Shown here: in pieces, positions 1 to 64,000 of the stretch | How positions within the stretch are numbered: position 1 is the first letter of the stretch | Layout: each line of letters starts with the position of its first letter | Source: Halichondria panicea | Lineage: Eukaryota; Porifera; Demospongiae; Suberitida; Halichondriidae | Direction of reading: 5' to 3' | Assembly (NCBI RefSeq): GCF_963675165.1 | Contig: NC_087389.1 | Span: 4,276,830-4,340,829 of the forward strand | DNA: 64,000 nucleotides | Notes under the pieces: generated by a model | Told to the model about the DNA's origin: nothing | What the model saw: the letters and a program-made list of their open reading frames with translations, nothing else | The model's database searches: none | Position numbers and translations under genes: made by a program

Positions 1-1841
1 CCTTCAGGGGCATGCATGCATGATCTCTCTTGAGTAGCCAACATGTATATAGTCTAGATTAAGAATTCATTCTCAACTCTATAACTTATGTATATACTCT
101 TTGTTCTCAGTATGCCTTTTTATTGCTGTCATATAGCAACTGGCAATAAAATCATTATTGACCAATCACTCGGTTTGTATGGATACACTGAATTCTACCC
201 TCCGGTATCATGCACCTGGACTAACATCCAGACGCTCCTGCATGTCCAAAGTAATCCCCCATGATGGAACATATATATAGCACTGCAGTAGCTGGTGACG
301 TTTAACAAGAGTCCAACTGTAATTGCTGAACGAGTTTGAACGTACGTTTGGCCTAATATATATAGCTATACACTGACCAAACCTATATACAAGAGCATGG
401 TTACATTTACTCCACTTGATACCCCATGCATGCATGCAGGGAGTTGCAACTAACACTATACAAGGATATAAAAATAATATACTGTCACAAAAAGCACATG
501 CGTGCATGTCTTAACTATATCATGCAGGCATGCATGCATGCATGTATACATTATATACATGCAGAGTATTTTACACCATAATTATATATAATTATAGCGG
601 GTAAATTTGGCAATTTTCATTTGACGATGTTGCATGGAACAGCGCCCTATATAATATTATATGAACCTTGTGAGTTCGCATACACTCAATGCCTTTAATA
701 CTGCAAATCTTTGAGCATGCGCAATTAAAAAGGCTGCAGTAACACGCAGCGCGGGAACAAATATCTGGACAGCGATTTAGTAAATCAGGACACCGATTTA
801 GTAAAGCGTGAGACCGGTACGTGAGACCGCTTTAATTATAGTAGTGGGACACTGATATAGTGAAATAGTGAAGTGCATGACGTGGATTAGACATGCAGTT
901 TTTACACATGGTGTTTTGACACAAACGACACTCCATAGTATACTACGGCACGGCATTATTAACCACGTGGGATATACTGGGCATTGGCGATTTTTAATTT
1001 TTGGTGACCCTCATGCATGCACCTTCATTCGCCAAATCGACAATTACCCACTATAATTACCCACTATATACAGTATATATGTATACATGTGCACACTTAC
1101 TCAATGATCAGTCTTGGTGCATGCATGCATCAGATAGTGCATTTTGGGGGCATCAGTATAGAGCTCACAAAAGGCTATTGAAGGGTTTTTGAGGTAAGCA
1201 ACTTCATCTGAGTGTCGAGATCTGGGGAAAATAGATGGTCTGTGATTTCCAGCATGAGAAGGTAATTGCTCCAATGTGGGTTATCTTCAGGAACAAATTG
1301 GGCCACCATGCATGAAAGGAAACAGGCGGCTCAGTAACCATGCACGACTGCATGCTGAAGGTAAATGCAAATCAATACCTTTTCTTTTGTTTCAGCTACT
1401 GTGGAAAAACACTGACGACAAGGCGGTCTGTATATGCACTCGCTCCTTCCTTAAGCCTCCCATAAATGAACTAGCAGGATTATCATTGCATGCTAGCAAC
1501 CATTGGTCAACCACTTCAGAGTGCCAAAAACTCTGAGGGGTTCACTCCCATTTATACCCACCACTTCTACTATACTGATTATCATTGACCCTGCATGCCC
1601 CACACTATTCCTACACTATTCGGAATTTCCAATATAATATTGACTGAGTCCTATACACTATTACTTTAATTCATCGTCCTAACACTATATATAATCTGCA
1701 GCTATAATAATTATTGCACGAGAACATAATTATAACATCAAATCTATATAAGGTATATAGGGGTGGGCACGTTATCATACTGGTATAATGATGGGCACAC
1801 TTTCGACAGCACTGCCAAACATGATTCTACAGTTACTGTAG
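1..1841. other. No recognisable gene
   Basis: AT-rich DNA with many GCATGCATG runs, for example near 522-547. The short open frames here show no recognisable domain, splice structure or composition typical of coding sequence. A short motif resembling 'gatttagtaaa' recurs around 775-805, but nothing larger is built from it. Confidence 0.5.
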
Positions 1842-2711
1842 CACAGTGAATCTGCCTATGAGCGTCTCTTTGATGGTAGCTCACTCTTGTGTCCTGTAGT
1901 CCACCCTGAAATGGATAAAGCGTGTCTCTCCACCTTTGGTCTTGTACTTTCACATTCGTACATAATGTCAGGAATTCTTCCGATTCGGATTGCCTTCCCT
2001 TGTTTAGTTCAATCTCTGCTAGGAACTTCTGTCTCATTAAGTGATACTGTTCTTTTGGAGTCATTCATCGATAGTGTAAGTATTCACTAGGCAGGTATTC
2101 TTAAGGAAGCTATGGCTGTGGTTGGACAGCAAGTTCCTGTGTTTTCTTCTGAAATCAAATGCGAATTAATATCACTGTTCAGTCGATACAATAGCAGACA
2201 AGTGCCTACCCCAAATAGTTTAAAGCAGATGGTGGTAAACTTGGCTAGGTACGAGTTTGTTTCAAAGCCTGCTGCTGCTTTGTCTCTTATCCATTGCGGA
2301 GTGCCTGAGCAACACCAAGTGTTCTGGGATAACATGATGGTTGATGGTCTTCGAATGCTTTACTGGGCACTGAGTGTGTCTTCTGCCATGGTGTTGAAGA
2401 TGCTCGAGGAAGCTGAAGGTGGTGATCAATCCCAAGATAGGGTTTTAGGTTATCTGCGTCAATTTATAGGAAATATGGGACTGGATGAATTGCGAACTTT
2501 TCTGCGCTTCGTTACTGGCAGCTCAGTGTGTTCCTCCTCAAAAATATCTCTAGAATTTAACGCTCTTACCGGTTCTTCACGTAGACCCATTGCCCTCACC
2601 TGTGCACCATCCCTGATTCTATCCTCAACATACCCTTCATACCAAGTGTTTGTTTCTGAGTTCCGAGCTTGTTTGTCAAGCGAGTACTTGTGGAGAATGG
2701 ACAGCTATTGA
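1842..2711 (+). pseudogene. HECT-like E3 ligase C-terminal domain, G2E3-type, broken
   Basis: One reading frame open from 1842 encodes a HECT-like ubiquitin ligase C-terminal region, except for an in-frame TAG at 2088-2090. After the stop, the 200-codon segment from 2112 shows the family hallmarks: a VLGYLRQFIGN-like stretch, FLRFVTGSS, and then RRPIALTC, where the Cys occupies the thioester position of HECT domains. It ends a few residues after YLWRMD. In the family, ubiquitin passes through this Cys to substrate. Canonical HECT domains have a His-Thr-Cys at this site and here it reads Leu-Thr-Cys. The N-lobe and any N-terminal zinc fingers are not visible upstream, where the frame meets another stop at 839-841. 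Multicopy G2E3-like fragments of this sort are common in invertebrate genomes. I read this as a truncated pseudogene; a short protein starting at 2112 is the alternative. Confidence 0.6.
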
Positions 2712-3437
2712 CGTTTGCAATATTGATAACACTGCATGCATGTCTGTCAATGTTTTTTGGCCATAATTATTACCTTTATGACGATGTTATTGTATTGTAA
2801 AGCATTCATCGCTGTGATTTTTGTATTACTGAGTGATGTAGGTATATAGGTCCAATAAAAAGCATGCAAGCTTTGGTCCCAGGAGAATTGTTATATATAA
2901 CACCTATAACTTATGAATGCAAAATTAGCAAGACCTTCTTTCTATACATGCATGCAAGTAGTACATGCATGTGCTTGCATTTGTCACAGTGAAGATATAA
3001 TTATATAGTTATCTGCATGAGCTTAACATGATTATCATGTTGCAAGCATGCATGTAAAAATTATGATTGTTCCACAAATGTTCCACGTTCAAATGCTATA
3101 TGAATCAGTAGGTTGTACATAGGATTGTAGCAATTTTTCACATTGCAAATGTTTTTCTATCCGGATTCAGGTATAATTGAAGACGGTGCCACAAGCCAAT
3201 GAGAAATTTGACTCAGACTAACAAACAGCATCTGTAAAACTATATGACAATATCTACCAAGTGTATATACAGTGGCTACGTACTTGCAACCTATTCCAGT
3301 ATAATAATAATATACGTCCTAACATTGTGTATTGGCAGTACTACTATAATATTAGTCATACTCTTTATAGTGTGTCTATATAATTATGTGTACCTGCATC
3401 TGACAGACATTCATTAACATAAATGATAAAAATTATA
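2712..3437. other. No gene; contains an inverted-repeat element relic
   Basis: No coding signal. At about 3128-3162 lies a fragment matching the terminus of the inverted-repeat element at 11821-12364 (shared core 'cattgcaaatgtttttct'). This is probably a solo or decayed copy. Confidence 0.5.
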
Positions 3438-3589
3438 TACAGTGGAACCCCTCTTAACGGCCAACTGCGACATAACGGCCAGACACCCAGGTCCCAAAAG
3501 TTTGCATACAAAACAACCCCTTAACAACGGCCAAAACTTTTTGTTCTCCAATTAAAGGTGTCCGTTATAGAGGGGTTCCATGCACTGTA
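3438..3589. mobile_element. 152-bp Tc1/mariner- or pogo-type MITE
   Basis: The ends are inverted copies of each other: 'acagtggaacccctct' on the left and a near-complement ending 'ccatgcactgt' on the right. TA dinucleotides flank both ends. CAGTGGAACCCC-type termini with TA targets are typical of non-autonomous Tc1/mariner or pogo-derived elements. No coding capacity. Confidence 0.7.
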
Positions 3590-3659
3590 CCATCATTCAA
3601 CTTGGATATAAATTTGTAATTATTACTGGCATTACGCACTGCACATTCATTAACAAATC

Positions 3660-5386
3660 TCAGTTAATCAAAGTACGTAAAAAAGTAAGTGTTTCAACAT
3701 ACAGTTCTATCCCAAAATTATCGCTGTCTGCCAGAGGATTTACTCTTTCCTTCAACAAAGCCATATTCTCATCAGACAATGCAAGACCAATTGGGGGTAT
3801 ACGAACTGTGTAATCGTCATCACCCGTACTGATTTCTTCGTCTACACCATACATTTCATCAATATGTTCGAAAAAGTCTAGGGCTTGAAGTCCTCTTCTC
3901 TGCATTTGAAGTGCTCCCCGCACAAATAATTGATGTGGTGTTAGATTGTGTTCCGTTCGAACCCCATGACAGTTCCAACCCTCCATAAATACTTTCAGTG
4001 ACTGGTTGATACGTGGAAGATAGACGTACTGTAAACAATACCGATGAAACATGTTATCAGGATCCAAGTAACCATGTTGCTCTAGGTAATAGAATAACTT
4101 GTAAAATATCACTGTTACGCAACGATGCATATCGCGCCAGAGGCGCTCAATCCGCTGGTTGTGCACGGAACTGCCAGTTATCATGCTGTTGCGGTCATAT
4201 CCTCTACTCTCTAGCATATGTGCTGCTACACGATAATTTTCACCACCGTAGTCAGATCGCATTCTTGACGGTAGTCCAAACCGTTGGACAGCTGAAAGGA
4301 AGAGATTATAAACTGTTTCGGCAGTGTTATTATTGCTACAGCGAAGAAACACGACGAGTCTGCTATATCCGTCAATAGCCCCGTGCGTTACCATGCCCCA
4401 TCTCACAAGCGTGGTGGCCATCTGTACGAATACAAGATATGATTAGTATGCATGTATTGTATACACAAGTCTTGCTACTACTATAATAATAAGGCTCCAA
4501 CCTATATACATGCATGTACACACATCTGGGCTCCTTTATCTAAAACTTAATTGACACACATTAACCATAAACCTGGTCACACAACACCTATATATGACTT
4601 ACCCATGTGCCATAGAGAGTTGGGCGAGGGAACAGAGTAAGGGCGCCGAGCAGTGAGGATTCCTCTCCATCTCAGAGCTGCATTCAGGGGATCGGTTGCG
4701 TGGATAGCATTACGCACCCTTTGTCTAGTGACAGCATATCCCAATGACCGTAGTCGCCCAATCACCAGTGTCTCTCCCATATTTGGCATTTCTCGACGCA
4801 CCTGTTGGAGCTTTGTACGTAGATCACTGTCACTTATACTTCTTGCAGCACTATGAACATCTAGAATGCCGAACTCCCCTCTTCTTCTATAGATAGTCAT
4901 TCGAGAGACACCCAATAGTTTACTAATCTCAGTCCAAGTGAAATTTAAACTACATAGGTATTCCAACTGGTCTTGACAAATAAATAGCTGGGGACGGCCA
5001 CGTCCTACTCTCCTAGCAACCTGGGGAACTTGGTAGCCTCCGTCTGTGTGTGCATCCAACTCATCAAGTCGAGTGTACCACATTGTCTTGAGCAACACAC
5101 AACTGTCCATTATTTCCTTCAATGCCGTGCAAACTTCAATCGTCTCATCATCGCCATCATCTTCAATTTGTACACGAAGGGAAGATAGAGCATGTATACA
5201 AACCTCAAACCTCTCAATAACGAACTGGGCATAACTAGTAGACTGAGTATAATCGATTTCTCTATCTACCGTAGTAAGGAAAGTCTCCATTTCTTGGAGA
5301 AATGTTTCCCATCCCCACACTCGATCTCCAGCTCCAGCTCTAGTTGGGCGGAGCCCGACCGTCCCTGACGGGAGGTCGGGGGACAT
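3660..5386 (-). mobile_element. Integrase/transposase with HTH and DD34E core, two exons, frameshifted
   Basis: Exon 1 (about 5386-4598) ends at a GTAAGT donor. It encodes a helical N-terminus and a helix-turn-helix with a TWTEISKLLGVSRMTIYRRR core, then the 'NSLWHM' lead-in to the catalytic fold. Exon 2 (about 4422-3660) carries the integrase core with Asp in AIDGYSRL, Asp in RSDYGGEN and Glu in NQRIERLW. The last two are separated by 34 residues (DD34E), so the triad is intact. It resembles the metazoan multicopy 'integrase core domain' (rva_4-like) family. Joining the two exons at their only good GT-AG sites shifts the frame by two bases right after the junction, so this copy is probably dead. 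A TATA-like 'tcctatataagc' on this strand lies only about 5 bases before the ATG at 5386, so transcription probably starts inside exon 1 and the true start may be a later Met. Confidence 0.75.
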
Positions 5387-5402
5387 GCTTATATAGGATT
5401 TG
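5336..5402. repeat. TATA-hairpin module, left inverted copy
   Basis: A 66-bp module reading 'tgggcggagccc', then a GC-rich hairpin (stem cccgacc/ggtcggg), then 'gcttatataggatttgtact'. The same module lies inverted at 7385-7452. In both, the hairpin is kept while its stem sequence differs. On the minus strand it supplies a TATA box to the transposase gene. Confidence 0.65.
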
Positions 5403-5550
5403 TACTTGTGTGTTATGTAATACTGCTTGGAGCATCATGAATATAATCATTTTAAGTGGGTGTTAAACGCAATATGCACCGCACTGCACCACACTGGCTG
5501 GCACTGAACAACATGACTTTGCTACTAAATAAATAAAGTACTGAGCAAGA

Positions 5551-5796
5551 ATGGCCCAAGTGCTACAATGTTTTGGATGTGGGGATGAGCTATCAAGGCC
5601 TGGTAACAGGAGAGCTCTTGATGGTCCAGCTGGAAAGGAAGTGTTGGACCTGTGGACAATGCTACTGGAGAATGAGGAAGAACAGATGTGTGCTGATGTC
5701 GACATTAACAGTATTGTAAATGGCAGTGATAAAAACAGATTGCCCAAAATGTGCAGGAAATGTTTCGGTAGATATAGCAGCTTTCTTGAAGCACAG
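5551..5796 (+). CDS. ZAD-like zinc-finger exon, first exon of a lost gene
   Basis: An 82-codon exon starts at an ATG and ends at a plausible donor (gcacag|gtaata). It has a CFGC pair near residues 7-10 and a MCRKCF pair near residues 73-76, separated by an acidic helical stretch. This spacing resembles C2-C2 treble-clef ZAD or related zinc-binding N-terminal domains. No downstream exon is visible on this strand, because the following DNA is a helicase pseudogene on the other strand. It is probably an orphan first exon of a transposon-linked zinc-finger gene. Family assignment is tentative. Confidence 0.4.
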
Positions 5797-5859
5797 GTAA
5801 TAATGAAAATAAAATTTGTAATTAGCTGAAAGAAGTAACTAAGTCTTAGGTCACACTGT

Positions 5860-7275
5860 CCACATAAACATGACTTAGAACAAGCACAAGCAATTGAAAC
5901 CGAGATCAACATGTTTGTAATTGTCAATATTTCGGAAAAGACTATCCCTTCTACAATCTGTAGTGTTGAAGTTTGAAGCATATTCTTTAATCTCATTATC
6001 AACTTGATGGTAAATTCTTGCCTTCAAAAGGGTTACACGTGATGGTTTACCATCTCGACCTGCTCTACCAGTCTCTTGTACATAGCTACTGATATCGTCT
6101 GACAGGCCAACATGAATGATTTACCGAATGTTGGGACAATCAACACCCATACCAAATTCCATAGTAGCTACAACAATGCGAAGATTGCCATCACCCTTAA
6201 ATAAACGAATGATTTCAGATTTATGGGCTGGATCAGTGACACTTGTAAACATGTCCACGAGGCGAAATTCAGGAAGATCAGGTGCATCATCAGGATTTGT
6301 GAATGCAGCTCCAAGGTAATCCTTAAAGAAGAGGTACATGTCACCACACACCAAAAGAACGTCCATATATGATTGTTGTGGGAAACTTGTTTCTCTCGAT
6401 TACCAATTTCTGGGCCAAGTTTTGGAATGTCTCTGGTATACTTTTGAACAATCCAACAGCATAAATCAAATTTGGGATTACTGGGACTCTCGTAATGACA
6501 AATGGGTTTCTTAGGCCAACAATACGAGAAATGAATGAAATGTCACTTCGGGTAGCTGTTGCTGTTAGCGCCATCACATGAACTGATGTTGGAATGAGGC
6601 TGCGCACTTCTCTAATTCTCAACAGCATTTGCCTGAAAGTCTCACCCCTGCAATAATATTATTGGTACACATGTTAATAATAAACGATGAGTCAAATACA
6701 TACCATTTCTTCACACAATGAGCTTCATCGATTATCAAAGCCTTGAGTCTATTAGCATACACATCTCCCCCCAGAAGTCTTCTCCAATGCTTCTTGCTGA
6801 TGATCATTTCAGGTGTAAAGAATACTAGCTGATACTTTCCGTGGAAGATCGCATCCATTGTAGCTGCATCAGACATCTCGCCCGAGACATATGTGCTAGA
6901 GATGCCTTTAGAACAATAGATGGCTACCTATATAATAATAGAATAAAAGCATCCAGCTTAGAATGATCTAGTTATGTGTAAACAGCTCATATGCACATGT
7001 ACGTATAATTATATGTATGTTCTATCTAGCCTTACATACCTGATCATGAATGATGGCCAGCAGAGGACTGGAGTAACTACTACTACTACAATAGAATGAC
7101 CTTTCTCCTTCTCCAATATTTTGTCAAATGCTGCAGGCAAACAAGCATAGCAAAGGCTCTTTCCAAATCCAGTAGGCAATACAGCAAAGACATCTCTGTC
7201 TCTCAGAAAAGAAGTGACTACTTCCAAGCTGGTTAGCAGCTTCTGTAGCTGTGACAACTTGTGTAACTTTCTCCA
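5860..7275 (-). pseudogene. RecQ-like DNA helicase, multiply broken
   Basis: Reading leftward the pieces give an SF2 helicase in order: Walker A as VLPTGFGKS (about 7170), the FFTPE strand, DEAH box as IIDEAHCV (about 6720), ALTATAT motif III (about 6565), TIIYG, VATMEFGMGVD motif V (about 6140), and QETGRAGRDG motif VI (about 6060). A Cys-rich RecQ zinc-binding tail ends near 5860. Two short introns remain (about 7050-6890 and 6710-6650). Lesions are a frame break between the start Met (7275) and Walker A, a one-base frameshift near 6360, an in-frame TAA at about 6120 between motifs V and VI, and a further frame break in the Cys-rich tail. RecQ enzymes unwind DNA 3'-5'. This copy cannot encode a whole enzyme. 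Such copies are often multicopy in sponges and cnidarians. Confidence 0.75.
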
Positions 7276-7384
7276 TTTTGCTCAAGGCAGCTCCGCCCAG
7301 CTGCACACCCACCTAGCTAAGTGGGTGTTAACCAACCACTTGCAATACTGCAATCTGATTGGGCTGCACTCCTCAGTGCAGCAG

Positions 7385-7452
7385 TACAAATCCTATATAA
7401 GCGTGTCACCCGGCCACCCGTTGGGAACGGGTGCCGGGCTCCGCCCAGCTAC
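7385..7452. repeat. TATA-hairpin module, right inverted copy
   Basis: Inverted partner of the module at 5336-5402. It keeps the TATA box 'tcctatataagc' (plus strand here), the hairpin (stem cccggc/gccggg plus an inner acccgtt/aacgggt) and the 'gggctccgccca' edge. The two copies point their TATA boxes outward and bracket the ZAD-like exon and the helicase relic. Confidence 0.6.
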
Positions 7453-9350
7453 TCCAGCTCTTTGATCAACCATTTTAATTAATGAACACCCAGTCACCTT
7501 TTGACCTTGAGCCTCGCACTAAATTACAGCACGTCTTGTAACGTTACAGCACGTCTTGTAACGATTACAGCACGTCTTGCATGCATGACGTTTTCCCTTA
7601 CTTTATGACGTCCTATAGCGCTATTTATTTTTGTTACACTTGGCGTGCCATACGGCCTGGGGTCGAAGCTACACGGGTCCTTGATGTTAACCACATTTAA
7701 TGTCCCACAATTATGGACGATCATTACCCACTCTTTGCATTTATTATAATTATGGGACTGCTGCATTTATTATGCCTCGGTGCGCATGTGCAAGCGAGGT
7801 ATACGGTATAGTGTGTGTGTGTGTGTAGACCGCTACAGCTGCTCAAGGATGAATCAAGTGCAAGTAAGAGTTTCTATAGGCTTCTAGTCATGTTTACTTG
7901 GATTTTAATTTTAATTCGTGGATTTGCAAAATAATGCTTCGTTCTCGAGTTATCGGCCAAGACCCGGAAGTTCAATGTAAATGCCGTACACTTATTTAAG
8001 TATGCATTATGCATTACATCATTGGTTGAGTTAGTTCGAGAAAGAGGGTTGACTTCATTCAGTACTGCATTGTGCAGAAGGGAATATTCAAAAGCAACTG
8101 TGACTGTCATATCCAGGTAGATCATCAAGAGCTACAGTCTGAGGCATCACTCGAGGCAAATGCTTTTACAGAAGCCACACTACACTGTGTCAAAGAAGAC
8201 AACTACATTTTAGTTGAGTGACTACCAGCGTTATATTTTCGGTTCCGAAGCATTTGAAGCAGATCTGATCATTGTAAACTGTAAAGGTAAGGTTGTTGTA
8301 AACTAACATTCATTTTGTTGCCATGTATGAACAAAAAGTTATAGGAGGTTGCAAACCAACATTATTTTGTGTATGGTTGATTGGCTGACTGCATAAAACT
8401 GCTGCATGTAACCACGAATTGTGTGTAATAGTGGTATTATTGATCTAGTTTATGAATTAATTCATTCTCATCAGTTGCAATTGTTCTATTAATCTTCCTC
8501 AGTGTTGACGTCCATCACCGCTGACGCTTCGAAGATGTCCGCCATTTTAATATTGGTCCACATATGAACATACACTGAGGATACCCATACACTCATTCCT
8601 CTAGTGTCTGGAGTAATCACAAAAAAGTATTGTGTCATAACTATTCTATATGTATAGAGTCCAAGGTGAGAGTCCAAATTAATGCATTTCACTGTGCCTC
8701 GTGTACAATAACAATGTGCCATAGTTTATCATTGTGCATTTCTTCCTGAAATAGCATCTCACTAGTCTTAATACTGCCGCGAGACCTCTGTTGAATTCAA
8801 AAACAGAGAGTTCCTTTCTTTAAATAGAGTCTACCAAAAAGGGGGTAATCCGTGTATGTAAGGCTACAGATGTTATAGGAAAGGCATGATGTGTTCCTGT
8901 GGGTCCCCTGATAAGGCTGTGGTAATATGGACCAGGCAAGTCTTCTGCTACTAAATCTTGCCTTTATGTTCGACAGGAAGTCATTGCTGAAGATAAAGAA
9001 GCTAATGATTACTCCTGAACGCTTTTAATAAGCTTTAACTCGACACTCTAGAAGTTAATATCACTCAAGATCTACTGATGTATTAAAGAGTCAACCACTC
9101 TTCCTAGCTGGCACTAGCTGTCTGGGAGGCCTTCTTGAACTGAACTGTCTCCCTTTGATAAACAGAGCTAGAAGAAGCAACACTGCTGCAGCATAATTAT
9201 TCTACTTTGATTAGTGTCTCTGGAAAGCTGCCATTTTGGTCACATTGTCATACGTATTCTTCCTTTTTGTAACTTTGTCCGTTTTTTTACAATTTGTATG
9301 ATGAAATTGTTGTCAATAAAAATTATTATTTCGTGCATGCGGATACAAGG
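7453..9350. other. No recognisable gene; dispersed repeat at its left part
   Basis: No domain or exon structure recognised. The stretch 7770-7960 (TG run, then 'caaaataatgcttcgttctcgagttat') is shared with 52080-52150 and, inverted, with 59940-60165. It therefore belongs to a dispersed repeat family. The rest, 8000-9350, is unassigned. Confidence 0.4.
7524..7579. repeat. Three tandem copies of a 20-21-bp unit
   Basis: The unit 'ttacagcacgtcttgtaacg' occurs twice head to tail from 7524 and 7544. A third copy starts at 7565 and diverges after 'cgtcttg'. Confidence 0.85.
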
Positions 9351-9356
9351 TATAAC

Positions 9357-10298
9357 TATGGAAAGCCAAACGTTTCAAAATTACCATAAAATGCGCTTGC
9401 GATAAGTACGAAATAGCGCGCGCAAACATTCCGTATATGCGCGTTAATAACCATTCACGCGAGCAAAATCCAAGATTTGCACGCGTGCAAAAGCAAACAA
9501 CTATTCACGCGAGCAAAATTTACTCCAACTCAAAAGTTCACCCAGGGTTCAGGATTTCTTTCTTTATTGCCTCAATCATCATCTCCTTTTTTACTAGCTG
9601 GCTAGACGACCAACAAAGAAATGAAAATGGACACTTTATACAAGAAACCATTGACATTTGCTTGCAACAAGGGACCCCTACTGCCCAAAGTCTAGAGTTG
9701 GTGCTAGGACTGTATTCCTGTTTAAAAAATAAGCACCAGCACCAGTCTAGTTGGGCGGAGTTCACGCTCGTTGGTTGGACTCAGAAGTCTGAAGAAATCT
9801 TCCTTCCAAAGTAGTTTGTAGTTCAGTCTCCCATTGTACTAACAACTGAGAAAGCACTAGCTTCCTGTAGTTCCCCGGCTAATACAAAACTGGTGGCACT
9901 GTACTGCTAGATCTAATAGTGAGACATTCGTCATTCCTATATCCACCAACTCTAGACTTTGGGCACTAGGGGTCCTTTGTTGCAAGCAAATGTCAATGGT
10001 TTGTTCAAAGTGTCTATTAAATTTTAGGTCCATTTTGTATTTCTTTGTTGGTCGTCTAGCTAGCTAGCTAGAAATGATGATTGAGGCAATAAAGAAAGAA
10101 ATCCTGAACCCTGGGTGAACTTTTGTTGGAGTAAATTTTGCTCGCGTGAATAGTTGTTTGCTTTTGCACGCGTGCAAATCTTGGATTTTGCTCGCGTGAA
10201 TGGTTATTAACGCGCGTACACGGAATGTTTGCGCGCGCTATTTTGTACTTATCGCAAGCGTATTTTATGTGTAATTTTGAAACGTTTGGCTTTCCATA
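9357..10298. mobile_element. 942-bp foldback-type element with long TIRs and TSD
   Basis: The left arm (9357 to about 9702) and right arm (about 9944 to 10298) are inverted copies about 350 bp long with scattered mismatches and indels. Ends read 'tatggaaagccaaacg' and its complement. The flanks carry a perfect direct duplication TATAAC (9351-9356 and 10299-10304), the expected scar of insertion. The unique centre of about 240 bp includes the motif 'tagttgggcggag', also found in the TATA-hairpin module. No transposase is encoded, so it is non-autonomous. Confidence 0.85.
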
Positions 10299-10589
10299 TA
10301 TAACAGGCCGCCTTTCTCTTCGCGGCCTGAAATCGAGGCTAACATACTATAGAATATCAACAGCGTATCATCTTGGCATAAATAGTAGGTGCAAAGATAG
10401 TACTATAGTACCGATACTATAGCTCATAGTTCCCTGCTAAATACACTCAAATGGGATCTAAAGTAGGTATAAGTCATTGCAAGTTTACAAGCTCAAAACC
10501 ACAAGCCAGATTGAGTGATAGGAAGCATTTCCTGTTTTTAATTAAAAAACTGCCTTGGCGTTCGACTGTATGCCTAGGTTTTGTTTTAC

Positions 10590-10935
10590 TTGGAATGCCA
10601 TTGTAGCCTTTTCAAAAGAGTCCGTAGCAACACTTGTTCACCGAGTGTTACTACTCTACTTAGTAGTTAGCTCTGCACTAGAACGCTAGCTATTGGTAGC
10701 TGCAAGAGTGAGCAGAGAGCTGCAAGGCTCTGCTGACTTGTACTTGCACCCATTAATTTTAGACTTGAACTTTTGGCATCGATCGTTTTTAACAACAATC
10801 ATGGTCACTATTTGGTTGATTGCATGCAGCAAAATGTTCATCATGATAATTATAATCAATGTGTGTATAAAAGCTAGCTATTAGTAGTTTTATGTTATGT
10901 AGCTTTGGCACCTCCACTGAGGCATCAGCACCCGT
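10590..10935. repeat. Dispersed repeat copy
   Basis: Segments such as 'gctagctattggtagctgca' and the terminal 'cactgaggcatcagcacc' recur, often inverted, at 41360-41640, 52540-52800 and 59693-59900. This shows a medium-copy non-coding repeat family of a few hundred bases. Confidence 0.6.
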
Positions 10936-11820
10936 GGTACTTTCATTATATAATGCGACTGCTATACATATATTATATGACGCTCTGCATTTATTATATA
11001 TATCAGGTACATATACAAATGTGTATGTGCTGCATTTGCTATATGCATATGCTATATGCACATGCTGCATTTACATATGGGGCATCTGCATATCATATGC
11101 ACCACCTGCATTTATATATATATTCATTTATGATGTACGTGTAATTTGTATTAATTTTAACACAAATGGCACCCCATAATTGTCCACTTTACTTACAGTG
11201 CATCCAGTCTAAAGAGTATAGAATGCCACAAATGTGTGAGTAGTTGTACAGTACATGAATGTAAATATTTTATGCTTGGAACATTTCTAAGAACGTCTGC
11301 TGATACCATTGTGTAGGTGAATGAATAAGCTACAATATATTCAAAAATGTGTCCATGGCAACATAAGGTGGTGGGTTTGTAAGGTTTGGAACTTTGTTAA
11401 TAACATCTAATTATAGATAGTTTGGCTAAAGGTTCGATGTTCCTTAAATATCTACACATCCTCTGCAGTGCTCAAAATTGCAACTTTTTAGTGCCGTTTC
11501 GGTTAGGGAGAGATTTGAAGAAAATCTCACAGCTATAAGGTCCAAAAATTACACCGAGTAAGCTTGAATAAATTATCAAACTTTTGATAAGAAAAATTTG
11601 TCCCGAAATACTTTAGTTTCGGAGATATAATATTGATGTTACACACTTATTTTACGATCACCCCCATTTTCGCCTAAAATGATTTCTCACTATAACAACT
11701 AATGGGGAAACATTTTTGTAGCTTATTTATTCACCTATATACGATGGTATCAGCACAATTTATTATAAATGTTCCAATCTTGAGATACATTTAAGTACAA
11801 CTACTCACCTATTTTTATAT
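10936..11820. other. No recognisable gene
   Basis: TA- and GCATAT-rich sequence to about 11130, then unassigned AT-rich DNA. No domain-bearing frame or exon series. Confidence 0.4.
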
Positions 11821-12364
11821 CCGACTAGAAAAACATTTGCAATGTGAAAAATTGCTAGGATTGGCCAGGGGAACCACAAAAAAGCGTGGGAACAAGAAAT
11901 CAGACGAGAGCATAACTCCAATCCGTTACAACGTCAATCACATGTACTGGTAGTTTTCCCATGTTTTCCCAGCCAATATGCCACGCAATTTTTACTGGTG
12001 GAGTGATGACCAATCCCTATATATATTTATTATACATCCATTTTGGAATGTGGGGCGATTTGTGATGAATTGATGTTCCTAATACATGCAGTGTTGAGCA
12101 CATGTATACACACAGTCCATCCATGCGTATATAGTAACATGCACGGACCGTACTGGTGACCTGCACGGAATGATGTGGTGGATGGAAGCTGATAGATGGA
12201 TCTGGAACACAGTCTATTATTTAATATACTATGTATTGTACATGTTCATGACGTTGTAACGGATTGGAGTTATGCTCTCGTCTGATTTCTTGTTCCCACG
12301 CTTTTTTGTGGTTCCCCTGGCCAATCCTAGCAATTTTTCACATTGCAAATGTTTTTCTAGTCGG
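11821..12364. mobile_element. 544-bp MITE with ~118-bp terminal inverted repeats
   Basis: Arms 11821-11938 and 12248-12364 are close inverted copies with ends 'ccgactagaaaaacatttgc' and complement. Related terminal fragments occur near 3128-3162. The centre has no coding capacity. Confidence 0.8.
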
Positions 12365-13230
12365 ATTCCCTTTCTTTTTCAGTACAGTTTACGTATCATG
12401 ACATGCATAAGTGGAACGTCAAGAGGCAGTACAGAAGTTCAAGAAGAGAAGACAGGACTAATCAGATATCTTCTCGAATATCTCTGGACTAATAATTATA
12501 GTAATGAGTAATAATATTATTGCTTGATATGTTGAATTTGCGAATCAGTATTAATTAAATGACAGCCATTTTAAGAGCATGATATCTAGCCAGTGCATAT
12601 AGCATGCCTGTCAGAGAAAGGGAGCTAGAGGAACAGTGTGAAGAAAAGCAACACCTCAGGCTCTGGAAAAGCACTGCTGCACTGATTTTAGGCGCACGGT
12701 TTATTAGCCACGCCTATCTATTATTAATTGGCCACAAAGATGGCGGAATTGTCTAGGTATAAGAGAAATAGAGACTGAGAGGTCATCTGCCTCGTGGAAG
12801 CAATCGCAAATCTGAAGAAGCGCTTTGTAATCCAGGTTGTAGTCGTTTGGAAACCCTGTGCAGAATGTCCTGGAGATGGCTGTACTTGGAGCAAATGCTG
12901 GGCAAGAAACTTACTTACTTACTTACTTACTTACTTAGTCAGTCAGACAAAGAGCGGTGAAACGTAGAAATAGTGCAATTTTTAAAATGACAATATTCAT
13001 TCATTAAAATGTTCATGGATTATGAAATGAGAGATACAAAGAGAGAAAAGGCTAAATAAACTATCTGTCTAGCCAGTTCCTTGATGTGACCTTTCCCTGC
13101 AGAGATAGAACAGTTTGAACATGAGTCAAAATAATTGAAATATTGCTAAACACGGGCAAACCCACTGCCAATCCTATGTAAAACCTACTGGTTTTACTAA
13201 TTCTACTCTTTAGACTAGATGCACTGTATT
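12365..13230. other. No recognisable gene; (ACTT)n microsatellite
   Basis: Contains an (ACTT)n run at 12909-12936. The last exon of the kinase gene to the right would be expected hereabouts by comparison with its paralogues. No trace of an HRD, DFG or APE coding exon is visible, so it appears deleted. Confidence 0.5.
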
Positions 13231-13291
13231 ACTTATACCATGTCGATCTTTCTACTATAGAATCTGATTAGCATTGTGCATATTATACTTA

Positions 13292-16200
13292 CCCTGTGAA
13301 TCAAACCTCTCTCTGAAAGAAAAGCCATGCCCATTGCTATGTCTAGCATGTACTTCATCAGCTGCCTCACTGGTCGAGTGTTTTTCTGCATGCATGTGTT
13401 TGGTAAAAGGAATAGAAGCAATTAAAATCACATAATAATTATTATCGTATCTTGAACAATCTTGAAGTCTATACACTAACCATTAGAAATGTCTTCAAGT
13501 CTCCAAGAGGCATGTATTCCATCACGATCCAATTCTCTGCAGGTATGATTTACCATAATTAAGGTATTCTACCACTTTCTGACTATCGGACTTCTCTTAC
13601 CTTTTTTAATAATTCCATAAAAGCGGACAATGTTGGGATGCTTCATGCTAGAATTGGCAGAAGCGGCCATCTTCCTCTCAAAGTTGTTGTTCTCTTTCTC
13701 GTTCTCACATTTAACTCTCTTCACCGCCACGTCTATCATTTCTCCCGTCAAGTTCTGGAGCTTGCCACAGAAAACATCTCCAAACTCACCTGCGTGACTA
13801 TATATTGTACTCAGATTGGCTATAATATTGCTACAACACCTTTTGCAATTATTTTCATATTAGAAAGGTCTTGAAACATTGACATCTCAACCTCAAGAGT
13901 AGTGGTTGTCTCTGAATAGGAATATGCATGCTCAAATTATCAATGATTGAGGATTTGTATTAGTTTACATGGCTATTAAGTAAAGGCCCTTGATCACAAT
14001 CTACTACTGGGCATTGAAACAGCGTAATAACTATTTTTTTGCCTTGAAAACCATTTGCTGCATTTCATGTTGGTTACGCTTCGAACCGGTGATTAGCAAT
14101 CAGCGATAATACCTCAAAAACCACCCATAAGCGTTATGGGGAGTTGGAGGGGTGGAGCAGCGTAGGAGGATGCCGTCAATGAATATCATTAGCTGCGAAT
14201 TCCCTGCGGTTAATTTGGATCAATGAATATCATTATTCCAAGACAAATTAGGTAAGTAGCTGGGTACGAGCCCACTCCTATGGTGCCCCATCGCGGTATG
14301 AACATACCGGAGAAAGAAAAACAAAAGGGGAATGGGTGGGTAGGAAACAGTAAAAACAGCTAGCCCGCTTTAGTGATAGCTAGACAAATTTCAGCCTGAG
14401 GCAATGCGAGTGAGATGGCAGATTTCCGCACGAGGCGATGCCTGCTAGGCATGCGCAATGTGAAGGCTACGCTCCACCCCATTAACTCCGTTTAACTTCA
14501 TTAAACTCCATATAAAACCAGCATAGAAACCAGTATAGAAACCACTTGGTGCATAGATATGTAGTTTTCTTATAGAATTACAGAATGAAAACCATGCATA
14601 GTGCATAGCAAACTTTCCATATGCAGGAACCACAAATATTGTACAGTGTGGTCCCTATAAAAGCAGTGATTTGACAGTTTGGTAAACCTTCATGCATGTA
14701 TGCATGCCATTCATGTGTTTTGAGTGAGATTCCATGTAATTATATAAAGCAGATTTCATCCATGGACTGCATTTACACACATGCATGCAGTGAAACATGC
14801 ATGTTATAGCATATCAGAGCACTAGATTGTTTTGATCTGCCCACTCACTGGGCAACAAATATAAACGTTTATTCGCTTGGTGATGTTATTAGTTTACAAT
14901 ACAATTATATTATTATATAATTGGAGCAATTAAGTACTAGTTAATGCACTGAGTGCTCTATGGATATTATTGGCCAAGCAGATATTCTTGAAGCATTATG
15001 TAGCACTCGGTTTCGCTTCGAACTACATGAGCTTCTTGAACTTCCATAGAGCACTTGCATGAAACGGTGCATTAACTATAGTTTGTAGTTTCCAGCTACC
15101 AAAACTATCGCTCTAGTAGAGCTAACTATAAGTAGAATAACAACCTTCTATATGAACATTACTATTCCTAATTCTGGAGATACTGCAATGGTAAGTACAT
15201 GATTTTCTAAATAAGTACATAATTTTCTAAGTTGGATAAAACACTTCCTTTAGCCAATCAAATTGCATGCAGTATTTATGGCAAACATGATCTAAAGTTG
15301 TATAGATCTTATAGTCTATGTTATTTGTTAGCATAGTTTTTCTTTTAATCTCTGTGCTATGCAACTAGCTATGCTCAAGACGACATTGCGTTTTATAACA
15401 ATTCAGACTGTAAATTGCAAAGACATTTATTTTCCCCTCACCCTCACAGCTGCCTTGTATAAGTGAAGATGACCTGACTCTCATAATCTCATTACCACCG
15501 TACAGACCAGGCAATGGAGTTCCACCTCCTACTGGTGTTGTTTGCTCTTCTTGGATTTGAACTTCAGTAGAGCGTGATGTTATTGTACCGGCAGTAGACT
15601 CCTTCTTACTGGTGATGTTTATATACCTAAATCTACAAATTTCGTCATAATTATCATCTAGATCTAGATCTATGTCGGTTTTCTGAATACATTTTGATGT
15701 ATTAGCTATGTCATCACACTCCTCTGATGCTAGATCTACATCATCACAGTCCTCTGATACTACATCATTGTAGTTTTCTGATTCTACATCATCATACTCC
15801 TCTGATGCTAGATCTACATCATCACAGTTCTCTGATGCTACATCATCGTAGTTTTCTGATGCTACATCATCATACTCCTCTGATGCTAGTCTAAGATCTA
15901 CATCCTCGTAGTCCTCTGATACTACATCATCATAGTTTTCAGATGCTACATCATCATGCTCCTCTGATGCTAGATCTACATCATCATAATCCCTTGATGC
16001 TACATCATCATAGACCTCTGATGTATTGCCAAAATATTTGAATTCTTGTAGAGATATTTTCTTCGCCTTTTTTGACGAAAACAGCATTTGTCCTTGGCTT
16101 ACTGAACTGGCTGTTAAGGAATCTTGCTTTATATTCCCTATAGCAGACATGGCACCTTGCATTTGAGGCTTTGTGCTTAGCATGTTGTAGGACGGGTTTT

Positions 16201-18175
16201 CTTGTGTGTGTATAACTGTTCTGTGATAGTGTGGCTTAAACTGCTCATAATTTCCCTCTGATGTCTTATGCAGTGAAGCAGTCTGCCTTGAAAATGCTAC
16301 CTTCTGTGCTTTCTGGTGCAAAGCTGCATCCGCTTCAGTGTACACTCGAGGCAGTTCTGTTTCACTCGATCTTGACCGCAAAGGTAGTGAGGGTAAAGGA
16401 TGTGACTTTTCTCTTCTCTGTGCACGTGGTGTTTGAGGGAATGGCTCAACAATCTCGTAGGCAAGATCAGGCTGAGATGGATTTATGAATATCCCTAAAG
16501 CAGTGACCCAGCAATCACGCTCTTCCTGCAAAACTGAATATAATAGTATGTACTACACAGTAAAAACAGATTCGTTATAATAACATAAAACATCTCAAAT
16601 AAAATGCATCATTTGAAATTTAATGTAGAAATGACAGAAATTTATGTCATTTCTACATTAAATTTCAAATGATGCATTTTATTTGAGATGTTTTATGTTA
16701 TTATAACGAATCTGTTTTTACTGTGTATACGTGATTATATAGTATAATCCACCTCTGTATCTGCTTTGAAATACCAAGTTTGTTTCTTTTTTTTGTGCAT
16801 GAAATGCACAGCAAAGCGGAACTGTGGTACTTTATAAACTGGTTCAACAGAATTAACACTTTCCAAATTCAGCTCTTTGACTTTTTTTTCCTAAAGATTC
16901 AAATTAAAGTAAAGGCATTGAAGATAATGCAACACTCACAGACCACTTTTGATATTTCAGTTTTCCATCTTCAAGGTGGAGAACACAACGCTTGCTGCAT
17001 TGATTCTTTTTCTTCCCATGGCATATCTGCATCTCCATCACAAAGTGTGAGCCACCCTGTGACAGTCAATTATTAAAAGCAATACATAATGTCAACTTAA
17101 TTACCATGATTTTAGTTAGTTGAATACTTGCACCTGTAATTGAAGGGGGTTGTTCTATTGACATGCTTAGTTTTTTCATTGCGTTCTCCTTTGAAGTCTC
17201 ATGCAATGAAGCAGCCTGCTCTAAAAACGCTGCCTTTTGATCTTCCTGGTGCATAGCTGAGCTCAGCATTTCAGACATTTTCTTGGATGTTGGTCTACAC
17301 TCTGGCATGTTATCTAAGCAGAGCTTTACCATTCCAATCACTTCGGAAGGAATTGCTTTCATTTTTTCTATTTCTTCAAAGTACGTAATTCTACGCTCCA
17401 CTTCACTTCTTGCACACAGTTTGTTCGGAGGGTGGCTGTTTGGATCGCTGTAAGTCGAGTGCAGGAGAGGACTTGGAAATTGATGACCAAAAACAAAAAG
17501 AGACATGTGGCCAAAAGAAAATATATCGAGGCCAGTGTCGTATATGGCTGGGGCACCATTGGCTTCCGGTGGCATGTAATCAAGTGTGCCTGGAGTTTGG
17601 CTGAGATGTCTAGCAACAGTTTCTGGGTCGATGATGTGAAAGTTTCCAAGATCTGCAATTTTTGCTTGCGTTGTAGATGTGAGGAGGATGTTTTGTGCAG
17701 TGAGGTCACGATGTATGATCGGTGGTTGATAGGAGTGCAAAAAGACGAGGCCTTTTGCAACATCATAGAGAATAGACAGCCGTAAAAACAATGAAACTTC
17801 CTTTGCAGGAATTGTCTCCAAAAAATCGTCAAGACTTTTGTCGAGTCGTTCCATTACGAGAACAGGACTAAAGCTATCGTCAAGAAAAGCAAGGCCATAA
17901 AAGTGAACTATGTTTGGGTGATGCATTTGTGACATTAGCTCACACTCAGTGAGGAATTTGTCAACGATATGTTGGATACCTTTGTTTAGTGGATCAAGAA
18001 ACGTCTCATGTATTTTCTTACCTGCACAAGCTGCTCCGTAAAACTGGAGCTCGACAACATAACCAAATGCTCCGCTTCCAAGCTGTCTTCCCGTGGATAC
18101 CACTCCTTGCTTGATGTACGGCTGTAGTCGAGGTGTGTCCCTGATTTCCTGCAAATAGTGAATGTCTTCACTCAT
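13292..18175 (-). CDS. Dual-kinase family member 3: kinase 1, PH, YDDV-repeat linker; kinase 2 truncated
   Basis: Exon 1 (18175-17105, 357 codons) is a protein kinase with G-loop GSGAFGYV, Lys in CAGKKIHE, catalytic [10 protein letters not shown] and DLG in place of DFG. Exons 2 and 3 (17056-16940, 16890-16753) plus the start of exon 4 (from 16525, EERDCWV) form a PH domain ending in its conserved Trp helix. Exon 4 continues through a Ser/Pro linker and a 12-unit acidic YDDV-like repeat. Read through, exon 4 stops at 15365 and gives an uninterrupted frame of about 828 aa. A possible donor near 15440 would instead splice to kinase 2 exons at about 13915-13838, 13790-13600, 13536-13480 and 13386-13292. 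These encode the N-lobe (GEFGDVF, VAVKRVK, KHPNIVRFYG) and end at 'LIHR', just before the catalytic Asp exon, which is missing. A second active kinase is therefore impossible. It is probably a PH-tethered single kinase. Confidence 0.7.
14935..15083. mobile_element. Short imperfect inverted-repeat element
   Basis: Ends 'tagttaatgcac' and 'gtgcattaacta', plus inner 'tgctctatgga' and 'tccatagagca', form nested inverted repeats around a centre of about 80 bp. MITE-like, inside the long putative intron of the truncated dual-kinase gene. Confidence 0.6.
15700..16025 (-). repeat. Coding tandem repeat: 12 acidic [Y/H/C]-D/E/N-D-V/I units
   Basis: Within exon 4 of the truncated dual-kinase gene, 8- to 12-residue units of the form SE-x-YDDV repeat 12 times. 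Eight units keep Tyr, one has His and three have Cys in that position; each change fits a single-base substitution of a Tyr codon. Spacing between successive YxxV/I cores alternates between about 4, 6 and 8 residues. Confidence 0.85.
16555..16726. repeat. Perfect 82-bp palindromic hairpin in an intron
   Basis: Bases 16555-16636 and 16645-16726 are exact reverse complements over 82 bp, with an 8-base loop (gaaattta). The hairpin fills most of the intron between PH exon 3 and exon 4 of the truncated dual-kinase gene. If transcribed with the gene it would fold into a continuous 82-bp duplex. Confidence 0.97.
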
Positions 18176-18464
18176 TTTGTATTTATGAATTTGAATCGGA
18201 AGATCAGTCAATAGCTTCTAGCTTGTGCTGTTGATTGAAACGAGTGGTTTGTTGGATTCGATCCAGGTCAGGAGTGTAGTGAATGTAGGAGGTTTTGTAC
18301 TTGTTTTTGTATTTGAATAGAGTTCTGTAAACAATCCTAACGGATATCACAGCTTGTTTATTTGCTATTACCCGAATTGTTTTTGTTGTCAGTTCATCTT
18401 TAACTGCTAAAACAAGCTGTGAATTGTGTTAATGGTTTACTTAGATTCATAACATTCGTTTCAC

Positions 18465-21165
18465 ACTGGCCTGTAGAGTTTTCACAGCTACATCTACCAT
18501 CTCACCAGTTAGATAACGCAGCTTGGCATGATAGATATCTTCGAATTCTCCTTTGTTTAAAAATTACAATAGTACAGTGGCTTATCTGAGTCATTACTAT
18601 TCGCAATAAGCTCCCATTACAACTCATGTAGTGGTTTTGATGATCCTGTGCAAATTAACATTTTAACATACATTGTGTATTGTATAGAACTGGGGAGGAT
18701 GGAACCACTGTTTATTATTCAGACTGCTTTGTTTACTGCATATATACCATGCCTATATGCTCTCGCTGCTAAGGTGATGCACCTCCATGGGCGGGACTAG
18801 GGAGTGAAGGGACCTCCGACCTATTGTCATGAATAATATTGTGAAAGCTTTGGAGTTCAATTTTACTTATATCAAGTGTGTTAAACTTACATTTTTCCAT
18901 CACTCTCACAGCTGCCTTGTGTAGGTGAAGATGACTTGACTCTCATTTTTCTCAGTAGATCTATCACTGTACAGACCAGGCAGCATTAGAGTATTTGTGC
19001 TGTTGGCTCATCTTGGATTGTAACTTCAGCAGAACTTGGTCTACTGGCAGCAAACTCATTTTGGCTGGTGATGTTTACATAATTATACAACTACTAACCT
19101 TATAATAATATCACCTAGATCTATGTGGTTTGCTGCATGCATGTGAACATTTAACTTTTGATATAACATTAGCCACATTTAATATAGGCCTGGTTTCTGT
19201 CTCGGGAAAATGTCCGCTTTGATGGTGTGAGTGGTGCCACGGCAATGTTATACCTACTATCAATGTCATCATACAGTTTATTCCGATATATATGTTGAAC
19301 TTGTACGACATGCAAAATATTGTTTTGTTACTACATCATCATAGACCTAACTCTGATGCAAGCAATTCTAAGGAATCTTGCTCCATGCAGTAACAAGCAT
19401 ATGGATAGAACCTTGCACTTGAGGCTTTGCGCTTGGCACTTTGTATAATAGATTTGATATTGTGTAGATTTGTCTGTTATAGTACAGTGGGGCGGGGCGA
19501 CTTAAAGTGCTTTGATATTTCGTGGAGGAGGGAAGCAGCCTGCCTTGAAATTGCTACCCTTTCTGCTTTCTGCGCTTTATATTACACGCTCGAGGCAAAT
19601 CTGTTTCAGACCGCAAAAGTGGTAGGGGTACAGGTCTAGTTTCTTTGGTTCAACAGTCTCGTGATAATTAAGCACAATTAATTAATGTGACAATGTTTGA
19701 AATCTAGAAGGCTGAGATGGATTGATGAATCCTCCCAGAGCAGTGACGGTGTTCTTGCAAAATTTCATTATTCTATATACTATACACATAGTAGCTTATG
19801 AACCACAAATCTTGTAGCATAATTTGATTCTTTTTCTTCCCATGGCATATATATATTAAGTGAAGAGGTTTGTTCTATACAAACACCAATTTGACACACA
19901 CTTTAATGGCTCAGAATTTCAGAAACTTTCTTGGGTGGTGGTCTACACTCTTACGTTATCTATAGGCGCATGCAGCTTTACCATTCCAATCATTAATTGT
20001 GTATTGTATAGAACTGGGGAGGATCTATTTCTTCAAAGTAAGCAACTCATATGCTCCACTTAATTCACTTCTTGCACACAGTTTGTTCGGAGGGTGGCTG
20101 TTTGGATCGTTGTAATTTGGTCGCAGGAGAGGACTTGGAAATTGATGGCTAGGAACATAAGGAGACATGTGTCCAAAAGAGAATGTATCGAGGCTGGTGT
20201 CGTATATGGCTGGGGTACCAATGGCTTCGAGTGGCATGTACACAAGTTATGCCTGGAGTTTGGCTGAGACTTCTCGAAAGAGCTTCTGTGTCGATGATGC
20301 AAGAGTTGCCAAGATTTGCTTGCTTTTTGAGGAGAATGTTTTGTGCAGTGAGGTCACGATGTATGATTGGTGGCCGAGTGCAAAAAGACAACCTTTTGCA
20401 ACATCATTCAGGCGTAAAACAATGAAACGTTCTTTGCCGGAATTGTCTCCAAGAAATCGTCAAGAATTTTGTCCATTATGAGAACAGGACTTAAGTTATC
20501 GTCAAAAATAAAAACCATAAAAGTTATGTGTAGGCGTAAAACAATGAAACGTTCTTTGCCGGAATTGTCTCCAAGAAATCGTCAAGACTTTTGTCCATTA
20601 CGAGAACAGGACTTAAGTTATCGTCAAAAATAAAAACCATAAAAGTTATGTGTAGGCGTAAAACAATGAAACGTTCTTTGCCGGAATTGTCTCCAAGAAA
20701 TCGTCAAGACTTTTGTCCATTACGAGAACAGGACTGAAGTTATCGTCAAAAAGAAAAACCATAAAAGTTATATGTTTGGTTGATGCATGTGTGACATTAG
20801 CTCACACTCAGCGATGAATTGGTCAACGATATGTTGGACACCTTTATTTAGCGGGTCAAGAAACGTCTCATGTATCTTCTTCCCTGCACAAGCTGCTCCG
20901 TAAAGCTGGAGCTCAACAACTGCCTTCCAATATTGGACCTGTATCAAGTACCCCTTACAATATCATTACACATTCAATCATCTAGATTCATGCAGCATAG
21001 TTATACTCTTACTTTTACATGTGATTATGGTGTCACACAAAAGTACACCTAATGCAGGAAAGTTTGGTCTACTAAGCTATACTGTTAAATTTAACGGGTT
21101 GCTGCAATTGAGGGAACTCTTTGATCAGCTGCAGACGACTGCGTACACTGCTGTCCATCTCGCTA
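18465..21165 (-). pseudogene. Dual-kinase family member 4, full-length pseudogene
   Basis: Degenerate pieces match the other family members in the expected order. The start exon (about 21145-21094) encodes an N-terminus beginning MDSSVRSRLQLIKE, close to the copy at 25045. Kinase 1 remnants cover about 20920-19900 (including an HRDLTAQN-like piece near 20370 and DIFSFGH-like near 20190). Remnants of the PH exon (about 19850-19820), PH-end/linker start (about 19750-19690), linker (about 19650-19325 and 19080-18890) and kinase 2 N-lobe (about 18560-18465, VDVAVKTLQ) follow. Frames are broken by many indels and the kinase 2 C-lobe is absent. One 122-bp stretch of kinase 1 has been triplicated. 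The proximal promoter motif 'aacactcaca' near 21255 is still shared with the functional copy at 25045. Confidence 0.8.
20410..20775. repeat. Three tandem copies of a ~122-bp unit inside a pseudogene
   Basis: Units begin at about 20410, 20533 and 20654, each starting 'aggcgtaaaacaatgaaacg'. They differ by a few substitutions, so the triplication is recent. The unit derives from the kinase 1 segment around the FLET/MERLD region. Confidence 0.92.
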
Positions 21166-21351
21166 TACTCACTCTAAAAAAATGCTGTATGCATGGAAGA
21201 AAACTGCTCACTATAGCGATATAATACTGCTCTTCATGCATCCTAAAACTGTAACACTCACATTAGCGGTTATCGTAGTTTAGTTACATAATGTTACTAT
21301 AACCACACGTTGTCACAAAATAATATCACACTCACTATCTATATAGCTATA

Positions 21352-24300
21352 CTAAAATGCATGAATTTTGTGTGCTAGCAAAGTAGCAAGCTGACTAAAG
21401 GTTGGTCTATCCATGGGCTTTTCTTTCCAGCAGGATTGCATTATTGTTTCAATTTCTTCCGGGCAGTGTGTGGGGATTTTCAATCCAGCCCCATGCGAAA
21501 TTTTGATAACCACTTGAACGTTATCGTACTCTTCGAATGGTACGCAGTGTGGATTGAAAATTTCCCAGGCGACTATGCCATAGCTCCAGACATCTGAAGC
21601 GAATGAGAATTTCTTTTCACCTAAACTCTCTGGTGCCATCCAACGAATTGGACATTTTCCACTACTTCTGTCGATATAGTAATTCATGTCATCTGGGAGT
21701 TGACGGAGTAGACCAAAGTCAGATACTTTGCAATTCTCACCACCAGAGGCCATTAGTATATTTCTAGCGGCCAGATCCTGCATTTACATTTACCATAATT
21801 ATCGTGCCTTTCTACAATGATTAGCATTGTCCGTGCACTTTTACTTATTACTTATCCCATGTCGATCTTTCTACTATTCAATTAGAATTGTGCATAATAT
21901 TATTATACTTACCCTGTGAATCAAACCTCTCTCTGAAAGAAAAGCCATGCCCATTGCTATGTCTAGCATGTACTTGACAAGCCAATTTAAAGGTTTTGAA
22001 GTTTTCTGTGTGCATGCATGTGGTTTACTGACTTAACTTGTCTTTATAATTATACTTGTAACTCACACATAAGAATTGCTTCAAATTTCCTGATGGCAAG
22101 TATTCCATCACAATTTGATCCACTGCATGCAAATATTCATACTTACAATCATACCCGACAATGCATAAAATGAACGAAGATTAATAATCATGAAGATCGA
22201 GCTGCTACCTGTCCAGTACTTAATTAACTGATTCTGTATGTGCATAATAATTATACCTCCTTCAACGAGACCGTAGACTTTGACAATATTAGGATGCTTT
22301 AGACGTGGATCAGCAGAAATAGCCATTTCCCTCTCAAAGTTTCTCCTCTCAGTAGCATCTTTACAAATCTGTAGAGTCTTCACAGCTACATCCACCTCCT
22401 CACCCGTTAAATTTAACAGCTTAGCATGGAAAATATTCCCAAACTCGCCTGCATGATATCAATATTATAGTTTTTGCTGTATACTTTTTAGGGTAGTCAG
22501 AAATAGATCTACATGCAATTATGAAATAGCCACTAACGACGGGATGTTATAATTATACCTTACCTTTAGTGATAAACTTTTGATCAAAAAGACGATCCTT
22601 TGGGATGTGGAGTGATACGAGTAGATCTTTTAATGGCCTTGACGTTCCTATATAATACACATTACTTGCGATCGATGCTAGTCTGTTATTAAATCAGTTA
22701 CCTTGCTTTGGAGTCCTTGGTCTGTGCTGAGCAGTAACTGATTCTGGATATGGGGCTGGAGGCTTCAAGCTATAATAATTCCATAGTACATTATAAGCCA
22801 AGTTAATTGAATAGATGCATGTAGAAAGTGAATACCGTACCTTGATCCATAAGATCTAACTGGGGATAGTTGTACTTTTGCTCCCTCAATGTTTAACACT
22901 AAAATTAATACTATAATGATCCATGATTTAGTATTGATTGAAAACTATACTTTTATGGTGCTCAGGGCTGTACTGCTGTGTAGGAGATACAGCTCTACCA
23001 GGTGAACATGTGGGTTTCTTTCTATAGGTCTGTGGCTTGGGAAGAAAAGGTGCTCTAAATTGTCCTTCATCAACGATCCTCTTTTGTTTGGGTGAAATGA
23101 TAATATCATCATAGTCATCTGATTCGTCAGCTTTTGACGAGCCATCCAACAAATCCGTAACACAATAAAGTGATGCTGGTTCTTGTAATACTGGGATGTC
23201 ATGAGCTCTTAGTAATTCTGTTCTTGAAACGTAAGACTGGTTTGCCTCCAAGTTAAATCCACTGTATGCTACAGTATTAGCTGGAGAAGATGGTACATAC
23301 AGAGAATACGTTGGTTGCTTTTGTCTTTGTTTTCGGTGAGGAGATTTTCTCAAAAAATCACCAACTGGTGTGGTATCAGATCTATGTCTCATATTTTCTT
23401 GTTGAGGCTGCGTAACATCTTTAGAGGACACTTTTTTTTTAGCTACAAGCTTTGGATCGAAGTCATATTGATATTCATAAGCAAGATCATTTTTTGAGGT
23501 CTGAGGTGACGGTATGTCATCACTCAGTGACTCAGTGGCATCACGTAAGACCTTGATCCAACAGTCTCTCTCTTCCTGTTAAAAAAACTATAAGTTATTA
23601 CTATAATTAAAAATAATTACCTCTGTCTCTGCTCTAAGATGCCATTCTTGTTCTTCACCTTTATGCTGAAAGTGTACTGTAAATCGGGTTGGCTCATCGT
23701 ACAAAGGTAGGACAGTGCGGACATTTTCAAGTTTCAATTCTTTGCATCGTCTATCCTATAATAATAATTGTACAGACAGCCAAAATGAATTATCTGTGAA
23801 CTCAGATTACAGGTCTTACGTTTAGCTTGCTGTAGTACTTCAATCTTTTGTTGTCAAGCTGGAAAATATATGTTTTTCTAGAATTTCTTCGCCCTTGTGC
23901 AACTTGCATTTCCATCATATAGCGATTACCATTCTGCATGATTAAATTCACAAAATAATTGCTATATCATGCATAATTATATTAAATTATACCTTAATGT
24001 TTGTCATATGGGTGTTCGTAGCTGTGGTAGATCTACTGAATGTTTCGTCCATGCCTGATGAATTCGAAACAGAGCATGCTTGCAGCTTTTCCATCGTTCT
24101 ATCACACTCTTCTGCTTGTTTTTTATGTCCATCCAGCAGTTCAGATATTACTACAGCTGTTGGTCTCTGCTTTGGAAAGTTGTCTAGACATGACTTTACA
24201 AGCTCGACAACCTGGGTTGGGATTTGGGTGTGGAGGTCTTTAAAATATTCACTTCGGCGTTCTACTTCAGTTCTCGGTGTAAGTTTGTTTGAAGCACGGC

Positions 24301-25045
24301 TTTTAGGATCGCTGTAGTTTGCTCCTAGAAGAGAGCTTGGAAATCGATGGCAAAAAACGAACAGTGCAGTATGGCCAAAAGAGAAAATATCCAAACTGAT
24401 ATCATATGCTACTGGGCTTTCCATTGCCTCTGGTGGCATGTACACAAGTGTACCTGGAGCTAGACTGAGTTTTCTAGATAAGGTTTCTTTTTCAATCATT
24501 CGGGAGTTGCCAAGATCTGCAATGCATGCTTTCTTCATAGTTGTAAGAAGGATATTCTTTGCAGTAAGATCACGATGAGCAATAGGTGGCTGGTGGGAAT
24601 GCAAGAAAACAAGTCCTTTTGCTACATCGTGAAGAATAGACAAGCGAATTGAGAACATGACATCTTTCGCTTCCGTGTTTTCGAGAAAGTCGTCAAGACT
24701 TCTGTCAAGTCGCTCCATAACCAAAACAGGCCTGGAGCTATCGTCAATAAAAGCAAGGCCATAAAAATGAACAATATTGGGATGGCGCATCTTGGACAGT
24801 AGGTCGCATTCTGTCACAAATTTGTCAATGACTTGTTTAACACCTTCGTTTCTTGGATGTAAGAATGTTTCGTGGATCTTTTTTCCAGCACAGATTGCCC
24901 CCCCATGAAGCTGAACTTCTATCACAGATCCAAACGATCCACGTCCGAGCTGTCTTCCTTTAGAGATCACCCCTTTCAAAATGAATTGCTGCATTTGAGG
25001 CAACTCTTTGATCAATTGCAAAGGACTGCGTACACAGCTATCCAT
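21352..25045 (-). CDS. Dual-kinase family member 2: kinase 1, PH domain, linker, tyrosine kinase
   Basis: Eleven exons sum to a divisible frame of about 967 aa: 25045-23993, 23933-23820, 23755-23621, 23575-22951, 22898-22841, 22769-22702, 22647-22564, 22448-22257, 22122-22067, 22005-21913, 21777-21352. Kinase 1 has GRGSFGSV, Lys in CAGKKIHE, AHRDLTAKN and DLG. Exons 2-4 encode a PH domain (RKTYIFQL, LKYYSKLN, WHLRAETEEERDCW). The linker has DDYDDIIIS and basic/Pro stretches. Kinase 2 is a canonical tyrosine kinase: [44 protein letters not shown] and SDVWSYGI. There is no signal peptide or membrane span, so it is likely cytoplasmic and recruited to membrane by the PH domain. Kinase 2 probably phosphorylates tyrosines, perhaps in the linker. 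A triplicated element lies just upstream. Confidence 0.88.
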
Positions 25046-25160
25046 CTCGATTGTCTAGGTTTATCTTTAAAGCAAATTGCAATAAAATGTTATGCATGAA
25101 CAAATTCAAAAACTGTTCACAATAGCTACACTGCATGTCATGCATTCATTCTGAAACTAT

Positions 25161-25551
25161 AACACTCACAGCAGCGGATATCATAGATTTTTTAAACAAG
25201 TTGCCAATTTATAATGACAGCTTTCTTTTACTGTAAACAAAGCAGTGTGTTAGTTGATTTAATTCTTGTGCTTTTTTTTCGTTTCATAACACTCACAGCA
25301 GCGGATATCATAGATTTTTTAAACAAGTTGCCAATTTATAATGACAGCTTAATTTCTTTTACTGTAAACAAAGCAGTGTGTTAGTTGATTTAATTCTTGT
25401 GCTTTTTGTTTCGATTCATAACACTCACAGCAGCGGATATCATAGATTTTTTAAACAAGTTGCCAATTTATAATGACAGCTTAATTTCTTTTACTGTAAA
25501 CAAAGCAGTGTGTTAGTTGATTTAATTCTTGTGGTTTTTGTTTCGATTCAT
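25161..25551. repeat. Three tandem ~130-bp promoter-proximal units
   Basis: Units start at 25161, 25288 and 25420 with 'aacactcacagcagcggata' and run through 'ttttactgtaaacaaagcag'. They lie within about 500 bp upstream of the start codon at 25045. The pseudogene member 4 has one degenerate copy at the equivalent site (about 21255), so the block is ancestral promoter sequence amplified in this copy. Confidence 0.88.
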
Positions 25552-26126
25552 GCAATGATTATGTGGCGATTGTTGTGCAGTCTCATAATTAACTATAAGT
25601 AGCTCCATGCAAGGTTTTGACCAATTATATGCTACAATGTATCATGCATTCTTTTTTATGCTCATGTTCTGCCTATAATTATTATTTTGGCATACCTCGA
25701 TCTATCGTTCTATGTCACTAAACAAAATGATTATGAATTGTACTAGATCTACAATTATAAGTTTGTATCATAGAGTCTAGTCGACTCAAAAAGAACGTTT
25801 TTGTCATTCAGACTAGACAAATCGTTCTAATGCAGCCCACGATGGCTGGAATGGAGTGTAAGGCCCAATTTAAGGCATCTATGGTGAGCCCTAACCATGC
25901 ACATCTCTAAATATTCATCCTATAATTATTATTAATTATAGGCCTATTATTCTGGTGTGGGCCAATACTAGAACCTATAATACCCAAGATTTTAAGTGTA
26001 GCAATGAGTTACTGTAACTAAACAAACAATATTTTTATCGTTTTAACTGTGCATGCATGTGGAGATAAAAGTGTCTAAGTTAACTAATTATAGACAACAG
26101 TTATAAATTAAGTTTGACAGCTAGAG
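25552..26126. other. Intergenic, no gene seen
   Basis: Spacer between the triplicated promoter block and the stop codon of the next kinase gene. AT-rich, no recognisable feature. Confidence 0.5.
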
Positions 26127-29100
26127 CTAAATTAAACCAATCGTAAAGTTCATTTCGGTTAGAGCTTTCACCAGGAGCAAAAAACTTGGCCTCTTAGCTG
26201 GTTCTTTCCTCCAACAGGACTTCATCAACCTGGCTATATCCTCAGGGCAGTTGCTGGGGATTATAGGTGTGAGCGTACTAGAGACTTTGGCGGCCACTTG
26301 AATGTTGCTGTATTCCTCAAAAGGAACAGCGTGTGGATTGAAGATCTCCCATGCGAAGATGCCGTAGCTCCACACGTCAGAAGCATAGGAGAATTTCTTG
26401 TCAGTTAAACTTTCAGGAGCCATCCAACGAACAGGACACTTGGCATACGTTGTCTGTACATAGTACTCCTCATCGTCTGGTAGTCTACGAAGAAGGCCAA
26501 AGTCTGACACCTTGCAGATCTCACCAGGAGTTCCCATCAAAACATTTCGAGCAGCCAAATCCTATAATTAGATGTAATAATTATAATTATGGTCTACATG
26601 TACAGTTTACCCTGTGTACTAGTCCTTTCTCTGAGAGGAAAAGCATTCCCAATGCAACATCCAGCATGTACTTGACCAGCTTCCTCACTGGTCGAGTGTT
26701 TTTCTGTGTTTGGTAAAAGGAATGGAAGCAATTAAAAGCAGCATAATAGCATAATGGTATCTTGAACAATTTTGAAGTATTGTTGAAGTACACTAACCAT
26801 TAGAAATGTCTTCAAGTCTCCAAGAGGCATGTATTCCATCACGATCCAATTCTCTGCAGGTATGATTTACCATAAGCACTTTCTGACTATCAGAGTCTCT
26901 TACCTATTTTTACAATTCCATAAACGCGTACAATATTTGGGTGCTTCATGCTAGGATCGGCAGAAGCGGCCATCTCCATCTCAAAGTTTTTGCTCTCTTT
27001 CTCATCCTCACACCTTTTAAGGCTCTTCACTGCCACGTCTATCATTTCTCCCGTCAAGTTCTGGAGCTTGCCACAGAAAACATCTCCAAACTCACCTGCA
27101 TGATAAAAGTAAATTAATTATTATAACCCTCAGATTGGCAAATATTTATTGCTACACACCTTCTGCAATGAAGTCCATGTTGTAAAGGTGATTCCGAGGG
27201 ATATACAATGCTTTCAGGTCTTGAAACTTTGACACCTCAACATCCGGAGTTGTAGTTGTTTCTGAAAGTGATTAAGTCGATCATGAGTTTAGTTTATAAT
27301 GCAATCGTCTTACTTGCTCTTGCCCAATTTGGTCTGCGATGTGCTCCTTGACTTCCGATGACATCATAGGCACACTCCTCATCAGGTACCAGCCTGTTGA
27401 AAAAAACAATCAAGCATAGTATAATACGGACTGGCAGTCTGGGTGTGCATTTTTTAACACGCATGTAACTATACTTCACTATTATACACTCACATGGAGA
27501 CAGCACTCCCTTTGGACGCTGATTGACTCAGTATTGACTCTGTACAGAAAGCAAATTTATACCATTGATATACAGATTTTACCAGCATTAGATCTAGCTA
27601 TACCTATTAAATTAATCTCATGCATCTACCCTAAAACTAAACTCACGGATGGTATTCCTTTTGGTGTCTCCCGTACTGGGAGAAGGTGTGTATGGCAGGC
27701 CAAGAACACTCGGTTTTCCTTGCTTCTGTTTCGATTTCTTCAGTGTACTTGGCTTTGGGGGAGGCAAAGGCTTCACTGGTACAGCCGGTTCATCGTAATC
27801 GTCGACAATGCTCTCATAGAAATCGTTAGAATCGGCGTGGGCATACACATTACCCTTTTTTCTTGGTGCTTTAACAACAACTGTGTCGTCATAAAGATCT
27901 GCCAACTCTGGTTGAGCTCTCCTGCGAGGAGATACTGGAATTGGAACCCCATACTGACCATTATCAGCCACTCGCTGCAGGAGATCGACCAATAGGGTGA
28001 GTTGATCGGGAGTGAAGTCGCTCAAATCAGTCGAGCCAGGTCTGCTTCGTAGCTTGCTGGTAGTATTGATCTCTTCATACTGATCCTCGGCTGTAGGCTC
28101 ATTGATACGAGGTTTGAATTGTGAATACTCAGTCCGTGGAGGCTGTGGAATATCGTAGACTGGACCTTGAGGCTCAACTGGTGCGTCTCGAGTTTGAAGA
28201 CCTTGATACTCATCTCTTTTCTCCTTCCAGGCTTTTTTCTGGGACCTCACTGAAGCCATATCCACATAGTCGTATGCATCTGGTGGCTGAGGAGGAGTGT
28301 CAGGAGGTGGTTCAGAATGAAGACCTGCACCATCACAGAGAGCTTGTACCCAGCAGTCCCTCTCCTCCTGTGATTGTATAGGTGATGGATTGTGATAGCT
28401 ATAATCATAACACATCACGAGAAAACGTGACAGGATGACACATTTAAGGCGTCAATGTTATTTTCTAAACTAAAAGAAAATTGCACTTAGTAACTATACA
28501 ACTGTTATTTCCTTTTTGTTGGAATTATCAAAACTTAATAGCAAGTGTAAAGCAGACCTCTGTCGCAGCTCTGAGATAGTATTCCCCCTTTTGCTCAGTG
28601 CTGACAGTAAAATGGAATTTCGGCTTCCCACGCACTGCTGCTACTTGAGTAACTTGCTCCAGCTTCAAAACTTGGTGTTTCTTGTCCTACATAGTATAGT
28701 ACACCATGGAGTGAAGACATGTAAGTAAGTAACCAACAACCAACTTACATTCAGTTTGGTGTAATACTTAAGAAATTGCCCATTAACCAGTTCGAACATG
28801 AAATTTTTCCAAACAATGGTCTTCCGTCTAAATCCACCATGTGCAATTTTCATCTCCAACAAGAATGGATTCCCTCCCTGTAAAATGTTAATTTTATGCT
28901 ACAGTACAAATAAATAAACTAGAGCACCGAAGTACTATATTGATGAATCCTGGTATGGATGAATGGCATTGCTGCAGTTTTTCAGAAGAGTTAATTGCGG
29001 CCTGGGATCGAGGCTAGTGGTTGTAGCGCACATGCGTAATTTATGGGACTCTTGGTGTGATACATATTATTATACCTACAACCTCCCAAATTGTAAGCTA

Positions 29101-30186
29101 TAAACAGAATTAACTATAAGCTAACATTCAACTTACTGTTACTCTTGTCATCAGGTTACTAGCCTTCCTCTGTGCCACAGTACTAGGTTGGTGTGGTGCA
29201 TCCATTTCGTCAGACATTTGGAAGCCTCTCATCTTCTCCATCACTTTCTTGTACTCCACGCTCTCTTCCAAAAGATTCTCCAAAACTTCTGCCATTTCGT
29301 TTGAGCTCGGTCTGTCTTGAGGATTGTTGTCAAGGCATGCCTTCACGATGTCAACAAGATGAGATGGAATTAGCTCATTTGCTTCAAGCGTCTCAAAGTA
29401 AAGGCTTCTACGCTCCACCTCAGTTCGTGCTAGCAACTTTCCATTGCCGTCTGGGTACGTAGCAGGGAGGAGGTGTGTTGGGAAGACATGAGTTAACACA
29501 AAGAGGGCGACATGTCCAAAAGAGAACATGTCCAGACTTGCACCGTACTTTGGTTTAAACTCGAGAGCCTCGGGTGGCATGTAAAGCAGAGTACCAGGAG
29601 TTTGACTGAGAGTCCTGGTAATTTTTTCGGTGTCGATGATGCGAGAGTTGCCAAGATCTGCGATCCTTGCTTGCTTGGTTGTAGTGAGGAGAATGTTTCG
29701 TGCAGTGAGGTCACGATGTATGATGGGTGGTTGATAGGAGTGCAAAAAGACGAGCCCTTTGCCGACATCGTAGAGAATTGAGACTCGAATCGAAAATGGG
29801 AGATCTTTCATTTGTGATCTCTCCAAGTAATCTTCCAGACTCCTGTCAAGCTGCTCCATGACAAGGATCGGGGTGGAGCTATCATCAAGGAAAGCTAGGC
29901 CATAGAAGTTGACAATATTTGGATGGCGCATCTTGGACATGAGCTCACATTCCGCCACAAATTTTTCAATCATTTTTTGTACTCCTTCATTTTGAGGGCT
30001 TATCAAAGCATCATGTATCCTTTTCCCCGCACAAAAAGCTCCTCCTATCATCCTCATCTCTATGACAGATCCGAATGCACCATGGCCGAGATGTTTACCA
30101 GTTGATACAACTCCTTTCAAGATGTAAGGCTGCAGTCTTTGGATGTCCTTGGACTGTTGCATGTAGCGGCTACCAGCATCGGCCAT
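26127..30186 (-). CDS. Dual-kinase family member 1: kinase 1, PH domain, Tyr/Pro-rich linker, tyrosine kinase
   Basis: Eleven exons give one frame of about 1,003 aa: 30186-29137, 28877-28749, 28686-28558, 28367-27647, 27518-27494 (25 nt), 27393-27314, 27261-27160, 27095-26904, 26853-26798, 26703-26611, 26561-26127. Kinase 1 (residues about 25-310): GHGAFGSV, Lys55, Glu79, HRDLTARN (Asp159), DLG (Asp177). PH domain, residues about 351-450, ends in [10 protein letters not shown]. The linker, about 450-740, has YDYVDM, YDIPQPP, YEEI, YDDT, DDYDEP and a [13 protein letters not shown]3-type ligand. Kinase 2, about 746-1003: [57 protein letters not shown]. The start at 30186 fits the N-termini of the paralogues. 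No membrane span is seen. It is probably a cytoplasmic or membrane-recruited kinase with SH2 and SH3 docking sites; substrates are unknown. Confidence 0.9.
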
Positions 30187-30892
30187 CTTTATATTAAACA
30201 AATTTTTGAACAATTTCGAGAGACTAAATGTGTTCCTTAATCATCCTTTGGCGAATTTTATAGCTTATTTCTTGTGTTTAGTTTTCATTGACACTTCAAT
30301 TCGTCGATCACCCTTGATCTGTTTGCATACTTGTATATGTAAACTTTCATTTTGGTTTCACACAAAACCTGTGAACCTAAAAACAGTGGTCGCCTTGAGC
30401 TGACTAATACTACATGAAGTAGTGATCATGTTGAAACACATTTGCCAGGTGTTGGGGCTTAGCAATACATAGATTTCACATACGCTCAGAGTTGACCACA
30501 CTACACAGGTTTCACTGTACCTTAAACTTGTGAACTTGTATACACGGCATTGTGTATGCATGGGGTATAGATCTACAATGCATAAATATTCTCTTAAGGC
30601 AACAATATTGATCTAGCAGATGTAATGCCATGAATATTCGACCACCATACACAGGTTTCCCTGCATGTACATGTATACCCTAAACTTGCATACGTTGTAT
30701 GGGATATAGAGTCTAGGGCAACTGCCATGATGATATTTAAACTCGACTACAATACTGCACAGATCACTCTACCCTAAAGTAGGGTATATTGCATATGCAT
30801 CACTAAATCTTTATTCCACAATCACAGGGTTCAGACTCGCTCCATTCAGAGGTTGACGACACTCGAAACTATACCAGAGACTTTAGATATAT
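30187..30892. other. Intergenic, no gene seen
   Basis: Upstream region of the 1,003-aa kinase gene. It contains loosely repeated phrases such as 'cacaggtttc' and 'taccctaaacttg' near 30505-30540 and 30650-30690. No coding signal. Confidence 0.4.
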
Positions 30893-31103
30893 ACCTTACG
30901 GTGACATATTTTCACAGGTAGATTTGTTTGCGTTTTTACAGTTTTGTATATACATTTTGCTGGTATAATTGTTTGCGAATGTCGATCTGGATACATTAAA
31001 CAAGAGGGCGGCCAATTATTTGCGAATACTAATTTTTGCGATTTTACTCCATTCGCAGAAATAGCAGAAATTAATACACGCGAAAATATGTCACCTTAAG
31101 GTA
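30893..31103. mobile_element. ~210-bp MITE-like inverted repeat
   Basis: Ends 'accttacggtgacatatttt' and complement 'aaaatatgtcaccttaaggt' bracket about 170 bp that also includes 'gtttgcg' and 'atttgcgaa' palindromic phrases. It resembles the 'taccgtat' elements near 42 kb. Confidence 0.7.
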
Positions 31104-31300
31104 GACATGCACACTATAACAAGCTGCATGTGTACTGATCCTGATGACCAGGATATAGATTTAGTATTAGATAATCTACTAGAGGATATGACATAGACTT
31201 GCTTCAACTTTCTTTGGAATGCACCACTTCCTCATTGTAGGTCTACTCATTTAATTTTCCAATACTCTCTCTTGCATCCAGATCAGAGAAACTGATCCAT

Positions 31301-32112
31301 ATGGCAACTTATTCTCCTCGTCCCAAAAAAGATCATGACACGGTCACCTTCTGGCAGCTTTTTGAACAAGCAGCAAAATGAAGATATGGACAGAACATTC
31401 GCGTTCTCAAAACTGCGTCTTATGAGACGAAAGTGAACAATATTGACCTTCAACTGAGCGTTGTTGCTATGGAGAAAAAACCTAGCGAAAGAAAACGCAC
31501 CATCGTAGATATACAAACATGAAAGAGTACGTAAATCATGGAAAAGTAGCTCAGGATGAAAGCGTTGTTCGGATCAACAAAAAGTCATTCAAAACTGAAG
31601 GAGATCGTTACACCTTCTCCTCGACAAAAGGAGTTAATTTTGGGGTTGGAAGCAATCTTGGAGCACAGGTGATGGGTGCGGCTGTAGCTGGAGGGAGCAT
31701 CGGAATAAGTGGGCATTATGACAAGAGCAAGTCTACGACTGAAGGAACAGAGAAGTCCAGCACAAAAGGCTATGAGTACAGCTACAATCAAGAGGAGAAG
31801 ATAGTCGTGCCGCCAAGGACACGTGTTACAGCCACAATCACCACCTACCGCATGAAGTACGAAATAAAATACACCATGAAGCTAAGCGTAGACAGGAATG
31901 CTTTTCTTCAAATGATCTACAAGACCCCCTGTCAGCATCTGTGTTTCGGGGTGTTCAGAAGCAGTGGTTACGTGAACATTCGTGATATGTTCAGCACCTT
32001 GCCTAATTACAATTCAGATGATGAAGATGACACGGCAAGTTTCACACAGGATGGCATACTGTCTTGGGTCGGGGAGGGATGCAGTGTGGAAAAAATTGAA
32101 GAACCTCTATAG
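31301..32112 (+). pseudogene. Aerolysin/ETX-MTX2-like pore-former homologue, broken copy
   Basis: Homologous along its whole length to the intact minus-strand copy at 63073-63885, including the upstream flank. From the matching ATG at 31301 the frame meets a TGA at codon 27 (31379-31381), and a further small indel breaks the frame just before 31519. From 31519 the remaining 197 codons are open to the stop at 32112. The surviving part has the Ser/Thr/Gly-rich amphipathic segment and the following VVPP-containing strand typical of the aerolysin-type beta-pore-forming fold. A low-complexity acidic segment and a conserved Trp-Val-Gly-Glu-Gly-Cys tail follow. Family members oligomerise on membranes, but no activity is shown here. 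Probably a pseudogene; an N-terminally truncated product from 31519 is possible. Confidence 0.65.
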
Positions 32113-32789
32113 CTATTTTTTAGAATTTTTATAGCACAGACTGCTCTTTTAATTGGTCTGTCATACGAACATTAGCAAGATAATTTACTTTTGTAGTTTG
32201 TGTAAACAAGATTATTTCTCTGTGATGTCAGTGTTTTAGTTTGCTATGTAGACTAGATCTAAAAACAAATTTCTAGTTAATCTGTTTGCTGTTTCTGAAC
32301 TTTCATTTTTGTCTCTATAATGTGTGCATTAGCTATACAAAGACGTGTATGTAGCAAATTTATTGATATTTTTCTATATATAGTTGTCGCACTTGGGGAG
32401 ACTAACTAACAATGTGGTGATCTACTAACACAATCATCTTCAGTTGATGATATCATGCAGTTATTACTTGTTGAGTTTGGGGCTAGAGCTACTAATTAGC
32501 TGGCTGCATAACAATATTTTAGAGGGTCACTATAATGCACAATACACAGAAGGTTACTCTCAATAGTACACATATAGTATATGGGGTATATTATACAATG
32601 CACATTATCTTGGGGTAACAATTGTGTTTACCAAGGCATGTGCCGGATTCACAATAATTCCTGCAAGTATATACCCTAAACTACAACTCGATTGTATCCA
32701 TTGTACTAGTATAATAATGCATATTCTATTCAGATACAATGGATGGCATATGTTCTACCTATAGACAAATAGAAGGAGAGTGACACACA
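32113..32789. other. No gene seen
   Basis: 3' flank of the broken pore-former-like copy. AT-rich with no coding signal. Confidence 0.4.
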
Positions 32790-33045
32790 TGTGTTTACCA
32801 GTGGACCTTTCAAGATTGTTGTAAGGCTGCAGTCGTTGGAATTTGCATTTATAGCGGCTACCATGCAGTACTTAAGTATCAACCTCATGCTTCCACTTAA
32901 CTCTACACGTGTTAAGCCACAATCACACTTACCGCATGAAGTACGTATGAAATAGCGCAGACAGGAATGCAAATGGTTTACAAGACAGTATCTGTGTTTC
33001 AGGGCAGAAGCAGTGGATATATACGTAACATTCGTCACATGTTTA
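32790..33045. pseudogene. Juxtaposed shreds of a kinase 1 start exon and a pore-former-like gene
   Basis: About 32795-32870 matches, with gaps, the first codons of the dual-kinase gene at 30105-30186 ('gtttaccag', 'aaggctgcagtc', 'agcggctacca'). About 32907-33045 matches 31825-31995 of the pore-former-like gene ('acacgtgtta', 'accgcatgaagtacg', 'agaagcagtgg'). Both are short, gapped and non-coding. Confidence 0.65.
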
Positions 33046-33646
33046 CATAGTCATGCAGGTTAACTAATGTGCCTCTAGTTATAATATATATAGCTATATA
33101 TATATAGTATACCTCTTAGTCTATATAGCTATTCTGTAACAAACGTACTGCATGCATGTCCTTTCACTGTTATTTGTCATAGGAACAGTGCATGCATGCA
33201 ATCATGACTTTTGGGGCTGTATATATGCATGGCTGTATAACATATTTTAGAGGATCACCATCCATGCACAATAATATACACTGAATGCAGGTTTCACTGC
33301 ATGCATGCAGAACCAAGACAACCAATAAGCCATAATTACTAGTCAACCAGCCAATAATAATTATAACTAATAGCTTGCTGTATTGTATATAGAGTATAGA
33401 GTGATGACCACACTCACTGTGGTCTGATGCACATGTTTCACATGTATACTGTAGTAGATCTATAGTATACACCCTATAAACTCTAAACTCTAAACCTTAT
33501 TGTAATGCATATATACTATTCATGCAGATAATGTACCAGGATAGCAAAAGCATGTGACTCATAACTGCAAGTATATGAAGTGCAAAACGCCATCATTTCC
33601 CCTATGCATGCACTTCTATAGAAGAAGCCCACCTGAGATTAGAATC
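33046..33646. other. No gene seen
   Basis: Upstream of the fibrinogen-like gene. TATA-rich DNA with GCATGCATG runs and no recognisable coding signal. Confidence 0.4.
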
Positions 33647-35189
33647 ATGTCAGCCAAGTTCAGTACATTGTTTTGTGCCTTTTACTTGCTTCTCTGCATT
33701 AGTGTACAGCTCATTAATGCTACAGAAAAAGCACCAACTGAAGCGGGTAAGACCACTGTTCATGCATGCATGCATGCATGCACATGCACTGTATATCAAT
33801 ACCTTTTCAGGAACAATTCCAGGACAGTGTGTGGCCTCTAATGAGCTGGAGAGTCTGAGGTATCGATTGTACTCTGAACTGTCGGATACCAAGAAGGAGA
33901 TTGACACACTGAGGAACGACCTGCATTACTGGAAAAATGAGACTTTAAATATCTTGAAGAAATATCTGATCCATACAGAGAGTAAGTGCAAATGACGTGT
34001 ATACATCAACTCGTGTGTGCTTTTTAAACCGGCAATGTTCATTTAGATTCTGAATGGGACTAATCAAGATCGTGTGATCTCACCACCATCAATGAGAAGT
34101 TGGCTAGCTTGCAGCTACAACCTAGTAGATCTACATGCAATACCACTGAAGGTATATATAAGAATGCAAATACCTTGCAGATCAGCGTCTATATGGTATC
34201 ATATATAGGCCTTAGTACAGCAAATACCTCTATATAAAATTATTATGGCACCATATAGGCCTATAGTAATTCAGTAAGCATTTCAATTTGCAGAAATCAT
34301 TGATCAAGTGAGAGCAGTTATGGAGACCTACAAAAGAGCCCAGTCCCAAGAGCTGCGTGAGATCATCTCAGAGATGAGCAGTGGTCGTCTGCCCCTCGGT
34401 ACCTTCCTCAACCCGGCCCCGTCCTGTAAGCTCGTGCCCGAAGGCAGCTCCTCTGGAAACTACTGGATCCAGAATGTTGGTACTGGCTATGCTAGTCTGG
34501 AGTACTGTGACATGAGCAGGAGGTGCTGCAACAGTACTGGAGGGTGGATGAGAGTGGCCAACCTCGACATGACCGACCCTACTCACCACTGCCCCACTGG
34601 ATTCAGGAAAATCACTACTCCCAAGAGGACCTGCGGACGACCCGGTGGCGGTTGTTCCTCCACGACTTACGCTGTCGATGGGATATCATATTCACGTGTG
34701 TGTGGAAAGGTTAAGGCTTATCAATCCTACTCTCCAGAAGCTTTCAGTCCATATTACAACAATCGAGCACGAACCATTGATGATGTGTACGTTGATGGAG
34801 TCAGTCTAACCCACAGTCAAAATCCACGCAAACACATCTGGACATTTGCTAATGCAGTATATGAGATTTATAGCAACCAAAACGTTTGCCCCTGTACGAA
34901 AACTGACACTCGTTACACTGGAGTTGTACCACCTTTTATTGGCAATGACTACTTCTGTGACACTGGTAGCCGATACGCTGTTACAAACCAGTTCTACAGC
35001 GAGGACCCACTATGGGATGGAGCTGGATGTGGTGGTACCAGCACCTGTTGTCAGTTCAATAATCCTCCGTGGTTTTGTAAGCAACTGTCTCAACCAACTA
35101 CTGATAATATTGAGTTGAGGATTTGCTCTGATCAAGGATGGGGCAATGAAGACATTGCTATTGAGCAGATTGAAATATTTGTTCAATAA
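33647..35189 (+). CDS. Secreted coiled-coil plus cysteine-rich fibrinogen-like protein, copy 1; nonsense codon in exon 3
   Basis: Four exons, all joined in phase 1: 33647-33746 (signal peptide with a hydrophobic LFCAFYLLLCISV core), 33811-33981 (helical, LESLRYRLYSELSDTKKEID, coiled coil), 34047-34151 and 34294-35189. The last exon begins with a helical neck, then a fibrinogen-like opening (SGNYWI, EYCDMS, GGWMRVA). A sponge/cnidarian Cys-rich module follows, with RTIDDVYVDGVSLTH, GNDYFCDTGS, DPLWDGAGCG and NNPPWFCKQL. Exon 3 has an in-frame TAA at 34061-34063, absent from the paralogue at 51868-51957. Exon 3 is 105 nt and symmetric, so skipping it would keep the frame (about 388 aa). AATAAA overlaps the stop codon. 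The layout is reminiscent of collectin/ficolin-style recognition proteins; the ligand is unknown. Either a recent pseudogene or dependent on exon skipping. Confidence 0.75.
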
Positions 35190-35190
35190 A
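35185..35190 (+). promoter_or_regulatory. AATAAA polyadenylation signal overlapping the stop codon
   Basis: The sequence 'ttcaataaagac' places the TAA stop (35187-35189) inside a canonical AATAAA hexamer. The 3' UTR of the fibrinogen-like copy 1 would then be only some 15-25 nt, if this signal is used. Confidence 0.5.
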
Positions 35191-35489
35191 GACAATAGTT
35201 GAATGAGTGAATGCCCTAATTCTATATATTATAGTTGTTGTTCACTTTTGTGACAAGTTTGTTAGAGTGTGCAATTATTGCTAGGATAATCAACAGGTTA
35301 ACATTTATGCATGCAAGCCTTAGAGTTGTCAGGCATACAAGTTTTCACACAACAGCAACACTTGCATTCTGCCTGTAAGCCTTAGTAGCATCTTGAAGAC
35401 TCTTCTGCATGTCTTTTCCTGAAGAGGATGTATTTGGGGATCTCTTTTTGTAGCCTTCAAGAGAAAAGATTTTGCTTATGTTGCTGGAG

Positions 35490-35860
35490 ATGAAAGTACT
35501 AAATGAGACGTGCAAGAGGAGAAGTGGGTAGTGCAGTCATAGTGAATGATCAGATGGGTGGTTGATGGGAGTGCAAAATAACGAGAGACGGGCACTTGTG
35601 CGATATCTCCAAGTTATCTTCAAGACTCCTGTGAAGCTGATCCGTGACAAGAAAAGCTACCAATAGAAGTTGACAAGAATGGCACATCTTGGACATGAGC
35701 TCACTATCCGCCACGAAATTTTTCAATCATTTTTTGCACCTTTTCGTATGTACACTTTAGATGTAACTACCCTGGTTGGCATACAAATACCCTTCTTCAT
35801 CCTCATCTCTATGACGGATCCGTATGCACTATGGCTAAGGTGTTTACCATGCAGGTGTAG
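35490..35860 (-). pseudogene. Dual-kinase kinase 1 fragment
   Basis: Gapped nucleotide match to 29680-30105 of the dual-kinase gene. Preserved phrases include 'gatgggtggttgat', 'ggcacatcttggacatgagc' and 'ttcaatcattttttgcacc'. These cover the region from the G-loop to the HRD motif. Frames are destroyed. It is isolated from the main array by the pore-former-like and fibrinogen-like genes. Confidence 0.75.
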
Positions 35861-37079
35861 GATTAGCCTCCTTCACAAGGCCTCAAAAAGGAGAGGAAGA
35901 GCGGCCTGGGATCGAGGCTAGTGTAGGATTAGCAATAGGCCACACTAAATTGATCTTATGTTTCAGGGACTTTTAATCTCCAAAAACAGACCAGGGTGGC
36001 AGGCCAAAAAAAGAAAAAAATTAATAAATATCATTATAAAACCACAAACAGAGTCACAAACACACTACAAAAAGTCACTTTAGCAAAACATTACAACATT
36101 TTGCTAGATCACATGGCTGTTCTGACCTCTGACCTGACCACTAATTGGTTTATTTTTTTGGGCATTCTGCAAAAATATGACCCAAAAGATCCGTGAAACA
36201 TATTGGCCTTATTATACTATCGAACGAGTTTTTTTGGACCTCTAGCTGCATGTCACTTATAATAACATTAATTAACCTTTATGACCTTTTCTTTATTACT
36301 CTGTTATTGGACACGCCTACTCATGTGGCATTAATATACAGAGTAGTAAATAAATAAATAAATAAATGAATTATAGTGCCTAAAGTTAATTGTGTCAGCG
36401 AGCCTACCTAGCCTCGATCCTAGTCGGGTGCCACTGGCCGCCCTCTACCGTTGCACGGAAGGAAGTAGTCTATCCATGGTTTTGCTCCAATCAGATTGCA
36501 GTGTCTCAAGTGGAATGATTACACCCACTCAACCTTACTACGTGTACGTGTTAATAATGGGCTAGGTTTAGGGTTAGAGTTAGGGCAGAGGAGGGGATGA
36601 ACCGCTTGACTTACTATCAATGTTATCCCCCCCTGCAGAGCATAGTGGGGACATAGTCGGGTTTTAATTCAGCAAGTAACCCCGGCCGGAGTTTAGGATA
36701 TAGGGTGGAAAGTATGACTTCCTGTAATAAGTTTTCTGTATACAAACTCACAACAGTATAATATCCGGAAAAGTACATGTATAGCACATGCACATGTGTA
36801 TAGTCAAATTCCGGGGTTATTAAGTGGAGGTCATCTTTGTACAAGAGTACAGATATAACAGCTTAATTAGTCTCGAATATACCCGCCTCTAAGCTTTTTG
36901 CGTAGAGGCGGGGGGGGTGACCCATTCACTGTGGGCCACACCCATTTAAGAGTGACTATAGCTATCTTGTACTGATTTGGCTAGATTTAAACAGTCATGT
37001 ATTAATTATATATATAAACGTAAAACACAATCAGCAGCTAAAACTATGCCATCAGTCAGTTCTGTTAGTCTAAGAGTCT
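35861..37079. other. No gene; repeats and a microsatellite
   Basis: Contains 'gcggcctgggatcgaggcta' at about 35901-35920, also found at 28997-29016 and partly at 10315-10334, with a partial inverse around 36410-36445. An (AAAT)n run lies at about 36346-36367. No coding signal is recognised. Confidence 0.45.
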
Positions 37080-39848
37080 CTAAAGTTTGTCAGCAGTAGA
37101 TTTGGGCAAGTCTTTCTTAAACTCAATCACATCAACACTTGCTGTCAACTTTTTCTCCAAATTCTTCTTTCTCTGCTTGTCAGTCTTAATGGCATCTTGA
37201 AGACTTTTCAACTTGTCTTCTTCTTGAGCAAGACTGCGGATGTATTTGGAGGCCTCTTTTTCGTGACCCTCAAGAGCGGAGATGTTGCTTCGGAGATGTT
37301 GCTGTGTCGACTGAACCTCGCGAATCTCAGACTCCTTTTCGTAAATTCCACGCTGGATATCGTTAATCTGCATCTTGATTACAAAAGTATCACGAACAGC
37401 TCGCTCAGTTTTGGAATCGACAAGCTTGTCTCTCACCCACTTCTCAAGAACATCCTCCTGCACGTCTCGTATTTCATACTCCTTGATATCGTTGATCTCC
37501 TCACGAACGGTGAATGTTTTTTTCTCCGTGTTGGCAGGCACTTCAAAACGGAACTGGTAGAATCGATCGGTAATGTCGACAGGCTCTTCCTCCTCAACGT
37601 CTGGGATCTGAACAAGGTCGTAGTCTTCCAAAAAGAGGTGGTTTAGAAGGAAATCCATTTTCTTATCACTCTTATTTTTGATTCGATACAGAGTGATCTC
37701 ACGATGTATACGGGTCACTGTAGCTGTCCCCCTCTCGATACACATGTGGTGTGGTTTGAGGTAAGTGCTGTCGACGCCTTTAGCAATCTCACAGGCCAAC
37801 TCAACAGCAAACGGAATGGGTGGAGATTCGTCACCGGGGTGGATGGTTGGTAGGGTGCCTTGACCGAGGAAAACATCGGAGTTGGAGATCTGCAAACTCC
37901 CTCCCTCCAGAGTGCGTCCAGTTGTGTTTTCAAACAGCAGAGCACAGAGAGGGTTACCGGTACGAATAGACTCGTCGTAAAGGTAGACTTTCTGCCCTTC
38001 AAGTTGGGCTTGTAGCAGTGGAACAATCGCCTTCTGCTTTCTCTTTGCTGTTACGTGCATCGGGATTTGATAGCAAGAGAGATTGTCCTGGGATGCCATC
38101 ACAAACTGGCTCTGATTACTGGAACCAAATCGATTTTGGATACCCTTCGTCGATGAAGTGCTAGCCATGATGAGAGTTGCATTATTCCCGATTGTGTAAT
38201 CAGAGAGGAGGCGGCCATCTTCAACAGCTTTTCCAGCAAACATGAGCTTGAATGAGAACGGAGAAGTTCCTTTTGTTTTTGCAATTTTGGCCTTCAGTTT
38301 TAGTACACCATCTTTCGGATTTGCTCGCATATTGAAGTACGATCCGTTCAGGTCCTTGATCTTCAGTTGCCAGATTCCCTCGTCAGATATGGACCGCGAT
38401 TTTGACTCTATGGGCGGAGCTCCGACCACCAGTTTAAGGCTGATATCATTCCAGTCTTCGTCGAGTGTGTTGTGGACTATGGCCAGACCATCCAGTTGAA
38501 AGTTGGTGGGGTGATCTGATAGCTTCATGCGATAAGAGCTCTTGAACTCAGTTACCTGTAGGGAAAGATAAAACAGTTACAAACTTTGAGAAAGTTGATG
38601 ATTAGCTTTATTAGGCAGTCAAAATTTTGGTTATTTTATCTACAATGTTTGCTATTTTTAAGCAGTGCATGAATAATATTATAGGAGTATCCCACTCCCA
38701 CATACTTCTATAGACAATGCAGAAGGTGGTGTCATAGTACGTACTTATATCACAGAGTGCATAAATACACTTATGGTGAAAAATCACCTGATATCACAAG
38801 AGTGTTTGTTGATAGTGTGTAATAAAGAAGAGGAGGTACGACTGCTACAATTGAGGTATTTGGTCACAGCACTGTTGGAATTATGCACGTGACCAAGCCT
38901 AATTGAGGTACTCGTGATGTACCTCCTCTGGTGTGTAAGCGTGTATGAACCTGGTGTGGTTAGCATAGTTTATATAACTACAATTAGTGTTTGTGACATA
39001 GCAACTTCAGGCAAGTATAGAGGTGCGTGGGAGTCGGATACTCCTATTCATACACTCCTGATATACCGTACAACTGGAAAATTTGGCGGGCAAATGAGCC
39101 ATTGAACCGTCTTGGTTTTTTTATTTGGCGTCTCAGGCGTGGCTATTACAGTAATGACGTTGTGTCCACTGGTAAATTCAACACCAGCCAAATTTTCCAG
39201 TTTTACGGCATAGAAAATAATAATCATAATCAAACTTACCTGAAAACCATAACGAGCGATGAGGTTTTGTGGTGTGTCTATGTCAGAGTAGAACACGCTC
39301 AGCTTCTGGTGATCATCATTTCCAGTCATCCTCCTGAGATCGAGAGAAAAGGCGAGGTCCTCTTGTACTTGCGCCTCCAGGATATGGAAATTCTTGATGT
39401 TTTTGATCGGAAACATCCTCATGAAACCCCCCTCCTGTAGAATGCTAACGTGCTCAAGCTCATTTCCAGAGGTGGGGTCGTGTACAGAGTTGTCAACACC
39501 TAAAACCCGCCCCTCAATAACCTCCAAATTATCAGCATCTTGGAACGTGATGGACATCATTCGACCGACTAGGGAGCGTATTAGACCGACAATTGGCTCA
39601 CGACTACTCAAGCTGATGCTTGCCTCAGGCTTTGTGACCTCGTAGGCAATGTTTCCAACTTTCGTACTTGCATCTCCATTGAATTGTAGACTCTCAAGAA
39701 CACTTTTCATGTGGTCAGAGGAGAAGTAAAGATCGATATTACCGTGACCTTGGATGACTTTTTCTCGTTGGAAAACGGCAAAACCATTGTCGTAGAGCGT
39801 GACCTGCCTGATAGGCATGCCTTCCATCTGCTGAGCCTCACTTGCCAT
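37080..39848 (-). CDS. DUF4139-type protein with inserted ubiquitin-like domain and C-terminal coiled coil
   Basis: Two exons, 39848-39240 and 38555-37080, joined in phase 0, give about 694 aa. The N-terminus (VTLYDNGFAVFQRE) and the later core (SYRMKL, FQLDGLAIVHNTLDEDWNDISLKLVVG) match the DUF4139 mucoidy-inhibitor-like family, whose function is unknown. Just after that core, about residues 245-320, a segment with WQLKIKDLNGSYF, LKLKAKI, FKLMFAGKAVEDGRLLSDY and ATLIM has the sequence pattern of a beta-grasp ubiquitin-like domain, without a terminal Gly-Gly. A long charged helical C-terminus (QRGIYEKESEIREVQS onward) is predicted coiled coil. No signal peptide or membrane span is seen, so it is probably cytosolic. 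It is divergent from the RBM-type gene with about 0.5 kb between. The intron holds an inverted-repeat element. Confidence 0.8.
38681..39047. mobile_element. Nested inverted-repeat element in the DUF4139 gene intron
   Basis: The outer ends 'ataggagtatcccactccca' and the imperfect complement 'tgggagtcggatactcctat' bracket an inner inverted pair, 'gaggaggtacgactgc' near 38829 and 'gatgtacctcctc' near 38916. MITE-like, non-coding. Confidence 0.7.
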
Positions 39849-40409
39849 TGTAACTCGATTCCCTGTGGTAGAGAAGCAGATAAAAATTAACAACAAGAGT
39901 CAATACGTTTTAATAATTAGTTTTATAACTCTAATCTAGGCTAGATTCTAGCTCTAGCTAGCTGATGACCTTGCTCACTTTCAGGGGTTTAAGGATAAGA
40001 AGGAATCTTTATTTTATCTTCTGCAGGTTGAAGGAGAGGTGTCTCAAAACATAAGAAAGGGTTTTCTGCTCGGTTTTCTGCACAGTCAAGTCTGATCAAC
40101 AGTCAGCAGACCCTCCCACGCCTTTTTGACTCCGCATAACTATGGGGAGTGGCTGGTAGGTAAGGCACTCTAATTCTACACACGTGCAAGTACAGTAGAT
40201 CTACAATAAAATCAAAAGCTAGCTACGGTAGTTACTCTGCTGTCTCTAAGGACATACAATAGAAGCCAAGAGCCATAATGTAAGCTTCTGTACTCTGTAT
40301 AATGTCACTGTGAGATATATATACATACACGTACATATACAAACGTGTAGTGTAGACTGCATTAAAATTAACTGCAGCTATTCATTATTTTGTTCTCCTA
40401 CTTGTTTAG
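39849..40409. promoter_or_regulatory. Divergent promoter region between DUF4139-type and RBM5/10-type genes
   Basis: The two genes face away from each other across this interval. It must hold the 5' UTR and first exon(s) of the RBM-type gene. A donor-like site lies at about 40278 (aat|gtaagc). I cannot place the start codon with confidence. Confidence 0.45.
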
Positions 40410-43328
40410 GTCTCGGGATCGTGATGATGACAAGGACTCGTATCGTCGTAGAGACAGGAGCAGGTCACGTGACCGTCGGAGGCGTTACAAGGACGAGCAC
40501 GACGACCGCGATCGCCCCAGGCACAGAGGGAGATCGGTGAGAGTGTGTCCAAGTATTGGCAATACATTTCTACATTATCTCCCTATGAGTGTGTTATCTC
40601 CCTATTAAAGTGTATATCAGCCTATCTATTCATATTTATGTCTCATAATCAAATAGAACACCAAACACATCAGTTTTCTTGTATTGTACATTGTATAATC
40701 CTCAAGGTTATATACTAAATGTAATGGTTACATGAATATACCTACATGTACCATTCCTGTACAAGTACTGTTGTTTCCTACAAGTATATACACTGGTTAA
40801 AGTATATGTATTGCTAAGATACCATTCCTTGGATTGCTGTCTCTATTATCTATGGTTGTACGTATGTACAGTACATTGCGCCCTCGGGAGCATATAGAAC
40901 TGCCCTCAGGTACAAAGCCAATACACCCTAGATATCCATGGCATAACTATTACAGTCTGTACCGTACTTATTCTAAGAAACGCCCCCTTATAATAAGGCG
41001 CCACTTGGAGGTTTTCCCCATAAGGCACCATTATAAAATTCATTTCTTGTTTTTTTGCATACACTAGCCTTAAAAACAAAACGATAAACGTATTTATTTA
41101 AAAGCGTTGCCTTATTTAGAAAAGGTATGGTATCTAAGGCCTAACACATGTACACTATCACTTGACACTGCTGGATGTTCCTATCTCACACATCCATATT
41201 ACTATCTCCCACTCAGAGTGAAGATAATGACGATTATCGGAGACGCCGTGACGATAATGATGATTACCCGAGGCGTGACAGAGACATTAGAAGGTAACGA
41301 CACAACGTGTACTGTTATAACCTTTACACTCCAATGTACAGTACATGGTCTGTAATAACAAAAGCACCGCCTGTGCTGATGCCTCACCTCAGTGGAGGTG
41401 CTAAAGCTCATAGCATAAAGCTACTAGCTATTGCTGTTATACTCACATAATGTTCTTACGGTAATTTTACTGCGTCTGTAATCACAGTGAAACTCATAGC
41501 GAGTGGGAAATGATCAACCATCTGCCAAAAGTACAAAGTCTAAAAGCTAAAATTAATGTGGCTGCATCAGTGCAGTAGAGCCTTGCAGCTCTCTTCTCAC
41601 TTTTGGAGCTACCAATAGCTAGTACGGGCTACTCATAATTGGAATTAGACAATTCAATTGAGATACGTGTGCAAACTTAAATTGACCTCTGGGCCCCGAG
41701 TGTCGTCAAATTAATAGCAGAGTCCGAAAGTGTTTCGATTTAGCAGTATTCATGTACAGTTATTATTATATCATTATGCAGTAATACATACGTGTACAGT
41801 GTAGGTCCATTTTATGTGATCATGTGCTTTATCTCTGTGTCCCGTCCCTACAGACAAACTGTGCCAGTGGTGTTCCTAGAGAAGGTCCCAGAGAGGGTCA
41901 CTCAGAGTGAGGTATGTGAGAGCTGGGCACATGTGTGTAGGAAGTTAGCACCTTAAATTGTATGTAGTGGAGTGGAACCTGCTTATACCGTATAGCGGGT
42001 ATATTTCGAGGGTATAAATGTTCGCGGTTTTCGCGGATTGAGCCTGTACTGCGAAAATTTATACCCACGAAAATTTATGAATAGTATAGGCGTGTTCAGT
42101 ATTATGGATTCGAGGCTAACGGTGTGGAGGTACAGCTGCATGTTGATGTGCACATGCGCCAGAAGGCTGGGAACTCAGACCACGAAAATAAAATCCGCAG
42201 AATTCTTTGTAATGGTCCATCCGCGAAAATTTATACCCTCGAAATATACCCGCTATACGGTAGTCTTCACCGGTGGGCAGACAGTAGTGGCTGTACTAAT
42301 TATAGGGGTGGCCTGCTAACACATGTTGAAACACATTGCTGTGGTGATACTGGGACCTTCCTATTGACCTAACTATTATACATGGCATACCGTACGGTTA
42401 GAAAATTTCGAGGGTGTAAATTTTCGTGCAATTCAATATTCTGTCTTATTTGGAAAATTTCGCGGGTAGTAAATTTCGTGGAGTTAGGGTGTGTCACTAT
42501 CTCGCATGTGTAAACAAAGCCTTTCTTGGGTTTTAATTTTCGTGTTCTGCAGCCACCCACGAAAAACGCGAAATTAAAAACACCTCGAAATTTTCTACCC
42601 GTACGGTATTCCTGGAATGTACACAACTAGTGTGCTTCACATCCTCTTTATTTCCCTGGCAGATAACTCGCGAGCTGTCCAAGTACTCAGAGAAGATTAG
42701 AGACATCAGAGTGTTCAAGAGAGGGGACAGGAGTGAGTAAATGAATGTGCATACATGTATTTGTACTGTGCAGTGATTAATGGTCACTCTGAAGAGGTTT
42801 CCATTTAATACAGTGCTCCTTGTGTTTTTATGTGGCGATAGTCCATAACAGCCTTTGGTTTGTGCCTGTTGCATTGATCAGTGGTGTTTGTGTGCTGTAC
42901 AGTAGACGAGCCGTACAAGTCTGCCGTGGTTGAGTTTTATGAGAGGGAGCATGCAGCACGCTGGCTCAACGAGAACAAGGTACTTAGCATACCTGGCAAT
43001 ACTATCCACTCTTAAAGAATCTGTCACAGTTAATGTGCAATAATGGCTTTGATTACATGTACTGTTACAGTAACTACATGTATGTCACTGATATATGCCT
43101 CATTAGGAGGGCCTCATTTATACTATACCTCATGAGTCGTACTCGTCTTCACTGTATTTCCCCCCTCACTGCTACATGTATATATTCCTCCCCCTCATGC
43201 TCACTGCTCTAACCCCCCCTCCCCTTCAGGACAGCTTCATGTTGCTGGGTGAGAGGGTTAGTGCCGAGGGTTCCTTAGACCCACCAGAGCCTAAGGGAGA
43301 TTGGGTCTGCTCCCAGGTATGCTAATAT

Positions 43329-43369
<41 letters not shown>

Positions 43370-46300
43370 TTAATGACCCGGCCCTCTCTACACTCACTCC
43401 TACAGTGTCGCAAACTCAACTTCTCTCGGCGGACTCAATGTGTCAGCTGTAAATATCCTCGCAGAGGTCAGCTACTGTACTTACTAATGTACATGTACAG
43501 TTAGTATACATTATAGTTATGAATTGAACCATAAAAACAGCAAACAGTTTATATGGCGTGCAGGCTATCTATAGAGTAGATACAACGTTGTGTGTATAGA
43601 GCGTGTTTTTTAAGGGTCAACATTTTTGCAATTTAGCTGTTTCATGAGGGAAAATTCCATTTATTGTTTCTTCAGAATCAGAGCGAGACAGTACACATGA
43701 CGACCAATGGGACAGACGAGCTCCGCCAGCCAATGGTAACCATGGTGATGTAGCATATAAGTATGTGTGGACCGCTTGTTGTGTACCATTGGTAGATGCG
43801 TACCCTCGACTTTTTTGGATATGTTTTCTTTCCACAGTGTTAATTGTACGTGGACTGGATCCAGAAACACAGGAACTTAATGTAAGCAATTGCCACTCAC
43901 TACGCTACTACTGCCGCTACGTCGTTATTATAAATAATTAAACGACCCCTAGGGGCTCTATAATTAATCTGTTCTCTTGATTAAATGGATGAATATAACT
44001 ACTTCACGTTTGTTCATACATGTAGTATATATAGGGAGGTTGTCCTTATTTGTGTAAAGTTTAGTGGCGGAAGCACTGTGAGAGGACAGTATCCCTTGCA
44101 TGTATTTGGAAGTTCTATTATATGTACTGTACTGCACCCACGTTTTATTGCATACACAAATCAGTCTGGGCCTCTTCGGTCTGCATGTGTGTTGTGTGTA
44201 CGTGTGTGTATGCAGGTGCAGGTGATATCTTCTATAGGTGTATTACCTACTGCACTGTTTCATATGTTGCCATACAGGTTGTGAATGCGGTGGCTCTATT
44301 AGCACCTGAGCTGAGGATGAAAGATGTGAGAGTCATACGAGAAAAAGGCTGCAATTTATCGCGAGGGTTTGCTTTCATTGAGCTGAACAATGTCGAGGTC
44401 AGTTGGTCAGTACTGCTGCTGATCACTTAAAGAATAGAGCACTACAAATGAGTGGATTGCTTGCCCCCGGTTTTGCTTTTCCTGACAATCCCAAAAATGT
44501 CCCATTGCAAATGTTTTTGTAGACGTCTAGTTATCACTTGAATGTACCGTGCAATGTTTTTATGGTGTACAATACTGTACGTACTGTAGTCAATGTGTCT
44601 CAGTATTTACGTATGCATTTATACAGTAGTACAGATGTGTGTCTATGTCTTATATTTTTATGCGTTTTTTTCTCCATAAATAACAGGAAGCCAAAGATTT
44701 ACTCGAAACATTGACTTCTAAACGAGATCCCTTTATAGTGTCTGGGAAACGAGGTAAGGATAACTTATATACTATTAAATTTTCACCCCCACCCACCCCC
44801 ACACACAGTAATAGTGGACTATGCTCGTCCCAGTAACACATACAACAACAGCAAGACCCCTACCAACTCAGTCGCCACGGCAGCCATTGCTCAGGCTCAG
44901 TGGTCTCATGTATGTCAACCACCACTCTAGTATAATACATGTGTATGTACATGTCCCTCCTTGTAAACATGTTCAATCTGCATTATTTACTGTGTGAAAT
45001 GACATCATTGGTGTCTTGTACATACAGCATTAATCAATTTCACTCTATTTACTGCCTGATATTTTTACGTTTAGTACAAAGTTTGATGTGTTCTTGTCTG
45101 ATCTAATCAATCAATCATCTGCCCCCCCCCCCCACCCCACTCACACACATGTACATGTAGGTTGGCACCAATAATGCTGCTCTGGGCCCAACACAGGTAA
45201 ATTGTCGTTGTCTTGTGTACAGCTTACGTTTTGAGAAGCCTTTTCCCTCTGTTTTATCTGATACATGTCAGTTTGAAATTAGGAGGGTCCTTGTACACAT
45301 ACGTAACATGGCATTTGAGTTATATAATGGTACAGTATGTAGGGTAGAAGCTAGAACTTGCGCTTTATATGTGAGTAGATGATTTGTTTGTGTGTGTCTG
45401 CCTGGAGCTCTTGAAAGAAAACGGTTTTTTGCTGAATGGAGAGATGTTCTGGAGATGGTAAATGAAAAGGTTGTCAAGTTGTAACACTGAAAACTGTTGA
45501 GAACGTTCAGATATTGACTTACACTACCATTTTCTTTCTTTTTGTTAATAACCAGAGCACTGTGTATCAAGCTAGTCAACAAGGTTGGTTCTCTCGTCAT
45601 TCAACTGCTGCCGAATTACTCAAGTCTCTCAATATATGTCTGTCAGATATTTTGAACTGTGATGTAATGTAGATTGTTATACAGTGGACAATATCCTTGT
45701 GATTTTAGGCTTCCTTCAAAGGGCTTGTGCAGTGTACCCTGTACTGTTAGAGTTGGTATTAGAGGGGCCACTGTTTTCGTATAATTATTGCCGACTTCTA
45801 GACTGAGCTTGATGGAGGTTGAACTGAACTGGAGATCACTCACCATTACAAGTTGTCTAACCGTTCTTTGTTCTCTCTCCCACACTCACACACAGGAGCT
45901 GAGGCCACTGCCACCATTGCCACCACTGCCACTGCCACCACTCAAGGTACATTGTAACACCAACAGTCACTTGACATACAGTGTAGCTATTGTATACGAG
46001 TACAGTCGTGTATATAGTACTTGTCCTCCTGAAGCATAATCTCTTGAGATATATTGGTGATTGTCGAAAGCATTCCTTTTTAGTACCTTTTTGTACGTTC
46101 GTGGCCTAAATGCCCTTGAGTTGTACTAATTGGTTGAGCATGCACGCATCACTTTACCCCCCCCCTCCTTCTCCAGACGTGTCAGCTGACAATGAGCTGT
46201 CCTCTTCGTACAGCTACGATGAGACGTCAGGGTTCTACTACGACTCAAAGACTGGCCTCTACTATGATCCAAAGACTCAGGTACTGCAGTGGTGGGATGT

Positions 46301-49300
46301 CCTGTGAATATTCTTTGGTTGACTAAAAATTGTTGCCCTTGTGTGTGCATAAACTTACATGTAGCTTTCCCGATTCTAAAATTATGGGATCCATTTTGTA
46401 GCTGTTAGAGAGTCATCTACTTGTTGTGTTTAGATCACCAATTGTTGCTCAATGAGATTATACAACAGCTATAATTATCCTGTTTTCCCCTTCAGTATCA
46501 CTACAACAGTCAGACTGGTCAGTATTGCTACTATGACCCAGCACAGCTCAAGTACGTACCAGTGGACAGTGAAGGGTGAGTGAAACTGCAGTAAAGTGGT
46601 CATGGATGGATGCAGAGTCTTACTACGTAGATGTGTTGAAATAAATAATAAATGAACGTTTCTTCTTGCAGTAACCCCCTGAATGAAGCAGACCCGACCA
46701 AAACAGGTTAGGAACTGTACATGTATGTATACAAGTACAGCTGTGCAGTATCAATTAAAGCTTCTGGAATAAGGAAATCACATGTTTAGTGCTATTACTG
46801 GTAGAGACGTCCCGTTTCCTTACTTCTGTAGCATTAGATATTATTTGTAAATGGACGTTGGTTTTGTTGCAGGCGGTTTGAAGATGGATGGCAACTCACT
46901 AGTGTCTGCCAGCTCTATCAGCGCCAAGAAGGTAGGTGGAGGTACACAGAGGAAGTTGCCATGCCCCTACAGTAATAGTGCACCTTTGCTGATAGACCAG
47001 GCTTAGAAATAGCAGTTATTGTATGATATGCACTGAGCAGCAAACATTTCAGTTTTAGAATGGAAGAATGCTTCCCACACCGTACACAGCAGACCTCGGG
47101 AGTTAGCAGTGTGCGCTTAATCACCCCCTCCCACACAAACACACACACACTCACCTTCCGCAGATTGCCAAGAACATGGAGCGATGGGCAAAATCTGTCA
47201 ATGCTGCCAAGTCAGCACAAAAGCAGCAGGTGAATATGCTGACTCAGCAAAGCAAGCCCCTGGCCAAACCCTCTACTAGCAAGAGCATCCCCAGTGTCGG
47301 CATTGCCGTCGGCAACACGGTTCCACAGGTGGGTGGTGTGAGTAATATACAATGTGTATAGAGACTTCCCATTGTCATGTAAGTTGGTTAGTCCTTGACC
47401 TTTTCTCTGCTCTCTATAGGTTGAAAAGCCCGTGCCTCGTAACGACATCTCAGTGACCCCTCTCCCTAGAAACACCCTCCCTAGGCACACTCTCCCCTCT
47501 GGAGCAGATACCAACCCCACCCACACCGACTGGGACCAACTTGCCTGTCTCCTTTGTAAGAGAAAGTTTCCCTCGAAAGATGTGCTCGTAAAACATCAAC
47601 AGTTCTCAGATCTGCACAAGGTGTGCACATGTGTGTTGTGTATTTATGGGGTGCCTTACACCACAGTTGTACTTTATCTGGTGTTGTTACAAATGTGGTG
47701 TTTCAAACTGTCCCTTGATATTTTAAGTAGATTATAGCTGACTGATGTGTTCACTTTCAATTGGTTTCCTTAGCAAAACCTACTGAAATGGAAGAACCCA
47801 CAGCAGACAGCTGCCTCCACCTCAGACCAGGTAACCATCTAAGTTGATCAGCTTGGTTTTAGCATACAGATAACCTGCTATCTATGGTTTTAGTTTTGTT
47901 GGAATGATGTCTGCCTAAATGGACGTGGCCTGTTTTACAGTAAGACCCTATGTGCTTTTTCATTGTGGGTGCAATGTTAATGGATCTACATGTAGATCTG
48001 GCCTGTTTTTAGCATGGTGGAGTTTATGGTATACTACTACTGCCCACACAATGTATGTATATGCATGCGGATGTATATAGCAGTCCCCGCTAGTAATACT
48101 GCCACCATGTCCCCCTCCCCCACACTCTTTCTACAGACTAGGTACCGAGATCGTGCCCAGGAGAGGCGTGTGTTGGTTGGGTCTTCGGCCATTGTGCCAG
48201 AGTGGAAGAAGAAGATCGACCAGGAGATGGCACAACCCCCCATACCGTGAGTGGGGGTGGATTTCTTGCTGCTGTGTATTAGTTTATTCCGTGTGGTATA
48301 CTTGTGTTTACTCAGATATGAGCAGCCCACCATTCATGGACTAAAGGAAGACAATATTGGAAACAAAATGTTAACAGTAAGTATTCCAACCTGTACTATT
48401 TTATGTGATACTCATTCAGCGATAATTATTATTTTCGTCGTGCAGGCTATGGGGTGGAGTGATGGGCAGGGCTTGGGCAGGTCCAACCAGGGAATTGTCG
48501 AGCCCATCAAGGTGAGGTTCTCTGTGCGTATACATTAATTAGTACAGTAGTGTATATAATCATAGTACTACTATAAATTATTTAGTTTGCACTTCAGTAC
48601 AATACATGCACATAATGGGAATAAGGACATCACTTTTTGGTTGAGAGTTGTTGTAGGTAGACTGTATATGATACCAAGAGTGCATAAGAAGAGAAGAGTG
48701 TCGAACTACTGATACTTTTACACAAACACTTGTGCATAAAGTAACATGACTCGCACGTGATAAAGTATTTACTAGTAATCTCCCAGAGGAGGGTGGACAG
48801 GGTCAAAAGGTCACTAATGAATCATCACGTGAGCTTATGTTTTGTGCAGTAAATTTTAAAGTTTGACTGCACATCGCGCCCTGATTCTTGTGATAAAGTA
48901 GCCCCTTTATGTTACTGCTGCTGCAAATTAGTTAACTTTAGCTACTGCCCCTCCAGAGAAATCGTGCAGTGACTAAAAGGGGTGACCTCTCACAAAGGTC
49001 GTAGTTCTGTCATGTAAAACTGACCTTTATAAAGTAGGAGCTACCGTGCTGTAGATCGAGTGAATGTGTATAGTTCAGCTATATCATCATCTAAGTATAC
49101 TCTTGTTGCAGAATGAAAAGGTGACCTGTTGGCTAGAAAAGAGCTTGATAAAAGTAGGTTCAAGGTTCAAGTATTTTAATAAAGACTACGTCATTATTAA
49201 CTTTTTGGCTTCGTGACCAACCTCCTCTGGTAATCTCCTAGTAAATGTTAACCGTGACGTTTTTAGGGGTGTGGTAATCGAACAATTCTAGCTAGTTGTT

Positions 49301-49867
49301 CGCATTCAACGTTCAGAGCTTGTGGAGCTGCTCACTGCACACTGATAGGAGACGTATCTCTTCACAAAAATCATCTAAATAGAGACAATATAGTCGAGTT
49401 GATTCTCTTCACTTGCACTCTTACTCACTACTAACTTACTCACTACTAACAACTTCTGTGCGTTGCGTAATTATGCGCAAACGTCATCAATTGCGAGTTG
49501 CTCACGTGCAATTGACAGGATGTCACGTTACTTTGTGCACAGTGTTTGTGTAGAAGTATCAGTAGTTCGACACTCTTCTCTTCTTATGCACTCTTGATGA
49601 TACTACATGTATGGTATGACTATTATGTATGGTATGACTATAATGTTGTACATATAATTATACCCATTATGTTGGTTCTAGCTAAAACAATATATTCATT
49701 AGTATACTTGCAATGTATACTGTTGCATTAATTCTGTGCAGGCTGAGATCCGACAAAGTGCTGCTGGACTTGGTTCCAAAGGCAGCGCTTATGGATACGG
49801 GGTGGGAGATGACTACAAGAGCAATGTAATGGCTATGACTCAGGCTAGATACAAGGAGACTCTGTGA
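40410..49867 (+). CDS. RBM5/RBM10-like: RBM5/RBM10-type RNA-binding splicing factor
   Basis: About 24 short exons, each with GT-AG borders, read in one frame; the start exon is not resolved. Domains in order: Arg/Asp-rich RS-like N-terminus (40410-40536, 41217-41293), RRM1 (41854-42979), RanBP2-type zinc finger WVCSQC...CVSC (43230-43466), and RRM2 with VLIVRGLD and [10 protein letters not shown] (43838-44909). Then come short Gln/Ala/Thr exons, the OCRE tyrosine repeat ([19 protein letters not shown], 46177-46575) and linker exons including 47164-47328. A C2H2 finger CLLC...HQQFSDLH (47420-47620), a G-patch [16 protein letters not shown] (48316-48511) and the last exon [15 protein letters not shown] (49742-49867, stop TGA) finish it. 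This order is diagnostic of the RBM5/6/10 family, which regulates exon choice in the nucleus. It is a single ancestral-type gene, intact, and the parent of the broken copies to the right. Confidence 0.93.
41360..41640. repeat. Dispersed repeat copy in an RBM-type gene intron
   Basis: Starts 'agcaccgcctgtgctgatgc' and includes 'ctaccaatagctag' and 'ggaggtgctaaagc'. Shared with the copies at 10590-10935, 52540-52800 and 59693-59900. It ends in a non-homologous AT-rich stretch. Confidence 0.6.
41986..42262. mobile_element. 277-bp MITE with 'taccgtatagcggg' ends
   Basis: Terminal inverted repeats of about 35 bp ('taccgtatagcgggtatatt' and complement) lie inside an intron of the RBM-type gene. 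The inner halves carry CGCGAAAATTTATACC-like phrases. Relatives occur at 42388-42608 and 50106-50286. Confidence 0.85.
42388..42608. mobile_element. 221-bp MITE with 'taccgtacgg' ends
   Basis: Ends 'taccgtacgg' and 'ccgtacggta', with inner 'gaaaatttcgagg' and its complement. It sits just upstream of the acceptor for the exon at 42663, in the same gene as the neighbouring MITE. Confidence 0.8.
43333..43366. repeat. (TG)17 microsatellite
   Basis: Uninterrupted TG dinucleotide run in an RBM-type gene intron, between the two halves of the RanBP2-type zinc finger. Confidence 0.97.
48675..49595. mobile_element. ~920-bp inverted-repeat element in the last RBM-type intron
   Basis: The left end 'aagagtgcataagaagagaa' and the right end 'cttcttatgcactctt' are inverted, with complementarity continuing about 80 bp inward through 'gtcgaactactgatact'. 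Inner phrases 'tcccagaggagg' and 'cctcctctggtaatc' also pair. It makes up most of the 1.2-kb intron. No transposase frame is seen. Confidence 0.8.
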
Positions 49868-49967
49868 TTGTGATTGTATATGTACATTGTATTGTTACAT
49901 TCATTTGTGTTATTCTGGAAAAAAAGCATTTGTTTCAGAAGCTGTTCAATTATAATTACGGCATCAA

Positions 49968-50022
49968 TAGTCTCATGAATAAGCCGCCATTCCTTTGGAA
50001 CGGCGGCTGATTCATGAGACTA
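49968..50022. other. 21-bp stem hairpin downstream of the RBM-type gene
   Basis: The arms 49968-49988 and 50002-50022 pair at 20 of 21 positions around a 13-base loop, about 100 bp after the stop codon. It could be a 3' UTR structure or a very short palindromic element. Confidence 0.8.
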
Positions 50023-50105
50023 ACACCATAATTGTAAATTTGTTTTTTACAAAATTAATGTTCACATAATCATAACAAAATATGATTACCGTGCAGAGAT
50101 CTGAT

Positions 50106-50286
50106 TACCGTGTATAGCGGGTAATTTTCGTGGGGTAAAAAATTCGTTAAACTCGAGAAACGGTGGTTTTCGTGAGTAAAAATTTCGTAGTAGTGCCTGC
50201 CTGCATCGGTAGGCCACGCCTACGTCAAAATTTCGTGGAGGTCAGCTTGCCCACGAATAATTTACCCCACGAAAATTACCCGGTAT
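50106..50286. mobile_element. ~180-bp MITE of the 'taccgt' family
   Basis: Left 'taccgtgtatagcgggtaat' and right 'attacccggtata' ends, with inner 'ttcgtggggtaaa' and 'tttaccccacgaa'. Related to the two elements near 42 kb. Confidence 0.75.
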
Positions 50287-50890
50287 ATAGGAATAGAGAT
50301 ATGATGGGAGGCATTAAAGAAGGAAATGATGGACGTGAAAGAAAAAAAGAATCTTACCCATAGATAGCTATGCTTTACCTCTATTCTTTCTTTATTGATT
50401 GACAAAGACGAGAGCCTGGGACCAGTATATATACTGCATGTATATAAATAATTTTATTGCTCATCGTGGTCAGACTTACATACTATAATAAAGCCACAGC
50501 ATTTCATCTTATTTCCATGTTTTTACAATTATACCGAAAATCAACATTAAAATGATCATGCATGAGCTTATTAAAATAATTAATGCCAAGAAGAAGATTG
50601 ATTATGTTCATGCAAGCTATAATTATATATTATAGCTAGCTAGATAGATGCATGACTGCATGGCTATAATTATATATAGGTACAAGGAGGCCGTATACGA
50701 TTACGATTGTACGTAGATCTATAGTGTTAATTTTCTCATTCTTGCATCATTCAGGGGGAAAACAGTGTTTGGAAAAGGAGTATTATAATTATAAGTACAT
50801 GCAACCATTCGTTTATCTATGATGCAACTATAATTATGCATGGCATCAATGATAATTGTAGACAATTAAGTCTATACCTAAAATATCTTC
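50287..50890. other. No gene seen
   Basis: Interval between the MITE and the 3' end of the fibrinogen-like copy 2. AT-rich, no coding signal. Confidence 0.4.
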
Positions 50891-53307
50891 TTATTGGACA
50901 TATAGTTCAATAGCTTCGATAGCAATGTTCTCATCGCCAGTACTTTGATCAGCACAGAGCCTTAACTCGATATCATCAGTACTTGGTTGTGGTAGCTGCT
51001 TACAAAACCACGGAGGATTGTTGAACTGACAGCAGGTGCTGGTACCCCCACATCCAGCTCCATCCCACAGTGGGTCCTCTCTGTAGAACTGGTTTGCAAA
51101 ATGGTATCGGCTTCCAGTGTCACAGAAGTAGTCGTTTCCAACAAAAGGTGGTACAACCCCAGTGTAAGGAGTGTCGGTTTTCGTACATGGGCAAACAAGT
51201 GAATTGCTACGGACTTCATCCACTGCATTAGCAAATGTCCAGATGTGTTTGCGAGGATTTCGACCTTGGGTTAAACTAATCCCATCAACGTATATATCAT
51301 CAATGGTTCTTGCTCGATTGATATAATATGAATGGAAAGCATCTGGGCTTATGTACTGATAGGCCTTAATCTTACCACAGACACGTGAATATGATATCCC
51401 ATCAACAGAATAAGTTGTGGAGTAGCAATTCCCACTACCGGGTCGTCCGCAGGTCCTCTTTGGAGTGTCGATTTTCTTGAACGCAGTGGGGCAGTGGTGA
51501 GTGGGGTTGGTCATGTCAAGGTGGGCCACTCTCATCCACCCTCCAGTACTCCCGCAGCACCTCCTACTCATGTCACAGTACTCCAGACTAGCGTAGCCAG
51601 TACCAACATTCTGGATCCAGTAGTTTCCAGAGGAGCTGCCTTCGGGCACGAGCTTACAAGACGGGGCCGGGTTGAGGAAGGTACCGAGGGGCAGGCGACC
51701 ACTGCTCATCTCTGAGATGATCTCACGTAGTTCTTGGGACTGAATTCTTTTGTAGCTCTCCATAACTGCTCTCACTTGGTCAAGGATTTCTGAAAAATGC
51801 TTGCTGAATTATGCACCCAATGCATGCCTATATAGATTACAATCATGCAATAGAATGTATATTATACCTTCAGTTGTATTGCAGGTACTAGGTTGCAGCT
51901 GCAAGCTAGTCAACTTCTCATTAATAGTGGTGAGATCACAAGTTGGTTCACCAGAATCTGAATGCGATATATATACTATAGTTATCATTGTTTCATCACT
52001 ATATAAGCCTGTATAAAACCTTTTTTAATTCTTGCCATTATTCAGCTGCTCAAGGATCAATGAACTGTTACATATAATTATTTTACGTTTTTTTTATATT
52101 TTTAATTCATGCATGGATTTGCAAAATAATGCTTTGTTCTCGAGTTATGTCTATATAGTTTTGCCATTGAAGCCTTTTCATGCAGAAGAGTAGATGGGCG
52201 TGGCCCACCTCCAAAAGGGAGACGGGTTGCAGCCCTATCTAGCTTCGTTCTGCTGCAGAAAAACATGCAGCACCATGCAATCAGATTGCAGACTGCTTAC
52301 ATTACGTAAGCACTTTGCATTCAGGAATGCATTAGCACCAATCAGATTGTATAGTCCTTACGTAATGCATTTGTTGGCTTCCCAGCCCCTTCTCTGCAGC
52401 AAGCTGAGCTTTGTGGTTAGAGCCTCGGTTAATATTCATAGTTAGTACGCGATGCAGCAGAACGAATGCTAGATAGGGTTGCAACCCGTCTCCCTTTTGG
52501 AGGCGGGCCACGCCCATCTAGCAGAAGAGTGCATGCGTAGCAAAACTTGTTTGATATGGAGTGTTGCTATACTTTATGCTTAGTAGTTTAATAGCTGAAT
52601 GCTAGCTATTGGTAGCTGCAAAAGTGATTGAGAAGAGAGCTGCAACTGCCAATGCTCTATACGGTATACTGATGCACATGTATACATTTTAGGAGTTTCC
52701 CTGCATGCATGTGATCAGCCTTATGCATGTGTGTATCGGTTATTATAATAGCTATGTTATGTATAGCTTTGACACATCCACCGAGGCATCAGCACCCCTG
52801 GGGTGCTTGCTTTGAAATTATATTTAATGAATCGACATTGATGTGCCCAATTTCTTTAGACACCAATTATGCTATACAAGCATAATTTATCAGGGCCTGT
52901 ACTCATCACTTACTTTCCTTGAGGATCAGATAATTTTTCAAAATAGTCAAAGTTTCATTTTTCCAGTACTGCAGGTCATTCCTCATTGTGTCAATCTCCT
53001 TCTTACTGTTTGACAGTTCAGAGTACAAGCGATCCCTCAAACCATCTAGCTCATCAGATGTAACACACTGTTCTGCTATATGAAAAGGCACTGTTATATG
53101 AACATTAATACAGTTTAAAAACCATAGTTTTAGATGTGAAAGTATATTTTGCTTGACTTGACAGTTCAGCCTTTTTTACCAGCAAATAATATTCCCAAGC
53201 ACACATTATATATAGACCATACCTATGACTGTCACTTTCTCCTCTGCGCTCACAGCATGCTGGATTTGCAAGACCAGGCCTAAAATAATGATAGATGTCG
53301 ACAACAT
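50891..53307 (-). CDS. Secreted coiled-coil plus cysteine-rich fibrinogen-like protein, copy 2 (intact)
   Basis: Four exons with phase-1 junctions, 53307-53223, 53075-52914, 51957-51868 and 51789-50891, sum to 411 aa. Exon 1 is a signal peptide (MLSTSIIILGLVLQIQ...). Exon 2 is a helical coiled coil with the same LRDRLYSELSNSKKEID heptads as copy 1. Exon 3 has CDLTTINEKL and an N-glycosylation-type CNTT. Exon 4 carries the fibrinogen-like opening (SGNYWI, EYCDMS, GGWMRVA) and the Cys-rich module ending in CQFNNPPWFCKQLP. All coiled-coil and Cys positions are kept. It is the mirror-image paralogue of 33647-35189 and very similar in the last exon. It is predicted to be secreted and oligomeric; a recognition or adhesion role is inferred only. 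The intron 52913-51958 holds an inverted-repeat element and a dispersed repeat. Confidence 0.85.
52190..52524. mobile_element. ~335-bp MITE in a fibrinogen-like gene intron
   Basis: Arms of about 65 bp (52192-52258 and 52453-52521) are near-perfect inverted copies: 'agatgggcgtggcccacctc' against 'gaggcgggccacgcccatct'. A second inverted pair around 'caatcagattg' and 'cttacgtaatgca' lies inside. It interrupts the dispersed repeat that continues on both sides. Confidence 0.88.
52530..52810. repeat. Dispersed repeat copy
   Basis: Includes 'gctagctattggtagctgca' and 'ccgaggcatcagcaccc', shared with 10590-10935, 41360-41640 and 59693-59900. Confidence 0.6.
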
Positions 53308-54129
53308 GTTGCAAACCTTCAGACTGATATAAAATATTTATCTCACTTCCTTTATAGTCTCCTTAAGCTTGCATTTGGTCATAGAGAGAGGAAGTGGTAA
53401 TTAAAAAATATTCACATTTCACAAATATAATTATACAATAACTGCACAACATTATACAAGCAAAAATAGTAATATTTCAGCCATTTCAGCACTAGTCTTA
53501 ATTTAACGAGTCTTGATTAGCTACACTCAACCCACGCAGAGCTAAAAAACCATGAGAAGAAGGAAATTATGTATGTACAGAATACCGACGTATACCGTCA
53601 TGCATAATTATATATTGTGGATATTCGTACAGCTCAGAATAGTGACATTGAGCCTATATAATATATATTGCGGTAGAATAATTTCGCAATTTAAATTGTC
53701 GTATGATGCTCTATATACATGCATGTACTGGAAATTCAAACATTTCCACTATACGAAAATATGCCGTTATACAAAATGATCAATTCAAGTTCATGAGAAT
53801 GGAAAATGGAAAGGGCAGAAGACTATTATTATTTTAGATCGCAATACAAGTTAACATTGTTAACCTAATCAAAATGCTCTTTGCTCATTCTAGGTTGAGA
53901 AGTCGTGTACGGTATAATGTCACGATGATTATAATTATAGTCCCACGGTCACCCCTATATAAGTACACCCTAGCTAGCTCCTCTGCATGCATAACGTTCT
54001 CATACAGGCTGGATATACCAACTCACCTGTCTCCTTAAGTTCTCATCCAACAGCAGCAACAGCTCTCTCATTAACACAAGGCTGCCCACAGAACAGTGTG
54101 TTGAACTGAACCTTGCACGGTTGTGTGTG
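53308..54129. other. No gene seen
   Basis: Upstream of fibrinogen-like copy 2. AT-rich, with no recognisable coding or RNA gene. Confidence 0.4.
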
Positions 54130-55480
54130 CACTATATAGCGTCTCTGCATGCAGTCAGCCCCCGTAAATTTCTTGCACACTGCATGCAGATGTTCGAGCA
54201 TGTAATTAGTAAGGTTTTCCATGTATCACCATTTGCTATACACACTCGAATGCATGTTGCTTAGCAGTTAGCTAATTATAGTGGATTGTAATTAATGTGT
54301 TTACAGTGTATCTCTTTGTTTACCTCAGCAAAACCTCCTAATGCAAGAACCCACAGTAGACAGCTGCCGCCATCTCAGACTCTGACCAGCTATAGATAAC
54401 CATCTAGCTTGGTTTGAGAATGAGGTCTGTGGTCTGCTTAATTTACAATAAGACCTTGCATGTATGTGCATTTCCATTGTATAGGTGCAGTGTTTGTCAT
54501 GGTAACAATAGCATTAAGTCAATGTCAAAGTATGGTTTTTCTTTTTCTGCATTTAAATCGTTGGCTTAATGTTACCATTCTGGCCTGTTTAAACAAATGA
54601 CGGTCACATAGATCTGTGATTAACATCAACAAAAATGTTTTATTACATGTACATGTGACTTGACTATATTATAGCCGCAATTTTTCAGTTGCTATTATAT
54701 ACAGTCCCCAGTGAAATACAGGTATTTTTAGTACCATGCTATTACAAGCACTGATCAGAAACGCTTCTGTGTTATCGAATTCATTAACTTAATTCAATGA
54801 TGGCTGAAGGCTCAACCCCTGAAATTCTGGGAACAATAACCCCATAAAATATTGCCGTTGTCAGTTTTGTTAACATAATATAATAATATAGGTTGAGATG
54901 CCTGCATGCATGTGTCTCGTAATAGACTATACGCTTCCTAGAAACACCCTCCCTACGAGTCCCTAGGCACACTCTCCCCTCTGGAGTGGACACCAATCCC
55001 ACCCACACCGACTGCATTGGACCAACTTCCCTATATATACTTATCGAATCGAAAGATGTGCTCATCAAAATCAAGACAACAATTCTCAGATTTGCACAAG
55101 GTGCATGTGCATGTACAAATGAGTTTGTGTGTGCACGAGCGTCTCTGCATGCATGCAGTTAGCCTTTGTTATATTTCTTGCACACTACAGATGTCCGAGC
55201 ATTTAGTAAGATTTTTCCGTGTGCTGTGATTTTACCACGCACTTGATTGCATGTTGCTTAGCAGTTAGCTATATAAATAAAATCTGCAAATAAACAACAC
55301 ATGCATGTCCTTGCATGGTATTTTGAGTGGATTGTAATAATTATGTTTACAGTGACGTGTTTACCTCAGCAAAACCTCCTAATGGAAGAACCCACAGCAG
55401 ACAGCTGCCGCCACCTCAAACCAGGTAACCATCTAAGTTGGTTTTAGTTTTGATGGGAATGAGGTCTGCCTTAATGGATG
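54130..55480 (+). pseudogene. RBM5/10-type exon fragments, tandemly duplicated
   Basis: The remnant at about 54328-54400 matches the exon after the C2H2 finger (parent 47774-47830). About 54925-55100 matches the C2H2-finger exon (parent 47420-47620) with the zinc-finger core largely deleted. About 55366-55426 again matches 47774-47830. The segments 54130-54470 and 55135-55480 are tandem copies of each other ('aatttcttgcacact', 'cagttagcta'). Non-coding. Confidence 0.75.
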
Positions 55481-57419
55481 TGGCCGGCATGCACGTAAGT
55501 TTTCATTGCATGGGCGCAATGTTTGTCATGGTAACAGTTTAGCCTGTTTGCTTATACCGCTTGTTGTGTTTTGGGGGATTGTTACTGACATGCAGTGTTA
55601 CTCACTGTCCTTTTTCTTGTCAGTCCTGTACTTTTTCGTGTTGTTTGTTGGTTTTGCCGTTTTTGTTAGGGCTACCATTTAGTTGATATGCACCTCATTT
55701 AGGTTTGACAAATTATGCTAGCATAATCTAGCATATTTTTGTAGGGAGGCTTCTAGGAACGAAAATAATAGGGCACTAAACTAGCATGCATAATTTGACC
55801 CTCTGAGTCTGGTATATCTTGGTTCTATCTTATATAATGTAGCTAGACATTTATATTACAATAGATCTGTACTGTATAGCATGCACTAGCCACCACTTTG
55901 AAACAAAATAGCTCTTGGAGTGCAACTCTGCTCTCTTTTTTGGCCATTGTGGGATTTTAGCTTTCTGTAATGCTACAGTACCTCTGCAAATTAATTGTCT
56001 TTTCAGAATGAGAGAGTGACATCTTTAAACGGGTGTTACCAAACTGGATAATAGGCCGACTTTTTAAGAATAGTTAAAACGAATAATTCAAAAAAGCAAG
56101 GCCTATACACCTCAGTCATGCTCTGAATTAAAGAAAAAAAGGATACCCTAAGCGTAACCGTAAGACTTTGGATCGAAACTTAATGGTTGAATATTATTAT
56201 GATTTTTGTCATTATAGTTTAAGTTTTTGTGAGTCCTCACGGATGGTGGTTTAGCCTGTATTTGTACTATTACGTGCATGTGTTCTCAAATTAATTAATG
56301 TTTTTTAGTCTCTATTAAACTGTCAAATGCGAACAGTTACTTAGTTAGTAACTTAGCGGTGAGTACTGACCACCTAGCTAAGTTACGACAATATTATTTT
56401 TAATTGCATGTACCGTACGTCACCGTGTCGATGGTTTTCAATGACACGAGTAGATATGGCTTTCCACAATAACACGACATCAGAAAATTTATGTTTTTAT
56501 GTTCGCCTGCAATAGTGACGGCTTGCGAGTCTAGGTCAGAGGGTAGCTCACGTACTCTGTAGTAGAGCATTCAAGCGAGATTTGATCGCAGCCAGTCAAT
56601 ACTGCGTCTGTTTCTTTTCTTTCTTCAGCCATTGCTTTTCAGTAGTTGCTGTGTAGCCACGACCACGACTAATGCTCAGACTAGATCTATATACCCTTAG
56701 CTTGCCTTCCATTACATCATTCCCCAACAGTGCAGTCTCAGTGTAAACATTAGACCATGCTGGTAAAGATCCTGAACTGCACAAATAGAGGGTCACTGGT
56801 AAAGATCATTACCGACACAAGACACAAATGGGTTGCAGAAAATTGAAACTGAAGGTCGAGGGTGGACATAATGACGTTGATGTTCCTACTACTTCTAGTT
56901 CTAAACACATTGTCCAAAGACTCGTAGGATGGGACAAAACGGGACACCAATGAAAAAGAGGACATAAAAACTATGAACCCATAGAGAGACATTTTTACCA
57001 GACAACAACATTTTAGAGACCTTTAACCTCATAAAAACCAGCTTCCCCTAGTAGCAATGATAACCTTACCTTAAAGAACCTCTTCTCAATCAGTGGCGTG
57101 GCTTGTTGCCGGTAGTCCTCTCCTCATAACGGTCCACCAAGGTTTTCAGCAAGGCAGGCTGTAACAACACCTACAATGTACATAATATGCCGCCCCACCC
57201 TCCCTCCCCTTAGTACCTGGGGCGATATGGGGGAAACGTGGGGAAGTGATTGTTAATCTGGCTTCATTATTAGGATGACCACTATGGACAGTTTTCACTA
57301 CATGTGTACAATTAGTATTACTACATATTATGTGTATTTACTTTTTGTGCGTTTCTGGCCTAAATGCCCTTGAGTGTACTAGCATGCACGCCTCACTTAA
57401 CCTCCCCTCTCTTTCTCCA
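55481..57419. other. Mostly unassigned; one possible orphan exon
   Basis: No clear gene. On the minus strand at about 57162-57071, an acceptor-like 'ttacag' and a donor-like 'gtaagg' flank an exon-like stretch (PALLKTLVDRY, then, after a 2-base shift, YRQQATPLIEKRFFK). It is unrecognised and may be a shred of a real gene. Confidence 0.3.
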
Positions 57420-60400
57420 GACGTGTCAGCTGAAGTGAACTGTCCTCTTCGCCGGTATAGCTACGATGAAACCTCAGGGTTCTACTATGACTCAAACACT
57501 GGCCTCTACTACGATCCAAAGACTCAGGTACTGTAATAATAGAACGTCCTGTGAACACTCTTTGGTTGACTAAAAACCGGTGCCTTTGTGTATGCCCAAC
57601 TAGCATACGATTCTAAAATTATGGGATGCATTTTGTAGCTGTTAGACATATTTACTTGTTGTGTTTAGATCACCGATTGTTGCTCAATGAGATTATACAA
57701 CAGCTATAATTATCCTGTTTTCCCCTTCAGTATCACTACAACAGTCAGACTGGTCAGTATTGCTACTATATGACCCAGCACAGCTCAAGTACGTACCAGT
57801 GGACAGTGAGGGGTGAGTGAAACTGCAGTAAAGTTGTGTAGTGAGGTTATGGATGGAAGTGGATGTTGGTTTTGTTGCAGGCGGTTTTAAGATGGATGGC
57901 AACTCACTAGCGTCTGCCAGCTCCGGGTGGAGGTACACTATACACATGAGGGAGTTAAGTCTGCCAAGCCCCTACAGTGATAGTGCACTTTTGTTGACAG
58001 ACCAGAACAGGCTTAGAAATAGCAGTTATGCACTAAGCAGCAACATTTCAGAATGGAAAAATACTTCCCACACTGTACACAGCAGATCCCGGGAGTTAAC
58101 AGTGACGGTGTGCTTAATCACCCCCTCCCACACACACACATGCACTCACCTTCCGCAGATTGCCAAGAACATGGAGCGATGGGCAAAGTCTGTCCAAGTC
58201 AGCACAAAAGCAGCAGGTGAATATGCTGACTCAGCAAAGCAAGCCCCTGGCCAAACCCTCTACTAGCAAGAGCATCCCCAGTGTCGGCATTGCCGTCGGC
58301 AACACAGTTCCACAGGTGAGTGGTGTGAGTAATATACAATGTGTATAGCAGAGACTGCCAATTGTCATGTACTGTAAGTTGCTTGAACTATTCTCTGCTC
58401 TGTATAGGTTGAAAAGTCCGTGCCTCGTAACGATATCTCAGTGACCTCACTCCCTAGAAACACCCTCCCTAGGCACACTCTCCCCTCTGGAGCAGATACC
58501 AACCCCACCCACACCGACTGGGACTGTCTTCTTTGTAAGAGAAAGTTTCCCTCGAAAGATGTGCTTGTAAAACATCAACAGTTCTCAGATCTGCACAAGG
58601 TGTGCACATGTGTGTTGTGTATTTATGGGATGCCTTACACCACCACACTTGTACTTTATCTGGTGTTGTTACAAATGTGGTGTTGCAAACTCTCCCTTGA
58701 TATTTTAAGTAGATTGTACTAACTGATGTGTGGTTCCTTAGCAAACCTGCTGAAATGGAAGAGCCCACAGCAGACAACTGCCTCCACCTCAGACCAGGTA
58801 AACATCTAAGTTGATCAGTTCCGTTTTAGCATAGATAATCTGCTATCTATGGTTTTAATGTTGTTGGAATGAGGTCTGCGTTAATGAATGTGGCTTGTTT
58901 ACAGCAAGACCCCATATGCTTTTTCATTGTGGGTGCAATGTTATTAAATAGATCTGGCCTGTTGTTAATTTATCCTGGTAGAGTTGAGGGTGCACTATTA
59001 CTGCCATGCATGCACACAATGTACTTTGTATATTCAAGAGACTTTTGTGACTGCTGTGCTACATGTATACAGTTGTTGGACAGTCTATGTAAACTCTTAT
59101 CACAGTAAGTCATGAAATTTCAATGATGTGGTATTTTGGAGCAATTCAATTAGTACAGTAATGTCGCCCTCCATGCATGCATACAAACGCAGTCACTTTT
59201 ATCGAGTGTCGTACATGTAATGAATGTACAGTTGTACTTTTAGATATGTATATACTTTAATAGTGCCAATTTTGGTTTCATTTTAGCCAGTCCCCGCTAG
59301 TAATACTGCCACCATCCCCCCCCCCTCACACACACACACTAATGTCTTTCTATAGACCAGGTACCGAAACCGTGCCCAGGAGAGGCGCGTGTTGGTTGGG
59401 TCTTCGGCCATCGTGCCAGAGTGGAAGAAGAAGATTGACCAGGAGATGGTGCAACCCCCCATACCGTGAGTAGGGGTAGATTTCTTGCTCCTGTGTATCC
59501 ATTGTATATACTGTATTCATAAACAACTAACTGCATCTTTTGTGTAACATCTTAACAATCATCGTTGGCCATGGGGTGGAGTGATGGGCAGGGCTTGGGC
59601 AGGTCCAACCAGGGAATTGTCGAGCCCATCAAGGTGAGGTTCTCTGTGCGTATATACATTAGTTATAATTATAGTGCTATATACTATTGTAAATGAAAGC
59701 ACCGCAGGTGCTGATGCCTCGGTGGAAATGCCTTAATTGTTGTTAAAAACGATTGATGCCAAACGTTTAAATCTAAAGCTGCATCAGCAGAGCCTGGCAG
59801 CTCTCTCAGTTCTCACTCTTGCAGCTACCAATAGCTAGCGTTATAGTGCAGAGCTAACTACTATAGCAACACTCTATGGACAAGTTTTCTACGCACTCTT
59901 CTGAAAAGGCATTCTGAGTAAGCAAAACTAGGCATAACTCAAGAACGAAGCATTGTTTTGCAAATCTACGAATTAAAATCCACGAAAACATGACTATAGA
60001 AGCCTATATAGAAACTCTTACTAATTGAACTTCATTGATCCTTGAGCATGCAGCTGTAGCAGTCTACACAGACATACACACACACATGCAGACAGACATG
60101 CACACATGCACATGCACACACACACTACCGTATACCTCGCTTGCACATGCGCACCGAGGCATAATTGTTTAGCACAATATACTGGAATAAGGACACCAAT
60201 TTTTGGTTGAGAGTTGTTGTATACGTATACGACTGTATGACCTACCATCCTTTGGGAAGTTTTTGCTATATACATCTGACATCGACACAAGTGATCAACG
60301 AATAGAGTCAGAGTCCACTTCTTCATATTCATTTTCTTGTCATGCTTTAATCACTATGAATGATACTATACATGTATGGTACGGCTATAATGCTGTATAT

Positions 60401-60615
60401 ATAGGTTAATCACCCATCATTATGTTGGTGCTAGCTATAATTATTGTATACTTGTGTTTAGCTACTGTTGCATTAATTCTATGCAGGCTGAGATCCGACA
60501 AGGGGTGCTGCTGGACTTGGTTCCAAAGGCGGCGCTTATGGATAAGGGGTGGGAGATGATTTCTAGAGCAATGTAATGGCTATGACTCAGACTAGATACA
60601 AGGAGACTCTGTGAT
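57420..60615 (+). pseudogene. RBM5/10-type 3'-half duplicate, broken
   Basis: Copies of parent exons, with recognisable intron sequence, run from the OCRE (about 57420-57528, 57730-57813) through 57880-57930, 58160-58314, the C2H2 finger (58409-58600), 58741-58797, 59356-59466 and the G-patch (59570-59633) to the last exon (60487-60614). Lesions: 2 extra bases in the second OCRE exon near 57768; an 8-base deletion near 58193; the exon equivalent to 48316-48376 missing; the G-patch acceptor lost ('gtgcag' changed to 'gttggc'); and 2 extra bases in the last exon near 60500. A 9-base in-frame loss sits before the zinc finger. It has no RRMs and no promoter of its own. Clearly a segmental duplicate that has decayed. 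Confidence 0.88.
59693..60165. repeat. Dispersed repeat, longest copy
   Basis: Begins 'gcaccgcaggtgctgatgcc' and ends near 'cgcaccgaggcataat'. It includes a CA-rich stretch (60065-60122) and phrases shared inverted with 7770-7960 and 10590-10935. It lies in the G-patch to last-exon intron of the broken RBM-type copy. Confidence 0.65.
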
Positions 60616-61580
60616 TGTGCATGATTGTATGTACATTGTATTGTTGTGAAGAAAAAACGCTGTTGTTTCAAAAGCTGTTCAATAATAATTATGGCATCAG
60701 TGTAGACATGCACACTGCCATACTTGGTATTATGCCACGGGGGCAGGGGTTGGTAGATTATGCTCGAGATAATTTACAATTCTTTTATGCTAAAGTTTAA
60801 CAGCTTTTATAATTAATTGCTCCACATTATTCCTCTAAAGCATAACATACTGTAGACCACAATTGCAAAAGTATAAAATTTAAAATATGGCCACATGCAT
60901 GACTCTATCTATAACCTTGAATAATGCCATTCTAGGAAGTGGTAAATTATTTACATTCCAAGAAAGTTGAAGCACATGCATGCATGTTTACTGGTACGTC
61001 ATATCCTCCAATACCAGAGGATAATAATAGAGGATATTGTCATGGCCATTAATTAAATCTGCTTCTGGAGGACTTTAATTGTATTTCTGATGGTCAACTC
61101 TGAGTGCACAACCAGTAAAACACGGGATTTTACCTACTAGTAGGTGTGATTATTGTACGTAACAGCCATTTGTGCAGCACTTTTTAAACCAGTTTTTACC
61201 TGGCTATAATTAAAACTCCATTAATTTTGTTTGTATTGCGATTTTTCATGAAAAGCGCTTAATCCACGTGTTTTATTACGTATATGTATAGCAGGAAACT
61301 TTTATGGTGCAAATGTTGCTTTTATTGAGGGCAGAGCAGTTAATGTGAAAATTTGAAGCAGGCCATGCATGCACCGATATTTCACATGCAAAGCTTTTGG
61401 TGGGTGTGGTTTTCCCTGGTAATTGCAACGCTAATAATACAACCCCTCACAAACATTTTTCTGAAGGGCTCTCGAACCAAATAATGTAAATTTGCACATG
61501 CGAAAATGTTCCGCTATATAGCTATACGATGTACAATTCATATTGCATAATTAGTTTGTTGAACTGTTATATCTGCTAGG
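60616..61580. other. No gene; short relic of pore-former-like 5' flank
   Basis: At about 60938-60977 the sequence 'ggaagtggtaaattatttac' matches the upstream flank of both pore-former-like genes (about 31198-31240 and 63957-63990). The remainder is unassigned. Confidence 0.45.
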
Positions 61581-62790
61581 TTGAGATGCTGCTGCCTGTA
61601 CCTCGTAACGACATCTCAGTTAAACACTTTTTCTGGAAACACCCTCCCCAGGCACACTCTCCCCTCTGGAGTAGATACCAACCATGTGCACTCACACCGA
61701 CTGGGACCAACTCACCTGTTTGTATGCCCTCGAAAGATGTGCTTGTAAAACATCAAGAGTTCTCAGATCTGCACAAGGTGTGAACATGAGTTTGTGTATA
61801 TGTATATTTGTGAGGGGCCTTACACCACCATGCACAGTTGTACTTTATATCTGGCCGGTATTGTTACAAAAAATTAATGTGGTGCTTGCAAACTGCATGT
61901 CCTTTGATATAGTTATGATGTAATAATTATGTGTTTCAGCTGAAATGGAAGAGCCCACAGCAGACAGCTGCCTCCACCTCAGACCAGGTAACCATCTAAG
62001 TTGATCAGCTCGGTTTTAGCATAGATAACCTGCACTATCTATGGTTTTGGAGTGTGGTCTAGCCTTAATGGATATGGCCTGTTTTTCAGTAAGACCCCAT
62101 GTGCTTTTTCATAGTGGGTGCATGCAATGTTAATGGCTGTTTTATATATATCACTATACCATGCACACAATGTACGTGTACGTCTAGTATATTTAAGAGA
62201 CTTTTGTGACTCACTGCAGCAACTGTGCTAATTGTTGTGCCAGTCTATATAATTATGTAAATTCAGCTTACAATAAGTCATGACATTTCAATGGATGTGG
62301 TATTTTGAGCATTTAAATTGGTAAGTGTAATGTCACCCTCCATACAAGCACAGTTATCTTTGAGTGTCATGACGCATTCATGCAGTTAAGTTATAAATTA
62401 TATGTGTGTATACTTTTAGACGTGTACTTTAATAGTACAGATTTTGGTTTACACTTGTAGGTAGTCCCCACTAGTCTTCCTACATGCAGCCCAGGTACGG
62501 AGACCGTATCCGAAAGAGGCATATGCATGTTGGGGGTCTTAGGCCATCGTGCCAGAATTATGGACCAATGATACTATGGTATTATACTTACGTTGTAGGT
62601 TAATTACTCATGCATTATTTTAATGCTATAGTTACAGCTAGTTATATATACTTGCATGTGTTTAGCTACTGTTTCACTCTGTGCAGGCAGAGATCCGACA
62701 AGGTGCTGCTGGACTTGGTTCCAAAGGCAGCGCTTATGAATACGGGGTGGGAGATGACTGCAAGAGCAATGTAATGGCTATGACTTAGGC
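61581..62790 (+). pseudogene. Second RBM5/10-type 3' fragment, broken
   Basis: Remnants of the C2H2-finger exon (about 61581-61779, with the Cys pair region deleted), the following exon (61940-61987), a shred of the 48137 exon (about 62487-62560) and the last exon (62687-62788). The last exon has TAG in place of the parental Gln codon near 62786. The intervening exons, including the G-patch, are gone. Confidence 0.82.
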
Positions 62791-63072
62791 TATTATAATT
62801 ATATACAATGAGACTCGATTTGTAATCTTGTTACTTTTGTGAGATTCTGGAAACATAGCGGTTGTTTCAAAAGCGGCTGTCTATAATTAGACACACTGCT
62901 ATACTTGTAATAATTATGCCTCAGGCAGGAGCCATGCACCATAAAAAATGTTATGCATGCACATATCATATAAATTAAATTCATTATCGGATTACTAATG
63001 TTCACATGACAAATACCTATGGAAAGGGTTGTCGTGTTACAAAAATTCTTCATTCAACTATGCTGCAAAGAG
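62791..63072. other. No gene seen
   Basis: Short spacer between the RBM-type fragment and the 3' end of the pore-former-like gene. AT-rich. Confidence 0.45.
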
Positions 63073-63885
63073 CTACAGAGGTTCTTCAAATTTTTCTACA
63101 CTGCATCCCTCCCCGACCCAAGACAGTACGCCATCCTGAGTGAAACTTGCTGTCTCATCTTCATCATCTGGATTGTAATTAGGCAAGGTGCTGAACATAT
63201 CACGAATGTTCACCCAACCACTGCTTCTAAACACCCCGCAACACAGATGCCGCTGACAGGTGTTCCTGTAGGCCATTCGAAGATACTCATTCCTGCCTAC
63301 GCTTAGCTTAATAGTGTATTTTATTTCGTACTTCATGCGGTAGGTAGTGATTGTGGCTTTAACACGTGTTCCTGGCGGCACGACTATCTTCTCCTCTTGG
63401 TTGTAGCAGTACTCAGTGCCTTCTGTGCTCGACTTCTCTGCTTCTTCAGTCGTAGACTTGCTCTTGTCATAATGCCCACTTATTCCGATGCTCCCTCCAG
63501 CTACAGCTGCACCCATCACCTGTGCTCCAATATTGCCTCCAAACCCAAAATTGACTCCTTTTGTCGAGGAGAAGGTGTAGCGACCTCCTTCAGTCTTGGA
63601 TGACTTTTTGTTGATTTGAACAACGCTTTCATCCTGAGCCACTTTTCCGTAATTTATATACTCTTTCATGTTTATATCAACGATTGTACGTGTTTTTTCG
63701 CTAGGTTTTGGGTCCATAGCAACAACGCTCAATTGAAAGTCAATATTGTTCACCTTCGTCTCATGATCATCTGTTTTGACAACACAAATGTTCTGTCCAT
63801 ATTTTTGCTTTGCTGCTCGTTCAAAAAGCTGCCAAAAGGTGACTGTGTTATCATCTTTTTTTGGACGAGAAGAGTAAGCTGCCAT
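63073..63885 (-). CDS. Aerolysin/ETX-MTX2-like pore-former homologue, intact single exon
   Basis: A single open frame of about 270 aa from ATG 63885 (chosen because it aligns with the broken copy's ATG at 31301; an upstream in-frame ATG at 63918 adds 11 residues). The N-terminal third is mixed alpha/beta. Next comes a Ser/Thr/Gly-rich segment with TKGVNFGFGGN and GGSIGISGHYD, where an amphipathic membrane-insertion region would sit. The VVPPGTRVKATI strand typical of ETX/MTX2-type proteins follows. The C-terminus has an acidic loop and a SWVGEGCS tail. No signal peptide is obvious, so export would be non-classical or the protein acts in the cell. Family membership is inferred from pattern only; activity and target are unknown. 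It is the mirror paralogue of the broken gene at 31301-32112, sharing promoter-side sequence. Confidence 0.65.
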   Translation of the reverse strand: MAAYSSRPKKDDNTVTFWQLFERAAKQKYGQNICVVKTDDHETKVNNIDFQLSVVAMDPKPSEKTRTIVDINMKEYINYGKVAQDESVVQINKKSSKTEGGRYTFSSTKGVNFGFGGNIGAQVMGAAVAGGSIGISGHYDKSKSTTEEAEKSSTEGTEYCYNQEEKIVVPPGTRVKATITTYRMKYEIKYTIKLSVGRNEYLRMAYRNTCQRHLCCGVFRSSGWVNIRDMFSTLPNYNPDDEDETASFTQDGVLSWVGEGCSVEKFEEPL

Positions 63886-64000
63886 AATTATTGATCGGTT
63901 TCTCTGGTCTGGATGCAAGAGAGCAGTATTGGAAAATAATTGAGAAGGCCTACAATGAGGAAGTGGTGAACTATTTACATTCCAAACTGAGAAGTTGCTG

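Follow-up and report, generated by a model that had tools for sequence, protein, structure and literature searches.

A probable sponge family of two-kinase proteins with a central PH domain and linker, at a duplicated locus of Halichondria panicea

Introduction

Tandem active kinases of different groups occur in the RSK and MSK proteins (AGC and CAMK), where one kinase controls the other and both are Ser/Thr kinases, and plant tandem kinase proteins combine a kinase with a pseudokinase. The JAK/TYK2 proteins are non-receptor chains in the order FERM, SH2, pseudokinase and tyrosine kinase, while the Tec kinases unite a PH domain and a tyrosine kinase in the order PH, SH3, SH2, kinase. Docking proteins of the Gab/DOS type are described as having an N-terminal PH domain, a proline-rich part and tyrosines that dock SH2 domains, and as being phosphorylated by other kinases (PMC2747914). 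Here we describe a chain in which a TKL-like kinase (kinase 1) comes first, then a PH domain and a linker, and lastly a kinase of tyrosine-kinase type (kinase 2). Since this order recurs on a second contig (C14) and in a database protein (P0002), the chain likely constitutes a real, unnamed family of sponge signalling proteins. The stretch of DNA analysed, hereafter the window, comprises 64,000 nucleotides (C13:4276830-4340829) of the 131-Mb genome of the demosponge Halichondria panicea.

Results

The initial annotation of the window had recognised four minus-strand copies of the chain sharing one exon plan. This description stands for the two complete copies, A and B, but copy C is without its last kinase-2 exon and copy D is a remnant (Table 1). 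Exon boundaries of A and B were placed by hand at GT-AG sites, so that the GT-AG consensus is present by construction. The resulting 11-exon models read through without internal stop, and the two clean frames expected, of about 1,003 and 967 aa, were recovered as products of 1010 and 967 aa respectively. All ten introns have the same phases in both copies (0,0,0,1,2,1,1,1,0,0) and exons 8, 9 and 10 are equal in length (192, 56 and 93 nt); identity between the products is 52% across kinase 1 and the PH domain, and 61% across kinase 2. Pfam finds two PK_Tyr_Ser-Thr stretches and one PH domain in each product, and the kinase motifs first read from the sequence are all in place, namely HRDLT and DLG in kinase 1, and HRDLAARN, DFG and CP[VI]RWMAPES in kinase 2. 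Given two long open frames, shared intron phases and the same domain order at three further loci, the pattern in A and B goes beyond chance.

Table 1. Positions within the window of the four copies, their parts and neighbouring sequence features.
Feature	Position	Strand	Exon boundaries or content
Copy A	30186-26127	-	11 exons
A exon 1, kinase 1 (TKL-like)	29137..30186	-	single exon, end phase 0
A exons 2-3, most of PH	28558..28877	-	28877-28749, 28686-28558
A exons 4-7, final PH helix and Tyr-/Pro-rich linker	27160..28367	-	28367-27647, 27539-27494, 27393-27314, 27261-27160
A exons 8-11, kinase 2 (tyrosine-kinase type)	26127..27095	-	27095-26904, 26853-26798, 26703-26611, 26561-26127
Repeats between A and B	25145-25535		three direct repeats
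Copy B	25045-21352	-	11 exons
B exon 1, kinase 1	23993..25045	-	
B exons 2-3, PH	23621..23933	-	23933-23820, 23755-23621
B exons 4-7, PH end and linker	22564..23575	-	23575-22951, 22898-22841, 22769-22702, 22647-22564
B exons 8-11, kinase 2	21352..22448	-	22448-22257, 22122-22067, 22005-21913, 21777-21352
D, degraded remnant	18471..20923	-	kinase-1 fragments 20923-19906, linker trace 19303-18890, kinase-2 exon piece 18563-18471
Repeats within D	20410-20775		three direct repeats
C, kinase 1, PH and linker exons	15365..18175	-	
C, palindrome in intron	16554-16727		
C, linker repeat family	15654-16047		
C, surviving kinase-2-side exons	13293..13924	-	four exons
Integrase and helix-turn-helix frames	3660-5434	-	
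ETX_MTX2 frame	31486-32112	+	
Further kinase-1 fragments	35505-35848	-	degraded
Ubiquitin-family frame	37080-38576	-	

The PH domain was expected to be split between exons, and in both A (Pfam E 3.7e-8) and B (Pfam E 9.3e-8) it indeed occupies exons 2 and 3 and ends in the exons that also encode the linker. Scores of 34.3 bits in A, 33.0 in B and 29.3 in C (from P0003, the database product of that copy) lie above the curated cut-off of 25.1; the corresponding region of P0002 scores 17.5 bits (E 0.0061), which is below the Pfam cut-off, and aligns with the family PH domain at an hhalign probability of 91. Basic residues near the first loop of the domain in A, B, C and E (a further copy, described below) suggest that it may bind lipids such as phosphoinositides.

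The linker is less uniform. We counted five classes of motif in six linkers and compared them with 2000 shuffles of each. The Y[DE]x[PVIL] motif reaches the floor of the shuffle test in A (6 against 0.6 expected), in C (9 against 0.72, largely through one repeated unit) and in one linker exon from C14 (7 against 0.48), and is marginally enriched in E (2 against 0.29, p 0.03). There is no enrichment in B (1 against 0.39, p 0.32), the motif does not occur in the P0002 linker, and Y-x-N is enriched in none of the six. A linker rich in tyrosine and SH2-type motifs, as originally proposed, therefore holds for A, C, one C14 exon and weakly for E, but not for B or P0002, and linker tyrosine motifs are no constant feature of the family. 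Two other stretches recur: one of F-x-x-D-Q-L type, common by eye to the A, C14 and C16 linkers, and P-R-P-E-W-A-K, which the first C14 copy shares with the C16 gene and which is present in altered form in P0002.

Phylogenetic analysis of the individual kinase domains, as had been advised, indicates that kinase 1 and kinase 2 differ in ancestry. Among solved structures, kinase 1 finds its best sequence matches in CTR1 and TNNI3K, whereas those of kinase 2 are tyrosine kinases of the receptor, JAK and FAK types. We built a tree from 98 domains, hand-picked out of 644 (neither it nor a second tree having a row chosen as Tec or Src). One side of it unites the kinase 1s and other proteins of kinase-1 type (38 rows, 98/98), and the kinase 2s lie on the other, tyrosine-kinase side (60 rows), where the seven belonging to the family form one clade (100/100). 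A single clade of family kinase 1s is not rejected (p-AU 0.38) and was recovered at 82/80 in another tree. Internal duplication of one kinase was considered and rejected, given that the two separate to either side of the 98-domain tree and are about 30% identical; the chain is instead a fusion.

Both kinases retain the residues expected of active enzymes. The catalytic Lys, Glu, HRD Asp, Asn and DLG Asp of kinase 1 are present in all seven family rows (A, B, C, E, the two C14 copies and P0002), as are the Lys, Glu, Asp, Asn and DFG Asp of kinase 2 in its seven rows (A, B, E, the two C14 copies, C16 and P0002); the first glycine of the nucleotide loop is replaced in kinase 2 of A, B and E. Loops of the PGTxxYMPPE type are associated with Ser/Thr specificity and those of the P[VI]RWM[AP]PES type with Tyr specificity. 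Kinase 1 has the former, a Ser/Thr-type P+1 loop, and a conserved Ser in its activation segment, and is likely to be Ser/Thr-specific. Kinase 2 has the latter, together with the HRDLAARN loop and the tree placement of a tyrosine kinase; from its loop motif and a conserved activation-loop Tyr we infer that it is Tyr-specific.

Substitution rates separate the kinases from the linker. When A, B and E are compared, both kinases have dN values of 0.20-0.29 and the linker has values of 0.85-1.16, so that the linker changes about three to four times faster and aligns poorly (26-30% identity). With dS mostly saturated in these comparisons, dN/dS for kinase 1 is 0.087 between A and E, 0.105 between A and C, and 0.122 between B and E, and is not computable between A and B; for kinase 2 it is not estimable, because synonymous sites are saturated.

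Searches of the genome listed 116 matches to kinase 1 of A (116 of 849 candidates were scored) and 148 to the last exon of kinase 2. Of the best 20 of these 148, five lie downstream of one of the 116 listed kinase-1 matches, in the same orientation and at a distance of no more than 15 kb, these being A, B, E and two on C14, and the order of kinase 1 before kinase 2 is kept at these five loci on two contigs (C13 and C14). Copy E (C13:4265223-4261219) has 10 exons in a hand-built model, and its phases agree with those of A and B once the kinase-2 exons begin. Its 93-nt exon contains one in-frame stop in the model, and splicing at an alternative AG 24 nt downstream would preserve the reading frame. 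Between the kinases of the first C14 copy there is a frame whose match is to the first half of the B PH domain (E 0.001-0.002), a PH-like second half recognised by eye, and a long tyrosine-rich linker frame, and part of this set is found between the kinases of the second.

On C16, a gene at about 947.5-953 kb (L018, L016) comprises a linker and kinase 2. No kinase-1 match was found within 10 kb upstream, and its first part gave an hhalign probability of 2.3 for PH, so that a PH domain is not established. Its kinase 2 groups with those of P0002 and the C14 copies (99/80 in the 98-domain tree, 92/78 in a second tree), which makes loss of kinase 1 the simpler reading, though not a proven one, and would mean that kinase 1 is dispensable in one lineage.

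The broken copies have decayed in different ways. C keeps its kinase 1 exon, PH exons and a linker exon with a repeated unit of Y-D-D-V type, and its last kinase-2 exon, from the HRD aspartate to the C-terminus, was not found within the window. A lone kinase-2 last exon with altered letters in the catalytic loop (F, at C13:4268.2-4268.7 kb) was considered as the lost end of C, but it matches the B tail at 96% and adjoins D-like kinase-1 fragments, so that F is likelier to be a duplicated B tail. The B tail and remnant D together are apparently duplicated beside E on C13 (L009 9058-9797, L010 248-673).

Several other features lie in or around the array. One intron of C contains a near-perfect palindrome, with 87-nt arms that are 99% complementary and no loop, which looks like a small inverted-repeat element. 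The direct repeats between A and B are about 130 nt each, and those within D are 122 nt each. More degraded kinase-1 fragments lie outside the four copies. Elsewhere in the window are an integrase core domain (rva_4, E 5e-74) with a helix-turn-helix frame, likely a mobile element, a frame matching the Pfam family ETX_MTX2 (E 2e-6), and a 498-aa frame with a ubiquitin-family domain.

Kinase 1 has relatives joined to tyrosine-kinase-type domains in other proteins. P0121, P0122, P0242-P0244 and P0123 each carry, in one frame, an N-terminal kinase-1-type domain and either one (P0123) or three (the others) tyrosine-kinase-type domains. They differ from the sponge chain in their linker, which is not a PH domain (coiled-coil-like by eye), and the long ones have SH3. 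Grouping kinase 1 of P0123 with that of the sponge family is rejected (p-AU 9.5e-6), and so, on the kinase-1 side, is one origin for all such joins (p-AU 2.3e-8 for P0123, P0121, P0243 and P0244 together); the same test on the tyrosine-kinase side is borderline (p-AU 0.056 and 0.045). The DFG aspartate is missing from the tyrosine-kinase-type domain of P0123 and from the first such domain of P0121, which means that some of these joins may be inactive. These sequences suggest a repeated theme, in which kinase-1 and tyrosine-kinase-type domains may have been joined through different linkers. A separate set, P0228-P0240, consists of proteins of about 2,700-3,000 aa; ten kinase domains each were counted by profile in 12 of the 355 proteins scanned, and Pfam agrees for P0228 and P0230.

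Discussion

In proposing what such a chain might do, our preferred reading, held with slightly better than even confidence, is of a docking protein that carries its own enzymes, in the order kinase 1, PH, linker, kinase 2. The PH domain likely brings the chain to the membrane. There, the targets of kinase 2 would be its own activation loop and, in copies that have them, the linker tyrosines, which once phosphorylated would draw in SH2 proteins; kinase 1 would determine when kinase 2 acts in this way.

The likeliest of the alternatives is that kinase 1 acts allosterically, as a mainly non-catalytic regulator of kinase 2 comparable to the JAK pseudokinase. A tandem arrangement within one chain would suit this role, and the HRDLT loop without the usual lysine and DLG in place of DFG are departures from the usual Ser/Thr kinase that could be read in the same way. 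Against it, kinase 1 keeps its catalytic residues in every one of the seven family rows and its codons are constrained in the older comparisons (A-E, A-C and B-E), and we regard this alternative as unlikely.

It is also conceivable, but quite unlikely, that the two halves are neighbouring genes, or are mostly transcribed separately, with kinase 1, PH domain and linker in one protein and the tyrosine kinase in another, so that they only resemble a single chain on the genome. Database searches with A (proteins of 555-1767 aa) and with A and B together (1087-3460 aa), in which B was never a stand-alone query, returned neither A nor B, as separate genes would predict; equally, both may be divided, absent or truncated in public gene models. 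P0003 (LOC135346500 isoform X3, Halichondria panicea) crosses from the linker of C into kinase-2-side exons and ends in the second of these, read out of frame, which would also suit separate genes, as would the C16 relative lacking kinase 1 upstream. Against this stands P0002, a protein of 942 aa that is likely from another sponge and is 35% identical to A over 98% of its length. It carries both kinases in a single, intron-free frame filling a contig of 2898 nt (source label lgn, presumably the Logan assemblies), which points to a transcript and argues for a single message encoding the whole chain from kinase 1 to kinase 2. Split-codon phases agree between the two complete copies all the way through the linker and on into kinase 2, and conservation of order at five loci on two contigs is likewise hard to reconcile with independent genes. 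A and B are each predicted to be transcribed as one mRNA. Structure predictions for P0002 and P0003 gave useful confidence only for kinase 1 of the former and parts of kinase 1 of the latter, with no confident PH, linker or kinase 2.

Finally, local duplication, the broken copies C and D, the many genome relatives of kinase 1 and the young C-E pair, with its relaxed kinase 1 (dN/dS 0.57), might recall a rapidly evolving set of sponge immune proteins, comparable to plant tandem kinase proteins, that serve in recognition or as decoys and use kinase 1 as the bait. In A, B and E, however, both kinases evolve slowly, which a decoy would not do, and further members of the family exist at distant loci and as P0002, so that this is the explanation we consider least probable.

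Returning to the docking protein with its own enzymes, a more ambitious version, which we put forward only tentatively, would see the chain as a class of non-receptor tyrosine kinase forming a closed relay of Ser/Thr kinase, membrane anchor, docking scaffold and tyrosine kinase, and as one of at least two occasions on which members of the large kinase-1 group were joined to tyrosine kinases, wiring Ser/Thr-to-Tyr signalling in cis. An SH2-free, two-kinase chain kept across deep sponge paralogs would represent an alternative wiring of phosphotyrosine signalling near the base of the animals, and would offer a compact test of one kinase gating another in cis.

How far the chain departs from described systems can be judged by architecture. 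A search of the open-licence literature for a chain of tandem kinases and PH domain in sponges, Porifera, Amphimedon or choanoflagellates found no paper, and the earlier statement that no named family with this order is known agrees with that literature, subscription papers being mostly outside the search. One resemblance is to JAK/TYK2, in having two kinases within one non-receptor chain and the tyrosine kinase last. Yet no FERM and no SH2 domain was found in A or B (hmmscan, E 0.001), and both JAK kinase domains stand on the tyrosine-kinase side of the 98-domain tree, with kinase 1 outside it. Moreover, the sponge kinase 1 is TKL-like and retains its catalytic residues where JAK has a pseudokinase. 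Membership of the JAK family was rejected on these grounds, and the distinction from JAK that the initial annotation had drawn is sustained. With RSK and MSK the chain shares two kinases of different groups, but here a TKL-like kinase is paired with a tyrosine kinase and the PH domain separates them, and the best solved matches, TKL-type for kinase 1 and tyrosine kinases for kinase 2, exclude it from that family. Nor does it belong with the plant tandem kinase proteins, since both kinases of A and B keep their catalytic residues.

The Tec kinases resemble the chain in possessing a PH domain and a tyrosine kinase, and the Tec PH domain is a weak match (E 0.063); the sponge PH domain, however, is central and preceded by a kinase, and Pfam found neither SH3 nor SH2, so that Tec membership was also rejected. 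The Gab/DOS proteins offer a parallel for the middle of the chain, where copy A has a PH domain and then a linker containing proline motifs and motifs of the Y-x-x-P type. This comparison is one of architecture, and membership was rejected because the sponge PH domain follows a kinase (residues 368-448 of A) and is not N-terminal; the docking part is instead flanked by two kinases. The chain therefore lies outside the named families tested (JAK, Tec, Gab and RSK), and at the level of sequence it is real and recurrent.
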